Part shown: piece by piece, positions 1-64,000 of the stretch | Numbering within the stretch: position 1 is the first letter of the stretch | How the letters are laid out: every line of letters begins with the position of its first letter | Assembly (NCBI GenBank): GCA_008015835.1 | Contig: SSGH01000013.1 | Span: 124,001-188,000 of the forward strand | Origin: Lysobacter sp. | GTDB lineage: Bacteria > Pseudomonadota > Gammaproteobacteria > Xanthomonadales > Xanthomonadaceae | DNA: 64,000 bases | Reading direction: 5' to 3' | The notes under the pieces: generated by a model | What the model was told of the DNA's origin: nothing | Seen by the model: the letters and a program-made list of their open reading frames with translations, nothing else | Databases searched by the model: none | Position numbers and translations under genes: made by a program

Positions 1-2510
1 GCGGGATCGATCTTATGCGCCGGCAATCGCAGCACTTCGGACAATTGTCCGCACAAATAGTCGCGCGCACGCTCGAAGCCGACGCAATCCGCATCGGATT
101 CCGCTTCGGGCGCGGCGACGGGCGCGGCAACGCGCGCGGGCGTCGCGGCATCGGCTCGCGACAGCGCCGCCGCGGATTCGTCGGCGATGAGCGACGCGGC
201 GAGCAGCGTCCGCCGCAGCCGCATCAGATCGCCCTCCACCGCCATCAAGCGATCCGCGCGCATCGTCAAGCCGCGATAGAACGCCGAGAGGCCGTTTTCC
301 GTGGACATCGCACGCATGCCGGTCGCCTGCGCGATCGCCGCGCGATTGGCGTCGTCCGGGCGCATGCCGCCGTCGGCCCACAACGGCCAATCGTAGGCGA
401 TGGCGATCCCATGGCGCGCACCGGCGGCGGCTTGGGCGTTGCGCCATCGCGCGAAGCCGTCCATGAACCCGTTCGCCGCGGCGTAGTCGGCCTGCCCCGC
501 ATTCCCGAACGCGGCCACGCCCGACGAAAACAACGCGAAGAAATCCAGCGGTACATCGCGGGTCGCGGCATCGAGATTGAGCGTCCCGTCGACTTTGGGC
601 GCGAACACTTCCCGCAATTCTTCCGTCGTTTTCTTCAGGATGAAGTTGTCGCGAATGGCGCCGGCGCTGTGGACGATGCCGTCCAGGCGGCCGAATGCGT
701 TCAGCGTATCGTGCACCGCATCGCGGACCCGATCCGGATCGGCGGGGTCCATCTGCGTATAGCGCACGCGGCCTTCGGCGTCGAAGGACGACACGATCGC
801 TTCGATACGGGCGTCGATCGGACTGCGGCCGGTCAACATCACGCGGCTATCGGGCACGCGCGCGAGGATGTCGCGCGCGAACACTTGCCCCAAAGCGCCG
901 AGACCGCCGGTGACGAGATACGCGCCGCCCGCGCGCAACGGCAGCGCCGCATTCGGGTCCGCGTCCTTGGGATTCGCGGCTGGGTCGGCATCGCGACGGA
1001 CCTCGCGCCAGCGCAGCACTTCGCGTCGCTCGTCCAGGAAGCGGACGCGCCCGTCCGGTTCGGCGGAGGCTTCCGCTTTCAGGGCGCTGGCGAGCGCGGC
1101 CGCGTTCGCGCCCGCGTCGACCGCGATCAATTGGCCGCCGAATTTCGGATTTTCCTGCGTGGCGGTCGCCAACATGCCGTGCAGACCGGCATACGCATAG
1201 TGCGCGTCGTCGTCCGGCATCACGAGTTGCCACAGCACCCGGCCTTTCGTCCTGTCCGCGAGCGTCGTCTGCAAACGTCGCAAGCATTCGCTCGCGATCT
1301 CGCGATATCGCGCCGCCGACACGGCATTCGCACCGGCGCTATCGACGTCGCCGAGATGCGCCGCCACAACGCCGTTCGTCTCGTTCGTGAATTCGGAGAG
1401 CGCGATGTGCGGCAGATCGATCAACAGCACATGGCGTTCGGCCCAATCCACGGAAGGCTTCGCCGGGCTCGCCTCGTCCCACTCGGCGACGGCGAGCAAG
1501 CAGCCTTCTTCCGCGGAGACGCCCTCGCGTTCGAGGCTCGCGCCGGTCGCGCTCGGCACAGCGCGGGCGGAAAATCCGGCCATGCGCACGCGAACGGCGC
1601 CGTCCGCGTCGCACAGATCGATGTCCAGACGAACGACGCGTTCGCTCGGGCCGCTGCCGTCGGCGTAACGCACCCACGCGAACATTCGCGAGGTCGTCGG
1701 GCCGTACATCCGCAGCGATTCGAGCGCGAACGGCAGCAGCGGCGCCTGCTCCGACGCGCCGTCCGACGCCAATGCCATGCCGGCCTGTACCGCGCTGTCG
1801 AGCACGCTGGGATGCAGCGCGAACGCGTCCGCGCCGTCCGCGACCGCGCTCGGCAACTCGATTTCGGCGAGCGCTTCGCCGTCGCCGCGATGAATGCGCA
1901 GCACGCCGCGATGCGCCGGGCCGAGTTCGATCCCCGCACGCGCCATCGCCGCATAAAGGGCCTCGCCGTCGAGGGTCGCCCGCCCCATCCTCGCGAGCGA
2001 AGCGGACACATCGTGGCGAATCGACGCCGGATGCGGGCACAGCGACGCTTGGGCCTGAAAATGCACGGTGTCGGCATCGCTGTAGACCTCCAGAGCGATG
2101 CGATCGTCGTGCGGACCGTCGCCGTCCGGAAAGAGGCCGATGCAGGCGTGCGTCCGCTCCGGAAACGCGATCGGTTGCGACCAAACGGCGTTGCGCAATT
2201 CGAACCCGACGTCGGGCGCGCGCTCGGGCAACGCCAAATCCAGCGCGGCGCGCGCCATCTCCAGATAGGCGACGCCCGGCAGGACGCTCCGCCCCTGAAT
2301 GCGATGGTCGCGCAGAAAAAACTCGTCGCCGCCGAAGCGGCATAGATACGCCTGCTGATCCAGATCGGAGACGTTGACGTGCAGCAAGGGATGCAGCGGC
2401 GCGGCGCCGTTGCCGCGCATCGAGAATTGGCGAATCAATCCCAGCGCATCGGCTTTGGAAAGCCGGCGCTGCTTCAATTCGGAGACGATGTATTCGACGA
2501 AATCGATCAT
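1..2510 (-). CDS. Trans-AT polyketide synthase, DH-KR-ACP portion, cut by left window edge
   Basis: This PKS starts at an ATG at 2510 with MIDFVEYIVSEL, a short helical docking-type N-terminus followed by a region rich in 'RLSKADALGLIRQF'. It has no KS of its own, so it completes the module whose KS ends the preceding 5153-residue protein. Residues about 39-340 are a dehydratase with an intact HxxxGxxxxP motif (HRIQGRSVLP) and LDSAVQ for DxxxQ. Residues about 350-750 are a ketoreductase with the nucleotide motif TGGLGALG near residue 530 and a catalytic Ser/Tyr/Asn set in SSGVAAFGNAGQADYAAAN. The first residues of an ACP (SEVLRLPAHKIDP) are visible before the window ends. The expected chemistry is beta-ketoreduction and dehydration to an alkene. 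No AT domain is present. The start lies 94 bases after the upstream stop and has only a weak GAG ribosome site. The reading frame is open at base 1, so the gene continues past the edge. Confidence 0.93.
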   Translation of the reverse strand, partial: MIDFVEYIVSELKQRRLSKADALGLIRQFSMRGNGAAPLHPLLHVNVSDLDQQAYLCRFGGDEFFLRDHRIQGRSVLPGVAYLEMARAALDLALPERAPDVGFELRNAVWSQPIAFPERTHACIGLFPDGDGPHDDRIALEVYSDADTVHFQAQASLCPHPASIRHDVSASLARMGRATLDGEALYAAMARAGIELGPAHRGVLRIHRGDGEALAEIELPSAVADGADAFALHPSVLDSAVQAGMALASDGASEQAPLLPFALESLRMYGPTTSRMFAWVRYADGSGPSERVVRLDIDLCDADGAVRVRMAGFSARAVPSATGASLEREGVSAEEGCLLAVAEWDEASPAKPSVDWAERHVLLIDLPHIALSEFTNETNGVVAAHLGDVDSAGANAVSAARYREIASECLRRLQTTLADRTKGRVLWQLVMPDDDAHYAYAGLHGMLATATQENPKFGGQLIAVDAGANAAALASALKAEASAEPDGRVRFLDERREVLRWREVRRDADPAANPKDADPNAALPLRAGGAYLVTGGLGALGQVFARDILARVPDSRVMLTGRSPIDARIEAIVSSFDAEGRVRYTQMDPADPDRVRDAVHDTLNAFGRLDGIVHSAGAIRDNFILKKTTEELREVFAPKVDGTLNLDAATRDVPLDFFALFSSGVAAFGNAGQADYAAANGFMDGFARWRNAQAAAGARHGIAIAYDWPLWADGGMRPDDANRAAIAQATGMRAMSTENGLSAFYRGLTMRADRLMAVEGDLMRLRRTLLAASLIADESAAALSRADAATPARVAAPVAAPEAESDADCVGFERARDYLCGQLSEVLRLPAHKIDP

Positions 2511-2604
2511 GAAAATTACTCGGACTGCATAGGCGGTGTGGGCGATGCGCGCGTGGGGCCTCGCCCGCGCGGGCGCGACTTGCGCACGCGACGTTCTCGC
2601 CGGG

Positions 2605-5600
2605 TCATACCAACGCTCTCAAAAGCCGGATACCGTCCTCGGTCGGAATTTGATCGCCCGCGATCCGGTCGAGAATCGCCTCCAGCGCGAGGTCTCCACG
2701 CGTCGGAGCGGCTCCGTGCGCGGCGGCGTCTTCGAGGCGAGGCGTCGCGTTCGTGGTCGATGTCGGCGCGAATGCGGACGCTTTCCAGTAGCGTTCCTTG
2801 GCGAAGGGATAGCCCGGTAGGGCGACCCTGCGCGGACGCGCCGCGCCCCACAGCGCGCTCCAGTCGATCCGAGCGCCCTGCTCCGCCCAGCGGCGCAACA
2901 AGGCGTCCGGCGCCTCGGCGGCGTCGGGCGTATAGAGATCCGCGTTGCGCCCGGCGCGGCCGCGATAGGTATCGGCGAGCGGTCGGTCCGCGAGCCAGGC
3001 ATCGAGCGACGCGCACAGCGCGGCGATCGAATCGACGACGAACCCGACGCGCTCATCCATCGCTTCGCGACCCATCTGCAGGGTCCAGACGATGGCGTCC
3101 AGATCGGTCGGCGCATCCGATTCCCGAAGATGCGCCAACAGGTCTTGCGCGCGCTGGCGGAGTTGTTCGGGGGTCTTCGCCGACAACGGGACCGGCATCG
3201 GTCCCGTGCGAGCGGGCCGCGACGACGCGCGCGGCGGCAAGTACTCCTTCACCACCAGATGCGCGTTCGTACCGCTGTGGCCGAAGGAGTTGATCGCCGC
3301 CATGCGCGGTCGCCCCGCGGACGAATCCCAAGACCGGCGCGCTTCGACGACTTCGAACGGCGACCCCTCGAACTGCACCAAAGGATTGAGGTCGCGGAAG
3401 TTCAGCAATCGCGGATGCGTGCGGTGCCGCATCGACATCAGCACCTTGATCAACCCGATCACGCCCGCCGCCGCGGCCGCATGCCCGATATGCGACTTGG
3501 CGCTGCCGATCGCGCACCAGCCGATGTCGTCGCTGTAGCGCCGGAACGCGCGCACCAGCGCATTGGTCTCCACCGGGTCGCCCAGCCGCGTGCCGGTGCC
3601 GTGCGCCTCGACGTAACTGATGCTTCGCGCGTCGATGCCGAAGCGCTCGTAGACGGACACGATCAACGCTTCCTGAGCGGCGCCGTTGGGTGCGGTGATG
3701 CCGTTGCTGGCGCCGTCTTGATTCATCCCGGACGCGCAAATCGTGCCGTAGATGTGATCGCCGTCGGCGATGGCGTCGTCCAAACGCTTGAGCACCGCCA
3801 CGCCGACGCCTTCGGAAATGATAGTGCCGTCGCCCGCCTTATCGAACGTGAAGCAACGCCCGCTAGGCGAGAGCATATCGATCTGATCCAGGCGCACCAG
3901 CATGTCTTGATGGATGCACGCATTGACGCCGCCGGCCAAGACGATGTCGGATTCGCGGCTGCGGAGATTCTCGCAACCCAGATGGATCGCCACGGCCGAC
4001 GAGGAACATCCGGTGTTGACCACGAAGGCGGCGCCCTTGAAATCCATCGCGTACGACAAACGCGAGGCGACGATGGCGTCGGACAATCCGGTGAAGCTAT
4101 CGCCGATATAACCGGAGGGCTCGGCGCCGAGGAAAACGGCGGTGCGGCTTCCCGCCAAGCGCCGCGGATCGTAGCCCGCGTCTTCCAAGGCATTCCAGCT
4201 TTCCTGCATCGCGAGTCGCTGATGCGGATTCATCGACTCGGCTTCTTTCGGCGAAATATTGAAGAACAACGGATCGAAGCAGTCGCGGTCGGCGAGAATT
4301 CCGCCCCATTTGCAGCGCGTTTTGCCCTTCTTCTTCTCGGGGCTGTAGGCGACGGCCTGATCCAGGTAATTCGATGGAAATTCCTCGACGCCGTCGACGC
4401 CGTCGACGAGATTCCGCCAGAACTCGGCGATGGTGTCGGCCTTCGGGAATTTGCCGGAAAGCCCGACGACGGCGATCTCGCCGGTCTTCGCTGCGCCCAC
4501 GTCGTCGCGCTCGACTCTCGCGCTCGTCGACGCAGCGGAGCGCGATGCGGGGACGCGCCGTCCTGCGGTATCGACGGACGAGGCCGCGGCGGCGATGCCG
4601 GATGTTTGGCGACCCACGCGACTCGCCGCCGCGCGCAGCGCGGCGCGCACCGCTTCGCCGTGCGCGTCCGCGAGGTGACGTTGCAGGCGCGAAATCGACG
4701 AATACTCGAAGACGATCGCGGAGTTCAACGACACGCCGAAACGGCCGTTCACTCGGTCGACGAAATTCACGCCGAGAATCGAATCGATGCCGTAATCGGA
4801 AAAAGCGACATCGGGGTCGATGTTCGCGACCTCCATCTTCAGCGTCTTCGAGAGGCAATCCAGGAGAACGGCGCGCATCTCGCGGTCGAGCGTCGCTGCG
4901 CTCGGCGCATGCGACGAGAGGATCGACTGCGCTCGGTCGGCATCGGCTTCGCCGGTATCGCCATCGATCGCGTCGATCTCGATTCGGTCGGTTTCGATGT
5001 CCTCGGCATTGATGTCCTCGGCATCGAATGCGTCGGAACGCGGCTCGTCGAATCGGGCATCGCTGACGATCGACGCATCGAGTTTCGACGCGTAGGCGTC
5101 GACGATATGCGCCGCGAGCCGCTCTGCGGCGGCGTACTCGAAGACGATCGCCGTATTCAAATCGATGCCGAAGCGCGCATTGATCCGATCGATGAACGTG
5201 GCGCCCAGAATCGAATCGATACCGTAGTCGGAGAACGCCATCGCCGGGTCGATTCGGTCGACCGCGATCTTCAAGGTCGCCGACATCGCGTCGAGCACGC
5301 CATTGCGGGCGGCGGCGATGCGCTCGTCCCGCGAAACCATCCGCGGCGCAGCGCTCTTCCCGATCGAGACGCGCGGCGCGGCTTGTCGACGAGGCGTACG
5401 CGGCCGCGTCGCGGTCGGAGGCGGCGCGGCCGCGGGCAGCGTCGTCAGGAACGCGCCATCGCTGCGCGCGATGGTCACCCGATTGCCGAGCGGCTCCGTC
5501 TCTTCGGCCAGCGAATGCGCGGCAAGGAAGCCTTCGTCGTGCAGAATGCGACGCCAAGCGGACGCGGACAGCCCAGGACATCCGGGGATGCGCAGCTCGG

Positions 5601-8600
5601 CGTCCTCGAACAGCCACCAACCGTCGAGCAAACCGAAAATAAGATGCGTGGACAAGGTGCTGGCGCACATCTCGCTGATCACGAGCGCGCCGTCGCGACG
5701 AAGCGCGGATTTCGCATGCCGCAGCGTCCGTCGAATGTTGCGGGTGGCGTGCAGCGCATTGGTCGACAGCAGCAGATCGTAGCTACCGGTCTCGATACCC
5801 TGCGGCGCCAACGGCAGTTCGATATCCAAACGCCGACAGACTATGTACGGATGGTTCGGCAGAAATGCGCTTTCCGCATGCAGCAAGAACGCTTTCGACA
5901 CGTCTGTGTAGGCGTATTCCTCGACCGCATCGCGATACGGCGCCAGCGCCGCGAACACCAGCGCCGAGGTGCCGCCGGTGCCGGCCCCGACCTCCAGGAT
6001 GCGGATGCGCGCGGCGGGATCGCGTTCCAAGCGCGCGCGCACATACGTCGCGACCGTTTCGGCGACGATTTCGTTGCAGGTGTCGGCGGCGGCATTGTTG
6101 CGGTACAAGCCCGCCACTTTCTCCATGTCGCCTTGCGGGAACACAACGTCGGTCGCGGCCAAGTCGCCGCGGAGAATCTCCGGCAACCGATCGAGGCATT
6201 CGTCCACCAACGCGACCAACGCGCGAATGTCGGGGGCGTTCAGACGCGCGTCCATCCTTTCGCGCCAATCGAGCTCGGCAGCGGCGACGGACGGCGCGGC
6301 TTCGCCGGCCCATTCGAGCAGCGTGCCGTCCGCGTACTCGATCAATTTCGCATCGGCGAGAACGTCCAGGCTCCGACGCAACCACAGGGCATATTTCGGC
6401 AAGATGCCGCAGGCCTCGCGCAACGCCTCGACGGCTATCGGCGCGCGAACCTCGGCGTCGACCAGCATGCCGCCGAGCCTGGCGTGAAGCAGTCGAGCGA
6501 ACAGGCTTTCGAGACCGTGCGCCTCGTGCGCCCGCACACGATCGAGGATGCGATCTCGATCGACGGCGATCGTCTCGGGCCGAAGGTCGATATCCGCTCG
6601 CGAGCCTGCTAGGCACAACAGTCGAGCAGGATCGAGACCCATCAGCGCTTCGACTTGCGGGGTCGTGCGCATGCACAGCGCCTGATCCAATCGCCCGCGG
6701 CGCAATTCGCCGACGAATCGCTCGAAACAGGCGAAGCCCTCGCCATCGTCCAGCGCTTCGATGCCGCGCACGGAGACGCCGTCCATCTTCTCGATGCGCT
6801 CGGTGACCGTCGAGCGCCAATAACCCCAATTCACGATCCCGACGGGGAACGGGGCGTCGGCGGCGATGGCGCGCACCAAGCTGTCGGCCGCGACGATCCC
6901 CGCGGCGTACGCGGGAAGTCTGACCGCGCCGGAAAAAGCGTAAGCCTGACCGGACGAAAAGTAGCAAAGAAAATCGAGCGGTTCGTCGCGCAGCGCGTCG
7001 TAGAACGTGCGGCTGCCGCGGACCTTGATCTCGACCACCGAGCGGAAAGCGCTCTCGGACACTTTTTCGATCGTGTCCTCGTCGCTGTCGCCGATCACCA
7101 TGCCGGAGAAGACAGCGCCATTGATGCGTCCATGCCGTTCCCGAATGCGAGCGAACGCCGACCGCAGCTCGGATTCGTCCAACGCATCGGCCTGCAGGTA
7201 CCGCAACCGCTCGCCTGCGCCCGGGAACGCGGCCAACGCCTCTCGTACTTTCTCCGCATCCGCGACGCTGCGGCCCAGCCAATAGACATGCGCGTCGTAA
7301 GTCCGCAGCAGTTCGCGCGTGATCGCACGCCCGACGATGCCGACTCCGCCAAGAATCGCGTAAACCCCGCCCTGCGCCAAGCCGGCGGGCGCGCTCGCGT
7401 CCCAACGGATGCGCACGAACGATTGCCGATAGCGGCGGCCGCTGCGGATTCTCACCGCTTCGCCGCGTACCGCGCGCGGTTCGCGGACGATCGCATCGAC
7501 GACGGCGGCCGCGCGTTCGGCATCGCGCAGATCGTCGGCGCACAGATCGAGGTTGCGCACGCGATAGCGATGCGAACCTTGGGCGAGCGAGTACGCCAAA
7601 CCGGACACGCCCGCGCCGCGATAGCGAATCGCGGATGCGTTTTCGGCGCGACTGTCGACCGTGATCGTCCACAAATCGAGACCGTCGCCGCCGAGCGCCG
7701 ATCCCTTGATCGACTTCATCAGCCGCAACAGCGCGAGGTCCTCTCCGCACATCGCAGTCGCGTCGCGCTCGGCATCGGCGGCTTCGCGAGCCGCTGCGAG
7801 GAAATATAGGGCGTCCAACGGGCCGAACGCGGCGAGCCTATCGCGCAATGCGTCGAGACGATCGGCCTGCGCGTTTCGCAGCTCATCCATCGGCAATACG
7901 GACACGCGAACGCCATCGCGCTGCGCATAGTGCGATCGAAGCGCACGATCCAACCCGAAGCCATCGGAATCGCAGACGATCAATACGTTCGCGTGATCCC
8001 GCGAGGCGTCGCCCGCCTCGACGAGCGGGTGTTCGTCCCACCGCACCGTATGGCTGAGCACGTCGGCGTCGAGCCGGACGGACGCGGCCAGCGATTCGAC
8101 CGGCGGCAGTTCGGGACCGTCGAGCGCATCCGGCATGGCGTCCACCGTCGTCGACGCCGCGTCGTCCTCCAGAGGCAACCAGTACCGCTCGCGCGCGAAC
8201 GGGTATCCCGGCAACGCAATCCGTCGCGGCGGCGTCCCTTGCGGACGGAACATCGACCAGTCGAGGTCCATGCCTTTGGCCCACATCTCGGCGAGTTTGT
8301 CGAACTTGCGTTCGGACAGCCATTTGCCGACGAGCGTCGCGCGCACGTCTTCGTCCTGCAGCACCAACTTCAAACTCTCGCGATCGCGTTTGATCTGGCC
8401 GCGGAAAGCGCGGCCATTCATGGCGCGGCCGGACAGGAATGCGTCCAAGCCCTCGATCAATTCGTCCGTCGAGGCCGCCAACAGCGCTAGGCGTTCGCCC
8501 ATCGGGTCGCGTCCGACCTGCAGCGTGTCGGCGATGTCCGCGAACCGCAGCGGCGGCCGGTTCGCGTCGCGCCCGCGCAAGAACGCCAGCAAGCGCTCGG

Positions 8601-11600
8601 CCTGCTCGCGCAACTGCGCTTCGTTGCGCGCCGACAACGGCACGATCGAGCGACCTTGGCGATCCGATAGCGATTCGACCGCATCGTCGGGGCGCGTCTG
8701 CGTCGTCGGCGCGTATTCGGCGACCACCAGATGCGCGTTGGTGCCGCTGAAACCGAAGGAACTGATCGCGCCGCGGCGGCGTTCGCCGTCGGCGACGCGC
8801 CACGGCCGCAGACGGTCGTTGACGAAGAACGGGGTACCGTCGAGACGGATATGTTCGTTGCGCTGCGCGTAATGGATGGTCGGCGGCAGCGCGCATTCGC
8901 GCAGCGCCAGGACCAGTTTGATGAAGCCCGCGGCGCCGGCCGCGGTGAGGCAGTGGCCGATGTTGCTTTTCACCGAACCGAGCGCGCAGTAATCGGTCTT
9001 GTCGGTGAACGGCGCGAACGCCGCTTTGAGTCCGGCGATTTCGATCGGATCGCCGAGCTTGGTGCCGGTGCCGTGCGCCTCGATGAGTTGGATCCCGCCC
9101 GGGTCGATCCCGAAGCGGCGATAGACCGACTGCAGCAGACGCGTTTGCGCATCCTCGTTCGGCGCGGTGATGCCGTTGCTCTTGCCGTCCTGATTGGTGC
9201 CCCAGCCTTCGACCACGGCTTGGATACGGTCGCCGTCGCGTTCCGCATCGGCCAACCGCTTGAGCACGATCGCGCCGACGGCTTCGCCCGGCACGAACCC
9301 GTTCGCGCGGGCATCGAAGGTGTAGCAGCGCCCGTCGGCCGACAGCATGCCGGCTTGCGACGTCATCACGTGCATGGACGGGCCGCCCATCACATAGACA
9401 CCGCCGGCGATCGCCAGATCGCAGGTGCCGGCGTTGAGCGCGTCGCAGGCGCCGGAGATCGCGACCAGCGACGAGGAGCACGCCGTGTCCATCGCGATGC
9501 TGGGGCCGCGTAGGTTCAGAAAATACGAAATGCGCGCGGCCAGGATCGAGATCGCCGCGCCGATGAAGCCCTGCGCGCTCACGCGCTGGCTGTGCGAGGC
9601 TTGGTGATAGTCGCTGGGGCCGCAGCCGACGAACACGCCGCATTGGCTGCCGGACAGCGATTGCGGCGCGTAGCCGGCGTTCTCCACCGCATGCCAACAC
9701 GCCTGCAGGAACAGCCGCTGCTGCGGGTCCATGTTCTCGGCTTCGGTCGGCGAAATGCTGAAGAACAGCGGGTCGAAACGGTCGTAGTCGGCGAGCGCGC
9801 CCAGCCACTTGCTGTTGGTCTTGCCCGGACGCGGCGCGCCGGGGCGGTAATAGCGCGTAAGCGACCAACGTTCGTCGGCGACCTCCGCGATGCAATCGCG
9901 GCCCGCCGCGAGGTTCTCCCAGAATGCGTCGATGTCGCCGGCCATCGGGAATTGACCGGCGATGCCGATCACCGCGATCGGCGCGGTCATCGCATTCGCA
10001 GTCGATGCGATCGATGTGGTCGCCGCATTCCGCGCGCGCGTCGCGACCGTCGCGCCGCGCCACGACACCAGCACCGGACGCGGAACGCGTTGCTTGGGTG
10101 CGAACGCGGTCGTCGATGCCGATGGGGCGATCGAAACGGACGGCGCCGCGCCCGAAGCCGCGATCGCTTCCGCCGACGGGGTCTGCGCGATCGTCTCGGA
10201 TGCGTCCGCGAACGCACCCGCGCGCACGGCTTCGTTCAGCACCAGACGCCCCATCGCTTCCAGCGTGGGATGGCTATAGACCTTGGTCGCTTCGATGTCG
10301 ATGCCGTAGCGCGCATTGATGCGGCGGACCCACGTGACGCCGGTGATGGAATCGAGCCCCATCTCGATGAACGGCGTGGCGTCCTCGATTTCGTCCGGGC
10401 GCAACAACAGTTCGGCCGCGAGCAATCCGCGGATCTCCGCGACGACTTCGGCCAGACGCGCGCCCTGTTCCGGGGCCGGCGACGCGAGCGCGGCGGCTTG
10501 GGAGACCGAGGGCGCGACCGACGCCGAACGCGCGGGCGACACCGCGCTGGAGCGTGCGGGCGCGGACGGCGCGACGCGCGTCGCCGCGCCGTCGGCGGAC
10601 ACGGCGCTGGACGGTGTGCCCGCGCGCGCGGCGACGGCGGCATCGATCACCAAGCGGCCCAGCGATGTCAGATCGGGATGGCTGTAGACCTTGGTCGCCT
10701 CGATCTCGATGCCGTAATGCGCGTTGATGCGACGAATCCAGGTGACGCCGGTGATCGAATCCAAACCCAGTTGGATGAACGGCGTGCCGTCGTCGATCTC
10801 GGCGACATCGAGGAACAATTCCTGCGCCAGCATCGAACGGATTTCGTCGAGGATCGCCGATTCTTGCAGCGCAGGTTCGTGGAGCGGCGCCGCGGGCGCC
10901 TGAGAGGCGACCGGCGCGGCGACCGGCGCGGCGACGCCCGACGCCGCCGCCGTCGCATTCGCGACGAGCGCGACGGACGGTGTTGTCTCCGCCGAATCGC
11001 CCCGCTCCGCGCGGAACTTGTTTCGGATCGTGCGCAAGGTATCCGCGTTGTCGACGAAGGTGCGGGCATGCATCGCCACTTCGCGGGCGTAGGCGTCTTC
11101 GCGCGCGTCTCGCAGCGGCTGCGCGAACATGCGCTTGAGCGCGATCAAGCGCGCGCGCGGCTGCGCAGCGATGCGAGCGGCCAGCACCAACGCATCGGCC
11201 ACCACATCGCGACGCGGCGAAACCGTGAGCGGCACGCCGCGCTCTTTCAGCGCGCGCCCGGAGACTTCGCGCGCGGTGAGCAGCGTCTCGCGCGCGAGGT
11301 CGTAACCGATCCGCGCGGGGAACATCAGCGTCGAGCCCGCGCCGGGCGTGAAGCCGTAGCCCATGTACGGGCTGAGGTAGCGGCTTTCCTCGCTCAGCGC
11401 CACCAGGTCGGCGAACATGCCGAACGACCAACCGCCGCCGATGCCGTGGCCTTGGATCGCCGCGATCACCGGCAGCGGGCAGTCCATCGGCAGTTGGAAG
11501 ACCGTCTCATCGGTGAATCGCGCCTGCCCGTCCTGAATCGCCAGCAGCGTCTCCAGCGTGCCGCCGGTGGCGAAGTAGCTGTCGTATCCGGTCAACACCA

Positions 11601-14600
11601 CCGCGCGCAGCGCGGCGTCGGAGGCGATGCGATCGAACGCTCGTTTCAGCCCTTCGACCAGCGCGGGCGAGAACATGTTGCGGGCGTCGCGGTCGTGCAT
11701 TTCGATCAGGGCCACGCCACCCGGATGCGCGCTCAGCGTGACCGCATCGGTGCGCAACAGCGTCGAAGTCGCGTTCGGCACGGCCATGTCGCCATCGATG
11801 CCCTCCGCATCGGGGGCATCCGCGTCGAAGGCATCGGCCGCGATTTGCGCAGACGCGGCGCATGATTCGGCGAACCGCCGATGCTCGCCGCGGAAGCGCG
11901 CATGCAGATCCTCGCGCCGCTGGCGGCTCCAATGCGCGGCCAGGCGGAGCGCTTCGCCCAAGGTGTCGCCGTCGTCGACGACAGGGACGCCGGGGGAACG
12001 CGCGCGAATCGCCGCACCGTCGAATTCGCCGAGGCCCAGCGTCAATTCGCGCCCGAAATTCGCTTCGAAGCGCGAAGCGCACAACGCCACGGTGGCGCGC
12101 GACAGCGCTGGCGTCGTCCACAGTGCGGACGCGCTGTAGCGCCCGTCGCGAGCGTAGACCACGGTGTCGCAGGCCAAGGCGAAACGCCAAGCGGCGCCCT
12201 CCGCCTTCGCACCCAACGCGGCGATCACCGGCACCGGGCAGCCCGCGATCAAGGTTTCGAATTCGAGGATCAATGCGCAGGCGTCGTCGTCGCTCAGCGG
12301 CGGCAGGAACCCATCCAATGCGCTGTGGATGACGATGCAGCCGATGTCGCCGGTCGCGGCGTGCGCGAACACCGTGCGCAGATCCGCCGACAGAGCGCGA
12401 GGATCGACGCGACCTTCGCCGTCGCCCAGCCGCAGGCAGAGGCAACCGCTCGGTATCTCGTCGTATGCGCGCGGACGATCGGTCGCCCGCGCGGGCTCGT
12501 TCTCCGCACTGGTATCGGCAGCGCGATCGGCGACGCCGGCATCGGAACCGGACAGCGGAACCAGCGCGGAGGCCAACGGCGAGAGACGTCGCGCGAGATG
12601 CGGTTTGAGCAGGCCGAGCGCGAGCGGCGAAGCGTCGTTCAAGGTTTCGGCGATACGACGCGCTTCGGCATCGACGCGTTCCGCGGGCGCGAATCCGCAG
12701 GACAGACCGAGCGCGCGCGCCCGAATCGGGCGATCGTCGTCGAGCAAGGCCTGCGCCGCGGCGCCGAAGCGTTCGCGCAGCAGCGCCGCCTCGGCTTCGC
12801 CGGACAACAGCGACGCATCGGCGAAGCCGACGCTGGCGTCGTCGCCCAGCACCAGAAAATCGCAGAGTGCGGCGAGCAACAGACCGGCGCCGCGCAGATC
12901 GCCCGCGACCGCCGCGATCGTCGGCACCGATACCGCGGACATCGCGGCGTACAGACCATTCGCGGCGAGCGCGTCGCAGACCTCGCGACCGCCGGACCAG
13001 AACTCAGGCTGCGGCGTTTCGATGCGCAGGCTGCGCACGTCGCCGGCATCGATGCGAACGCGCGCGCGCGCGATCGCGGCGGACAAATCGTCGATGGCGT
13101 CCGCTAGCGCGGAGTGCTCCACGCGCAGCAGAAGATGGCCGTGATCGTATTCGAAGACGCGCACGCGAACGTCGTCGTCCTTCGCATCGTTCGATGCGGC
13201 GATGCGGGCGTCCAACGCGGCCAACCGCACTCGGCCTTTCGGCGGAAGCGGCGCATTCGCCGCACCCGTCGCCGCGGACGGCGGCGCCAGCGCAATGCGA
13301 TCCGGTTTCGGCAGCACCGGCCCGAACACGGGCGCGGCCGCGGACCGCCGCGCGACCGCGAGTTCGCGCGGCATCGCGGGTGCTGGTGCGGCGCGCTCGA
13401 GTTCCTGCGCAGGCGTCGCGGTCGGCGTCGGCGAAACGGGTGTTCGCGCGCGATGCGCGTCGAGCGTTTCGGTCGTGCCGAGCGTTTCGGTCGCGGCGGA
13501 TGCGGCGATCGGCGTGGGCGCGGCATGCGGCGTCGCGGCGTCGGTCGCCGCCGCGTTGCGCAGCCCCTGCAGGTGCCATCGCGCGCGGCCATCGTCGCCG
13601 CAGACGGCCACATCGAGCGCGCCGTCGCGATCGCGTCGCAGATGGACGAAGGCATGCGCCGGACAGGGGCCGAACGCGCGCAGGGCGCGCAGCGACAACG
13701 GCGCGGCCTCGGCGCCGTCGACCAGCGCGCACAGCGCTTGCAGCGCGTCCGCCATCGACGGCGTCAACCAGCACGCCGCCCAGCGCGCATCGATGTCGGG
13801 CAGACGTAGCTCCGCCAGCCACTCGTCGCTGCCGGCGTGCAGCGCGACGACGCCCGGCGGCGGCGACGTCTGCGGGCGCAGCGCGGCGCGCAGACGCGCC
13901 ATGTCGTGAGTTTCGGGCGTCGCATCGCGACCGAAGCGCGCTTGCGTCTGCGCCAGCACTCTATCGTCGGCGGCGCGATACAGTTCCAGATCGATGCCGT
14001 CGGCGTCGCGCGCCAGCGCCGCGATGCCGTAATTCGACGCGGGCTCCGACGCCGCGGCGCCCCAGGCGATCGCCTGCAATTCCCATGCGCCCTCGCCTTC
14101 TCGGCTCGGCGCCGCCAGCGCCAACGCGGCGCGCATGGCTTCCAGCATCAGCAGCGGCGGCAGCGCGCCGTCGGACAACGGCGCTTCGTCGGCGGCGAAT
14201 TCGGAGCGATAACGCACTTCGTTCACATCGGACGCGTTCGCATGCACCAGCGGATGCGCGCGCGTGGGCGTCGCGGCAGCGAGCGCGACGGACTGCGCGC
14301 CGTGCGGCGCAGTCGCCGCCGCCGGCGCGATCCAATAACGTTCGCGCGCGAACGGATACGCCGGCAGCGACATCCGGCGCGGCGCTTCATCGCCGGCGAT
14401 CCGACGCCAATCGATGTCTTCGCCTTCGGCCCACAGCGCGGCCGACGCCGCGAGGTCGCCCGATCGCAGCGTGCGTTCGCGTTCGGCGACGAAGCCCGCG
14501 TCTTCGCGACGTGCGGCCAGCGCTTCGCGCTGCCGCTTCGCGCTGCCGCGCCAGATGCGACCGGGCGTATCGCGGCCGTCGAGGAAATCGCGCAACGCGC

Positions 14601-17600
14601 TGCGCAGCGCGGCCGGCGAATCCGCCAGGAAGCAGGCGCGCTCGTCCATCGCCTCTCGGCCGATCTGCAGCGTATGCGCCAAATCGCGCGGGTCCACCGC
14701 ATCGCCTTCGCGTTCGAGAAACGCCAGCAGATCGCTCGCGCGCTGGCGCAATTGTTCGGCGGTGCGCGCCGAGAGCGGCATCGCGCGCAGGACATCGCGG
14801 CGGGCCGCGGCGCGCGCGGGTGCGACGTATTCTTCGATCAACACATGTGCGTTGGCGCCGCCCGCGCCGAACGACGAAACGCCGGCGACGCGCGGGAGCG
14901 TCCTGCCGTCGACGACCGGACGGTCCCACGCGCGCAGCGTTTGATTGACCACGAACGGCGTGGACGCGAAATCGATGTGCGGGTTGAGCGTTTTGGAATG
15001 CAGCGACGGCACGATGCGGCCGTGGCGCAACTGCAGCAGCACTTTGCTGACGCCGGCGATGCCGGCGGCGGACTCGCAGTGGCCGATGTTGGATTTCGCC
15101 GAACCGATCGCGCAATAACCGTTATCGGCCGCGCTTTTTTCCGCGTTTTCGGCAGTGTTCCCGGGCGCGCCATTAACCCCGCTCTCGCGGAACGCTTTGG
15201 TCAGCGCCGCGATTTCGATCGGGTCGCCGAGTTTGGTGCCGGTGCCGTGCGCCTCGATGTAACCGACGTGGCGCGGATCGATGCGGGCATCGGCCAAGGC
15301 GCGGCGGATGACGTCGGCCTGCGCCTGCGGATTGGGCACGGTGTAGCCGTTGGTCTTGCCGCCGTGATTGAGCGCGCTGGCGCGGATCAGGCCGTAGATA
15401 TGATCGCCGTCGCGCTCCGCGTCCGACAAACGTTTGAGCACGGCGACGCCTACGCCCTCGCCGGGAATGTAACCATCGCCGCCTTCGCCGAAACTTTGGC
15501 AATGGCCATCGCCGGAAATGAACTGACCGCCGCTGAGCATCGTGTATTTGTTCGGATGCACGCTGACGTTCACGCCGCCGGCCAGCGCCATCGCGATGCG
15601 ACCAGAGCGCAAGTCCTGGCACGCCAGATGCAGCGCGGTGAGCGACGAGGAGCACATCGTGTCCAGCGTCATGCTGGGCCCGTGCAGATTCAGAACGTAC
15701 GAAACGCGGTTGGCGATACCGGCCAAGCTGCCGGAGAGGTTGTACTCGCCGTACATCACGCCGGCGTAAACGCCGACCTGTCCCGGCAAGCCGCGCGCAT
15801 CGGCGATCTGAAGCGCGGCGCGGGTGTAGCCCGCATCCTCGACCGCCATCCACGCGTGCTGCAGGAACAAGCGCTCCTGCGGATCGATCGTGCGCGCCTC
15901 GCGCGGCGCGATATTGAAGAACCGCGGGTCGAATTCGTCGACGCCTTCGATGAAGCCGCCCCACTTGCTGTAGTGCGCGCCTTCGACGGTGCGGTCGGCG
16001 CTGTACCAGGCGCGCCAATCCCAACGAGACGCCGGCACTTCGACGATGCAGTCCTTGCCGTCGCGCAGATTGCGCCAGAACGTGTCCAAATCCGGCGATT
16101 CCGGATAACGGCCGCTGAGGCCGACGATCGCGATTGGTTCTTGCGCGTAGGCCGCGCTCGCCTCGGCGGCCTCGGCGACGGTCGCGAACCGCCGACGACG
16201 GCTGCGCAGCGGCGCGCGTACCGCTGTCGTCGCAGCGGAAGCATCGGCGGCGGACGCCGCCGCGGCGCTCGACCCATCGATCGGTACGGCCGTCGACGCC
16301 GCGAACAGCGTGGTCAAGGTCGCAGCGTGGCTGCGATGGAAATAGCCCGCCAACTCCTCCAGCGTCATGTACTCGAAGAACAGCGTTTTCGGCAGCGCGC
16401 CGAAGCTCGCTTCGAGCTGCGCGGTGAGATTCATCGCCAGGATCGAATCGATGCCGTATTGCTCGAGCGGAGCCCGGGCATCGATCCGCTGCGCGGGAAT
16501 TTTCAGCACTTTCGAGAATTCGCCGCGCAGAAACTCGCGAACGCGGGTCTGCAGATCGCCGTCGTCGCCGCTCGACGCCGTCGAGACGGACGCGACCGGC
16601 GCGGGCGCGGCGCGGGCCGCATCGCGCGGCGGTGCGGACGGGCGCGCATTCGTCGCGGCATCGGCGCCTTCGAGCGCGCGACGCATGTCGTCGGGCACGC
16701 CGTGCATCGCCATCGCGTGCGTGCGGCCGAGCGCGAGGCAGCGATGCAGCGCCCGCATGCCGTCGTCGGTACGCATCGACCGCAGGCCCGTACGCTTTTC
16801 CAGCAAGCCCAGGCTAGTCGCATCGACGTTCATGCCGCCGTCGAGCCAATGCGGCCACGCGATGCTCAGGCTGAGGCCGCGACGATCGCCCGCCGCCGCG
16901 CGCGCATGGCGCCAGCCCGCGAAGGCGTCGAGAAACCCGTTCGCCGCCGCGTAATCGGCCTGACCGACGTTGCCGGCCCAGGCCGCGATCGACGAGAACA
17001 GCAGGAAGAAATCCAGCGGCAGCGACGCGGTGGCGCGATCCAGATGGGCGGCGCCGTCGACTTTGGGTCGCAGGACGTCCGCGAACTGGGCCGACGATTT
17101 CTTCAGGATGAAATCGTCGCGCAACACGCCTGCGCTGTGGACGACGCCGTGCAGCGCGCCGTAGTCGACGAGGATGCCGTCGATCAATGCGCGCGTCTGC
17201 GCGCCGTCCGCGATGTCCGCGACGCGATAGCTCGCGCGTCCCGGCGCGCCCAGCGCGGCGAGCGCGGTTTCGGTGGCGGCGTCCGCGGGCGAGCGACCGC
17301 AGAGCACCACGCGCGCGTTCGCGACCGTGGCGAGAATTTCGGTCGCGACCAAACGGCCTAAGCCGCCGAGCCCGCCGGTGATCAGATACACGCCGTTTTC
17401 GCGGAACCGGCAGGGCGGCTCGGCCGCGCCGCTCGCGTCGTCGACGAAGCGCCACCGGCGCGCTTCGCGACCGCGCTCGCGGAAGCGCACGACGCGCTCG
17501 CGGCCCTCGCGCGTTTCGGCGCGCAGCAACACGGCCAAGCCATCGCTCTCGATAGTCGACGGCACGAACAACACCCGACCGTCGATGCCGGGATGCTCCA

Positions 17601-18066
17601 GCGCGGCGGTTTCGATCAGCCCCGCCAATCCCGCGAACATCGCCGCGTCGTCGCCGTCGGCCACCGCCAATTGCACGCAACAGCGGCCCTGCGGCTTATC
17701 GCGCAGCACGGCGCGCACCGCTTCGAAATACGCCAGCGCGACCGCGGTGTAGGCGGCGTCGGGCTCGGCGCCCACCGGAACCGACGCCGCTTCGCACACG
17801 CTGCCCGGCAGCGCGGCCCGCAACTGCGCGAGGTCGACTTGAGGCAACCCGCAGACCAACACGCGATGCTGCGACAGCGCAACCTCGCTCGTTGCGGACT
17901 CGGCAGCGCTCGCCGCTTCCCATACCGGCGCCGCCAGCAGCGTATCGACCGCGGGCGGCGAAGTCCGCTCGCCCGATTTGGCCGCGCGAATGCGTTCCAA
18001 CGCCTGTTCGCGGCTGAGGCGGCCCGCGGAGAGATCGCGGTAAATGTCGGCCAAGTCGTACGTCAT
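2605..18066 (-). CDS. Trans-AT PKS, 5153 aa: KR-ACP / KS-DH0-3xcrotonase-ACP-ACP / KS-KR-cMT-ACP-ACP / KS
   Basis: Domains by approximate residue are as follows. KR 50-470 (TGGLGGLG) completes the KS-DH module at the end of the 6088-residue protein. ACP has Ser539. KS 642-1080 has Cys804 in DTMCSSSL, HGTGT and NIGH. A DH relic spans 1269-1500 without HxxxGxxxxP. Three crotonase-fold units span 1620-2350, the last PksI/ECH2-like. Two ACPs with GLDSITGVTW have Ser about 2434 and 2573. KS 2694-3115 has Cys near 2862. KR 3335-3790 has GGVGIVG, with Tyr kept but the usual Asn replaced by Gly. A C-methyltransferase (3835-4205) has EVGAGTGG near 4025. Two ACPs follow (Ser about 4285 and 4427), then a final KS 4525-4940 with NTGCSSSA. 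The protein ends in a docking-type helix after KS, so its last module continues in the next gene. I chose the ATG at 18066 (MTYDLADIYRDL), 4 bases after the upstream stop; an in-frame ATG at 18093 would overlap the upstream gene. No AT domain is present. Confidence 0.94.
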   Translation of the reverse strand: MTYDLADIYRDLSAGRLSREQALERIRAAKSGERTSPPAVDTLLAAPVWEAASAAESATSEVALSQHRVLVCGLPQVDLAQLRAALPGSVCEAASVPVGAEPDAAYTAVALAYFEAVRAVLRDKPQGRCCVQLAVADGDDAAMFAGLAGLIETAALEHPGIDGRVLFVPSTIESDGLAVLLRAETREGRERVVRFRERGREARRWRFVDDASGAAEPPCRFRENGVYLITGGLGGLGRLVATEILATVANARVVLCGRSPADAATETALAALGAPGRASYRVADIADGAQTRALIDGILVDYGALHGVVHSAGVLRDDFILKKSSAQFADVLRPKVDGAAHLDRATASLPLDFFLLFSSIAAWAGNVGQADYAAANGFLDAFAGWRHARAAAGDRRGLSLSIAWPHWLDGGMNVDATSLGLLEKRTGLRSMRTDDGMRALHRCLALGRTHAMAMHGVPDDMRRALEGADAATNARPSAPPRDAARAAPAPVASVSTASSGDDGDLQTRVREFLRGEFSKVLKIPAQRIDARAPLEQYGIDSILAMNLTAQLEASFGALPKTLFFEYMTLEELAGYFHRSHAATLTTLFAASTAVPIDGSSAAAASAADASAATTAVRAPLRSRRRRFATVAEAAEASAAYAQEPIAIVGLSGRYPESPDLDTFWRNLRDGKDCIVEVPASRWDWRAWYSADRTVEGAHYSKWGGFIEGVDEFDPRFFNIAPREARTIDPQERLFLQHAWMAVEDAGYTRAALQIADARGLPGQVGVYAGVMYGEYNLSGSLAGIANRVSYVLNLHGPSMTLDTMCSSSLTALHLACQDLRSGRIAMALAGGVNVSVHPNKYTMLSGGQFISGDGHCQSFGEGGDGYIPGEGVGVAVLKRLSDAERDGDHIYGLIRASALNHGGKTNGYTVPNPQAQADVIRRALADARIDPRHVGYIEAHGTGTKLGDPIEIAALTKAFRESGVNGAPGNTAENAEKSAADNGYCAIGSAKSNIGHCESAAGIAGVSKVLLQLRHGRIVPSLHSKTLNPHIDFASTPFVVNQTLRAWDRPVVDGRTLPRVAGVSSFGAGGANAHVLIEEYVAPARAAARRDVLRAMPLSARTAEQLRQRASDLLAFLEREGDAVDPRDLAHTLQIGREAMDERACFLADSPAALRSALRDFLDGRDTPGRIWRGSAKRQREALAARREDAGFVAERERTLRSGDLAASAALWAEGEDIDWRRIAGDEAPRRMSLPAYPFARERYWIAPAAATAPHGAQSVALAAATPTRAHPLVHANASDVNEVRYRSEFAADEAPLSDGALPPLLMLEAMRAALALAAPSREGEGAWELQAIAWGAAASEPASNYGIAALARDADGIDLELYRAADDRVLAQTQARFGRDATPETHDMARLRAALRPQTSPPPGVVALHAGSDEWLAELRLPDIDARWAACWLTPSMADALQALCALVDGAEAAPLSLRALRAFGPCPAHAFVHLRRDRDGALDVAVCGDDGRARWHLQGLRNAAATDAATPHAAPTPIAASAATETLGTTETLDAHRARTPVSPTPTATPAQELERAAPAPAMPRELAVARRSAAAPVFGPVLPKPDRIALAPPSAATGAANAPLPPKGRVRLAALDARIAASNDAKDDDVRVRVFEYDHGHLLLRVEHSALADAIDDLSAAIARARVRIDAGDVRSLRIETPQPEFWSGGREVCDALAANGLYAAMSAVSVPTIAAVAGDLRGAGLLLAALCDFLVLGDDASVGFADASLLSGEAEAALLRERFGAAAQALLDDDRPIRARALGLSCGFAPAERVDAEARRIAETLNDASPLALGLLKPHLARRLSPLASALVPLSGSDAGVADRAADTSAENEPARATDRPRAYDEIPSGCLCLRLGDGEGRVDPRALSADLRTVFAHAATGDIGCIVIHSALDGFLPPLSDDDACALILEFETLIAGCPVPVIAALGAKAEGAAWRFALACDTVVYARDGRYSASALWTTPALSRATVALCASRFEANFGRELTLGLGEFDGAAIRARSPGVPVVDDGDTLGEALRLAAHWSRQRREDLHARFRGEHRRFAESCAASAQIAADAFDADAPDAEGIDGDMAVPNATSTLLRTDAVTLSAHPGGVALIEMHDRDARNMFSPALVEGLKRAFDRIASDAALRAVVLTGYDSYFATGGTLETLLAIQDGQARFTDETVFQLPMDCPLPVIAAIQGHGIGGGWSFGMFADLVALSEESRYLSPYMGYGFTPGAGSTLMFPARIGYDLARETLLTAREVSGRALKERGVPLTVSPRRDVVADALVLAARIAAQPRARLIALKRMFAQPLRDAREDAYAREVAMHARTFVDNADTLRTIRNKFRAERGDSAETTPSVALVANATAAASGVAAPVAAPVASQAPAAPLHEPALQESAILDEIRSMLAQELFLDVAEIDDGTPFIQLGLDSITGVTWIRRINAHYGIEIEATKVYSHPDLTSLGRLVIDAAVAARAGTPSSAVSADGAATRVAPSAPARSSAVSPARSASVAPSVSQAAALASPAPEQGARLAEVVAEIRGLLAAELLLRPDEIEDATPFIEMGLDSITGVTWVRRINARYGIDIEATKVYSHPTLEAMGRLVLNEAVRAGAFADASETIAQTPSAEAIAASGAAPSVSIAPSASTTAFAPKQRVPRPVLVSWRGATVATRARNAATTSIASTANAMTAPIAVIGIAGQFPMAGDIDAFWENLAAGRDCIAEVADERWSLTRYYRPGAPRPGKTNSKWLGALADYDRFDPLFFSISPTEAENMDPQQRLFLQACWHAVENAGYAPQSLSGSQCGVFVGCGPSDYHQASHSQRVSAQGFIGAAISILAARISYFLNLRGPSIAMDTACSSSLVAISGACDALNAGTCDLAIAGGVYVMGGPSMHVMTSQAGMLSADGRCYTFDARANGFVPGEAVGAIVLKRLADAERDGDRIQAVVEGWGTNQDGKSNGITAPNEDAQTRLLQSVYRRFGIDPGGIQLIEAHGTGTKLGDPIEIAGLKAAFAPFTDKTDYCALGSVKSNIGHCLTAAGAAGFIKLVLALRECALPPTIHYAQRNEHIRLDGTPFFVNDRLRPWRVADGERRRGAISSFGFSGTNAHLVVAEYAPTTQTRPDDAVESLSDRQGRSIVPLSARNEAQLREQAERLLAFLRGRDANRPPLRFADIADTLQVGRDPMGERLALLAASTDELIEGLDAFLSGRAMNGRAFRGQIKRDRESLKLVLQDEDVRATLVGKWLSERKFDKLAEMWAKGMDLDWSMFRPQGTPPRRIALPGYPFARERYWLPLEDDAASTTVDAMPDALDGPELPPVESLAASVRLDADVLSHTVRWDEHPLVEAGDASRDHANVLIVCDSDGFGLDRALRSHYAQRDGVRVSVLPMDELRNAQADRLDALRDRLAAFGPLDALYFLAAAREAADAERDATAMCGEDLALLRLMKSIKGSALGGDGLDLWTITVDSRAENASAIRYRGAGVSGLAYSLAQGSHRYRVRNLDLCADDLRDAERAAAVVDAIVREPRAVRGEAVRIRSGRRYRQSFVRIRWDASAPAGLAQGGVYAILGGVGIVGRAITRELLRTYDAHVYWLGRSVADAEKVREALAAFPGAGERLRYLQADALDESELRSAFARIRERHGRINGAVFSGMVIGDSDEDTIEKVSESAFRSVVEIKVRGSRTFYDALRDEPLDFLCYFSSGQAYAFSGAVRLPAYAAGIVAADSLVRAIAADAPFPVGIVNWGYWRSTVTERIEKMDGVSVRGIEALDDGEGFACFERFVGELRRGRLDQALCMRTTPQVEALMGLDPARLLCLAGSRADIDLRPETIAVDRDRILDRVRAHEAHGLESLFARLLHARLGGMLVDAEVRAPIAVEALREACGILPKYALWLRRSLDVLADAKLIEYADGTLLEWAGEAAPSVAAAELDWRERMDARLNAPDIRALVALVDECLDRLPEILRGDLAATDVVFPQGDMEKVAGLYRNNAAADTCNEIVAETVATYVRARLERDPAARIRILEVGAGTGGTSALVFAALAPYRDAVEEYAYTDVSKAFLLHAESAFLPNHPYIVCRRLDIELPLAPQGIETGSYDLLLSTNALHATRNIRRTLRHAKSALRRDGALVISEMCASTLSTHLIFGLLDGWWLFEDAELRIPGCPGLSASAWRRILHDEGFLAAHSLAEETEPLGNRVTIARSDGAFLTTLPAAAPPPTATRPRTPRRQAAPRVSIGKSAAPRMVSRDERIAAARNGVLDAMSATLKIAVDRIDPAMAFSDYGIDSILGATFIDRINARFGIDLNTAIVFEYAAAERLAAHIVDAYASKLDASIVSDARFDEPRSDAFDAEDINAEDIETDRIEIDAIDGDTGEADADRAQSILSSHAPSAATLDREMRAVLLDCLSKTLKMEVANIDPDVAFSDYGIDSILGVNFVDRVNGRFGVSLNSAIVFEYSSISRLQRHLADAHGEAVRAALRAAASRVGRQTSGIAAAASSVDTAGRRVPASRSAASTSARVERDDVGAAKTGEIAVVGLSGKFPKADTIAEFWRNLVDGVDGVEEFPSNYLDQAVAYSPEKKKGKTRCKWGGILADRDCFDPLFFNISPKEAESMNPHQRLAMQESWNALEDAGYDPRRLAGSRTAVFLGAEPSGYIGDSFTGLSDAIVASRLSYAMDFKGAAFVVNTGCSSSAVAIHLGCENLRSRESDIVLAGGVNACIHQDMLVRLDQIDMLSPSGRCFTFDKAGDGTIISEGVGVAVLKRLDDAIADGDHIYGTICASGMNQDGASNGITAPNGAAQEALIVSVYERFGIDARSISYVEAHGTGTRLGDPVETNALVRAFRRYSDDIGWCAIGSAKSHIGHAAAAAGVIGLIKVLMSMRHRTHPRLLNFRDLNPLVQFEGSPFEVVEARRSWDSSAGRPRMAAINSFGHSGTNAHLVVKEYLPPRASSRPARTGPMPVPLSAKTPEQLRQRAQDLLAHLRESDAPTDLDAIVWTLQMGREAMDERVGFVVDSIAALCASLDAWLADRPLADTYRGRAGRNADLYTPDAAEAPDALLRRWAEQGARIDWSALWGAARPRRVALPGYPFAKERYWKASAFAPTSTTNATPRLEDAAAHGAAPTRGDLALEAILDRIAGDQIPTEDGIRLLRALV
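10990..13210 (-). other. In-line array of three crotonase-fold domains, second copy
   Basis: This is a domain-level entry within the 5153-residue PKS. Two poorly conserved crotonase-like units (about 13200-12560 and 12470-11870) precede one well-conserved unit (about 11770-11010). The third unit has the hallmarks of PksI/CurF-type ECH2 decarboxylases: GYDSYFATGGT, PVIAAIQGHGIGGGW, then MGYGFTPGAGST. The first two keep short fragments such as AGLLLAALCDFLVLG and PVPVIAALGA but have lost the glycine-rich oxyanion segment. The array sits between a DH relic and two beta-branch-flagged ACPs. It matches the array at 26690-28870, which points to module duplication. Confidence 0.8.
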
Positions 18067-18070
18067 CGGA

Positions 18071-21000
18071 TCAACCCAATTCCATGGCTTCATCGGCGGA
18101 AAGCCGACGGTTCAAGACAGCATCGATGATCGAGAGGTAATGCGTTTCGTCGAAGGCGCTCGACGCCGCCTCGCGTTCGATCGGACGCGAGGAGAAGCCG
18201 CGCATCTGCGCGCAGATGCGACCGTCGGCGTCGCACAGATCGACATCGACCTTGGTGAGGCCGGCGACCGCGCGGCCATCGGCCGCGAAACGCACCCAGG
18301 CGTACATCCGCGGCGCGCACGGCGCGTACACCCGCAGCGCTTCCAGCGCGAACGGCAGCGACGGTTTGCCTTCGCCGCCGGCGGCCCGGTCGATCAAGGC
18401 GATCGACCCTTGCAGCGCGCTGTCGGCGAGACTCGGGTGGAGCACGAAGCCTTCGGCGTGCGCGGCATCGGGCAGACGCAGTTCGACCAAAACGTCGTCT
18501 TCACCGCGTTCGAGCGCGACGATGCCCTGGAACGCCGCGCCGTAGCCGAGCCCCATCGCCGCGAATCGCGGATACAGCGCGCTCGCTTCGACGCGGCCGT
18601 TGCGCAAACGCGCGCGCAGCGCCCGCAGGTCGAGCGGCGCGGGAGTCGCGTCGGCGGCCAATACGGCAGCGGCGCCCTGACAATGCAAGGTGTCGTCGCC
18701 TTCGCCGTCGCGCCGGCTGGCGATCTCGAATTCGAACGCGCCCTCGCCCGCCGGGAACACCGCGATCTCGACCCGAGTTTCGCCCTGCGCCACCAACGGC
18801 TGCGACCATGCGACGTGGCGCAGTTCGAGCGACGGCGACGTTTCGCCCTGCGGCATCGCGTCGCGCAGCGCCGCGCCGGCCATTTCCAGATACGCCACCG
18901 CCGGCAACACCGGACGGCCCCCGACGCGGTGATCGTCGAGGAAGAACTCGGCGCCGTCGAACACGCTTGCGTAGGCCTGGCGTCCGAGATCGGAGACGTT
19001 GCGATGCAGCAGCGGATGAAGCGCCGCGGCGCCCGACGCCGACGCGCCCCGTTTGCGCACCGGCTCGCCTTCGGCCCAACAGCGATCGCGCGCGAACGGA
19101 TAGGTCGGCAACGACAGACGACGCGGCGCGACCTCGTGCAAGCGCCGCCAGTCCAGCGCCAGCCCGCGTACCCAGAGTTCGAGTACGCGCGGCAGGTTCT
19201 TCTGCGCGATCCATGTGTCGATCACGCGCCCCATCTCGGCATCGCCCGCGAACGCGGCGATGGCGTCGTCGCGACCCGCGTCGCCGCGGAAGACGCCTTC
19301 GATTCGCGTCTCGCCCGCGGCCACGCGCTCCAGGCGCGCGCGCAATTGCGCGACGGAGTCGGCGACCACCGCCAAACGCTGCGGCATCGCGTCGCGTCCG
19401 GTCTGCAGGGTGTAGGCGATGCGCGCCAGATCGGCGTGGTCGCCCTCCCGGCGCAGAGACGCCAATAGATCCTCGACCTGTCGCCGCAATTGCGCCTGCG
19501 AGCGCGCCGACAGCGGCACCGCCATCGTTGCGCACGGCGCGGGCGTCGCCAGTCGCGCTTCGGCGGTAGGCAGATGCTCCTCGATCACCAGATGCGCGTT
19601 CGTGCCGCTGAAACCGAACGAGCTGACCGTCGCTAGACGCGGGCCGTCGCTCTCCCACGAACGCGTGCGGGTATTGACGCGGAACGGCGAGCGCTCGAAG
19701 TCGATGTGCGGGTTCGGCGTGGAGAAGTGGATCGACGGCACCAGCGTGCGGTGACGGATGCACGACAGCACTTTGATGATGCTGGCGACGCCGGCCGCGT
19801 AACCGCAATGACCGATGTTGCTTTTGATCGAGCCGATCGCGCACTGGCCGCGCGCGACGCCCTCGAACGCCGCGGTGAGGGCGTCGACTTCGATCGGATC
19901 GCCCAACGCGGTCGCGGTGCCGTGCGCTTCGACGTAGGAAATGCGCGACGGCTCGATCCCGAAGCGCTCGTACACCCCGCGCAGCAGACGCTCCTGCGAC
20001 TTCGCGCTGGGCGCGGTGATGCCGTTGGTCTTGCCGTCCTGATTGATGCCCGACGCGCGGATCACGCCGAGAATCTCGTCGCCGTCGCGCTCGGCGTCGG
20101 CCAAGGTCTTCAGCAGCACGACGCCGCAGCCTTCGGAGAACACGATGCCGTTGGCGGAGGCGTCGAACGCGGCGCAGCGGCCGTCGCGCGAGGGCATGCC
20201 GACCTGCGAGGTCAGCACATGGCCCAACGGCGTGGTCAACACGTTGACGCCGCCGGCGAGCGCGAGACGGTTCTCGCCGCTGCGGATGCTTTCGCAGGCC
20301 AGATGCACCGCGACCAGCGACGACGAACACGCGGTGTCGATCGCCAGCGCCGGGCCTTTGAGGTTGAGGAAATAGGCGATGCGCGCCGCCAGAATCGCGG
20401 TCGACGTGCCCATGAACGCGGCGCCCACCGTGTCTTTGCCGTGATCGGCCAACACGCGTCCGTAATCGCCCATGCCGCAGCCGACGTACACGCCGCAGGC
20501 CGTGCCGGAAAGCGCGGACGGCGAATAGCCGGCGCTTTCGATCGTTTTCCAGCTTTCCTCCAAGAACACCCGCTGCTGCGGATCGATCGCCTCGGCCTCG
20601 GCCGGCGAGATGCCGAAGAACAGCGCGTCGAAGGCGTCGACGTCGTCCAACAGACCGGCCCACTTCGAGTAGGAAGTGCGCGGGTGACGCGGGTCGGGGT
20701 GATACCAATCGCCGAGCTCGCCCCAGCGCGCGGCCGGGATCTCGCTGACGCAATCGCGGCCTTCGCGCAGATTGTCCCACAGCGCTTCGACGTTCGGACT
20801 CATCGGGTAGCGGCCCGACATGCCGATGATGGCCACCGCCGTATCGCGATCGGACGCGACGCCCGGCTGCGGCGCGGCCGCCTGCGCCGCCGCGGAACGC
20901 GCTTGCTCGCGAATGGTCCGGCGCGGCACCCGACGCAGTTCGATGCGTTCGATCGCGGCCGCGAGCCGGCCTTGGTCGTCGACCAATTCCAAAGCGAAGA

Positions 21001-24000
21001 CCATCGCGTCGCGGCCGATTTCCAGCGCTTCGGCGCGACAGTGGAACGCACGGCCTTCGAGCGCGTCGTACAGATTCACCGCGTCGATGCGATACGGCAA
21101 GAACTGATCGTCGCCGGCGTCGCCGCGGGAAGCCGCCAAATACCCGGCGAAATTGATCGCGGTGCAGAGCGCGCCGTACAGCGCGAACGGGTTCGCGGCG
21201 AAGCGTTCCTCATGCTCGGCCACCGACACGTCGCCGCGGGCGAGAGTCTGGCCCATGTGAAGCGCGCGCAACGGCGCGTAGAAGCGCCCGGCGTTGGTCG
21301 GGATCGCATCCGCGTTCGCGCTGCGGCCGATCGCGAAGTCCTGCGCGATGCGCGGCGCGGGCGGCGTCGCCGACGCGGCCACGAGCACGCCCTGCATGTG
21401 CAGCACCGCGTCGTCGAACGCGCCGCTGCGGCTGGAACGCAAGAAGAACTGCAGGCCCTCGCCCAAGCGACGGAAGTCGAGACGCAATTGGGTCTTTCGG
21501 CGCTTCGCGCCGAGGATCGGATTCACGATCGACAGCCGCTCCAGTCGCACCGACGACGGCGCGAAATAGCTGCGGTACAGCGCGCAGACCAATTCGAGGT
21601 AAGCGTCGGTCGGCAGCAGATGCTCGCCGAACACCACATGCTCGCGCAGGCCCACGCAGTCTTCGGGCGAAATCGACAAACGCACCGAGAAACCGGCCTC
21701 GCTGTCGATGTCGCCGCTGGCGTCGGCGCTGTAGAAACTCAATTCGCGATAGGCCTGCGCGTATTTCGGCGCGAACCGGATTCCGCGACCGAGCGGCGTA
21801 CCGCGCCCGATGCCGCCGATGCGCGACGAAATCGAGCGAATCGCCGCGATGGGCGCAGCGCCGCGCGTCGCGCCATCGCCGACCGCGGTCGGAGACGGCG
21901 CGTTCGCCATCGGCACGCTCGACGTCGGCACGCTCGGCGCGGAGGTCTTCGCGGCCGCGGGCTCGACGACCGGCGCCGCCGCGCGCAACTGCGCGTGCAC
22001 GTGCGCCGCCAATTCGGCCACGCTCGGGTAGTCGTACACGCGGGTCGCCGACAGCTCGGTGCCGTAGCGCCGATTGATCGCTTTGACCCACTCCACGCCG
22101 ATGATCGAATCCAAGCCCAGCTCGGTGAACGAGCGCTGCGGGTCGATATCGCTCGCCGACATGAACAAGGCTTCGGCCAAGGACGCGCGCAATTCTTCTC
22201 GCAGCGTCTCCAAGGCCACCACGGGCGCGACGGTGTCGAGATCGCCGGCAACGGCCGGTGCACCAGCGGCGCTGAAGACTGGGGATGCGGCCGATGCGTT
22301 CTGTGGCGCGGGCAGCGACGCGCTAGGCGTCGACGCCTCCGCCTTCGCCTCGACGGTCGGAGCGACGGCGCGCAACTGCGCGTGAACGTGCGCCGCCAAT
22401 TCGGCCACGCTCGGATAGTCGTACACGCGGGTCGCCGACAGCTCGGTGCCGTAGCGCCGATTGATCGCCTTCACCCACTCCACGCCGATGATCGAATCCA
22501 ACCCCAGCTCGGTGAACGAGCGCTGCGGATCGATATCGCTCGCCGACATGAACAGCGCTTCGGCCAAGGACGCGCGTAATTCTTGTCGCAGCGTTTCCAA
22601 GGCCACCACCAGCGCGGCGATGCCGACGGTCTCGACGACCGCCGGTGCGGGTGCGGCGGCGAAGGCTGTGGATGCGGCCGATGCGTTCTGTGGCGTGGGC
22701 AACGACGCGCTGAGCGTCGACGCCTCCGCCGCCGGCGTCGCCGCACGCAACTGCGCGTGCACGTGCGCCGCCAATTCGGCCACGCTCGGATAGTCGTAGA
22801 CGCGGGTCGCCGATAGCTCGGTGCCGTAGCGCCGATTGATCGCTTTCACCCACTCCACGCCGATGATCGAATCCAAGCCCAGCTCGGTGAACGAGCGCTG
22901 CGGGTCGATGTCGCTCGCCGACATGAACAGCGCTTCCGCCAACGATTCACGCAATTCTTGTCGCAGCGTCTCCAGCGCAGGGATCGACGCTTCGCTCCTC
23001 GCGAGCGGCGCGGATGCGGCCGGCATCGAGGTCGGCATCGAGACCGGCGACGGCGTCGCGGCGCGTGCTTGCGGCGCGACGGCGACCTGCGGCTGGGCGT
23101 CGAGCGCGGGCATCGCGATCTGCGGACGCAGACCGCGGAGGCTCGCGCGAACGCGGCCCTCGTCGTCGCAGAGATCGATATCGGCGCAGTGCGGATCGCG
23201 CAGTCGCGCCCACAACGTCGCGCGTTCGATGCAGGGCGCGAACGCGAGCACGCTGTCGATCGCCACCGGCGTCATCTGCGTTAGGCCATCGCCGAAGACG
23301 GCGATACCGGCTTGGATCGCCGCTTCCAGCAGCGCAGGATGCAGACGGAAACCGGCGCGATCCGTCGCGCTCTCGGCGGTTGTCGTCGAAGCGGCGCTCA
23401 TCGAGACAGCGCTCGGCGAGACCGCCTCAGCCAACAGTTCGCCCGCGCCCATACGCAACTGCGTCAATGCGCGGAGCCCGGATCCGTAACGCATGCCGGA
23501 CGCCTCGAAACGCGCGTACAGCGCGTCCGCGCTCGTCGCCGACGTGGGCATACGGGCGCGCAACGCGGCCACATCGATGCGCTCGGGCGTCGCGCCGCGG
23601 CGCGCATGCGCTTCGCCGCCGCAGATCGGCGCGTCTTCGTGTCCCTCGGCGAAGATCTCGAAGAGCGCGCCGCCGTCGTCCTGCGCCGCCAACGCGATGC
23701 GGGTCGTCTCGGCCGGCTGCGCCGCGCCCCACAGCAAGGCGCGCAATTCCACCGGATCGTCGTCCCGTACGCCGGGCATCGCATGCACGAAAGCGGCGCG
23801 CGCCAGTTCGATGCAGGCCGCGGACGACAGCGCGCGCAGTGCGCCGCCGTCGCGGCCGACCAGGAAGAAAGCGTCGTTCGCGTATCGCGAGGCGTAACGC
23901 TGACCGGCGAGATCCGACACGTTGGCGTGGAGCAGCGGATGCAGCGCGGACGCGCCAGCGAGAGCCGCGACTCCGCCGCTGCCGCTGCCGTCGTCGGCGC

Positions 24001-27000
24001 GATCGGGCAGCAGCCAGTGACGTTCGCGCGCGAAGGGATACCCCGGCAGCCCTAAACGCTGCGGTATCGCGCCGGGGGCGTAGAACCCATCCCAGGGCAA
24101 TTCCAACCCCTTCACCCACAGATCGGCCAAACGCCCGAGTTCGCGACGCGCGACCCACTTGCCGACGACACCGAGGAAATCCGAATCCGACGCCAACGCG
24201 GCGAGCGTGTCGCGATTGGCGCTGACCTGGCCGCGATAACGGCCTTCGCCCGGCGCGGCGCGCTCCGGATCGGATTCGGCCGCGCGCAGGCGCGAGGTGA
24301 GGCCGGCGATATCGTCCGCGACGATCGCGAGACGTTCTTCCATCGCTTCGCGGCCGATCTGCAGCGTGCGCGCGATGCCTTCCAAGGACGGCGCGTGCGC
24401 ATCCTGCGCCTGCAGCCACGCGAGAAGGTCGCGGACGCGCTGCCGCAGTTGCTCGGGCGTGCGCGCGGACAACGGCACCAACACCGGACCGGCGGCGACC
24501 GGCGGCTGCGCGCGGGACGCGACGTATTCGGCCAGCACCACATGCGCGTTGGTGCCGCTGAAGCCGAAGGCGTTGATCGCGGCGCGGCGACGCGCGCCCG
24601 CAGGCACGACCCATTCGCGCAGCCTGTCGTTGATGTAGAACGGGCTGTCGTCGAGGCGGATATGCGGGTTGAGCGTGCGGAAATGCGCGGTCGGCGGCAA
24701 TTGCCGATGCTGCAGCGCCAACAGCAGCTTGAGGAAGCCCGAGACGCCCGCGGCGGTGAGGCAGTGGCCGATGTTGCTCTTCACCGAACCGATCGCGCAG
24801 TAACCGACGCGCGCGGTGCGATCGCGGAACGAAGCCTTCAGACCGGCGATCTCGATCGGATCGCCCAGCGCGGTGCCGGTGCCGTGCGCTTCGATGAATT
24901 GGATGCCGTCCGGATCGATGCCGAAACGGTCGTAGACCTCGCGCTGCAGACGCGTCTGCGCGTCGGCGTTCGGCGCGGTGATCCCGTTGGTTCTGCCGTC
25001 CTGATTGGCGCCCCACCCTTCGACCACCGCGTAGATGCGGTCGCCGTCGCGTTCGGCATCCGTCAAACGCTTGAGCACCGCCACGCCGACGCCTTCGCCG
25101 TTGACGATGCCGTCGGCGCGCGCGTCGAACGCGTAGCAGCGCCCGTGCGGCGACAGCATGCCGACTTGCGAGGTCATCACCTGCATCGACGGCCCGGCCA
25201 TCACGTTGACGCCGCCGGCGAGCGCCAGATCGCTGCCGCCCGCCGCAAGACTGTCGCAAGCGGCGGCGATGGTCACCAACGAAGACGAACAGGCGGTGTC
25301 GATCGAGAGACTGGGACCGTGGAGATCGAGGAAATAGGAAATCCGCGCGGCCAAGATGGACGCGGCGGCGCCGGTGAAGCCCTGCCCGCTCAGACGTTCG
25401 CGCGCGGAAATCAGGTGATAGTCGCTCATCGAGCAACCGGCGAAGACGCCGCAGCGCGTGCCGGCGAGCGACTTCGGCGCATAACCGGCGTGTTCGATCC
25501 CGTGCCAACACGCTTCCAGGAACACGCGCTGCTGCGGGTCCATGGTGCGCGCCTCGCGCGGCGAGATATTGAAGAACGCCGCATCGAAACGATCGTAATC
25601 GTCCAGCGCGCCCATCCAGCGCGCGTAGGTCTTGCCGGGCGCGACATCCCCGGCCTGGTACCAGGCGTCGATGTCCCAACGGTCTTCGGGAATCTCCGCG
25701 ATGCAATCGCGGCCTTCGGCGAGGTTGCGCCAGAAGCGGTCCAGATCGGGCGATTGCGCGAAGCGACCGGCCATGCCGATCACCGCGATCGGCCCCAACG
25801 ACGCGCGCGCGCCTTTGCCGCGGTTCGCGCTGCGCCAGGACGGCAGCACGACGACGGTGTCGGAGGCGCGCGTTGCCGACGAGACCGCGACCGCAGCGAG
25901 CGAAGCGCTCGCGACCGCCGCAGGCGTCGATGTCCGCAGCGGGGCGGAAGCCGGCACGGAAACCGGCGCGGAGACGGCCGGGCCGGCTTCCTGCAGCACG
26001 AACTGCGCGAGTTTGCTCAGCGTGGGATAGCTGTAGACCCGGATCGCTTCGATCGCGGTGCCGTAGTGCTCGTTGATGCGGCGGATCCAAGTCACGCCGG
26101 TGATCGAATCCAAGCCCAGATCGACGAACTGATCGTCGTCGCCGATCTCCGATTCCTGCATGCGCAACTCGTGCGCGAGCAGGCTGCGCAAATGCGCACG
26201 CACCGCACGCGGATCGACGGCGGAGGCCTGAACGGGCTGCGGTTCGGCGGCGACGACCGGCGTCGGGGCGACGCTAGGCTGAGCGATGCTGGGTTGGGCG
26301 ACGCTGGGTGCGCTCGCCGCCGCTTCCTGCAGCACGAACTGCGCGAGTTTGCTCAGCGTGGGATAGCTGTAGACCCGGATCGCTTCGATCGCGGTGCCGT
26401 AGTGTTCGTTGATGCGGCGGATCCAAGTCACGCCGGTGATCGAATCCAAGCCCAGATCGACGAACTGGTCGTCGTCGCCGATTTCCGATTCCTGCATCCG
26501 CAACTCGTGCGCGAGCAGGCTGCGCAGATGCGCGCGCACCGCGCGCGGATCGCGGTCGGCGCTGGCGGTCGGAGTCGAAGCCCCCATCGCGGTCGCCGTC
26601 GGCGCCGCGGTCGACGCTTCCGCGGCGGCCGTCGCGGAAGCGTCCGCGGTCGAAACGTGCGCGGCTGCGTCGGCGTTCGCGAAACGGCCTTGAATGCGCG
26701 CCAGCGTGTCGGCTTGGCCGACGAACGTCTGCGCATGCATGTCCAGTTCGCGCGCGTAGGTGCGCTCCAACGGCGCGAGCAGCGGCGTCGACCACCGCGC
26801 TTTCAGCGCTTTCAACCGCGCGAGCGGCTGCCGCGCGATGCGCGCGGCCAGGGCCAAGGCTTCGCGCAAGACCCGATCGCGCGGCAGCACCTGCTGACGC
26901 AAACCGCGCGCCTTGAGATCGGCGCCGACGTATTCCTGCGCGGTGAGCAACGTCTCGCGCGCGAGATCGCGACCGATGCGCAGCGGGAACAACAGGGTCG

Positions 27001-30000
27001 AGCCCGCGCCGGGCGTGAAGCCATAGCCCATGTACGGGCTGAAGTAGCGGCTTTCCGCGGAGAACAGCGCGAAATCCGCGTACATCCCCATCGCCCAGCC
27101 GGCGCCGATGCCGTGCCCTTGCATCGCGGCGATCACCGGCACCGGGCAGGTCAGCGGCAACTGGAACACCAGGTTGTCGGTGAACCGCGCGCTGCCGTCG
27201 TGGATCGACAGCAGGGTTTCGCGGGTGCCGCCCGAAGAGAAGTAGTTGTCGTAGCCGACCAGCACGACCGCCTTGCAGTCCTCGTCGCGCGCGATGCGCG
27301 CGAACGCGTCCTGCATGCCTCGGCTGAATTCCGGCGAGAACATGTTGCGCGCTTCGCGATCGGCCATGCGCACTTCGTACACGCCGTTGGCATGCGCGAA
27401 CACGTTCACGACCGCATTCCCGAACGGCAACGCCTTCGGTGCGGTCTGCGCCGCGTCGACCGCCGGCGGTTCGACCGTCGGCGCATCGTCCGCGATCGGT
27501 TCGGGGAGGAACGCCAACGGCGACGCCGCGGAGAAGGCTTCGGCGTTCCGCGCTTTCCACGCGCGCACGTGCGAGGGCGCCAACGCGGCGAGCGCATCGA
27601 CGACCGCCGCGGCCGCGGCGACGACGCCCTCGCCCGTCGCGACGCGGAACGCGCCGAAGCGTTCGCGCAAGGCGGCGCCGTCATGAGCGCCGCCGACGAG
27701 CATCAACTCGTGCGCGATGTCCTCGCCGTGGCGCTGCGCGAGCGCGGCCGCGGCGAAACCGGCTAACGTCGGGGTTTCGCTCAACGGCGCCAGCGCGCAA
27801 ACGCCATCGGCGTCGTAAACGCAGGCGTCGCATAGCAGCGCCGCGTACCAGCCCAGACCGCGCGTTTCGGCGCCGAGCGCGGCGACCAACGGCAGCGGGA
27901 ATTCGCCGATCGTCGCGCGCAGCCGCGCAGCGACATCGTCGCGAATCGAGGCGTCGACATCGGGCAAGAATCCCGGCAGCGCGCTCCGCAGCACGAGCGG
28001 CCGCTGCACGACGGCGGCGGCGGCGAGCAGCGCGCGCAGGGCGTCGAGCCAGGATTCGATGCCGTCCTGCGTCGCGGCGAAGGTCGCGACCACCGTGCGA
28101 TCGCCTCTTTCCTCCAACGCGATGTGATCGCGATGCGGGCCGAGAGCGTCGGCGATGCGCGAGATCGGCGACGGCGCATCGGAGACGATGTCCCACGAAG
28201 CCGAATAATCGTCTGCAGCGGCCATCGCCGCGGTCGCTTCGGCGATCTCGCTGCCCAGATGCGCTTTGAGCAGGCGCAGCGACGGTCCCGTCTTACCGGC
28301 GAGATTCGCGGCCAGCGCCAGCGCCGCCGGCTCCAGCGCGTCGGCGGCGCGCGCTTCGCAACGCCAACCGGCGGCGCGCAGTTCGGCGCCGCGGGCGCGT
28401 GTACGCAAATACAGCAGATCGTCGGCGGCGGCGCGACCGAAGCGCCGATGCAACATGTCCTCGGCATCGGTCGGCGTCCAAGCGCCGTCGGACAAACCGT
28501 ACTCCGCCGCCTCGTCCAGCAGCAGCGCGTCGCACAACGCGGCGACCAGCAAACCCGCGCCGGTGGCGCGTCCGCACGCGGCGACGATCGGGTACGGGAA
28601 TTCCGCCAGCGCGCGGTACAAGCCGGCCGCGCGCGCATCGGCGTGCGCCGCGGCGCCGCCGGACAGGAAGCCCGCGGGGCTTCCGAGAATCGCGAGGGTC
28701 TTGGCCTGCGGCTCGGCCGCGACCGTGCGCAGCGCAGCCAACAGCGTATCGACTTGCGCGGAAGACAAGTCGTTCGAGAACAGGCGCAGCACGAAGACGC
28801 CGTCGCCCTGGTCGTACAGCGCGGCTTGCGCGGCGACCGGCGCCGCAGCGCCGTGGACGGGCATCGGCATCGCCGACGCCGACAATGCGCCGAGCGTCAA
28901 ACGCGGCTTGGCGAGCGTCGGCCCCGCTTGCGCATCGCGACTGTTCTGCGGCGCGAGCAGCGCGACGCCGCGCGGTTTGTCGAGCGCTGCGGGGGCATGC
29001 GCGGTCTGCGAATGCGCCTCGGCGACGGTCGCAGCAGGCGCGGTCGAATCGATCGAGCGGCTCGTGTGCGATGGATCCAACGCGAGTCGCGGTTTCGCGG
29101 CGATAGCATCGGCGCTCGGCGTCGGCGACGCGAGGGGATCGGGCAGCGCGATCCCGCTCGGTTTCGGCGGGATGGGCGCGATGGGCGCGCTCGGCGCATC
29201 GGCGGCGAACGACGGGTCGGCGGCGATTCCCGCGCGCGAAACCACGCGCAACGGCACCGAACGCGGTGCGGCGACGGCGGGCGTGGATGAGGTCGAAGTC
29301 GAAGTCGAAGTTGAAACCGAAGCCGAAGCCACTGCCGAGGGGGACATCGACGCGCCCGTGGGCGCCGGATCGGTATCGCCGGCCTGCGGCAAGAAGCGCA
29401 CGCCCCGCATGCGCGCGCAGACGCCGCCGTTCGCATCGCGCAAGTCGAGATCGATCGCGCCCGGCCCTTCGCCGACGCGCAGCACGACTTCGCGCGCATC
29501 GGCGCAGTCGGCGTACACGCGCAGCGACGCCGCCGTCAGAGGACGCGACAATCCGCCGGCCAGGTCGGCCGCGGCGCGCAGCGCGGCGTCCAGCATCCGC
29601 GCGCTCGCGATCGACCGAGACGAGGACGCGGTCGCGACCTCGAGCGTCGGCAGAGGCAACACGCGCGCGTCGGGGGCATCGCGCAGCGCAGCGGCCATGT
29701 CCGCCGTATCGGCGGCGACGAACCCGACGACACCGTGGCTATGCACGGTCTCGCGACCGGCGTCGTCTTCGTCGTGAATCTCGAAGCGCAGGCGCGTGTC
29801 GACGCCCTCGCCCTGGCGATCGAACAGCGAGAGATGGATGGCGCGCTCGATCGCCGCAGGCGCCGGGAAGGCCCACGCCAAATCGCGGAATTCGACCGCC
29901 CCTTCGTCCGTCGGCACCGCGTCGCGCAGCGCCGCGCGCGCCATTTCCAGCGTCGCGCCCACCCCGAGCGACGGCGTCGGACCCGCGGCATCGAGGAACG

Positions 30001-33000
30001 GTTCGCGTCCGCCGAAACGCGAGGTGTAGCGCTGACGCTCGAAATCGGACGTGTTGGCGTGCAGCAACGGATGCAGCGCCGTCGTCGACGCCTGCGCGTG
30101 TTTCGGCACGTCCACCCAATGCCGTTGGCGCGCGAACGGATACGTCGGCAGACCGGTCAACAGCGTCGGCCGGGTCTTGTGGAATCTGCGCCAATCCAGG
30201 CTCAAACCGCGCGCCCACAGTTCGGCGAGCTTCGCGTATTTGCGCTCTTCGATCCACTTGCCGACGGTCGCGTCCAAGTCCGGGTCTTGATTCAGCAGCG
30301 CGAACGCTTCGCGACCGGCTTTCGCCTCGCCCGCGAAAATGCCCTCGCCGTCTTCGCCGGCCAGATGACGCCGCAGCGCATCGGTCAAGGCCGCGACCGA
30401 ATCGACGTGCAGCGCCAAACGCTCGTCCATCGCTTCGCGGCCGACCTGCAGCGTGTAGGCCAGCGCGTTCAACGGCGTCTCGGGATACGCGCGCAGATGC
30501 GCCAGCAAATCTTCGGCTTTGCGACGCAGTTGTTCGGACGTGCGCGCCGACAGCGGCACGATCTGCGCGCCTCCGCCATCCGCGAGCGGCGCGGTCGGGG
30601 CGATGTATTCCTCGATCACCACATGCGCATTGGCGCCGCCCGCGCCGAACGACGACACGCCCGCGATGCGCGGCAAGCTGCGGCCGTCGACCGAGGGGCG
30701 CGGCCAGGGCTGCAGCGCTTGCACCACCACGAACGGGGTGATGTCGAAATCGATATGCGGGTTGAGTTTGCTCGAATGCAGCGACGGCACGATCTGCCCA
30801 TGCCGCATCTGCAGCAGCACTTTGGTCAAGCCGGCGATGCCGGCCGCGGCTTCGGCATGCCCGATGTTGGATTTCGCCGAGCCGATGAGACAGAAGCCGG
30901 TTTCGTCGGTGCTTTCGCGGAACACTTTGCTCAGCGCCGCGATTTCGATCGGGTCGCCCAGCTTGGTGCCGGTGCCGTGCGCTTCGATGTAACCGATTCG
31001 GCGCGCATCGATGTCGGCTTCGGCGAAGGCCTGACGCACCGCGCTGGCTTGCGCCTGCGGATTCGGCACGGTGTAGCCGTTCGTTTTGCCGCCGTGACTC
31101 AGCGCGCTGCCGCGGATCAAGCCGTAGATGTGGTTGCCGTCGCGCTCCGCGTCGGACAAGCGTTTCAACACCGCGACGCCCACGCCCTCGCCCGGGATGT
31201 AGCCGTCGCCGCCTTCGCCGAAGCTTTGGCAATGACCGTCGCCGGAGATGAACTGTCCGGCGCTCAGCATCAAGTATTTGTTGGGATGGATGGTGATATT
31301 GACGCCGCCGGCGATGCCGAGCGCGGTACGCCCGAGCCGCAGGTCCTGGCAGGCGAGATGGATCGCGGTCAGCGACGACGAGCACATCGTGTCCACCGTC
31401 ATGCTCGGGCCGTGGAGATTCAGCACATACGAAACGCGATTGGCGACGCTGGCCGGGTTGCTGGCGAAGCCCATGCGCTGGCCCTGAAGACTGGCCTCCG
31501 CGCCGAGCAATTGATACTCGCCGTACATCACGCCGGCATAGACGCCGACCTGCGCCGGCAAATCGTCGCCGTTGGGAATGCGAAGGGCGGCGCGAGTGAA
31601 ACCCGCATCCTCGATCGCCATCCACGCATGCTGCAGGAACAAGCGCTCCTGCGGATCGATCAACTCCGCCTCGACCGGCGAGATATTGAAGAATCGCGCA
31701 TCGAATTCGTCGACGCCTTCGATGAAGCCGCCCCACTTGCTGAAATGGTGGCCTTTGCGGGTGCGATCCTCGCTGTAGTACTCGCGCCAATCCCAACGCG
31801 AGGCCGGCACTTCGACGATGCAATCCTTGCCGTCGCGCAGATTGCGCCAGAAGGCCTCCAAATCCGGCGATTCCGGATAACGGCCGCTGAGGCCGACGAT
31901 CGCGATCGGCTCCGACAGCGCCGCCGCGGGCGCGGAGGCGGTCGGGATCGCGGCGTCCGCCGCAGCGCGTCGGGTGCCGCGGATGCTGGCGATACCGTCG
32001 CCGACGGCAGCGGTCGTCGCGGCGGGTGGCGCAGGCGGCGGCGCGGCGGCCGGCAACGCTCCCGTGAACATCGTTGCGAGCGTGGCGGCGTGCGCGCCGA
32101 CGAAATAACCCGCCAACTCGCGGATCGTCAGATATTCGAAGAACAAGGTCTTCGGCAACGCGCCGAACGCGTGTTCGAGCAGCCGGGTGAGATCCAAGGC
32201 CAGGATCGAATCGATCCCATAATTCTCCAGCGGCGCGGCCGGATCGATCTTGCTGGGGGACAACTTCAGCAACCCCGCCAATTGCCGGCACAGATACGCT
32301 TCGGTCGATTCGGCGAGACTGCCCTCGCCTTCTTGTCGGCGCAGATCCTGCGGCGGCGCGGACGGCGGCGGCGTGGCGTGGATCGCCGCGCCGATGCCCA
32401 GCGCGCGCTGCATCAGATTCAGATCGCCTTCCATCACCACGGTCTGATCGCAACCCGAAGCGAGACTGCGATAGAACATGCGCATGCCCGTCTTGCTGCG
32501 CATGGGGTAGATGCCGGTGGCGTCGTGCAATTGCTCGCGGCCGGCGTCGTCCGGCCGCATCCCGCCCTCTTCCCACAGCGGCCAGCGGATCGCGACGGTC
32601 ATGCCGCGGCGGCGGCCGGCCGCGCTCAGGCGGTTGCGATAGGCGGCGAACTCGTCCATGAAGCCGTTCGCGGCGGCGTAATCGGCTTGGCCGAGATTGC
32701 CCAGCGCCGACGTGAGCGAAGAGAACAGCACCAGGAAATCCAGGTCTAGATCTCGCGTCGCACGATCCAGGTGCCAGGTGCCGCGCACTTTAGGCGCCAT
32801 CACCGTGCGGAATTCGCCGAGCTCCTTTTTGAACAAGAACGCGTCGGCGATCGCGCCGGCGCTGTGCAGAATGCCGTTGAGTTGCCCATGCTGGGCGACG
32901 ATCGAGGCGATCGCGTCCGCGGTCGCGGCTTCGTCGTCGAGGTCCAGCCGCAGATATTCGACCCGCGCGCCCTGCGCCTGCAGCGATTCGAGCAACGCCA

Positions 33001-36000
33001 GCTTCTCGGCGGACTCGGCGATCTCCGCCGGACCGGTGCGTCCGCTCAACACCACCGTGGCGTTCGCGGTACGCGCCAGAATCTCGCGCGCGAACAGCAC
33101 GCCCAGGCCGCCGAGACCGCCGGTGATCAGATAAACGCCGCGGTCCTTGAACGCGCCTTCGCGCTCGAACAGATTGGGCGCATCTTCCTGCAAGAAGTCC
33201 CAACCGGCGACCTGGCGTTCGCCGTTTTCGAAGCGGATCAAGGTGTCGTGCGGCCGTCCGCGCTCGGCGTGCAGCAGCGCGGTCATGGCCTCGGTGGACA
33301 CGTCCGGATCGACCAGCAGGATCTGGCCGGACACCTGCGGGTTTTCCAGATGCGCGGTCTTCATCAAACCGGCCAGACCGACGAACAGCGCATTGTCGTC
33401 GGTGCGCGCCACCGCCACCTGCAGCAGCGTGCGGGTTTGCGGGCGCGAACGCACCATCTCCTGCAGCCTAACGAAACACGCCTCCGCCAGATGCGCGTAG
33501 CGCTCGGCCGGCGAGCGCGTCGGATCGTCGTCGAGCACGGCGCAATCGCGCGCGATGCGCGCCGCGTCGACCTTCGGAAAACCGCAGAGAAGCACGCGCG
33601 GTTCGGCGTACACCGCGACCGGCGACACCTCGCCTTTGCGCCACGCGCGCGTCGCGATCAGCGCGCCGAGATTGCGCTTGCCGATCCGACGCGCGGTGAA
33701 GCCTCGAATCTGCGCGCAGAGCTTGCCGGTCGAAGCGAACAGATCGATATCGAGCCGCGTGGATTTGTCGCCCGGGCGCGAGCCGGCGGCGTAGCGCGAC
33801 CACGCGAGCATCTCGCCTTCGCAGGGGCCGACTACGCGCAGCGATTCCAGCGCGAACGGCACGATCGGATAGTTGGGAATGCTGTTGCGTTCGAACAGCA
33901 GCGTGGTGGCCGCCTGCAGCGCGCCGTCCAGCAGACTCGGGTGCAGCACGTAGTCCGCGCGGCCCGCCGCGAGATTCTCCGGCAACTTCAGCGTGGCCAG
34001 CGATTCGCGTTCGCCGCGCTCGATAGACGCGAGCGGACGATGCGCGGGCCCGTAATCCAGGCCCATGCGCGCGAAAATCGCGTAGATCTCGCTGTGGGTC
34101 CAACGGCCTTGGCGCATCGCGCGATGCAGGGCGGCGAGGTCGGCGTCTTCGCACTCCGTGCGCGGGCAGTACGAGGCGCGCCCTTGGCAGTGGATCTGAT
34201 CGTCCTGGGTGTAAACCTCGAAATCGATCTGCGGCTGCGGCTCCAGTGCGGTCGTGCTCCCGACGGCGCCGTTCGCGGAGGCATTCGCAGCGCTGCGCGC
34301 GACCAGCGCGATGTTCACGTGACGCTCGCCGGCGACCGCGATCGGCTGCAGCCAGAATACGTCGCGAATCAGCAATTCGCTGGCGTCGCAGTGGATCGGC
34401 GCGGCGTGTTCCACCGCCGCGCGCGCCATCTCCAGATAGGCCACGCCGGGCAGGACTTTCTGCGTCTTCGCCTCGCCGCCGCCGGCACGGATGCGGACGC
34501 GATGGTCCTTCAGGAAGAACTCTTCGCCGGTGAAAACGCTGCTGTATTTCTGCTCGTTCAGGTCGGAGGTATTGAGATGCAGCAAGGGATGCAGCTTGGC
34601 GCCGATCGGGGCTGGGCTGGGGGTCTCCACCCAGTAGCGTTCGCGGGCGAAGACCGTGGTCGGCAAGGACACCCGGCGCGGTTTCGCGTCGGGATACAGC
34701 GCGTGCCAATCCGCGTCGCCGCCCCCGGACCAACTGGCGGCGAGCGTCGCTTCTTCGCTGCGGTCGTAGTCCGGCGCATGGCCCTCCAAAAAGCGCGTCA
34801 ACGCCGTGCGCAACCCGTCGATATCCTCGACCACGAACGCGACGCGGCGCTCGAATTCGTCGCGGCCGGTCTGCAGCGTGTAGGCCAGATCGACGATATC
34901 CAGCGTCCGCCCCGCATCGGTTTCGAGCGCAGCGAGCAGACGTCCGGCGTACGCGCGCAGACTGTCGGCCGTCTTCGCCGACAGCGGCACCACGACCGGG
35001 CCGTTCGCCGGCTTTTTGCGCGCGATCTTGGTCGGCGCGTACTCTTCGAGAACGACGAACGCGTTGGTGCCGCCGACGCCCAGGCTGTTCACCGCCGCGC
35101 GGCGCGGGCCTTTCGGGTCGCGCCATTCGCGCAGCTCGGCATTGACGAAGAACGGCGTGTTCTCGAACTTGATCCGCGGATTGGGATTCGCGTAATGCAG
35201 GGTCGGCGGAATCGCGCCGTGGTACACCGCGAGCGTGGCCTTGATCAGACCGACGATGCCGGCCGCGGCTTCGAGATGACCGACGTTGGTCTTGACCGCG
35301 CCCAATGCGCAGAAGCCCTTGCGCGAAGTATGTTCTTTGAACGCGGCCGACAGCGCCTTGACTTCCTCCGGGTCGCCCATCGCCGTGCCGGTGCCGTGCG
35401 ACTCGACGAAACCGATGGTGTCCGGCGCGACGCCGGCGTTGGCGAGCGCTTGGCGCACGCAGGCGATCTGGCCCTTCGCGCTGCTCGCGGCATAGCTCAT
35501 CTTGCCCTTGCCGTCGTTCGCGATCGCCGAGCCTTTGATCACCGCGTAGATGTGGTCGCCGTCGCGCACCGCGTCGGCCAAACGTTTGATCAGCACCAGC
35601 GCGAGGCCGCTGCCGAACACCACGCCGTCCGCGCCCTCGTCGAAGCTGCGGATGCGGCCCGACTTGGAGAAAATGTAGCCCTCTTTGTACAGGTAGCCGT
35701 GCGCGTGCGGCACTCGGACGCTGACGCCGCCGGCCAGCGCCATCTCGCACTCGCCCGCCAGCAGGCTCAGGCGCGCTTGATGCAGCGCCACCAGCGACGT
35801 CGAGCATGCGGTCTGCACCGTCATGCTCGGGCCGGTGAGATTCAGCTTGTACGAGATGTAGGTGGCGAGAAAATCCTTATCGTTGCCCAGATGCGTCGGG
35901 CTGGCCGTGACTTTCTCGAAACGCCCGCTGCGATTGACGAAATTCGCGAAATAACTGGTCGGCGCGCCGCCGCCGCCGGCGAACACGCCGATGTTCTGGG

Positions 36001-36337
36001 CCTCGCGACGGGCGTGCCCGGCGTCTTCGAGCGTTTCCCACGCGCATTGCAGCAACAGGCGGATCTGCGGGTCCATCATCTCCGCTTCCAGCGGAGAAAT
36101 CTTGAAGAACGCGGGGTCGAACATATCGACGTCGTTCAGCGGCGCGCACGCGCGCACGTAAGCCGGATCGTACAGATCGGCCTCGTGAACGCCGGCATCG
36201 CGCAGGTCCTCGTCGGACGGCGCGCGGATGCTTTCCCGCTTGGCGCAGAGATTGTCCCAAAATTCGGACACGCTATCCGCGCCGGGGAATTTTCCGGACA
36301 TGCCGATGATGGCGATGTCGTTGCGCTTGGTGCTCAT
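18071..36337 (-). CDS. Trans-AT PKS, 6088 aa: KS-DH-KR-ACP / KS-DH0-3xcrotonase-ACP-ACP / KS-DH0-ACP-ACP-ACP-DHlike / KS-DH
   Basis: The start ATG at 36337 has AAGGA six bases upstream (AAGGAAGC-ATG). Approximate domain residues are KS 7-440 (QTACSTS, SHGTGT, NVGH), DH 586-886, KR 896-1300 and ACP Ser1376. Next come KS 1476-1912 (Cys about 1650), a DH relic 2087-2316, three crotonase units 2495-3215 and two nearly identical ACPs (Ser about 3299 and 3411). Then come KS 3512-3945 (Cys about 3682), a DH relic 4131-4405, three nearly identical ACPs (Ser about 4488, 4614 and 4741) and a DH/pyran-synthase-like hotdog domain 4849-5132. The last module is KS 5166-5582 (Cys about 5336, HGTAT, NIGH) and DH 5771-6050 with HRVGGRPVLP and ADSALQ. 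The KR of that module is in the next protein. All five ACPs of the middle modules have Trp at +6 from the active Ser. There is no AT, so extender units come in trans. This is probably the first elongating PKS, because it follows the ligase/ACP genes and begins with an unusual KS. Confidence 0.94.
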   Translation of the reverse strand: MSTKRNDIAIIGMSGKFPGADSVSEFWDNLCAKRESIRAPSDEDLRDAGVHEADLYDPAYVRACAPLNDVDMFDPAFFKISPLEAEMMDPQIRLLLQCAWETLEDAGHARREAQNIGVFAGGGGAPTSYFANFVNRSGRFEKVTASPTHLGNDKDFLATYISYKLNLTGPSMTVQTACSTSLVALHQARLSLLAGECEMALAGGVSVRVPHAHGYLYKEGYIFSKSGRIRSFDEGADGVVFGSGLALVLIKRLADAVRDGDHIYAVIKGSAIANDGKGKMSYAASSAKGQIACVRQALANAGVAPDTIGFVESHGTGTAMGDPEEVKALSAAFKEHTSRKGFCALGAVKTNVGHLEAAAGIVGLIKATLAVYHGAIPPTLHYANPNPRIKFENTPFFVNAELREWRDPKGPRRAAVNSLGVGGTNAFVVLEEYAPTKIARKKPANGPVVVPLSAKTADSLRAYAGRLLAALETDAGRTLDIVDLAYTLQTGRDEFERRVAFVVEDIDGLRTALTRFLEGHAPDYDRSEEATLAASWSGGGDADWHALYPDAKPRRVSLPTTVFARERYWVETPSPAPIGAKLHPLLHLNTSDLNEQKYSSVFTGEEFFLKDHRVRIRAGGGEAKTQKVLPGVAYLEMARAAVEHAAPIHCDASELLIRDVFWLQPIAVAGERHVNIALVARSAANASANGAVGSTTALEPQPQIDFEVYTQDDQIHCQGRASYCPRTECEDADLAALHRAMRQGRWTHSEIYAIFARMGLDYGPAHRPLASIERGERESLATLKLPENLAAGRADYVLHPSLLDGALQAATTLLFERNSIPNYPIVPFALESLRVVGPCEGEMLAWSRYAAGSRPGDKSTRLDIDLFASTGKLCAQIRGFTARRIGKRNLGALIATRAWRKGEVSPVAVYAEPRVLLCGFPKVDAARIARDCAVLDDDPTRSPAERYAHLAEACFVRLQEMVRSRPQTRTLLQVAVARTDDNALFVGLAGLMKTAHLENPQVSGQILLVDPDVSTEAMTALLHAERGRPHDTLIRFENGERQVAGWDFLQEDAPNLFEREGAFKDRGVYLITGGLGGLGVLFAREILARTANATVVLSGRTGPAEIAESAEKLALLESLQAQGARVEYLRLDLDDEAATADAIASIVAQHGQLNGILHSAGAIADAFLFKKELGEFRTVMAPKVRGTWHLDRATRDLDLDFLVLFSSLTSALGNLGQADYAAANGFMDEFAAYRNRLSAAGRRRGMTVAIRWPLWEEGGMRPDDAGREQLHDATGIYPMRSKTGMRMFYRSLASGCDQTVVMEGDLNLMQRALGIGAAIHATPPPSAPPQDLRRQEGEGSLAESTEAYLCRQLAGLLKLSPSKIDPAAPLENYGIDSILALDLTRLLEHAFGALPKTLFFEYLTIRELAGYFVGAHAATLATMFTGALPAAAPPPAPPAATTAAVGDGIASIRGTRRAAADAAIPTASAPAAALSEPIAIVGLSGRYPESPDLEAFWRNLRDGKDCIVEVPASRWDWREYYSEDRTRKGHHFSKWGGFIEGVDEFDARFFNISPVEAELIDPQERLFLQHAWMAIEDAGFTRAALRIPNGDDLPAQVGVYAGVMYGEYQLLGAEASLQGQRMGFASNPASVANRVSYVLNLHGPSMTVDTMCSSSLTAIHLACQDLRLGRTALGIAGGVNITIHPNKYLMLSAGQFISGDGHCQSFGEGGDGYIPGEGVGVAVLKRLSDAERDGNHIYGLIRGSALSHGGKTNGYTVPNPQAQASAVRQAFAEADIDARRIGYIEAHGTGTKLGDPIEIAALSKVFRESTDETGFCLIGSAKSNIGHAEAAAGIAGLTKVLLQMRHGQIVPSLHSSKLNPHIDFDITPFVVVQALQPWPRPSVDGRSLPRIAGVSSFGAGGANAHVVIEEYIAPTAPLADGGGAQIVPLSARTSEQLRRKAEDLLAHLRAYPETPLNALAYTLQVGREAMDERLALHVDSVAALTDALRRHLAGEDGEGIFAGEAKAGREAFALLNQDPDLDATVGKWIEERKYAKLAELWARGLSLDWRRFHKTRPTLLTGLPTYPFARQRHWVDVPKHAQASTTALHPLLHANTSDFERQRYTSRFGGREPFLDAAGPTPSLGVGATLEMARAALRDAVPTDEGAVEFRDLAWAFPAPAAIERAIHLSLFDRQGEGVDTRLRFEIHDEDDAGRETVHSHGVVGFVAADTADMAAALRDAPDARVLPLPTLEVATASSSRSIASARMLDAALRAAADLAGGLSRPLTAASLRVYADCADAREVVLRVGEGPGAIDLDLRDANGGVCARMRGVRFLPQAGDTDPAPTGASMSPSAVASASVSTSTSTSTSSTPAVAAPRSVPLRVVSRAGIAADPSFAADAPSAPIAPIPPKPSGIALPDPLASPTPSADAIAAKPRLALDPSHTSRSIDSTAPAATVAEAHSQTAHAPAALDKPRGVALLAPQNSRDAQAGPTLAKPRLTLGALSASAMPMPVHGAAAPVAAQAALYDQGDGVFVLRLFSNDLSSAQVDTLLAALRTVAAEPQAKTLAILGSPAGFLSGGAAAHADARAAGLYRALAEFPYPIVAACGRATGAGLLVAALCDALLLDEAAEYGLSDGAWTPTDAEDMLHRRFGRAAADDLLYLRTRARGAELRAAGWRCEARAADALEPAALALAANLAGKTGPSLRLLKAHLGSEIAEATAAMAAADDYSASWDIVSDAPSPISRIADALGPHRDHIALEERGDRTVVATFAATQDGIESWLDALRALLAAAAVVQRPLVLRSALPGFLPDVDASIRDDVAARLRATIGEFPLPLVAALGAETRGLGWYAALLCDACVYDADGVCALAPLSETPTLAGFAAAALAQRHGEDIAHELMLVGGAHDGAALRERFGAFRVATGEGVVAAAAAVVDALAALAPSHVRAWKARNAEAFSAASPLAFLPEPIADDAPTVEPPAVDAAQTAPKALPFGNAVVNVFAHANGVYEVRMADREARNMFSPEFSRGMQDAFARIARDEDCKAVVLVGYDNYFSSGGTRETLLSIHDGSARFTDNLVFQLPLTCPVPVIAAMQGHGIGAGWAMGMYADFALFSAESRYFSPYMGYGFTPGAGSTLLFPLRIGRDLARETLLTAQEYVGADLKARGLRQQVLPRDRVLREALALAARIARQPLARLKALKARWSTPLLAPLERTYARELDMHAQTFVGQADTLARIQGRFANADAAAHVSTADASATAAAEASTAAPTATAMGASTPTASADRDPRAVRAHLRSLLAHELRMQESEIGDDDQFVDLGLDSITGVTWIRRINEHYGTAIEAIRVYSYPTLSKLAQFVLQEAAASAPSVAQPSIAQPSVAPTPVVAAEPQPVQASAVDPRAVRAHLRSLLAHELRMQESEIGDDDQFVDLGLDSITGVTWIRRINEHYGTAIEAIRVYSYPTLSKLAQFVLQEAGPAVSAPVSVPASAPLRTSTPAAVASASLAAVAVSSATRASDTVVVLPSWRSANRGKGARASLGPIAVIGMAGRFAQSPDLDRFWRNLAEGRDCIAEIPEDRWDIDAWYQAGDVAPGKTYARWMGALDDYDRFDAAFFNISPREARTMDPQQRVFLEACWHGIEHAGYAPKSLAGTRCGVFAGCSMSDYHLISARERLSGQGFTGAAASILAARISYFLDLHGPSLSIDTACSSSLVTIAAACDSLAAGGSDLALAGGVNVMAGPSMQVMTSQVGMLSPHGRCYAFDARADGIVNGEGVGVAVLKRLTDAERDGDRIYAVVEGWGANQDGRTNGITAPNADAQTRLQREVYDRFGIDPDGIQFIEAHGTGTALGDPIEIAGLKASFRDRTARVGYCAIGSVKSNIGHCLTAAGVSGFLKLLLALQHRQLPPTAHFRTLNPHIRLDDSPFYINDRLREWVVPAGARRRAAINAFGFSGTNAHVVLAEYVASRAQPPVAAGPVLVPLSARTPEQLRQRVRDLLAWLQAQDAHAPSLEGIARTLQIGREAMEERLAIVADDIAGLTSRLRAAESDPERAAPGEGRYRGQVSANRDTLAALASDSDFLGVVGKWVARRELGRLADLWVKGLELPWDGFYAPGAIPQRLGLPGYPFARERHWLLPDRADDGSGSGGVAALAGASALHPLLHANVSDLAGQRYASRYANDAFFLVGRDGGALRALSSAACIELARAAFVHAMPGVRDDDPVELRALLWGAAQPAETTRIALAAQDDGGALFEIFAEGHEDAPICGGEAHARRGATPERIDVAALRARMPTSATSADALYARFEASGMRYGSGLRALTQLRMGAGELLAEAVSPSAVSMSAASTTTAESATDRAGFRLHPALLEAAIQAGIAVFGDGLTQMTPVAIDSVLAFAPCIERATLWARLRDPHCADIDLCDDEGRVRASLRGLRPQIAMPALDAQPQVAVAPQARAATPSPVSMPTSMPAASAPLARSEASIPALETLRQELRESLAEALFMSASDIDPQRSFTELGLDSIIGVEWVKAINRRYGTELSATRVYDYPSVAELAAHVHAQLRAATPAAEASTLSASLPTPQNASAASTAFAAAPAPAVVETVGIAALVVALETLRQELRASLAEALFMSASDIDPQRSFTELGLDSIIGVEWVKAINRRYGTELSATRVYDYPSVAELAAHVHAQLRAVAPTVEAKAEASTPSASLPAPQNASAASPVFSAAGAPAVAGDLDTVAPVVALETLREELRASLAEALFMSASDIDPQRSFTELGLDSIIGVEWVKAINRRYGTELSATRVYDYPSVAELAAHVHAQLRAAAPVVEPAAAKTSAPSVPTSSVPMANAPSPTAVGDGATRGAAPIAAIRSISSRIGGIGRGTPLGRGIRFAPKYAQAYRELSFYSADASGDIDSEAGFSVRLSISPEDCVGLREHVVFGEHLLPTDAYLELVCALYRSYFAPSSVRLERLSIVNPILGAKRRKTQLRLDFRRLGEGLQFFLRSSRSGAFDDAVLHMQGVLVAASATPPAPRIAQDFAIGRSANADAIPTNAGRFYAPLRALHMGQTLARGDVSVAEHEERFAANPFALYGALCTAINFAGYLAASRGDAGDDQFLPYRIDAVNLYDALEGRAFHCRAEALEIGRDAMVFALELVDDQGRLAAAIERIELRRVPRRTIREQARSAAAQAAAPQPGVASDRDTAVAIIGMSGRYPMSPNVEALWDNLREGRDCVSEIPAARWGELGDWYHPDPRHPRTSYSKWAGLLDDVDAFDALFFGISPAEAEAIDPQQRVFLEESWKTIESAGYSPSALSGTACGVYVGCGMGDYGRVLADHGKDTVGAAFMGTSTAILAARIAYFLNLKGPALAIDTACSSSLVAVHLACESIRSGENRLALAGGVNVLTTPLGHVLTSQVGMPSRDGRCAAFDASANGIVFSEGCGVVLLKTLADAERDGDEILGVIRASGINQDGKTNGITAPSAKSQERLLRGVYERFGIEPSRISYVEAHGTATALGDPIEVDALTAAFEGVARGQCAIGSIKSNIGHCGYAAGVASIIKVLSCIRHRTLVPSIHFSTPNPHIDFERSPFRVNTRTRSWESDGPRLATVSSFGFSGTNAHLVIEEHLPTAEARLATPAPCATMAVPLSARSQAQLRRQVEDLLASLRREGDHADLARIAYTLQTGRDAMPQRLAVVADSVAQLRARLERVAAGETRIEGVFRGDAGRDDAIAAFAGDAEMGRVIDTWIAQKNLPRVLELWVRGLALDWRRLHEVAPRRLSLPTYPFARDRCWAEGEPVRKRGASASGAAALHPLLHRNVSDLGRQAYASVFDGAEFFLDDHRVGGRPVLPAVAYLEMAGAALRDAMPQGETSPSLELRHVAWSQPLVAQGETRVEIAVFPAGEGAFEFEIASRRDGEGDDTLHCQGAAAVLAADATPAPLDLRALRARLRNGRVEASALYPRFAAMGLGYGAAFQGIVALERGEDDVLVELRLPDAAHAEGFVLHPSLADSALQGSIALIDRAAGGEGKPSLPFALEALRVYAPCAPRMYAWVRFAADGRAVAGLTKVDVDLCDADGRICAQMRGFSSRPIEREAASSAFDETHYLSIIDAVLNRRLSADEAMELG
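20940..21790 (-). other. DH-like (pyran-synthase-type candidate) hotdog domain after triple ACP
   Basis: This is a domain-level entry at residues about 4849-5132 of the 6088-residue PKS. It lies between the third tandem ACP and the next KS, where an ordinary DH would not be expected. It keeps the first catalytic motif (HVVFGEHLLP). At the second motif the expected DxxxQ reads LYGALCTA, so Asp is replaced by Tyr and Gln by Cys. Keeping His while losing Asp is the pattern known for pyran-forming DH relatives in trans-AT PKSs. A non-catalytic dehydratase is the alternative. Confidence 0.6.
21981..22984 (-). repeat. Three near-identical 242-bp ACP repeats
   Basis: The copies lie at 22743-22984, 22368-22609 and 21981-22222, with periods of 375 and 387 bases. 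Each encodes the same ACP core with ELGLDSIIGVEW and DYPSVAELAAHV. They differ by scattered single bases, while the Ala/Pro/Ser linkers between them diverge. This suggests recent duplication or ongoing gene conversion of the ACP core. Trp at +6 from the phosphopantetheine Ser marks all three as beta-branching ACPs. Confidence 0.9.
25986..26552 (-). repeat. Two near-identical 231-bp ACP repeats
   Basis: The copies lie at 26322-26552 and 25986-26216 with a period of 336 bases. The encoded ACPs appear identical over the core, including VDLGLDSITGVTW and VYSYPTLSKLAQFV, and differ in DNA only at a few positions. The linker between them has its own short imperfect repeats of a Val-Ala-Gln-Pro-Ser unit. 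Tandem identical ACPs are typical of beta-branching modules and increase flux. Confidence 0.9.
26690..28870 (-). other. In-line array of three crotonase-fold domains, first copy
   Basis: This is a domain-level entry within the 6088-residue PKS. Two degenerate crotonase-like units (about 28850-28200 and 28100-27500) come before a canonical one (about 27400-26690). The last unit has GYDNYFSSGGT, PVIAAMQGHGIGAGW and MGYGFTPGAGST, as in PksI/CurF ECH2 enzymes that decarboxylate the 3-methylglutaconyl intermediate during beta-branching. The first unit keeps GSPAGFLSGG and GAGLLVAALCDALLL. The second keeps PLVAALGAE and little else. The cognate dehydratase ECH1 and HMG synthase are not in the window. 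Confidence 0.8.
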
Positions 36338-36389
36338 GCTTCCTTGCCTCGAAGAAGGACGCCCGCTTGGGCCGTCTCGAAGACGCGCA

Positions 36390-36656
36390 TCAGGCGGCGC
36401 GCGCGAGACTCTCGGCGTACACCTTGTACAGGTCGCCGACGGTGCGAATATCGGTGATCATCACGTCGTCCTGCTGGAACGGATCGACGCCCAATTCTTC
36501 TTCGAGGCTGGCGATCAGCGCCGCGACGGCCAGCGAGGTAAAGCCGAGTTCGTCAACGATCTCGCTGCCGTCCTTGAACTCGGGAAGGGTCAACCCGCGC
36601 TCCTCGGCGACGCTGCGGATGACGCGGTGGACGGTGCTGCGGATATCTGCGTTCAT
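36390..36656 (-). CDS. Discrete acyl carrier protein
   Basis: This small acidic protein of 88 residues has one ACP fold. The phosphopantetheine site reads ELGFTSLAVAALI, so the usual Asp before Ser is Thr. The C-terminal DDVMITDIRTVGDLYKVY matches the helix III-IV end of stand-alone ACPs. I chose the ATG at 36656 (MNADIRSTVHRV) because GGAG lies nine bases upstream at 36666-36669. An in-frame ATG at 36671 forms TAATG with the stop of the SDR gene, so translation may be coupled there instead. The gene lies directly after the SDR and ligase genes and 52 bases before the first giant PKS. It probably carries the starter acyl group activated by the ligase. A donor ACP for beta-branching is a less likely alternative, because no HMG synthase adjoins it. 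Confidence 0.88.
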   Translation of the reverse strand: MNADIRSTVHRVIRSVAEERGLTLPEFKDGSEIVDELGFTSLAVAALIASLEEELGVDPFQQDDVMITDIRTVGDLYKVYAESLARAA

Positions 36657-36665
36657 CTGTTCCAT

Positions 36666-36669
36666 CTCC
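36666..36669 (-). promoter_or_regulatory. Ribosome binding site GGAG deciding the ACP start
   Basis: GGAG on the minus strand lies nine bases before the ATG at 36656. It favours MNADIRST as the N-terminus over the two upstream in-frame ATGs at 36671 and 36665. Confidence 0.5.
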
Positions 36670-36670
36670 A

Positions 36671-37408
36671 TTACACAGTGAGGCCGCCGTCGACCACGAG
36701 GGTCTGGCCGGTGACGAAAGCCGATTCGTCGGACAGCAGGAACTTCACGACCGACGACACATCGTCGACCCGCCCCAAGCGCGACAGCGGGGTTTGACGC
36801 ACGATCCTCGCCTTCTGCTGTTCGGTCAGCTCGGCGGTCATTTCGGTTTCCATGAACCCGGGCGCCACCGAATTCACGCGGATGCTCATCGATCCGAGTT
36901 CCTTGGCCAAGCTGCGGGTGAACCCATCCATCGCGGCCTTGGTCGCGCTATAAGCGGCGACGCCTTTGAAGCCGCGCACGCCGACGACGGACGAGATATT
37001 CACGATCGAGCCGCCGCCGCCGACCATCATTTGCTTGGCGCACCCCTGCGACAGCAGGATCGTGCCCTCCAGATTCACCTGGATCATCCGCGAGATATCT
37101 TTCGCCTTCATCATCGTCAGCAGGCCTTCGTTGGCCATACCGGCGCAGTTGACCAGAGCCCCGATGCGCCCATAGCGTTCGCGCACGCGGCGCAGGAACG
37201 CGGCGAGCGCGGATTCGTCGGTGATGTCCAACGCCTCCCACATCAGCGCGCCGTCGCTCGCGGCGATGGCCGCCTCGAGTTCCGGCGAGCATTTGCGGCT
37301 GAAGGTCGCGACCCGGTAGCCAGCATCGATCAACGCTTCGCAAATACTGAAGCCGAGACCTCGGCTGCCGCCGCTGACTACGGCGACTTTCCGATTGTTT
37401 TCCGTCAT
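36671..37408 (-). CDS. SDR-family 3-oxoacyl-ACP reductase (FabG-like)
   Basis: This is a classical short-chain dehydrogenase of 245 residues, the usual FabG length. The cofactor motif is GGSRGLG at residues about 13-19, the NAG motif is NCAG, the catalytic Ser lies in NISSVVG and the Tyr/Lys pair in YSATKAA. The C-terminus TGQTLVVDGGL is typical. It would reduce a beta-ketoacyl-ACP using NAD(P)H in the cytoplasm. It sits between the acyl-activating ligase (30 bases upstream) and the discrete ACP (TAATG overlap), so the three probably work together on a starter unit. It could also serve the PKS as a trans-acting ketoreductase. The specific substrate cannot be read from the sequence. Confidence 0.9.
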   Translation of the reverse strand: MTENNRKVAVVSGGSRGLGFSICEALIDAGYRVATFSRKCSPELEAAIAASDGALMWEALDITDESALAAFLRRVRERYGRIGALVNCAGMANEGLLTMMKAKDISRMIQVNLEGTILLSQGCAKQMMVGGGGSIVNISSVVGVRGFKGVAAYSATKAAMDGFTRSLAKELGSMSIRVNSVAPGFMETEMTAELTEQQKARIVRQTPLSRLGRVDDVSSVVKFLLSDESAFVTGQTLVVDGGLTV

Positions 37409-37438
37409 GTAACCGCTCCGTGGAGAAAATCGACGCTC

Positions 37439-38857
37439 TCAACGACCGTCGGGAGTCGCGGCGGACGCCGCCATGGGTTCGCCGGCGTTCGCGATCGCCG
37501 ACGATTTCCGAATCTTCTTGAAACGAGAACCGACCAGCGTCTCGCCTTTGGCGATCGTGACGAAGCCCGGCACTTTGAACGGCGCGAGTTGGCCGCGGCA
37601 GGCGTCCAGAACGCGGCGCTTGAACGTCACCGGGTCTTCCTCGCGTTCGAGCAGGAATTCCGCCCAGACCATCTGTCCGGTCACCGGACTTTTCTTGTCG
37701 CGGACCACCACATCGAGCACGTTATCGAGGGTGAGCAGGAAACTCTCAACCTCGATCGGGAAGACCTTCTCGCCAGCGACATTGATGATTTCCGACTCGC
37801 GACCGAGAATCTGAAAGTATTCGCCGTCGGTCTCGACGCGGTCGCCGGTGTCGTACCAGCCCTCGGCATCGAACGGGCTCGGCGCGTTCAAATAGCCGAG
37901 CATCGCCTGCCGGCTTCTGATCCACAGCGTGCCGTCGCGCACGTCCAACTCGAACCCCTCGCCGCCGATCTTCATCCAGCGCGACGAGGAATCTTTCGAT
38001 TGCGTGGCGAGAATGCCCAGTTCGGACAGCCCGTAGGTCTGCTTCAGCGTCACCTTCGGGAACGTCTGATGCAGACTGGTCAGCGTCGAGGTCGGCATCA
38101 CCTCGGTGCCGTAGGTGACGACTTTCAACGACGTCAGATCGTATTGGCGATGCACCCCCGACATCAGCAGCATCGTCAGGAACGAAGGCGTGGTCGGCAG
38201 CAGCTCGACGCGATGGCGCTGCACGGACTCGCAGATGTCCTTCGCCTGACGCGTCGCGCAGGTGACGATGGTGCCGCCGTTGAAGATCACCGAAAACAGC
38301 GTGTTCAAGCCGCCGATGTGATCGAGCTTGAGGAACAACAGCGTACGGAACGACTCGCGCACTCTGTCTTGGAATTTCTCGACCATGCGGGCGTGATCGA
38401 GCAAGACCGCCTTGCCCTTGCCGGTGCTGCCGGAGGTGAAGATCACGAAACCGGGACGCCCCTCGTTCACCATCGGCGCCATCAGCGGATGCGGCTCCGC
38501 CGCGTCAAGATCGCGGCACTGCGTCGTGTCCGGCGCGATCGGTCCGTCCGCGGCCACGGTCAACAGTTTCGTCGCGCAGCAGATGGTCAAGCGCTCATCG
38601 AATAGACCGCGATCGTCCTCGGACAGCGGAATCACCACGCACCCGGCCTCGATCAGGCTTTGCAGCAACGCCACCGTATCGATGTGATAGTCGCCGATCA
38701 GCCCCACGCGATCGCCGGGGCCAATCCCCCAGCCGCGGATCGCGTCCGCCCAAGTCGCCAGCTTATCGAGGAATTGCGCATACGTGACCGCGCCGTCCGC
38801 GCCGACGGCGATCTCGCGGTCGCCGAATCGCCTGAAACGTTCGTTGATCCAACTCAT
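37439..38857 (-). CDS. AMP-dependent acyl-activating ligase (ANL superfamily)
   Basis: This protein of 472 residues has the adenylate-forming core motifs in order: FTSGSTGKGKA (P-loop), YGLSELG, YDTGD and a C-terminal GSRFKKIRK with the catalytic lysine region. It activates a carboxylic acid as an acyl-AMP and passes it to CoA or, more likely here, to the discrete ACP encoded two genes downstream. It is shorter than typical fatty-acyl-AMP ligases (about 580 residues) and NRPS A domains. The substrate is unknown: the pocket residues do not match a code I recognise. Its position just ahead of SDR, ACP and the giant PKS suggests starter-unit activation. The start at 38857 begins MSWINERFRRFGDREIA, as in other ligases of this type. 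The downstream SDR gene begins after a 30-base gap. Confidence 0.9.
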   Translation of the reverse strand: MSWINERFRRFGDREIAVGADGAVTYAQFLDKLATWADAIRGWGIGPGDRVGLIGDYHIDTVALLQSLIEAGCVVIPLSEDDRGLFDERLTICCATKLLTVAADGPIAPDTTQCRDLDAAEPHPLMAPMVNEGRPGFVIFTSGSTGKGKAVLLDHARMVEKFQDRVRESFRTLLFLKLDHIGGLNTLFSVIFNGGTIVTCATRQAKDICESVQRHRVELLPTTPSFLTMLLMSGVHRQYDLTSLKVVTYGTEVMPTSTLTSLHQTFPKVTLKQTYGLSELGILATQSKDSSSRWMKIGGEGFELDVRDGTLWIRSRQAMLGYLNAPSPFDAEGWYDTGDRVETDGEYFQILGRESEIINVAGEKVFPIEVESFLLTLDNVLDVVVRDKKSPVTGQMVWAEFLLEREEDPVTFKRRVLDACRGQLAPFKVPGFVTIAKGETLVGSRFKKIRKSSAIANAGEPMAASAATPDGR

Positions 38858-38926
38858 CCTGACGGGATCTCCATGCGGAACCGCCGCGGATCGCCGCGAC
38901 GGCCCGGTGTTCGCGTGAAACGACGG

Positions 38927-39775
38927 TTACTGTTTCGCGGGCTCGGCAGCGCCCGCCGTCTGCGCCGCTGGAGGCGTCGCGGTCGGCTCCGAAGCGTCGC
39001 CTGCCGGTGTCGGCGGCGGCGCGACCGTCTCGAATGGCGCGGGTTGTTCCTGCGGGACGCCGCCTTCCGCGATGTAAGGGAAGCGCGCATTCCGGTACAG
39101 ATCCTTGTCGACCAGCGTCGGAAACTGATCGTGCAGCAACTTGTAGGTCTCTTCCGCATTGCTCAAATTGATGAGGAAATCGGGAAAAAACCCGCCCATG
39201 TCGAAATCCTGGATCAATTCGATTTCGACCTCGCCGTTCTGCGCGGGCGAAATTTGCCAGCGGTTATGGATCTGAGTGATGCGCACGCAGCAGTCCGTCG
39301 GCGGCGTTTTTTGCGCCGCAGCCATCACGTCGATGGCGACGACCCCGGTTTTGGGGTCCTGGGACGTCTGCGTCTTGATCGAATAGGCGCGGTTCTTGAA
39401 GACCGGCGGCAGCAGCTCCAGCGTCCACAGCACGGAGTCGCCCTGCGCATCGTGCGAGTAAGGCTCGATCACCTTGAGGTCGGTGCAGACCGGAATCCAT
39501 TTCTTGCAGTTCTCGAGACTGCTGTTTTCCAGCATCAACGCCGCCACGACCTGATTCTGCGTGTATTTTCCGCGGAAGACGCCCTTGTATATCTTGTTGT
39601 AGTTCCCCGATTCTTTGTAGGAATAGACCTTCACGCCGTTGCGATCCAGCTCCAACTCCCACCGATCCGAGCCCGAGGCGGTCCAGCCGAGAATGGCGGC
39701 GTATCCGACGACGATCGCAGTCGCCGATCCGAAGAAACCGATTTTCGCCGCTTTCTTGAACGAAAACTTCTTCAT
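38927..39775 (-). CDS. Membrane-anchored START-domain protein (second copy)
   Basis: This protein has 282 residues. A basic N-terminus (MKKFSFKKAAK) and one hydrophobic segment at residues about 12-32 indicate inner-membrane anchoring with the rest in the periplasm. Residues about 37-235 resemble a START/SRPBCC lipid-binding domain (WELELDRNGVKVYS, then DFDMGGFFPDFLINL). Two cysteines (CKKWIPVC) are shared with the upstream copy and may form a disulfide. The last 45 residues are an Ala/Pro/Thr-rich tail. Its start overlaps the stop of the upstream START gene as TAATG, so translation is probably coupled. START domains hold a hydrophobic ligand, so binding or shuttling the lipophilic polyketide or a membrane lipid is a reasonable inference. 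No enzymatic role is visible. Confidence 0.82.
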   Translation of the reverse strand: MKKFSFKKAAKIGFFGSATAIVVGYAAILGWTASGSDRWELELDRNGVKVYSYKESGNYNKIYKGVFRGKYTQNQVVAALMLENSSLENCKKWIPVCTDLKVIEPYSHDAQGDSVLWTLELLPPVFKNRAYSIKTQTSQDPKTGVVAIDVMAAAQKTPPTDCCVRITQIHNRWQISPAQNGEVEIELIQDFDMGGFFPDFLINLSNAEETYKLLHDQFPTLVDKDLYRNARFPYIAEGGVPQEQPAPFETVAPPPTPAGDASEPTATPPAAQTAGAAEPAKQ

Positions 39776-40530
39776 TACTCGGCCTCCACGATGAAATCGA
39801 ACTTGGCGCGACGAAGCTCGTCGCGATCCAACAGCGGCGGCAATTGATCGTGGATGAACTTATAGGTTTCTTCCGCACCGCCGAGATTCAGCAGGAAGTC
39901 CGGGAACATCCCGCCCATGTCGATGTCCTGGAAGAACTCGATCTCGACCTCGCCCTTCCCGACCGGCGTATAACGCCAACGATTCTGGAAATGGGTCATG
40001 CGGATGGCCCCAGGATTGCGCGGGACGCTGTTCGGAGCGGCCATCACGTCGATGACGACCGCGCGCGTCTTCGGGTCTTGCACGATATGCGAGCGGATCA
40101 GGCTCTCGCGCGGCGAGAACGGAGGCGGCATTTCGAGTTTCCACAGCACGGTGTCGGTCATGGTGCGGTCGCTCCAAGGCTGGATGACCTTGACGTCCAT
40201 GCACTGCGGAATGTTCTTTTCGCAGTTCTCGCTCGTCGAGTTCATGATCAGTCCGGCCACCAACTGATTCAGCGTGAACTTGCCGCGCATGACGGCCTTG
40301 AATTGCTTGTTGTAAGCGCCGGGCTCTTTCAGCGAATAGACCTTCACTCCATTCCGCTCGAATTCCAGCTCCCACCGATTGGAACCGGACATGCGCCAAA
40401 AGACGTTTCCGAGAAAAATCCCGATGATCGCGAAGGCGAGACCGTACTTCGCGAACCGAAGCAGTCTTCGGAACCGCGACGGTTTCACGGAGGCGCCATC
40501 GCCACCGACGTTGTGAACGCTGTCTGTCAT
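39775..40530 (-). CDS. Membrane-anchored START-domain protein (first copy)
   Basis: This protein has 251 residues and a single transmembrane segment at about 27-46 (YGLAFAIIGIFLGNVFW) after a basic stretch (SRFRRLLRFAKYG). The following domain is clearly paralogous to the next gene: WELEFERNGVKVYSLKEPG, CEKNIPQC, PDFLLNLGGAEETYKFIHDQ. This is the START/SRPBCC fold with a hydrophobic cavity. A GGAG ribosome site lies six bases before the ATG at 40530, and a 140-base gap separates it from the GMC-like gene. The pair probably arose by tandem duplication. With the MMPL, LolA-like and outer-membrane genes upstream, it fits a set that moves a lipophilic product across the envelope, although ligand and direction are unknown. 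Confidence 0.82.
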   Translation of the reverse strand: MTDSVHNVGGDGASVKPSRFRRLLRFAKYGLAFAIIGIFLGNVFWRMSGSNRWELEFERNGVKVYSLKEPGAYNKQFKAVMRGKFTLNQLVAGLIMNSTSENCEKNIPQCMDVKVIQPWSDRTMTDTVLWKLEMPPPFSPRESLIRSHIVQDPKTRAVVIDVMAAPNSVPRNPGAIRMTHFQNRWRYTPVGKGEVEIEFFQDIDMGGMFPDFLLNLGGAEETYKFIHDQLPPLLDRDELRRAKFDFIVEAE

Positions 40531-40670
40531 CTCTTACTCCGACGAATCTATGCTGTGATGGTGAATCGGTCCGATCTCGAATCGGATCGATCGTGGATTG
40601 GTTGCGTGGCGAATCGGTTAAGGCGCGAATGGGGTAAAGGATGGATCGGCTCGATCGCGAAGCGCTGGAT

Positions 40671-41951
40671 TCATGCGGAAATCGTCGTGGCCAGATGGCG
40701 CGACAGCCGGCGGGCGAACGCCAACAGCGTCAATGTCGGCGTCCCGCGCATCGCGTCCGGGATGATCGACCCGTCGCAGACGTAGAGCCCGCGAAACTTC
40801 GTTTGAAGATCGGCATCGACCTGCTCGCCGATCCTGATGAAACCGCCGACGCGACCGGCGACCGATATTCCGAAGTTGTAGATGCTTTTCGCTCCCGCGC
40901 GTTCGAGAATCTTCCTCGCTTCGGCCTCGCCTCGGCGCAACTTCTTCATGTCGGCATCGTCGAAGTCCTTGTGATAACCGCCCTTCTCCGTGAATCCGCC
41001 GCCGAACCCGTCCTTGACCTTCACGCCGATACCGATCGACTGCGGATATTTGAACAGACGGCCGATCTTGAACTTTCCCAACATCATCAGCCGATACATG
41101 AATTTTGAGACGTTGGCGTCTCCCAACTCGATCCCCTCATCGAGAACGCAGCCCATCGAACCGACGAAGTTATCGCGCGCGTCCATCTCCGGCACGATGC
41201 CGTAGAGCGCATAACCCGGGTTGCAGTAAAACCCGCGATCGCCGACGCGAGCGTCCCCGCAATCGCGCAGAATTTTTGGCGATGCGAGTTCTCCGGCCGC
41301 GAGCACCACGACCGGCGCACGCACGGTTTCGAGCGCCGCGCCGCGCGAGCGGCCTTTCTCGGCGTAGGCGACCCCGACGGCGCGTCCATCTTCGATCAAA
41401 ATCTTCTTCGCTTCCGCGTGTTTGATCAGCGTCGCGCCGTTCTCGACCGCGGCGGCGAGATGGCTTTTCGCTTTCCACAGCGCGCCATAGGTATAGCGAT
41501 CGCCCTCGATCTTCGCGCTGTCGATCAGCATTTCGTGCTTGCGCCAATCGTGGCCGAGCGCGCGCGCCGCGTCGCGAAGTCGCTGGCTCTGCTCGCCCAC
41601 GGCCGCATCGGGCAGTTCGCAGATCGGTACCTCCAAGCGTACCGCCGCCACATCGTCGCGCAGGTCGACGCCGATCGCCATGAACGCGTCCAACGGCGGG
41701 TCGTTCAACACGCCGAAGTACAATGCGCTCGAACCGCCGGCGGCCAGCACCCGCAGCGTCGACAGCTTGTGCCCGACCTTCACTTCGTCCGCGATCGACA
41801 CGACGGACAGAATCGACTCTCGCTGTGGCGCTTCTCCGCCGCGCTCCAAGACCAGAACGCGGGCGCCTCGGGCGCTGAGATCACGCGCGATCGCCGCACC
41901 GCAGGTGCCGGATCCGACGACGACGACATCGTATTGCTTCGTTGGCTCCAT
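40671..41951 (-). CDS. GMC-type FAD-dependent oxidoreductase, catalytic residues apparently lost
   Basis: This protein has 426 residues, shorter than typical GMC enzymes (about 530-560). The N-terminus has the dinucleotide motif VVVGSGTCGAAIARDL ending in VLERGG, and the C-terminus has the GMC FAD signature LYVCDGSIIPDAMRGTPTLTLLA. In active GMC enzymes the segment before this holds a catalytic His in a HxxGTxRMG-like block, and the last block has an Asn-Pro or His. Here the matching segments read ISVAGRVGGFIRIG and GTPTLTL, so both residues seem absent. It may use other residues, act as a FAD-bound scaffold, or be a divergent subfamily. It begins 11 bases after the stop of the OMP gene, with GAGG nine bases before ATG overlapping that stop. 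Tailoring of the polyketide is possible but unproven. Confidence 0.82.
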   Translation of the reverse strand: MEPTKQYDVVVVGSGTCGAAIARDLSARGARVLVLERGGEAPQRESILSVVSIADEVKVGHKLSTLRVLAAGGSSALYFGVLNDPPLDAFMAIGVDLRDDVAAVRLEVPICELPDAAVGEQSQRLRDAARALGHDWRKHEMLIDSAKIEGDRYTYGALWKAKSHLAAAVENGATLIKHAEAKKILIEDGRAVGVAYAEKGRSRGAALETVRAPVVVLAAGELASPKILRDCGDARVGDRGFYCNPGYALYGIVPEMDARDNFVGSMGCVLDEGIELGDANVSKFMYRLMMLGKFKIGRLFKYPQSIGIGVKVKDGFGGGFTEKGGYHKDFDDADMKKLRRGEAEARKILERAGAKSIYNFGISVAGRVGGFIRIGEQVDADLQTKFRGLYVCDGSIIPDAMRGTPTLTLLAFARRLSRHLATTISA

Positions 41952-41962
41952 GCGCGACGACC

Positions 41963-43444
41963 TCAGAATTGGTAGAGAAAGCGAAACACGACGTTGTTAT
42001 CGCGTCGGAACGACCGAAGCGCGCTGCGATCGTCCGCGACATCGAGATAGAACGCATCGATATTCAGACTGGCTTTGTCGTTGATCTTGTAGGACGTGAA
42101 AACCAAATTCTGAAGACTGGTGTAGGGCCGACTGTAGATCGCCAGATAATTCACGGTGAAATTGTCGTTGAAGAACGTATTGTTCCAACCGAGCACCGCC
42201 GTAGCCGAATTCCGCGGCGTACCGGCGATGGCGGAAGTCCAATCCAGCACGTGGCTGTTGGTCAATTCCAAACTCACGCTATGCGAGCCGCTTTTCCCGA
42301 GAGAACGCTCGACGCGGAAAGACGCCTCCAGCAAATCCTTGTCGACAGGCGTCAGATCGATCGAAGCGAACCTTTTCGGGGTCTTCCAAGCGAGCTCGCC
42401 GGAGAAAATCCAGTCGTTCGTCGCGAAGTTGAACGTGCCCCCGAGCATCTCGAATCGTTCTCGCGTACGTCGGAGCAGCGGTCTGCCGTCCTCGACGAGA
42501 CCGGCCGCGCGGTACGCGAAGTCGTTGTCGACCAAACTGGCCGCCATCAACGCCACATCGCTTCTGCCGAAGGTGCGCTTCCAGCGAAGGCCGTACTCGC
42601 CCTTGTCGACATCGCCGCCCCGGAGCGCGAACCCTTCGAACGCATCGACGTAATACGCGGTGCCGGGTTCGGGATATTGGTTGAACTGCGCGTCGGGCAC
42701 GTAGAAATAGCTCCAGTCCCCGGACGGCCCGAAGTGATCGAGGGTCGCCATGAACTGACCGATCCTCGACTCTTCGAGCGAGATGAAGAACAACTCCGAA
42801 TAGTTGCGCGGGCTGATCACATCCGTGATGGCGCCGGCGTCCGACTCGCCCCAGATCAGGATTTGCCGGCCCAGCTTCACGCTGTTGCGCCCATGGCTGA
42901 ACTGCAGGAAGGCTTCGCGCGTATTGGTGGCGAACAACAGATCCCGATCTTCCGCACGCGCCCGGTGATCGTTTTTCCAAAAGCCGGTCAGCTTCGTGTC
43001 GAAACGCAGATAAAAATCGTCGAGAAAATGCCGCTCGTACTCCACGCGAAAAGAACTTCGATTATTGACCGTCTTCCGCGGCGAATTCATCCCGACGGCC
43101 CACTCCTGCATGAGCGTGAATTTGGCCGAATCCAGAAGCGAAACTTCTTCCTGAGCGGTAGCAGCCTCCACGCCATCGTCGCCGTTCGCAGCCGTCGTAT
43201 CCGGCGTACCGGTTGCGTCCATAGCCGAATCCGCCGGATCGACATCCATGACGATGTCTTCGATCGCAGACTCGGTCTCCTCGGGCACCGGGTCCTTCGG
43301 CGCTTCGACGGCCGTAGGAGACAGCGGCGAAGGCAGCTCCGCCTGCGCCACAGCATCCGCGACCGAGCCGATGCCGAGCAACGACGCGACCGCACAGACG
43401 ACGCCTCCGCGAGACGCGCCGCGACGCTGAGACGCTTCCCTCAT
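41963..43444 (-). CDS. DUF1302-like outer-membrane beta-barrel protein
   Basis: This protein has 493 residues from the ATG at 43444. I prefer that start because it overlaps the upstream stop as ATGA and opens a signal peptide (MREASQRRGASRG then VVCAVASLLGIGSVADAVAQA). A longer in-frame ATG at 43537 would overlap the upstream gene by 97 bases. A Pro/Glu/Asp-rich linker to about residue 100 precedes alternating amphipathic strands. The segment GRQILIWGESDAGAITDV is characteristic of DUF1302-type barrels, and the protein ends in RFLYQF with the terminal aromatic residue used by the BAM machinery. It probably forms an outer-membrane pore or receptor that works with the MMPL pump and LolA-like protein. 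Function within this family is poorly known. Confidence 0.85.
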   Translation of the reverse strand: MREASQRRGASRGGVVCAVASLLGIGSVADAVAQAELPSPLSPTAVEAPKDPVPEETESAIEDIVMDVDPADSAMDATGTPDTTAANGDDGVEAATAQEEVSLLDSAKFTLMQEWAVGMNSPRKTVNNRSSFRVEYERHFLDDFYLRFDTKLTGFWKNDHRARAEDRDLLFATNTREAFLQFSHGRNSVKLGRQILIWGESDAGAITDVISPRNYSELFFISLEESRIGQFMATLDHFGPSGDWSYFYVPDAQFNQYPEPGTAYYVDAFEGFALRGGDVDKGEYGLRWKRTFGRSDVALMAASLVDNDFAYRAAGLVEDGRPLLRRTRERFEMLGGTFNFATNDWIFSGELAWKTPKRFASIDLTPVDKDLLEASFRVERSLGKSGSHSVSLELTNSHVLDWTSAIAGTPRNSATAVLGWNNTFFNDNFTVNYLAIYSRPYTSLQNLVFTSYKINDKASLNIDAFYLDVADDRSALRSFRRDNNVVFRFLYQF

Positions 43445-44370
43445 TTCCAGGCTTTCCGGAATTCGGCCAAGTAACGCTCGCGGAAGGCTTGGTCGGTCAA
43501 CGTGCGTTGAGTGAGGAATTCGTCGGGGATTTGCCAATCGAACGCGATGGACTGCCGATCCAGTGTGGACACCCGGTTCGCGAGCAGGTTCTTCATGATG
43601 ACTTGACGCGGCATCCAGTGCTTATCGATCAATTCGAGGTTGCGGATGGTCCTTTCCTTGAACAACTGGCTGTTATGGTTGAAATACTGTTCCTTCAGCA
43701 GGATATGGCGCTCCCTGTCGACCCAGGTGACGATCTTTCCGTATTTGGATTTCCGCGCTCGACTTGCGGTCGGCGTCCATTCCAGCACCCACACGGGACG
43801 CGACGCGGGACCGTTCTTTTCCAGCACCTGGAATGTTTCTTCGCGAAGAATCTTATAGGTGTAGTCGTTCATTTTCCGATAGTCGAGGTCCTCGATCAGG
43901 AACTCGGAACCGAAAAAGCTGCCGCTGTCTTCGCTATCGCGGCTGGAAATGATCCGCTTGACCTTGCCCAGCGCGGACAAATAAATCCAGGTCGCATTGT
44001 CCTTGCTGGTGTCGTAGTACTCGTAACTCAGCGTACCGATGCCTTTGTCGCGCGCGGGTTCGAGTACGATCGCCGCGGAGCGTATGTCGTCTCCGTAGAA
44101 CTTCAGCACGTTCTCCAGCAAGGTGACGCGCGGCTTCTCCTCGCACTGAACGCTGGCGCCGGTTTTCGCGTAGCGACACGTGCTCAGTTTGAATTTCGTG
44201 ACTACCGTAACATGCGATTTGCGAAGCACGTAATCGAATTTCTCCGCTACCTGTCGCGGCGTTTCGTTGGCGGCGACGACGGTGCCGGCGGACGGCACGA
44301 TCGACGCCGATAGCGCGATCAAGGCCGCCAGGGGGACGGCCATGACGGTCTTTCGACTGCTGTTCTTCAT
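43441..44370 (-). CDS. Outer-membrane lipoprotein-sorting (LolA-like) periplasmic protein
   Basis: This protein has 309 residues from the ATG at 44370, chosen because AAGGAG lies ten bases upstream at 44381-44386 and a signal peptide follows directly (MKNSSRKTVMAVPLAALIA). An ATG at 44463 in the same frame has no such support. The mature part is beta-rich with the layout of LolA-like proteins paired with MMPL transporters (WIYLSALGKVKRI, FFGSEFLIEDL, YGKIVTWVDRERHILLK). It would carry or chaperone a lipophilic cargo in the periplasm between the inner-membrane pump and the outer-membrane barrel. Its stop overlaps the barrel start by four bases (ATGA), a strong sign that they form one system. 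Confidence 0.85.
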   Translation of the reverse strand: MKNSSRKTVMAVPLAALIALSASIVPSAGTVVAANETPRQVAEKFDYVLRKSHVTVVTKFKLSTCRYAKTGASVQCEEKPRVTLLENVLKFYGDDIRSAAIVLEPARDKGIGTLSYEYYDTSKDNATWIYLSALGKVKRIISSRDSEDSGSFFGSEFLIEDLDYRKMNDYTYKILREETFQVLEKNGPASRPVWVLEWTPTASRARKSKYGKIVTWVDRERHILLKEQYFNHNSQLFKERTIRNLELIDKHWMPRQVIMKNLLANRVSTLDRQSIAFDWQIPDEFLTQRTLTDQAFRERYLAEFRKAWK

Positions 44371-44380
44371 AACGGACGAT

Positions 44381-44386
44381 CTCCTT
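44381..44386 (-). promoter_or_regulatory. Ribosome binding site AAGGAG of the LolA-like gene
   Basis: A consensus AAGGAG on the minus strand lies ten bases before the ATG at 44370. It decides the start in favour of the signal-peptide form over the in-frame ATG at 44463. Confidence 0.6.
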
Positions 44387-44459
44387 GAAATGCCCGGCGA
44401 ACGCGACGCGGATAAGATGCTGGATACGACGACGCGTCCGACGCGAGCGATATGCGGAT

Positions 44460-47069
44460 TCACGCGGGGGTGGCGACGGACGCGCTGACGTCGGCGTCCG
44501 CCGTGAATTTCAGTCGGAACACCAGGATCAACGCCGGCAGCAGGAACAACTCGCAGGCCAACCCCGCGAAGATCGCCAGCGCTCCGAACATGCCCACATT
44601 AGCGTTACCGACGCTTGACGACAGCATCAAGATGCTCAAGCCCAAGCCGAGGATCAAACTGCTGAAGGTAACCGCCTGGCCCACTTTCTCGACCGTGGCG
44701 CGTAGCGCGCGTTCGATGTCGCCGTCGGCGGAGACCTCATTCTGGTAGTAGCTGAGAAAGTGGATCGTATCGTCGACCGCGATGCCCACGATGATCGGCG
44801 CGATGAGGACGGTCGTGAAATCCAGCGGCATGCCGAGCAGCCCCATCAAACCGAAGGTCAACGTAGCCGGAACCGAATTGGCGATGATCGCGATCATGCC
44901 CGCGCGCAGCGACCCGAACATCAGCAACAAGACGATGCTGATCGTGATCACCGCCATGCCGAAACTCGTCAGCGAGGTCCACGACAGGTAATCGGACCCT
45001 TTCATGATCAAGCTGAACATGCCGGTGATCGTCGCTTTCGCCTCCGGATACGATCGACGCAGCGTAGCGACGGATGCGTCGATGTCGCGCTTCATGTCGG
45101 CGAAGGCGCGGTTGTATTCGTAGGATCCGGCGTTTCGCATGTACAGCGTGATATGCGCCTCGCTGTAATCGTCCGACACCATTTTGCGACGTTCCGTCGG
45201 ATTCGAGTTGTCGAACATGAACAGGGTTTGGGTCACCAATTCATTGGTCTTCGGGATGACGTACATGTCCGGCCGATCTTCGTTCAGCGTCTGGAACGAC
45301 TTTTTGACGACGTCCACCAAGGACGCCGAACGAATCACGTATTTTCCGTATTTCGCTTCGAGCGTCTTCTGCAACGCGTCGACTTCGTTCAGCACCGCCG
45401 GATCCTGAAAGGCGTATTCCGCGCCGAGGTCCAGATACACGATCATCGATTGCGAACCGATCATTTTCGTGTCGGCGGCGCGGAAATTCTCGCGAATCGG
45501 CGCGTCCTTGGGATACTGCGCGATCGGATCGGTGTCGACCTTGACCGAGAACGCGCCGTAGCAGCAGGCGAGCAACGCGATCCCCGACACCGTAAGGATG
45601 GCGTAACGCGTCCGCTCGACGAACGGGACGACCTTCACCAAACGACGCTGCATCATCGCGCCGAAATCCGGCATGATGCGCCGCAACGAAAACCCGGGAC
45701 GATCGCCCGGCGTCGGCTGCGCCTTCAACGGCCACCACAGATCGAGCATCAGCGGCAGCCAATACACGGTCAACAAGAACGCGATGGCGACGCCCACCGC
45801 GGTCATGACCCCGAAAATCTTGATCGGCGCGATCGGCGTGAACACGACCGACAGCATGCCGAGAGCGGTCGTGATCATCGTCAGGAACGACGCGCCGGCC
45901 GCGGCGCGGAACGAACGTCTGAGCGAGGTGCGATGGTCTTCGCCGTGATTGCGGTAATAGACGTAGCCGGAGAGGATGTGGATCGTATCCGCGATGCCGA
46001 TCACCAAGATCATCACCACCGTCAGAATCAGGAACGCAGTCACCGTATAGCCCAGCCATCCGGTGAAACCGATGGTCCAAACGCAGGACAGCACGACCAC
46101 GGCGAGCGGCCAGAGAACGCCGGCCACGGTGCGAAACAGCAGCCAGAGCACCACCATCATCATCGCGAGCATCCCCATGTACAGGGTGCCCATCTCTTCG
46201 AGCACGGCGACATCGTATTCGGTCGCGGCGGCGTTACCGACCGGTAGGTAGTCGAACTTCGAGGCGAACTCGGGCTTGTCGAGCGTGACCTTGATTTCGC
46301 GCATGAAGTCGTAGTACTCGGCCAAGTCCGTCGGTTTGAACCGAACCGTCTTGCGTTCCGTCTTCGACTCGTCGAACGCCATGGAGACTTCCTCGAACCC
46401 GGTTTCTTGCGCGGCATCGGCCGGCTCGGACGCGGCGTCGGGTTCGGGTTGCGGCTCTTCCAACGGCGTCGTGCCGAAATCGGTTTCGACCAGAATCGCG
46501 CCGTATTTTCCGTCTTTGGAGTAGTAGAGCCGCGGCAGCGTCTCTTGGGAATCGGCCAGCGCGCGCACGGCCTTCAGTTCCTCATCGCTGGTCGGGATAG
46601 TGTTGCCCACCAGTTGTTTCGAGATTAGGGCGTCGCCTTCGGCGCGCAGCACCGGCGCGTTCGTCAGCGCGGTGACCTTTACGATGCGCCGCATTGGCGA
46701 TTGTTCGCCCTCCTTCAGCGCGTGCTGGCGTTTGAGCAAGTCTTCTCGGATCGCCCACGCCGTTTTCAAGGACTGGTGCGAGAACACATCGCCGTCCTTC
46801 GGGCGATAGATGATGTAGAGATTATCTTCGCTTCCGAACTGAGTTCTGAACTCGTTCAGCGCGGTCAGAGTCGGGTCGTTCTGCTCGAACCATCCCTCGA
46901 TGGTCATATCGAATTTGACTTTGCCGAGCCCGACCACCGCGAACGCGGTGATGCCGACGAACAACGCCCATAGCACGAACCTGCGGCCGATGACCGCATC
47001 GGGAACCGACTCGAAGTACGATGACATCGCATTCGATGCTTTCTTGATGTATCCGGTGAGACCCGCCAT
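44460..47069 (-). CDS. MMPL/RND-family transporter
   Basis: This protein has 869 residues. The layout is the RND/MMPL repeat: one transmembrane segment near residue 30-52, a periplasmic domain to about 290, five segments to about 440, then a second single segment near 490-510, another periplasmic domain and five segments near 690-860. The core has GIADTIHILSGY and the equivalent GIAVDDTIHFLSYY, with Asp residues that carry the proton relay in this family. The size and lack of a fused adaptor fit MMPL/HpnN-type lipid exporters more than drug-efflux AcrB types. It is followed after 89 bases by the LolA-like and barrel genes. Export of the polyketide or a lipid through the envelope is the likely job. 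AGGG just before the ATG at 47069 serves as ribosome site. Confidence 0.9.
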   Translation of the reverse strand: MAGLTGYIKKASNAMSSYFESVPDAVIGRRFVLWALFVGITAFAVVGLGKVKFDMTIEGWFEQNDPTLTALNEFRTQFGSEDNLYIIYRPKDGDVFSHQSLKTAWAIREDLLKRQHALKEGEQSPMRRIVKVTALTNAPVLRAEGDALISKQLVGNTIPTSDEELKAVRALADSQETLPRLYYSKDGKYGAILVETDFGTTPLEEPQPEPDAASEPADAAQETGFEEVSMAFDESKTERKTVRFKPTDLAEYYDFMREIKVTLDKPEFASKFDYLPVGNAAATEYDVAVLEEMGTLYMGMLAMMMVVLWLLFRTVAGVLWPLAVVVLSCVWTIGFTGWLGYTVTAFLILTVVMILVIGIADTIHILSGYVYYRNHGEDHRTSLRRSFRAAAGASFLTMITTALGMLSVVFTPIAPIKIFGVMTAVGVAIAFLLTVYWLPLMLDLWWPLKAQPTPGDRPGFSLRRIMPDFGAMMQRRLVKVVPFVERTRYAILTVSGIALLACCYGAFSVKVDTDPIAQYPKDAPIRENFRAADTKMIGSQSMIVYLDLGAEYAFQDPAVLNEVDALQKTLEAKYGKYVIRSASLVDVVKKSFQTLNEDRPDMYVIPKTNELVTQTLFMFDNSNPTERRKMVSDDYSEAHITLYMRNAGSYEYNRAFADMKRDIDASVATLRRSYPEAKATITGMFSLIMKGSDYLSWTSLTSFGMAVITISIVLLLMFGSLRAGMIAIIANSVPATLTFGLMGLLGMPLDFTTVLIAPIIVGIAVDDTIHFLSYYQNEVSADGDIERALRATVEKVGQAVTFSSLILGLGLSILMLSSSVGNANVGMFGALAIFAGLACELFLLPALILVFRLKFTADADVSASVATPA

Positions 47070-47119
47070 TCGCCCTGAATCCTATGAAAACGTGATATGC
47101 CAACGCGACGTTCCGTCGA

Positions 47120-47148
47120 GCGGGACCGCCGCGGCGCGGCGGCCCCGC
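47120..47148. terminator. GC-rich intergenic hairpin after the thioesterase gene
   Basis: Arms 47120-47131 and 47137-47148 pair over 12 positions with one A/C mismatch and a five-base loop. It lies 16 bases past the stop of the thioesterase protein and before the transporter gene. There is no T-run on the minus strand, so it may slow or partly end transcription, or stabilise the upstream mRNA end, rather than act as a strong terminator. Confidence 0.35.
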
Positions 47149-47164
47149 TTCGGTGCTCCGTATG

Positions 47165-50100
47165 TCAGGCGATTCCGGCGGTTTCGCGTTTTGCGCCGGT
47201 CTTCTTGTGCGGCTTGCCGTTACCCGTCAACTTGCGCGCGATCTCGGCAGCGCCATCGGATTCGATGAGGCTGAAGTGATCGGCGTCGAGACTGTGCACG
47301 CGCAATTGCCGGTCGCCGACCAGCGCTTGCCAACCGTAATCGACCGGCGCATCCGGGTATCCGCGCGTCGCGCGGAACAGCGTCACTTCAAGCGCTCCGC
47401 GCATCTTGGGCGGCACGTAATCGACGCAGGCGCGCTCGCTCGCGGCCGCCGCATCGAAGATCGCGACGAACTGTTTCTTCGGCACGTCGAACCCTAGCCG
47501 CACGATGATTCCGTGCAAGTACTCGGCGCGTTCGCGCTCGGGCACCGCCCGCAATTTTTCGGGATCGAGAGCGAGATCGCCGCCGAGCGTCGAGACGAAG
47601 TGCGAGAAGACTTCCGCGACTTCCTGCACCGGATCCTTACCCGGCAGCAAAGGGCTGATGGTGTCCAGAAGCACGAGCGAGGCGCGCTCGCCCAAGTCGT
47701 CCACCAGGGTTCTCGCCATTTCGTAGGCGATGACGCCGCCGTTGGAATAGCCCAGCAGACGATAGGGGCCGCGCGCTTGTACGGTTCGCAGCGCGCGAAG
47801 ATTGAAATCGACGATTTCGCGAACGCTGCCGTGCGCGGCGGACGTTCCGTCCAATCCCACGGCTTCCAAGCAGTAGAACGGTTGCTTATCGCCCAAGGCG
47901 CGACTGAGTTGCTGCAGCGACAACGCGCTGCCGCCGGCGCCGGGCAACGCGAACACGGGCGGCGATCCGCCTTTCGTCTGCAGCGGAACGACGACATCTT
48001 CAGGTGCGACCTCTCGCGGGATCGCGACGACCTCGCCATCGCGCCGCGCCCTCACGGCCTCCGGCGCGGGGGCCGTGCGGGAAACCACCATCTCATCGAG
48101 AAGCTCCGCGAATTGTTCGCCGAGGTGCTCGGACAGCGAACCGATGTCGGGGTTCTTGAACAGTACGCTCGGCGAAAGATTCGTCTCCAACAAAGCGTCG
48201 GTCTTGATGATCAAATCGGCGATGCCCATCGAATCCAAGCCCAGCTCGATGAAATCGCGGTCGAGCGCGACGGCGTCCGCGGTCGCCCCGAGTCGTTTCG
48301 CCGCTTCCTGACGGAGAAACAGCGCGATCTTCTCTGCGGGTCGCAGTCGTTCCGCATCAGCGACGACCGTCTCGGAGTCGCTCGGCAGATAGAAATGCCA
48401 TTGGCCGTCTGCGGTCGACTCCGCATCGAGCGCGGTTTCGACGGGAGTTTTCGCGTCGGCGGCGTCGGCTCGCTTGTCCGACGGCGCGTCGATCTTCGCG
48501 ACCGCGACCGCCCGATCGGCGTCTTCCGAAAATTCGATGTCGACCCAGTAGCGTTCGCGTGCGAAGGGGTACGCGGGCAACGATGCCTTGCGCACGTCCG
48601 CGCCACGCCATAGCGACGCCCACGGCACGACGACGCCGTTCGCCCAGAGCATCGCGATTTGTCTCCAATTGCCGCTTTGCGCGCTCTGAACGAGCTGCGT
48701 CTGCACCATTTCGGGGGTGATCATCGCCGCGACCGAATGCTTGTCCGCGGGGTTGATGCGCGCGTGATGGATATCCCTGGACTCCAGGCCCAGCTTTTCG
48801 CGAATCCCGGTCTTCTCGACCGTCTTGAGCTTTTCCAAAAGCTCTTTCTTCGAAGCGGCCACGATCGCCAGCCGTTCGTTCATCGCTTCGCGCCCGCACT
48901 GCGACGTGAACACGATCTCTTCGAAGGAAGGCGCCGTTTCCTCGTTCGAAAGGAATTCGACGTAACGACGCACGTGCTCCTGCAACCTTTCGGCATTCTT
49001 CGCCGATAGCACGAAGAGCCGTTTCGCCGCGGGCGCGTCCGCCGCCGCTTCGTGCGACGGCAGATATTCTTCGAGCAGGATATGCACATTCGAGCCGCTG
49101 TCGGCGAAGGAATTGACGCCTGCGCGAATCGGTCCACCGGTCTCGTCGCGGATGTCGTCGAAACGCACCTGGCGGTCGGCGATGTAGAGCGTGTGCGACG
49201 GGTTGTCGATATCGATGAAGGTATTGACCTTGTTCTTCGAGATCGTGGCGGGGAACAGACCATGGCGCATCGACAGAGCGATCTTGATGACGTTCGCGAT
49301 GCCGCTGACGGATTCGACGTTGCCGATGTTGCCCTTCAGGCTGCCGAGCGCGACATGCTTGCCGGCGGCGGCGCTTTTCGCGAAGGCGCCCTTCACGCCT
49401 TCGTATTCGAAGGAGTCCGCCCATTTGGTGGCGTATCCGTCGACTTCGATGTAGCGAACGCTCTCCAACGGAACGCCCGCTTTCTGATAGCACTCGCCGA
49501 GAACGCGTGCGATCGACTCGTGCTTGATCTCGGAAATATTGCGCGCCGCGCCCCTGTAGTTCTGATGGCAGGAGCGTATGACCGCATAGATCCGATCGTT
49601 GTCGCGCTCGGCGTCCGACAGACGCTTCAACACGAGAGCGGCGACGCCCTCCCCGCGCGTGAAACCGTTGGCGTCGTCGTCGAAAACGCCGCTGCTGCCG
49701 TCCGGCGAGAGCACGCCGTACTGCGACGAGGCGACGTAGTCGCCCTCGAAAAGATTGAGCGAGACCGCGGCGGTGAGCGCGATGTCGCTTTCGCCGTTCA
49801 GCAGCGAATAGAAAGCGCGGTTGATCGCGACCGCCGAGGAGGCGCAGTTGACGTTGTACGACTCGCTCGGACCGCATAAGTCGAACACATAGGAAATTCG
49901 GCTCGACAGGTAGTACGAAGGACTGGACGAACTGAACAGCGGTCCTTTGGTGAAATCCTGATTGTTCAGACGGCGCAGATACTGTTCGTACTCGGAGTAT
50001 TCGTAACCGACGAACACGCCCGTGCGCGTCCCGGCGAGGGATTTCATGTCGATGCCGGCGTCTTCGACCGCGCGATACGACTCCTGCAGGAGCAGCCGTT

Positions 50101-50929
50101 GCTGCGGGTCCATGTTCGCCGCTTCTTCGGCCGGAATCGAGAAGAATCCGGCGTCGAAACAGTCGACATCGTCGATCAGCGCGCCCCATTTCGAAACGGT
50201 TTTGCCGGGCTGAATCTTATCGGCGTAGTGCCGATCGGCGTCCCAACGCGCCTTCGGTATTTCGCGCATGCTGGCCTTGCCGGCGACCAGATTCGCCCAG
50301 AAGGCATGATGATCGGGAGCGTCCGGCAGCCTGCAACTGATGCCGACGATGGCCACGGCAGGCGCGCGCGCCGCCTGCGGAGCATGCTGGGCGACGGTGA
50401 TGCCGTAATGGCGGAAAAGCGCGTCGGCATGATCCGAGATCAAGGTGTTCACGATTTCGTCGACCGAACCGTAGCCGCGCATCGGCAAGTCGAGCGCGTA
50501 TTTTCCTCGGATGTAGTCGAGAACGTGGCGGTATGGGTCGGCGGGCGGTACCGACGGCGTTGTCGTCGTCGCGAAGAACAACGGCTGGGCCGGCCCCGAG
50601 GGGGCCACCGCGGATTGCGCGAGCGCGGCCGGCGCGGCGGCGACAGCAGGCGCCGCCGGAACGGCTTGCGCCGGTTTGGCCTCTTGGGTGAGATTCTCGA
50701 GCAGCCCCGCCAAGCCGCGTACGGTATCGACGTTGGAGAACTGCGTCGGCGTCAAGGTGACGTCGAACTCTTTCTCGATGTTCTCCATCAACTCCATCAC
50801 GATGAGGGAGTTGATGCCGAAGGTTTCGAAATTCGCGTCGATATCCACCTTGTCGGCGGGAATCTTCAGCGTCTGCTCGATCATTCGAACGACTTCGCCG
50901 AGAATGTCGGCGTCTGCGATTCTGGACAT
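47165..50929 (-). CDS. PKS termination protein: ACP-KS0-ACP-thioesterase
   Basis: This protein has 1254 residues. An ACP at about 5-80 has Ser41 in FGINSL. A KS at about 195-620 has Cys360 in NVNCASSA, but both catalytic His are gone: HGTGT reads VDGYATK near residue 500 and NIGH reads NIGN near 535. Such a KS could accept a chain but should not condense. A second ACP has LGLDSM near Ser897. The C-terminal type I thioesterase has PGAGGSAL, the nucleophile in GYSNGG near 1061, Asp in DTISPL and His in DADHFSLIE. The start at 50929 has GGGGGAG six bases upstream and lies one base after the aminotransferase stop. The first ACP probably completes the KS-DH module at the end of the 3538-residue PKS, with the aminotransferase acting on it. 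The thioesterase then releases the finished chain. Confidence 0.92.
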   Translation of the reverse strand: MSRIADADILGEVVRMIEQTLKIPADKVDIDANFETFGINSLIVMELMENIEKEFDVTLTPTQFSNVDTVRGLAGLLENLTQEAKPAQAVPAAPAVAAAPAALAQSAVAPSGPAQPLFFATTTTPSVPPADPYRHVLDYIRGKYALDLPMRGYGSVDEIVNTLISDHADALFRHYGITVAQHAPQAARAPAVAIVGISCRLPDAPDHHAFWANLVAGKASMREIPKARWDADRHYADKIQPGKTVSKWGALIDDVDCFDAGFFSIPAEEAANMDPQQRLLLQESYRAVEDAGIDMKSLAGTRTGVFVGYEYSEYEQYLRRLNNQDFTKGPLFSSSSPSYYLSSRISYVFDLCGPSESYNVNCASSAVAINRAFYSLLNGESDIALTAAVSLNLFEGDYVASSQYGVLSPDGSSGVFDDDANGFTRGEGVAALVLKRLSDAERDNDRIYAVIRSCHQNYRGAARNISEIKHESIARVLGECYQKAGVPLESVRYIEVDGYATKWADSFEYEGVKGAFAKSAAAGKHVALGSLKGNIGNVESVSGIANVIKIALSMRHGLFPATISKNKVNTFIDIDNPSHTLYIADRQVRFDDIRDETGGPIRAGVNSFADSGSNVHILLEEYLPSHEAAADAPAAKRLFVLSAKNAERLQEHVRRYVEFLSNEETAPSFEEIVFTSQCGREAMNERLAIVAASKKELLEKLKTVEKTGIREKLGLESRDIHHARINPADKHSVAAMITPEMVQTQLVQSAQSGNWRQIAMLWANGVVVPWASLWRGADVRKASLPAYPFARERYWVDIEFSEDADRAVAVAKIDAPSDKRADAADAKTPVETALDAESTADGQWHFYLPSDSETVVADAERLRPAEKIALFLRQEAAKRLGATADAVALDRDFIELGLDSMGIADLIIKTDALLETNLSPSVLFKNPDIGSLSEHLGEQFAELLDEMVVSRTAPAPEAVRARRDGEVVAIPREVAPEDVVVPLQTKGGSPPVFALPGAGGSALSLQQLSRALGDKQPFYCLEAVGLDGTSAAHGSVREIVDFNLRALRTVQARGPYRLLGYSNGGVIAYEMARTLVDDLGERASLVLLDTISPLLPGKDPVQEVAEVFSHFVSTLGGDLALDPEKLRAVPERERAEYLHGIIVRLGFDVPKKQFVAIFDAAAASERACVDYVPPKMRGALEVTLFRATRGYPDAPVDYGWQALVGDRQLRVHSLDADHFSLIESDGAAEIARKLTGNGKPHKKTGAKRETAGIA

Positions 50930-50930
50930 A

Positions 50931-52703
50931 TCAGGCTCCCCCGCCTTTAACGTTGCCGAGATCCGCCATGATCAGCGCCTTAAGTCGCTCGATCGCGGCC
51001 GCGGTATCGGCGACCGGTGCCGCCGCTTTCGCTGCGGTTGGCGCTGCAGGCGCCTCTTTGACCGGCGCGGAGGGCGACGCCGCGACGGCGGCTTCGGGTT
51101 CGGGTTCGACCTCGGGCTCCACGAAGAAGCCCTGCGCCAGCATCGTGTCGATGGTGTTCTTCACGGCGTCGACGATCGCTTTGCAGTCGTCGTCGGAATG
51201 CGTCGTGGTCAAGAAGCAGTTCCCGGAGGTCGAGGTTTCGACCCCGTTGATCTTGAGCAGAATGAAGAATACTTCCCGAGTGAGGCCGAAGGGATCGTCG
51301 ATGACTTGGATGCGGAACAGCGAACTGAAGTACTCGACTACCATCGGGATACGATGCTGCTCGAAATAGGCGTTGATCTCGAGCGAAAGCGCCTCGGTCT
51401 TACGATTGATGTCGCCCAGCGCGCAAGTGCAGGAATGGTAATCGCAGACGCGATCGCCACACATCCGCTTCATCTCTTCGCAGATCGCCAGCGCGGCCGC
51501 TACTTTCAGCGAATTTTGGGTGTGGGTGCCGGCCATCATCGTGCGTTTGAGGCTAGGCATCGATGCGTCGTCGAAGCGCCAAGTGCCGCCGTCGACGTAA
51601 TCCATGTATTTGGCCAGTCCGCCGATCACGCCGGTGGGCATACCTCCGCCCGCGACCTTGCCGTAGGTGGCGATATCGGGCTTGACGCCATAGAAGGTCT
51701 GAACGCCCTTCGGGCCGGCGCGAAAACCCGTGATCATTTCGTCGAAGATCAGAACGATGTCCTTCTCCAGCGTCAAACGGCGCAGTTCGCGAACGAACTC
51801 CTTCGGCTGACGCGACGGGAAACGCGACTGGATCGGCTCGACCAGCACGCAAGCGATTTCGTCCGCGCGCTTTTCGATGGTTTCGATCTGGTCCATGTTG
51901 CCGTAGTCGAGAATGATCAACTGGTCGGCGAACTCCTGCAGCATGCCCAGGCCAGCCGAGATGCTTCCGCCCTTGCGGTCGCGGAACGCCAACACCGCGT
52001 CGGAGAGCCCATGATACGAGCCGTCGAACGTCACGATCTTCTTGCGACCGGTCGCGGCGCGCGCGATGCGAACCGCCCACATCAGCGATTCGGTACCGGA
52101 TTGCGCGAACACCATGCGCTCATGGCCGGTCAATTCGCAGAACATCTTCGCGGCTTGGAACAAGTCCTCGCTGTACGCCACCAGCGGATAGCCGCGATTC
52201 ATCCGATCGATGAGCGCTTTTTTCATGAATTCAGGCTGATGCCCGAACAGATTCACGCCGTTGTCGCCCGCCACATCGATGTAGCGATTTCCGTCCACGT
52301 CCCAGATGTACGGGCCGTCGGCACGGTCGTAGGTCAGTTGGAACTGCAGCGATTTCAACGGCCGCTTCAAGCCGGCCGTCTTGCGCTGATCGACGAAATA
52401 CGCTTGATGCTTCAGCGCGTTGTCTTTCGATTTCGGGACGCGTTTCTCGTACTTTTCGGTCAGATCGGCGATGTAGGCGATGTGCGATTCGCCCATGTTC
52501 AGCTCGTGCAACGATTTCAGCGTCGGCTTCGCCGACGCTCCGTCGCCTCCGACATCGTTTCCTGCCGGCAGTCGGGAACGCAGACCGGCGACGACTTCGA
52601 GCTTTTGCTCGTCGTCCAGCTCCGCGAAATGGCGCAGCGCTTCCTGTCTGTCGAACTTTTTCGTCAGGATGCTTTCGAGTACGTCTTCGACTGAAGTTGC
52701 CAT
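50931..52703 (-). CDS. Free-standing PKS-associated aminotransferase (PLP, class III)
   Basis: This protein has 590 residues. Residues about 1-45 (MATSVEDVLESILTKKFDRQ) are helical and resemble PKS docking or linker ends. Residues about 70-510 are a glutamate-1-semialdehyde-aminotransferase-like fold with FAQSGTESLMWAVR, FDEMITGFRAGPKGVQ and the PLP lysine in YGKVAGGGMP. A Pro/Ala/Glu-rich linker and a C-terminal helix (AAAIERLKALI) follow. Such enzymes inside PKS modules replace a beta-keto group with an amine on the ACP-bound chain. The gene sits exactly between a protein ending KS-DH and one starting with an ACP, so it likely supplies a separate amination step in that split module. The ATG at 52703 is set by AAGGA (52712-52716), which overlaps the upstream stop. 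The longer frame to 53162 is shadow sequence inside the PKS gene. Confidence 0.9.
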   Translation of the reverse strand: MATSVEDVLESILTKKFDRQEALRHFAELDDEQKLEVVAGLRSRLPAGNDVGGDGASAKPTLKSLHELNMGESHIAYIADLTEKYEKRVPKSKDNALKHQAYFVDQRKTAGLKRPLKSLQFQLTYDRADGPYIWDVDGNRYIDVAGDNGVNLFGHQPEFMKKALIDRMNRGYPLVAYSEDLFQAAKMFCELTGHERMVFAQSGTESLMWAVRIARAATGRKKIVTFDGSYHGLSDAVLAFRDRKGGSISAGLGMLQEFADQLIILDYGNMDQIETIEKRADEIACVLVEPIQSRFPSRQPKEFVRELRRLTLEKDIVLIFDEMITGFRAGPKGVQTFYGVKPDIATYGKVAGGGMPTGVIGGLAKYMDYVDGGTWRFDDASMPSLKRTMMAGTHTQNSLKVAAALAICEEMKRMCGDRVCDYHSCTCALGDINRKTEALSLEINAYFEQHRIPMVVEYFSSLFRIQVIDDPFGLTREVFFILLKINGVETSTSGNCFLTTTHSDDDCKAIVDAVKNTIDTMLAQGFFVEPEVEPEPEAAVAASPSAPVKEAPAAPTAAKAAAPVADTAAAIERLKALIMADLGNVKGGGA

Positions 52704-52711
52704 CGCTTTTT

Positions 52712-52716
52712 TCCTT
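52712..52716 (-). promoter_or_regulatory. Ribosome binding site AAGGA of the aminotransferase, overlapping the upstream stop
   Basis: AAGGA lies eight bases before the ATG at 52703 and shares bases with the TAA stop of the PKS gene. It sets the true aminotransferase start and implies coupled translation. Confidence 0.6.
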
Positions 52717-55700
52717 AAAGAATATTTTCCAAAAGCTTCTCGAACGCGTCGTCCGGCGCGGACTCGCGCGTCGTCGCATCGTGTGGCGCCGCGGTCGTCG
52801 TTCCGGCGCTCGCGGGGACGGCGGCGTAAGCCGATTCGAGCAGGCGCGCGAACTCGGTCGCGGCATCCGCCGCAAGAGCCGTTCGCGGGCGGTTCGCGCG
52901 CAAGCCCAGGCCTTTGAATCGGACGCAAACCGCGCCCTCTTCGTCGATGAGATCGATGTCCAATCGGACTACCGGATCGTCGATCCTGCCGCCTCGGGCA
53001 TAACGCACCCAGGCATACGCGTTGTGCGGGACGGGCGCGAAGATCTGCAGCGCATCCAGCGCCGACGGCGTCGTGATCTGCGCCGAATCCGGCGCGAAAC
53101 CCGCCACCAACGCGGACGCTATTTGCAGCGCCGCATCCAGACGCGCCGGCGGTAGCGCGCAAGCAGCCTCGTCCGTCGGACTCGCGCGCAATCGCGCGAG
53201 CGATTGATCCTCGGTGCTGTATACCTCATCGACCAGTCGGAGCGATGGGCCCCGCGCCGGTCGCAATCCGTCGAGCGCCGCGTCGAGCAGGCTGGGCTTC
53301 AGAGGTTTAGCGCCGAAGACGGCTTTCATCTGTCGCAGGTCGAGTCGCGAGGGCGGCGCGATATCGGCGAAGACCACGCTGCCGCTGCAGATGCTCTCGC
53401 CGTCTGCCGCGCGAATATCGAATTCGGTGGCCGTTCCGCCTTCGCGCACGGAAATCGCGATCGCGTGACCGCTACCGATCGCGCTCGCCGACGCATTCCA
53501 CCGGACTGCGCGCAGTTCCGCGCCGCTGCGCGCGTCCGCGCCGAACCGCGCCAACGCGGCAGCGGCACGCCCCATTTCCAAGCACGCCGAGTCGGGCAGC
53601 GTGCCCGCATGATCGAGCAACCACAATTCCGACCCCGCGAAACGCGTCGCGAACGTTTGCCGACCGAGCGTCGAAGTGTTGGTATGCACCAGCGGATGCA
53701 ATACGGCCGTCGCCGCTTGCGCTTTTTTGGCGGTGCCGGTATCGATCCAGTGGCGATCCCGCGCGAAAGGATAGGTCGGCAAATGGATACGGCGAGGACG
53801 GAACCCCGACGCATCGGCGTCGTACAACCGCCGCCAATCGATGTCCGCGCCGTCGGTCCAGGCGGCGAGCAATTCGAGGTAATCCCGCGCCGAAAGCCAG
53901 CGTTCGATGTCGGCCCCGCGCGCATCCGCGCCGCCTTCGGCGACGCTCAACCCCTGATCGTTGCGTTTGTAGCGCTGCACGCGTCCGCGACGGATCGGAT
54001 GCGTCGCGCTCGCGCCGGACAGATGGGCTTCGATCGCCGAGATCAAGGCTTCGCGCGAATCGACCAAGATGCCCAAGCGTTCTTCCATCGGGTCGCGCCC
54101 GACTTGCAGCGTGAAGGCAAGATCGGCCAATTCGAGCGCTTCGTGCTTTCGCGCATACTCGAGCAAGGCCGCGGCATAGGCGTTGAGGCGGTCCTCGTTC
54201 TTCGCGGACAGCAGCACTAAGCGCGGCGCCGTCTCGGGATGCGGACGCGCGGGCGGCCGATACTCCTCCACCACGACGTGCGCGTTCGCACCGCCCCAGC
54301 CGAACGAGCTGATACCCGCGCGGCGCGGCAATTCGCGCCCGTCCGCCGCTTTCGGCGCCGGCCACTCGACGGTCTTATCGACGATGAAGAACGGGCTGCC
54401 TTCCAGATCGATGTAGGGGTTCAGCGTTTCGAAATGCAGCAGCGCCGGAATCTGGCGATGGCGAATCGACATCAGCACTTTGAGCAGACTCGCCATGCCG
54501 GCGGCGGGCTCCAGATGGCCGATGTTGGTCTTCACCGAGCTCAGTCCGCAGTGCGGGCGGCTCGGCGCCGGTAGGCCGTGACGGCGATAGAGATCGGAGA
54601 ACGATTTCTTGAGCGCTTGGATTTCGATGGGATCGCCCAAGCTAGTGCCGGTGCCGTGGCATTCGATGTAGCCGACGGTCGAAGGATCGACGCCGCCCTT
54701 CTCGTAGGCCTCGAACAGCAATTCGGCCTGCGCTTTCGGGTTGGGCGCGGTGAGCATGGTGACTCGACCGCCGTGATTTTCGGCGGTGGCGCGGATCACG
54801 GCATAGACGGGATTGCCGTCCGCCTCGGCCTGCGCCAAGGGTTTGATCAGAATCGCCCCGACGCCCTCGCCTCGAACGTAGCCGTTGGCGTCCTTGTCGA
54901 AGGTCTTACACTTTCCGTCCGGGCTGAGCATGCCCGCCGAACTCAGCGAGATATGCGCGATCGGCGTCAGCATCACCTGCACGCCGCCGACGATCGCCAT
55001 ATCGCTACTGCCGGTATGGATCGATTCGATCGCGCGGTGCAAGGCGACGAGCGAGCTGGAACAGGCGGTGTCCAACGGAGCGCTCGGGCCGCGAAGATTG
55101 AACAGGAAGGAGATGCGGTTGGCCAGAATCGAGTGCGAGTTGCCCGAGGCGGAGAAGCCGTCGAGCGTCGATTGGTTTTCGGCCAGTACGTCGATGTAAT
55201 CCTTCGCGGAGACGCCGACGAACACGCCGGTCTTCGTGCCCGACAGATCCGACATGCGGTGACCGGCGTCCTCGACCGCGCTCCATACGGTCTCGATGAA
55301 GATGCGCTGCTGCGGATCCATCATCTCCGCTTCGCGCGGCGTGATTCCGAAGAACAGCGGGTCGAATTTATCGACCTCCTTCATGAAGCCGCCCCACTTG
55401 GAGTAGGACTTGTTGGCTTCCTTCACCGGATTGCCGTGGAATTCTTCCCAGATCCAGCGATCGCGCGGAATATCGGTGACGAGGTTGCGCGCATCGCGCA
55501 AATTCTCCCAAAACTCCTCGATATCGCTCGACTGCGGCATGACGCCGGCGACGCCGACGATGGCGATCGGCACGTCGAGGAAGCGACGGTCCCGCGAAAA
55601 ATCGCCGCCCGGCCCGATCGAGGACGCCGTGGTCGCGGGCGCGACCGCCGCCATCGCGTTCCAACCTTTATCGATGCCGGTCGCGATCTCGATCGGTTTC

Positions 55701-58700
55701 GCCGACGACGCGACGGGCGCCGTCGCGGGCGACGCTTGCGCTGCGGCTACGGCGACCGCGCCGACGCCGGCTTCAACGCCGCTATGCGCATTGCGCACGG
55801 CGGCGCCGTGCTCGGTGGCGAGCACGCCGGCGATCGCTCGGATCGAGGGGTATTCGAAGAACATCACCGGATTGATGTCCAGACCGTAGCGGTCGTTGAT
55901 CGCGTTGGCGAATCCGGCGAGACCGATCGAATCGAAGCCCAGATCGAGCAGGATGTTGTCGATCGACAGTTCGTCCTGGCCGAGTTTGAGCATCTCCATC
56001 ACCAGATCGGACAGCACGCCGATCACCGCCGTTTCCAGATCGCCGCCCGCCGCCGCGGGCGCGGGTGCGGTGGCGACCGTGCCGGGCGCGGACGTCGTCG
56101 GCGCCGGCGCTTTCTTGACCAAGCCCCATGCCGACTCGATCTTCGCCGGCTGCCCCTGCAGCACCGCCAGATGCGCGCGGTCGCTGGCCAGACCGGAGAC
56201 CAACGCGGTCAAGCCGACGTCGGTTTCGAGCGGTTTGATGCCGAGGTTCTTGCGGAAGAACTGTTCGGTCTGCTCGTCCAGGCGCATCCCGCCTTCGGCC
56301 CAGAGCGACCAATTGAGGCTGAGCGTGCGGCCGCGACGCGTCCCGGCGGCGCGTTGCGCTTCGCGGGCTTCCGCGAACGAGTCCATGAAATGGTTGGCGA
56401 ACGCGTAGTCGCACTGCCCGGCGTTGCCGCCGATGGCGGCGAGCGACGAGAACAGCACGAAGAAATCCAGATCGTCGTCGCGCGTCTGCGCATCCAGATG
56501 CAGCGTGCCGAATATCTTGGGCGCGAACACATCGTGCAGATCGCTCGCGGTCTTTTTGCGCAGATAGGAATCGCGCAGCACGCCCGCGGCGTGGACGATG
56601 CCGTTGATGCGGCCGAACCGCGCGCGCGCTTGCGCGAGCACGTCGGCCACGCCTTCGGCGGTCGACGCGTCTGCGGCGACGTAAAGGACTTCGGCGCCAT
56701 GGGCGCGCATCGCGTCCAGTCTCGCCTCGCGATCCGCGGAGAGCGCCGAGCGCCCGGTCAGCACCAGCTTCGCTTTGTACTCCCGAGCGAGATGATCCGC
56801 GAAGATCAGGCCGAGACCGCCCGCGCCGCCGGTGATCAGATACACGCCTTCGTGCTTGAGCGAAACGCCCGGCGCATCGCTGGGCAGCGCGGTCGCATCG
56901 AGCCTCTGCAGGGTGCGCACCATGCGTTCGCCGCGCTCGTAGCGGACGGTGATCTCGTCCTGCGCGTCGGGGCCGAGTTCCGCGATCAGAGCCGCGGCCG
57001 AGGCATCGGCGGATTGGCCGCGCAGTTCGACGGCCTTCGCGTCGATCTTCGGATGCTCCAGGCGCAGACTGCGCACGAAGCCGTTGATCGCATCGTGCTG
57101 CGGCGCGTACGCGCCCGGTTCGCCTGCGTAAACGTAGGCGAGACGAACGCGTTCGGACGGTTTGCGGTCGAGCAACGCTTGGCTGAGCCGCAGCAGGCCG
57201 TAAACGCCGCGCTCCAGCGCCGCCTGCAACGCCTCGGGTTCGTCGATGGCGACGGCGTCGTTCCACGCGTAGGCGATGGCGTCGGGCATGCGCCCGCTCG
57301 CGGCCAAGGCTTCGAAGAGTTTGGCGAAATCCTCGGACGACGACGGGTCGAGACGGAACCCTCGCTCGCCGAGGTCTTCGAACGCATCGCCGGGGCGCGC
57401 CAGCGTCACCGCGACGCCGCGAGCGCGCAATGCCGCCGCTAGGTCCTCGCGCGAATCCAGCAGCAGCATGCGCGACACGCCGCTCGCGACCGCCGGCGCG
57501 GAACGCCAGACATGGGAATAGCGAAGATCGACGAATTCCTCGGCCTGCGTCGGAGCGACGGACGTCGGCTGCGTCGGCTTCTCGTGGACCTGGGTCAACG
57601 GAACGCCTACGGACTCGCGGATTCGGGCCAATACCCGGCCGGATTCGTCGACGATCGCGACGTTCTCGCGCGACACGCCGCTCGCGGCGCGTTCGCTCTT
57701 CATCGGCGTGATGTGGCTGTAGCACACTTTGGTCAGCGGATGCAGGAACTCGACCTCGCCGATCGAATACGGCACCTTCATCTCGCCCGCAGCGTCGCCG
57801 AGTTGGCCGACCACGCCCGCCTGCATCGAGGCGTCCATCAAACACGGGTGCAGCACGAAGGCGTCGAAATCGGCGTTACGCGCGTCCGGCAAGCGCAGCA
57901 GGCCGAGCACTTCGTCCTGGTTCTTGAAGACTTCCTGCAGCACTTGGAAGCTCGGGCCGTACGCCATCCCGACCGACTTGAAGAGCGGGTAAGCGTCTCG
58001 CCCGTCGACGACTTTCGCGCAGCGGGCGCGAATCGCGGCCAGATCGATATATTCGGCGGGAGGCGCGGCGGCATCGGGCGCGTCGTAGATCAATTTGCCC
58101 TGCGCGAACACCCGGCGGCGTCCGTCTTGGCCATCGGCGAACACCTCGAAAGCGACCGCGTCGGCGGCGGGTTTCAATTCGATGATCGCATCGGTCGGCG
58201 CCGCGTCTTCGGCGGTCAGCGGGCTGATCCACGTGATGTTGCGCAGCTTGCGGACTTTGCGTCCGGCGGCGGCTTCGCCGGCCACGCGCGCCATCTCCAA
58301 ATAGGCGGTGCCCGGCAGCGTCGGCACGTTCGAGACCACGTGGTCGCGCAGGAAGAATTCCTGGGCGCGGAAGCGTTTGCGGAACAACTGGCGCTGGAAC
58401 GTGGATTCGTTGCTGTCGATCAGCGGATGCATGCCTGCGCGCAGGGCCGGCGTCGAGGACGACGCGCCGACGCGGGGGCTGCCGATCCAATGACGTTTAT
58501 CGGCGAAGGGATACGTCGGCAACGACGCGCGACGCGCGGGAACCCGCAGCATGCCGCGGCAATCGGAGAGCAAGCCGTCCAGCCACAATTGCGCCAGCTT
58601 GTGCGGTTCGCGGCTCTGCGACAACAGCGCGACGAACTGTTCCTTCTCGGCGCGGCTGAGCAGTCGCGTGATGCCGTCGGCGTTGCGAACGTTGCCGGTC

Positions 58701-61700
58701 AGCACATCGTCGTGACGACGCCCTTCGATGAAGCACGAGAGCTTTTCGATCAAATCGTGGCGGCCGTCGGCGACGATCGCGACCCGGCAATCGAACGACT
58801 TGCGCCCGCTCTGTAGGGTGAAGGCGATATCGCACAGCGATTGCTGCGCGCCCTCGCCCTCCAGATGACGACGCAGACGCTTCGCGACGTCGCGGAGTTG
58901 ATCGTCGTTGCGCGCGGACAGCGGGAACACCGTACCTCCGCGAGGCAGCGCCTCCGCGGAGGCCGGCAACGAGGCCTCTTCGATCACCACGTGCGCGTTC
59001 GCGCCGCCGGCGCCGAACGAACTGATGCCCGCGCGCAAAGGCATGCGCACCCCGTTCGTTTCGAATGCGCGCCAAGGCTCCAGGCGTTGCTGCACGCGGA
59101 ACGGCGTCGATTCGAAGTCGATATGCGGATTCGATCGCGCCGAGTGCAGCGAGGGCACCAGTTCGCGGTGGCGCATCTGCAGCGCCGCCTTGCAAACGCC
59201 GACGAGACCGGCGGCCGCTTCGAGATGGCCGATATTGGTTTTGACCGAACCGATGGCGCAATGGCCGTTGGGAACGTTCGAGTGCTCGAACGCCGCGCAG
59301 AGCCCGGAAATTTCGACCGGATCGCCGAGTTCGGTGCCCGTGCCGTGCGCCTCGATATAGCCGATGCTGCGCGCATCCACGCCGGCGCGCGCCAATGCGG
59401 CGCTCACCAATTCGCCCTGCGCCTTCGGATTGGGAACCGTGTAGCCGCTGGTGCGTCCGCCATGGTTCGAGGTCGCGCTGCGGATCACCGCGTAGACGTG
59501 ATCGTGATCCGCGATCGCCTGCGACAAGGGCTTGACGAAAATCGCGCCGACGCCTTCGCCGGCGACATAGCCGTTCGCGTCCGCGCCGAAACTGCGGCAG
59601 ACGCCGTCTGGCGACAGCGCCCCGCCCGCCCAGTTGATATCGAATTTGGTTTGATGCAGATCGAGATTGACCCCGCCGACGATGGCGCTGCTGCAGTCCC
59701 CGCGACGGATCGCTTCGCAGGCGAGGTAAAGCGCGGTAAGACTGGAAGAACAGGCGGTATCGACGGTCAGACTGGGGCCGGTCAGGTTCATCCAGAACGA
59801 CACGCGATTCGCCACGCTCCAGAGGAACGAGTTCGGGCTGACGTTCCGCCCGGCCAGTTTTTCCTCGACGCCAAGGATCTGATACATCGCCCAGACCGCG
59901 CCGACGAAGACGCCGACTTGTCGGGGTGCGCCTTCGGGCGCCAAGTTCTCCGGGTAATAACCCGCGTCCTCCAGCGCCTCCCACGCCACTTCGAGGAACA
60001 ACCGCTCTTGCGGATCCAGAATCTCGGCCTCGCGCGGCGAGATGTTGAAGAACAACGAGTCGAAACGGTCGACCGCGTCGATGAAACCGCCGCGGTAATC
60101 CATGGTGTATTCGTTGCGCGCGCGCTGGGCCATGCGCTCTTCGGGCAGCGGCCCGACGCAATCGCGACCATCGCGCAAATTCCGCCAGAATTCGCGCAAA
60201 TCCGCGGCTTTCGGGTAGCGCCCGGCCATACCGACGATGGCGATCTCGATCGGCGCATCCGCGGCGAAGCCGCCGCCGGCATGCGCGGCGTGCGCGTTCT
60301 GCGACACAGAAGGCATGGTGTCTCCCGCGTAAGCGGTGGGGGGCTCGCTCTCGGAAGGTGCGCTCTCGGAAGGCGACGCAGCGAGGTCGATGAGGGCGGT
60401 GGTCGCGCCGGCATCCCGATGCGCAGAGGGCGAGCGCCAGCCCTGCAGCGCGTAGCGAAGACGCGTCTCGCCTTCGCTCTCGGCTTCGACCATCGCCCGT
60501 ACGAGGTCCGGAATATCGCGAGGCGCAGCGAGCATGCGCGCCATGCGCGCGGCGATCTCATCGATCGCCTCGGGCTTCAAACCGACCGGCACCGCGATGC
60601 GGACCAGATCGTTGATCGTCGTGCCTCGCTGCATGCCGACGCTGTGCGCCCCGGCGCGAATGCCGGTGCTGCGATACAGCCACGCGAGGAACGAGGCGAC
60701 CGGATTCGACAACCCTTGCAATGCGGCGATGCGCCCGACCTCGATCAGCACGCAATGCGCGCCCGGAGGGCCGTAGACCGGCAGGCCGGCGTTCTTGAGC
60801 GCGCGCCAGAGGGCCGAGGCGGCCTCCATGCGACGGACCACCTGGCTCTCGATGCGGCCGCGATCCTGCAGCGCCAAAGCCAGCAGTTTGCGGTCGATCG
60901 CATCCAAACCGCTTCCGTCCTGCTGCTGCAGGCGCGACAGTTCCCGCGCGAGGCGCTCGTCGTTGGTGGCGACGATGCCGCCGCGATCGACGCAGAAATC
61001 CTTCGCCAGACTGCCGATCGCGGCATCCGCCTGCGCCAGCACATCGCGCGCCACGTCCCACAACGACCTGCCTGCGCACTCGGGATCGCGCTGGATCAGC
61101 GCGCGCGCGTTTTCGAGAATTCGAGTCGCGTCGACGACCAACGCCACATCGTGGGCGCGGAGAAATTCGCGCAAGCCGCGCAGCCGAGCCAGCGACACGG
61201 GATGGCCGCCGGCGGCGTTGTCGCACACTTCGATGCAGACGTAGGCGATCTCGCCGGCGCGCTCGGCGACCAACGCCCGCAGGCGCTCCCAATCCGGTTC
61301 GCCGCGATCGTCGGGCTCCGTCTGCGACGCGAACAGCGACGGATGCGGCAGTTCGAGCGGTTCGAAGCCTTTGTCGATCTGATGGTAAAGACAGCTCGGG
61401 AACAGCAAATTCTGCGGCACCAATCCTTTCTTCGGCCAAGCGCGACAGAACAGGTGGTCGGCGGCGCGGCCCGATTCGGCGATGGCGAAATGGCGGAACG
61501 GGAAGATCGCGCGCAGGCTGTCGGTCAGATCCGCCGGCTGTTGCAATTGCGTGCGCAGGCGCTGCATGCGCTGCGCCACGTACGGCGTGCGCAACTGCGC
61601 CCACGAGTCGGTCTTGAGATCGTATTCGACATCCTCGTCCGCGAGCGCCAGGGGGTCGTAGCCGGCCTCGGCGAGCGAGGCCTCTCGGGCGCGTTCTTCC

Positions 61701-63331
61701 GGCGTCGAGGCGCCGAGGGGAACGACTTGCGCCATGATCGGACCCGGCGTCGATGCCGGCGCGCCGACGGACGCGAGAACCGCGGCCGCATTGTGATGTT
61801 CGATATCGGGCGTCTGCCGGTTCGGGTCGGCGATCATCATGATCAGATCGACCACATTGTCGGCGCTCGCGTCTTCGACCGGACGGCACAGATAAATCGT
61901 GCGGTTCTCCGGCCGGAATTTATTCTTGAACTGGAGATTGCCTTCGTCGTTGAAAATGCCCTGCCGATGCAGATCGTCCAGCACCCGATCGACGTTCGGG
62001 TCAGGATTGGACGAGCCGGTCAGGCGCACGCCGTAGGTGCCGCCCAGGCTGAGCATGTCGCAGCCTTCGGCGGCGAGGGTTTCGATGATGCGGACGATCG
62101 CGTATTCCAATCCGCCCAGCGGCATTTCGCGCGGGTAGAACTCCAAATCCATCAGGTAGCCGTTCAATTCCGGCCCCATCTTGGAGATCAGAATGACGTT
62201 TTGCAGAACATCGTCGAGATACGTCAGAAACACACGATGCTGCGGATGCAGAGACCCGGCCAGAATCTCCTCGCGCACGATTCCGATCAGCGGATTGACC
62301 ATCGGCTTGGTCTCGCACCACCGGTCGATCACATCGACGATGTCGCGATCGGTTCGCGCATCCGCGCCGCGAGCGTATTCGACGGTGCGGCAGGCGCCGG
62401 CCTTCTCGAATTTGCCGACTTGATAGCGCAGGCGCCGCATCGCGCCGCCTTCCAGGCTGAATTCGCGCAGGGCGTGAACCCGCTGCAGGGCGCCGAACGC
62501 GGTGGCGGAGAACGCGCAGCCCGCGACCGCGCCGATCTCCACATCGGTGAAGAGATTGAGCCGCAATCCATGCGCACGGCAATGGGCCAAAGTCTCGGCC
62601 GCCAACTCGTCGAAATAATCGGCCGGCCCGGTGTAGGCGTAAATCAGCATCGCGTCGCCGCTGCGGCCGTAATTGAAGTAGCCGCGACGCGCGCCGCCGA
62701 CGAAGAGATTCGGCGCGATGATGCGCGTCCCGCGCGAAACGCAGCCCTCGTTGCTGTAGCGCGCGTACAGGGCTTCGAGCTGCGACCGCAATTCCGGATA
62801 GTGCGGCAGATCCGCTTCGAGCAAGCGCAGCGGCGACGCGACGCTCGCCGATGACGCCGGCGGTTGCGTGACCGTCCGCATCGGGGGGACGAGCGGGGAA
62901 GATTTTTCCGCGCGCGCTGGCGCGGAAGTGGCGACCGCAGAGGACGGCGACCGCTTCGGCGCGGCCGTCTGCGCGTGCGCAGGCGCGGAGGCCGATGACG
63001 ACGCGGATACCCGAGCGACCGTCTTTGGCGCCTCGGCTGCTTCGTCGACCGACGGCGAGCCGAACTTGGCCGTCAACGTCGCAGAATGCTTCCGCACGAA
63101 ATAGCGCGCGAGCGATTCGACGTTGAAATTCTCGAACAGCAGCGTTTTCGGCAAGGTGCCGAAATCGGCTTCCAAATCCTTGATGATCTTCAGCACGCGA
63201 AACGAATCGACGCCCAATTCGCCGAACGGCAGCGACGCATCGAAATCGGCGGCGAGCCCATTGGAGGCGCCAGCGATCATCGCCTTCAGATAAGACTCGG
63301 TCTGGTCCTGCAATCGTTCCTGATCGTGCAT
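52715..63331 (-). CDS. Trans-AT PKS, 3538 aa: ACP-DUF2156-PLP lyase-KS-DH-KR-ACP-KS-DH0
   Basis: The start ATG at 63331 follows AGGGA by four bases; the in-frame ATG at 63451 adds only basic low-complexity residues. The domains are ACP (Ser42, LGVDSF), a DUF2156/GNAT-like domain about 174-484, a tryptophanase/tyrosine phenol-lyase-like PLP domain about 547-944, KS 1027-1447 (Cys1193, HGTGT, NIGH) and DH 1632-1917. That DH has Asn for Gly in HxxxG (HVVSNVPTLP) but an intact MDASMQ. Next come KR 1930-2400 (TGGAGGLG), ACP Ser2467 and KS 2585-3027 (Cys2755). A damaged DH (3207-3484) has the first motif shortened to HAGTLP. The last module has no ACP; the aminotransferase and the ACP of the next two genes complete it. 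No AT is present. The leading ACP may finish a module whose KS is on another protein, or may act as a loading ACP. Confidence 0.93.
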   Translation of the reverse strand: MHDQERLQDQTESYLKAMIAGASNGLAADFDASLPFGELGVDSFRVLKIIKDLEADFGTLPKTLLFENFNVESLARYFVRKHSATLTAKFGSPSVDEAAEAPKTVARVSASSSASAPAHAQTAAPKRSPSSAVATSAPARAEKSSPLVPPMRTVTQPPASSASVASPLRLLEADLPHYPELRSQLEALYARYSNEGCVSRGTRIIAPNLFVGGARRGYFNYGRSGDAMLIYAYTGPADYFDELAAETLAHCRAHGLRLNLFTDVEIGAVAGCAFSATAFGALQRVHALREFSLEGGAMRRLRYQVGKFEKAGACRTVEYARGADARTDRDIVDVIDRWCETKPMVNPLIGIVREEILAGSLHPQHRVFLTYLDDVLQNVILISKMGPELNGYLMDLEFYPREMPLGGLEYAIVRIIETLAAEGCDMLSLGGTYGVRLTGSSNPDPNVDRVLDDLHRQGIFNDEGNLQFKNKFRPENRTIYLCRPVEDASADNVVDLIMMIADPNRQTPDIEHHNAAAVLASVGAPASTPGPIMAQVVPLGASTPEERAREASLAEAGYDPLALADEDVEYDLKTDSWAQLRTPYVAQRMQRLRTQLQQPADLTDSLRAIFPFRHFAIAESGRAADHLFCRAWPKKGLVPQNLLFPSCLYHQIDKGFEPLELPHPSLFASQTEPDDRGEPDWERLRALVAERAGEIAYVCIEVCDNAAGGHPVSLARLRGLREFLRAHDVALVVDATRILENARALIQRDPECAGRSLWDVARDVLAQADAAIGSLAKDFCVDRGGIVATNDERLARELSRLQQQDGSGLDAIDRKLLALALQDRGRIESQVVRRMEAASALWRALKNAGLPVYGPPGAHCVLIEVGRIAALQGLSNPVASFLAWLYRSTGIRAGAHSVGMQRGTTINDLVRIAVPVGLKPEAIDEIAARMARMLAAPRDIPDLVRAMVEAESEGETRLRYALQGWRSPSAHRDAGATTALIDLAASPSESAPSESEPPTAYAGDTMPSVSQNAHAAHAGGGFAADAPIEIAIVGMAGRYPKAADLREFWRNLRDGRDCVGPLPEERMAQRARNEYTMDYRGGFIDAVDRFDSLFFNISPREAEILDPQERLFLEVAWEALEDAGYYPENLAPEGAPRQVGVFVGAVWAMYQILGVEEKLAGRNVSPNSFLWSVANRVSFWMNLTGPSLTVDTACSSSLTALYLACEAIRRGDCSSAIVGGVNLDLHQTKFDINWAGGALSPDGVCRSFGADANGYVAGEGVGAIFVKPLSQAIADHDHVYAVIRSATSNHGGRTSGYTVPNPKAQGELVSAALARAGVDARSIGYIEAHGTGTELGDPVEISGLCAAFEHSNVPNGHCAIGSVKTNIGHLEAAAGLVGVCKAALQMRHRELVPSLHSARSNPHIDFESTPFRVQQRLEPWRAFETNGVRMPLRAGISSFGAGGANAHVVIEEASLPASAEALPRGGTVFPLSARNDDQLRDVAKRLRRHLEGEGAQQSLCDIAFTLQSGRKSFDCRVAIVADGRHDLIEKLSCFIEGRRHDDVLTGNVRNADGITRLLSRAEKEQFVALLSQSREPHKLAQLWLDGLLSDCRGMLRVPARRASLPTYPFADKRHWIGSPRVGASSSTPALRAGMHPLIDSNESTFQRQLFRKRFRAQEFFLRDHVVSNVPTLPGTAYLEMARVAGEAAAGRKVRKLRNITWISPLTAEDAAPTDAIIELKPAADAVAFEVFADGQDGRRRVFAQGKLIYDAPDAAAPPAEYIDLAAIRARCAKVVDGRDAYPLFKSVGMAYGPSFQVLQEVFKNQDEVLGLLRLPDARNADFDAFVLHPCLMDASMQAGVVGQLGDAAGEMKVPYSIGEVEFLHPLTKVCYSHITPMKSERAASGVSRENVAIVDESGRVLARIRESVGVPLTQVHEKPTQPTSVAPTQAEEFVDLRYSHVWRSAPAVASGVSRMLLLDSREDLAAALRARGVAVTLARPGDAFEDLGERGFRLDPSSSEDFAKLFEALAASGRMPDAIAYAWNDAVAIDEPEALQAALERGVYGLLRLSQALLDRKPSERVRLAYVYAGEPGAYAPQHDAINGFVRSLRLEHPKIDAKAVELRGQSADASAAALIAELGPDAQDEITVRYERGERMVRTLQRLDATALPSDAPGVSLKHEGVYLITGGAGGLGLIFADHLAREYKAKLVLTGRSALSADREARLDAMRAHGAEVLYVAADASTAEGVADVLAQARARFGRINGIVHAAGVLRDSYLRKKTASDLHDVFAPKIFGTLHLDAQTRDDDLDFFVLFSSLAAIGGNAGQCDYAFANHFMDSFAEAREAQRAAGTRRGRTLSLNWSLWAEGGMRLDEQTEQFFRKNLGIKPLETDVGLTALVSGLASDRAHLAVLQGQPAKIESAWGLVKKAPAPTTSAPGTVATAPAPAAAGGDLETAVIGVLSDLVMEMLKLGQDELSIDNILLDLGFDSIGLAGFANAINDRYGLDINPVMFFEYPSIRAIAGVLATEHGAAVRNAHSGVEAGVGAVAVAAAQASPATAPVASSAKPIEIATGIDKGWNAMAAVAPATTASSIGPGGDFSRDRRFLDVPIAIVGVAGVMPQSSDIEEFWENLRDARNLVTDIPRDRWIWEEFHGNPVKEANKSYSKWGGFMKEVDKFDPLFFGITPREAEMMDPQQRIFIETVWSAVEDAGHRMSDLSGTKTGVFVGVSAKDYIDVLAENQSTLDGFSASGNSHSILANRISFLFNLRGPSAPLDTACSSSLVALHRAIESIHTGSSDMAIVGGVQVMLTPIAHISLSSAGMLSPDGKCKTFDKDANGYVRGEGVGAILIKPLAQAEADGNPVYAVIRATAENHGGRVTMLTAPNPKAQAELLFEAYEKGGVDPSTVGYIECHGTGTSLGDPIEIQALKKSFSDLYRRHGLPAPSRPHCGLSSVKTNIGHLEPAAGMASLLKVLMSIRHRQIPALLHFETLNPYIDLEGSPFFIVDKTVEWPAPKAADGRELPRRAGISSFGWGGANAHVVVEEYRPPARPHPETAPRLVLLSAKNEDRLNAYAAALLEYARKHEALELADLAFTLQVGRDPMEERLGILVDSREALISAIEAHLSGASATHPIRRGRVQRYKRNDQGLSVAEGGADARGADIERWLSARDYLELLAAWTDGADIDWRRLYDADASGFRPRRIHLPTYPFARDRHWIDTGTAKKAQAATAVLHPLVHTNTSTLGRQTFATRFAGSELWLLDHAGTLPDSACLEMGRAAAALARFGADARSGAELRAVRWNASASAIGSGHAIAISVREGGTATEFDIRAADGESICSGSVVFADIAPPSRLDLRQMKAVFGAKPLKPSLLDAALDGLRPARGPSLRLVDEVYSTEDQSLARLRASPTDEAACALPPARLDAALQIASALVAGFAPDSAQITTPSALDALQIFAPVPHNAYAWVRYARGGRIDDPVVRLDIDLIDEEGAVCVRFKGLGLRANRPRTALAADAATEFARLLESAYAAVPASAGTTTAAPHDATTRESAPDDAFEKLLENIL
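60490..61700 (-). other. Tryptophanase/tyrosine phenol-lyase-like PLP domain inside the PKS
   Basis: This is a domain-level entry at residues about 547-944 of the 3538-residue PKS. The fold-type I landmarks of beta-eliminating lyases occur in order: AEAGYDPLALADEDVEYDL and TDS near the start, SGR for the phosphate site, NAAGGHPVSLARLRGLREF, DATRILENA (PLP ring Asp and substrate Arg), the lysine in GSLAKDFC and GG shortly after. The length of about 400 residues is near that of free enzymes (about 460). I infer PLP-dependent beta-elimination, perhaps C-S cleavage. Confidence 0.75.
61880..62810 (-). other. DUF2156 (GNAT-fold acyltransferase-like) domain in the PKS
   Basis: This is a domain-level entry at residues about 174-484 of the 3538-residue PKS. 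The pattern LNGYLMDLEFYPREMPLGGLEYAIVRI shows the layout (split here for brevity: DLEFYPRE then AIVRIIETLAAEG), then LSLGGTYGVR and FKNKFRPE with a C-terminal IYLCRP. This matches the second half of DUF2156/LPG-synthase-type GNAT domains. It lies between the N-terminal ACP and the PLP lyase domain. Confidence 0.55.
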
Positions 63332-63930
63332 GGTATCCCTGCGCATTCCTGACTTCGATGTCGCTCTTCCTGCTTCGCCGCTTTTCGGTTCGCGGCGTCG
63401 AAGCTTCCGATGCCGTTTGACGCTGCACCACGTGCGCTTCCGTCGCGCCACCGCCCGCTCTATTCGGCGCGAAGGCCGCGCCCTCCGCTCTTTCGATCCG
63501 ATGAAACCGAGGGCGCCGATGAGATCGATCTCATCGATTCCAACAACAGACAGCTACCAGCCAACCGCGCGCGCAACCTCGAAGACGATCGCGGACACGC
63601 CGCCGCGATTCCAGGATGTCGTTCGATTCTCGACACGCATGCGCGACAACGTCGAGCGTCATCCGCACCGGACGCGACTCGGCGCGCGCGACGAATGAAC
63701 CACCAAGGGGTTTCGCGAGGTTGGCGCGAAAATCCGGCAGAAAATTCTGTAAAAGCGTGCGGATTCGGCGCGAAACGATTCGATGCGTTCGATCCATGAA
63801 TCGCGGACCGATGCCAATCGCGTTAGGAAGTGCCTCCATGCGTCGGAGGCGAATTTCGGGAAAGGCTCCGCCCTGTCATGTCGCAATCCTGCGCATCACT
63901 CGTCCATTCTCGATCGACTCTACGATTGGC
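63332..63930. other. Intergenic region upstream of the PKS operon
   Basis: This is about 600 bases with no gene I can support. The operon promoter on the minus strand is expected here, but I see no convincing -35/-10 pair. A short inverted repeat (CAGAA/TTCTG around AA) lies at 63738-63749 and could be an operator, though it may be chance. Small overlapping reading frames have no recognisable product. Confidence 0.4.
63336..63340 (-). promoter_or_regulatory. Ribosome binding site AGGGA of the first PKS gene
   Basis: AGGGA on the minus strand lies four bases before the ATG at 63331. It selects MHDQERLQDQ as the N-terminus over the ATG 120 bases upstream. Confidence 0.5.
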
Positions 63931-64000
63931 TTACCGCTTCGGATGATACGGCCTCAACAACGTATCGACGTCATCGCGGCGAAATACATCCCTTTGTTTA
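63931..64000 (-). CDS. Possible C-terminal tail of a gene cut by the right edge
   Basis: On the minus strand the last 70 bases read as an open frame ending at a TAA (63931-63933). The tail is KQRDVFRRDDVDTLLRPYHP followed by KR. It is plausible as the end of a protein and lies just outside the apparent promoter region, but 22 residues are too few to assign a family or exclude chance. Confidence 0.2.
   Translation of the reverse strand, partial: KQRDVFRRDDVDTLLRPYHPKR

Follow-up and report, generated by a model that had tools for sequence, protein, structure and literature searches.

A DUF-SH didomain, probably a sulfur-insertion cassette, inside a trans-AT polyketide synthase of Lysobacter sp.

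Polyketide synthases (PKSs) of the leinamycin type have a final module of the order KS-ACP-ACP-DUF-SH-TE with an HMGS beta-branch (PMC7618002). In the published proposal, the DUF adds thiocysteine to the chain by conjugate addition and the SH domain, which uses pyridoxal phosphate (PLP), cleaves the C–S bond; where these papers treat the DUF, its way of working is given as a proposal only (PMC7618002, PMC8479088). Besides LnmJ-SH, the domains GnmT-SH and WsmR-SH have been reported, and 109 DUF-SH gene clusters and three families beyond leinamycin have been counted (PMC8479088). The three assayed SH domains, all from Streptomyces, prefer the thiocysteine over the cysteine adduct by 50- to 106-fold (PMC8479088).

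A related arrangement was catalogued and modelled in 2013 by Milano et al., who listed CP-DUF2156-PLP3-KS-KR-CP-KS in Kordia algicida (A9ECY5) and CP-DUF2156-PLP3-KS-KR-CP-KS-KR in Lysobacter sp. ATCC 53042 (F8TUA6); the passages that describe these proteins mention neither a split-module partner nor the gene neighbourhood (PMC3870968). The same catalogue contains a tyrosine phenol-lyase (TPL)-type domain in a PKS of Burkholderia gladioli (F2LI38), in an entry that does not list DUF2156 (PMC3870968); the lyase fold may serve another purpose there. In the open-licence PMC literature, PMC3870968 was the only paper found with ‘DUF2156’ and ‘polyketide’, no title found with ‘thiocysteine lyase’ dealt with a Gram-negative cluster, and no product of such a cluster was named; PMC11260071 touches on the subject in its reference list only. 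LnmJ, the one precedent for a PKS-embedded PLP lyase named in the original prediction for the locus described here, is not the sole one.

Here we describe a member of this family in a 64,000-nucleotide stretch of a Lysobacter sp. contig (the window). PKS protein D is encoded at 52715..63451 on the minus strand, as are all genes of the window given below, and has the order ACP-DUF-SH-KS-DH-KR-ACP-KS-DH, the last DH being degenerate, according to its open reading frame (ORF) and Pfam matches. The frame gives 3,578 amino acids from a GTG start and 3,538, the length first reported, from an ATG at residue 41. We consider it probable, from sequence comparison and analogy, that its ACP-DUF-SH part is a sulfur-insertion cassette of a trans-AT PKS, in which thiocysteine would be added and a persulfide left mid-chain. 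The CP-DUF2156-PLP-KS arrangement was already in print in 2013, and the PKS of the window adds to the known DUF-SH family; what our analysis contributes is the split module, the separate small ACP, the fold, motif and acidic stretch of the DUF, and a cluster shared across phyla. It would place a well-defined, likely sulfur-inserting assembly line from a Lysobacter-like host beside three assayed members from Streptomyces (PMC8479088).

The SH domain (thiocysteine/cysteine lyase-like) spans residues 585–1000 (60452..61699) and matches Pfam Beta_elim_lyase (PF01212) with 76 bits, where the cut-off is 27, at E = 4e-21. The ordered landmarks of beta-eliminating lyases were correctly located at the outset: AGYDP (61652–61666), NAAGGHPVS (61193–61219), DATRILENA (61106–61132) and LAKDFC (60992–61009), which contains the PLP lysine K817 (61001–61003). 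NCBIfam models for tryptophanase (PRK13238, E = 2.1e-44) and TPL (E = 7.5e-35) also match, both under the model cut-offs; at the equivalog level the domain scores 120.7 against 720.7 for TIGR02618 and 78.9 against 825.8 for TIGR02617. In a PDB sequence search, 9cen_A came first (E = 1.4e-64), followed by tyrosine phenol-lyases (3.2e-37) and tryptophanases (6.6e-30); the title of 9CEN is ‘Structure of the thiocysteine lyase (SH) domain from guangnanmycin A biosynthetic pathway’. An AlphaFold2 model built from a 33-row alignment (mean pLDDT 93.1) gave the same order in Foldseek, with 9cen_B and 9cen_A at ranks 1 and 2 (TM 0.86, 35–36% identity), then TPL and tryptophanase, and no unrelated aminotransferase fold as the best match. 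At the level of sequence and predicted fold, these results confirm a TPL-like PLP domain rather than a chance resemblance, and bear out the original prediction of a PLP beta-eliminating lyase, similar to LnmJ-SH, embedded in a trans-AT PKS.

By the same comparisons, the domain is homologous to the SH domains of LnmJ and GnmT over its full length, and closer to them than to TPL. It shares with the leinamycin family (LnmJ-SH, GnmT-SH, WsmR-SH; 9CEN) the ACP-DUF-SH order, the fold and the PLP and carboxylate residues, at 35–43% identity. TPL and tryptophanase share the fold and the PLP site at 18–26% identity in the Foldseek alignments listed, but differ at the positions of Tyr71 and Arg381, and the SH domain, unlike them, is embedded in a PKS. 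Lyase activity with a preference for thiocysteine is most likely, as predicted by homology.

Conservation at the active site is nearly complete. K817, D774 and R777 (DATR) and N745 (NAAGG) are shared by all 81 sequences (the window and 80 relatives), and R951 (LVR) is present in 80, the remaining one having a gap. At two positions that matter in TPL, Tyr71 and Arg381 (PMC3870968), the alignment, with residue numbers counted by hand, pairs Tyr71 with Arg and Arg381 with His, and this His is invariant across the 33 alignment rows. Such changes could mark a lyase-like relic, or a domain turned to another PLP reaction such as beta-replacement or C–N chemistry, and Milano et al. also describe a loss of Arg381 by deletion in domains embedded in PKSs and, in their model, an Arg in place of the Tyr (PMC3870968). 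We hold this to be very improbable, given that their deletions include the active leinamycin domain (PMC3870968) and that the catalytic residues do not vary across several phyla.

The nature of the sulfur donor is a finer point, as thiocysteine and cysteine are indistinguishable from sequence. The original proposal for LnmJ was the same cassette with plain cysteine added by the DUF and a thiol (-SH) left by the SH domain, and LnmJ-SH does split cysteine adducts in vitro, inefficiently (PMC8479088). Against this stands the 50- to 106-fold advantage of the thiocysteine adduct in all three tested domains (PMC8479088), evidence that reaches the window through an SH domain 35–36% identical to the solved one. 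We therefore judge the cysteine route unlikely for the window. The idea of sulfur insertion in a Gram-negative host is probably right as first proposed, but a persulfide is a better prediction than the thiol given there, because the three assayed SH domains prefer the thiocysteine adduct (PMC8479088).

Between the ACP (63092..63316; residues 46–120) and the SH domain lies a region of double GNAT fold (61847..62821; residues 211–535) that matches LPG_synthase_C/DUF2156 (Pfam PF09924, E = 4.2e-17). The ACP before and the KS after the SH domain had been recognized from the start, but the ‘GNAT-like domain’ listed with them is not a distinct domain. It is the DUF of DUF-SH, because it matches the aligned ACP-DUF-SH of a leinamycin-type PKS: in Streptomyces xanthii, a PKS beside an LnmK-family gene has LPG_synthase_C directly before Beta_elim_lyase, and its ACP-DUF-SH is 39% identical to that of the window over 928 columns. 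The locus accordingly departs from DUF-SH-TE in having a KS instead of a TE, as originally predicted, whereas its ACP-DUF-SH order is that of the leinamycin type.

An AlphaFold2 model of the DUF (37 rows, pLDDT 94.5) retrieved A-PGS (4v35, E = 3.8e-18), MprF, FemX and the aminoacyl-tRNA-dependent peptide synthases Sbb17/Sba18 in Foldseek, and a profile search with the DUF returned LpiA, MprF and A-PGS. The DUF has the double GNAT fold, common to the C-terminal domain of A-PGS/MprF and to FemX, and the catalytic-Lys motif of aminoacyl-tRNA-dependent GNAT-fold transferases; with A-PGS/MprF it also has in common an Asp and an FK-x-KF motif. We take residues 765, 768 and 840 of A-PGS to be the positions aligned to the Asp, Phe and Lys of the DUF. 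There, the DUF keeps the Asp (Asp435) and the Lys in 81 of 81 sequences, and Arg has become Phe in 81 of 81. Residues of A-PGS were also sought in PMC11980842, which gives none. The motif N505-x-x-F508-K509 is kept in all 81 DUFs and has the spacing of the key residues of DhpH-C, Asn325, Phe328 and Lys329 (PMC12945691).

These features, from the A-PGS-, MprF-, FemX- and Sbb17/Sba18-like fold to the invariant motif and Asp435, would also suit a true aminoacyl-tRNA-dependent transferase that brings (thio)cysteine from tRNA before the SH domain acts. This alternative concerns the donor only and overlaps with our main explanation, such that the probabilities given to the two are not exclusive; we regard it as quite unlikely. 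Residues 474–504, just before the motif, are acidic in the DUFs (mean net charge −4.2, range −7 to +1, n = 81) and basic in the four MprF controls (+3 to +4), counted as sequence charge only; the description of FemX suggests that a helix within this stretch would be the tRNA-binding one. The second GNAT lobe has a mean net charge of −7.8 in the DUFs against 0 to +8 in the MprF controls (L114, L115, L116 and L118; L117, L119 and L121 were left out, the motif search having given no sequence for them). In the controls, the Arg that is Phe in all 81 DUFs lies three residues past the kept Asp, and Leu takes the place of the motif Asn in all four. A tRNA ester would, moreover, need hydrolysis to yield the free carboxylate that the SH domain requires. 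The DUF is probably a former aminoacyl-tRNA transferase that has likely lost the use of tRNA and would now attach thiocysteine to the chain. A more specific version, that the Lys pocket itself has become a C–S bond former and places (thio)cysteine, possibly from Cys-tRNA, on an ACP-bound acyl group, is speculative and unlikely; if true, DUF-SH would be a portable kit, able to function with a stand-alone ACP as well.

The module that would feed the DUF-SH appears to be divided between two proteins. PKS protein A (4,714 amino acids) enters the window with its N-terminal part (DH-KR, 1..2510) and runs beyond it to contig base 112366, where it ends in KS-DH with neither KR nor ACP after. Because protein A ends in KS-DH and protein D opens with ACP-DUF-SH, a split module KS-DH // ACP-DUF-SH that lacks a KR is very likely, with the end of protein A as its probable upstream half; the pairing is judged from the matching ends. 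A match to the KS-DH end was found in all 15 distinct genomes searched (16 genome handles, of which G010 and G059 give identical places). The protein A-like frames end 2–24 residues past the matched DH in 15 of 15 fetched stretches, at 31–48% identity; the KS lies partly outside most of these stretches and wholly outside in L142. The two weakest matches, in G002 and Kordia (31–32%), do not surpass other KS-DH stretches of the same genomes, and the A–D pairing there consequently rests on the shared end.

Relatives show the module in other states of assembly. A Marinicella protein is fused as DH-ACP-DUF-SH (L073), and a KR is present in cis in KS-DH-KR-ACP-DUF-SH (L070, L072 and L085), in variants of this with two ACPs (L071) or two DH hits (L087), and in KR-ACP-DUF-SH (L090 and L098). 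The DUF follows an ACP in 73 of 80 relatives; in 5 the ACP has an ORF of its own, and in 2 (L083 and L088) the frame is cut at this point. All five relatives whose uncut frame opens in the DUF (L051, L057, L058, L062 and L065) have a small ACP-like ORF just upstream. Such natural three-piece versions, with a KS-DH protein, a free ACP and a DUF-SH protein, are suited to testing C–S bond formation by the DUF.

Two other readings of the module were set aside. The KS upstream of the DUF-SH ACP was considered as a non-elongating KS of a dehydrating bimodule after a scan for the NIGH motif missed it; alignment gives NLGH there, and this KS should elongate because its Cys-His-His motifs are intact. 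Beta-branching signalled by a Trp flag at the DUF-SH ACP was likewise rejected: the flag, at the exact position that we presume for it in ACPs, is absent there and sits on the tandem ACPs of proteins B and C. The cluster nevertheless has an HMGS gene, and the acceptors of leinamycin-type modules are HMGS beta-branched while the module-8 ACPs of leinamycin also lack the flag (PMC7618002); its absence may still be compatible with HMGS chemistry at this ACP.

For the thiocysteine-adding cassette, we propose that the last KS of protein A would extend the chain and its last DH process it, with the missing KR possibly supplied in trans, and that the chain would then be carried by the ACP at the start of protein D. 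An enoyl acceptor would need such a trans-acting KR, or the acceptor differs, because the module has none; the FabG-like SDR at 36671..37408 is a candidate. The DUF would bind the ACP-tethered unsaturated acyl group and add L-thiocysteine to the beta carbon. The SH domain, as a fold-type-I PLP beta-lyase, would bind the amino-acid end of the adduct as an external aldimine, take the alpha proton and expel the polyketide persulfide (-SSH), freeing pyruvate and ammonia. The following KS (58892..60196), whose Cys-His-His motifs are intact, would accept the sulfur-bearing chain onward.

In contrast to the leinamycin-type final module, the DUF-SH module of the window has a single ACP, is probably split after KS-DH and is followed by a KS, and sulfur would enter mid-chain and not at release. 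The non-leinamycin DUF-SH PKSs, compared by their text descriptions, have one ACP and no TE in the DUF-SH module, like protein D (PMC8479088, PMC7618002). A9ECY5 and F8TUA6 have the N-terminal domain order and Gram-negative hosts in common with it; F8TUA6 ends in KS-KR whereas protein D ends in KS-DH, and the domain order of protein D recurs at a locus of K. algicida OT-1 (L052).

A scan of genome contigs with a 10-row alignment found 121 relatives, and the best 80 of the 121 were kept. The sample leans to the type of the window and to DUF-bearing loci, because the DUF supplied the scan patterns and the genus of the window contributed 8 of the 10 alignment rows. Within it, hidden Markov models place the DUF directly before the SH domain in 80 of 80, and the next domain is a KS in 54, a TE in 22, an ACP in 2 and nothing in 2 (L059 and L098). 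The KS after the SH domain, which had been presented as a departure from the DUF-SH-TE order, is common, at least in a sample of this bias. Going by the record titles, Lysobacteraceae, Burkholderiales, Bacteroidota, Acidobacteriota and Actinomycetota are among the hosts.

In a quick tree of 80 of the 81 rows (L059 was left out for length, and many rows were flagged for odd composition), the window groups with two Lysobacteraceae rows (98*) within a 10-row set of Lysobacterales, Oxalobacteraceae, Burkholderiaceae and Chromobacterium (97*). Twenty actinobacterial rows fall into a separate 22-row set (100*), and 16 Bacteroidota rows form one side of a branch (99*); the DUF-SH of the window lies outside the set of actinobacterial TE-type (leinamycin-type) cassettes. 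The SH domain occurs in 7 of 10 other genomes of the genus, in frames of 1,941–4,546 amino acids (the shortest on a 22-kb contig), and in none of 24 genomes from other genera of the family; at the order level, 4 of 24 genomes have only 29–32% matches, in frames of 463–591 amino acids. One candidate, L110 (G062, Lysobacter enzymogenes), was discarded as a DUF-SH locus, as the region has a weak aminotransferase match only. The viral contigs scanned yielded no relative. A plasmid search gave 79 records; among the 20 matches listed, the two examined are both leinamycin-type clusters, and the others fall in PKS genes, in annotated tryptophanase/tyrosine phenol-lyase genes or in places unannotated at the match. 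One genome of the genus (G005) has two DUF-SH PKS loci, on contigs C7 and C32. Long-branched or fused DUF-SH PKSs in Spirochaetales (L090), Marinicella (L073 and L083) and Deltaproteobacteria (L085) are perhaps informative on movement of the cassette.

Downstream of protein D lies a class III aminotransferase (GSA-like) gene (50931..53162; PF00202, E = 8.8e-42), whose ORF opens inside the PKS gene and whose true start is probably just past the PKS stop. Of 18 relatives searched, 8 have a strong match to it (48–59%, E below 1e-180), which crosses one stop codon in two of the eight (G063 and G076). Next come PKS protein F (47165..50929; ACP-KS-ACP-TE), whose KS lacks both catalytic His residues, export-type genes for a LolA-like/DUF1329 protein and an MMPL transporter (43441..47069), and, at 38927..43537, genes for a GMC/DAO-type FAD oxidoreductase, a DUF1302 protein, a START-like protein (Pfam START at 20.4 bits, where 22 is the cut-off and thus narrowly missed) and a further protein that has no Pfam match, which matches the same relatives’ genes as the START-like protein.

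We compared five aminotransferase-bearing relatives over stretches of 20–40 kb, outside which an unseen gene may lie. The aminotransferase, protein F and MMPL genes occur in 5 of 5, those for the LolA-like protein, the FAD oxidoreductase and the START-like protein in 4 of 5 (in Kordia the stretch breaks off within MMPL), the DUF1302 gene in 3, and a close homologue of the SDR and a ligase in 2 each. From the aminotransferase to the START-like gene, the company found at 36671–50929 is common to DUF-SH PKS loci of Lysobacteraceae and Bacteroidota, which, with its aminotransferase and MMPL/LolA-type genes, points to a family of sulfur-bearing polyketides. The set resembles what we take to be aryl-polyene-type export sets, and its product may be envelope-bound.

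The remaining PKS genes encode protein B (2605..18093; 5,162 amino acids), with ECH, MT and Trp-flag tandem ACPs for beta-branching, and protein C (18071..36337; 6,088 amino acids), with ECH and Trp-flag tandem ACPs. Past protein A lie the HMGS gene and a single-domain KS, presumably of the decarboxylase type; an acyltransferase gene lies past protein D. Two strong PF01053 genes in the genome of the window could include a cystathionine lyase that makes thiocysteine, although the family is present in all 14 control genomes too. Protein C has three near-identical Trp-flag ACPs near residues 4487, 4612 and 4741, and a further ACP pair near 3296 and 3408 that is identical over the 55 residues compared, perhaps through recent duplication. 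Outside the window, on contig C18 of the same genome (194817–199670), a 1,617-amino-acid frame with eCIS_core lies near the PKS cluster.
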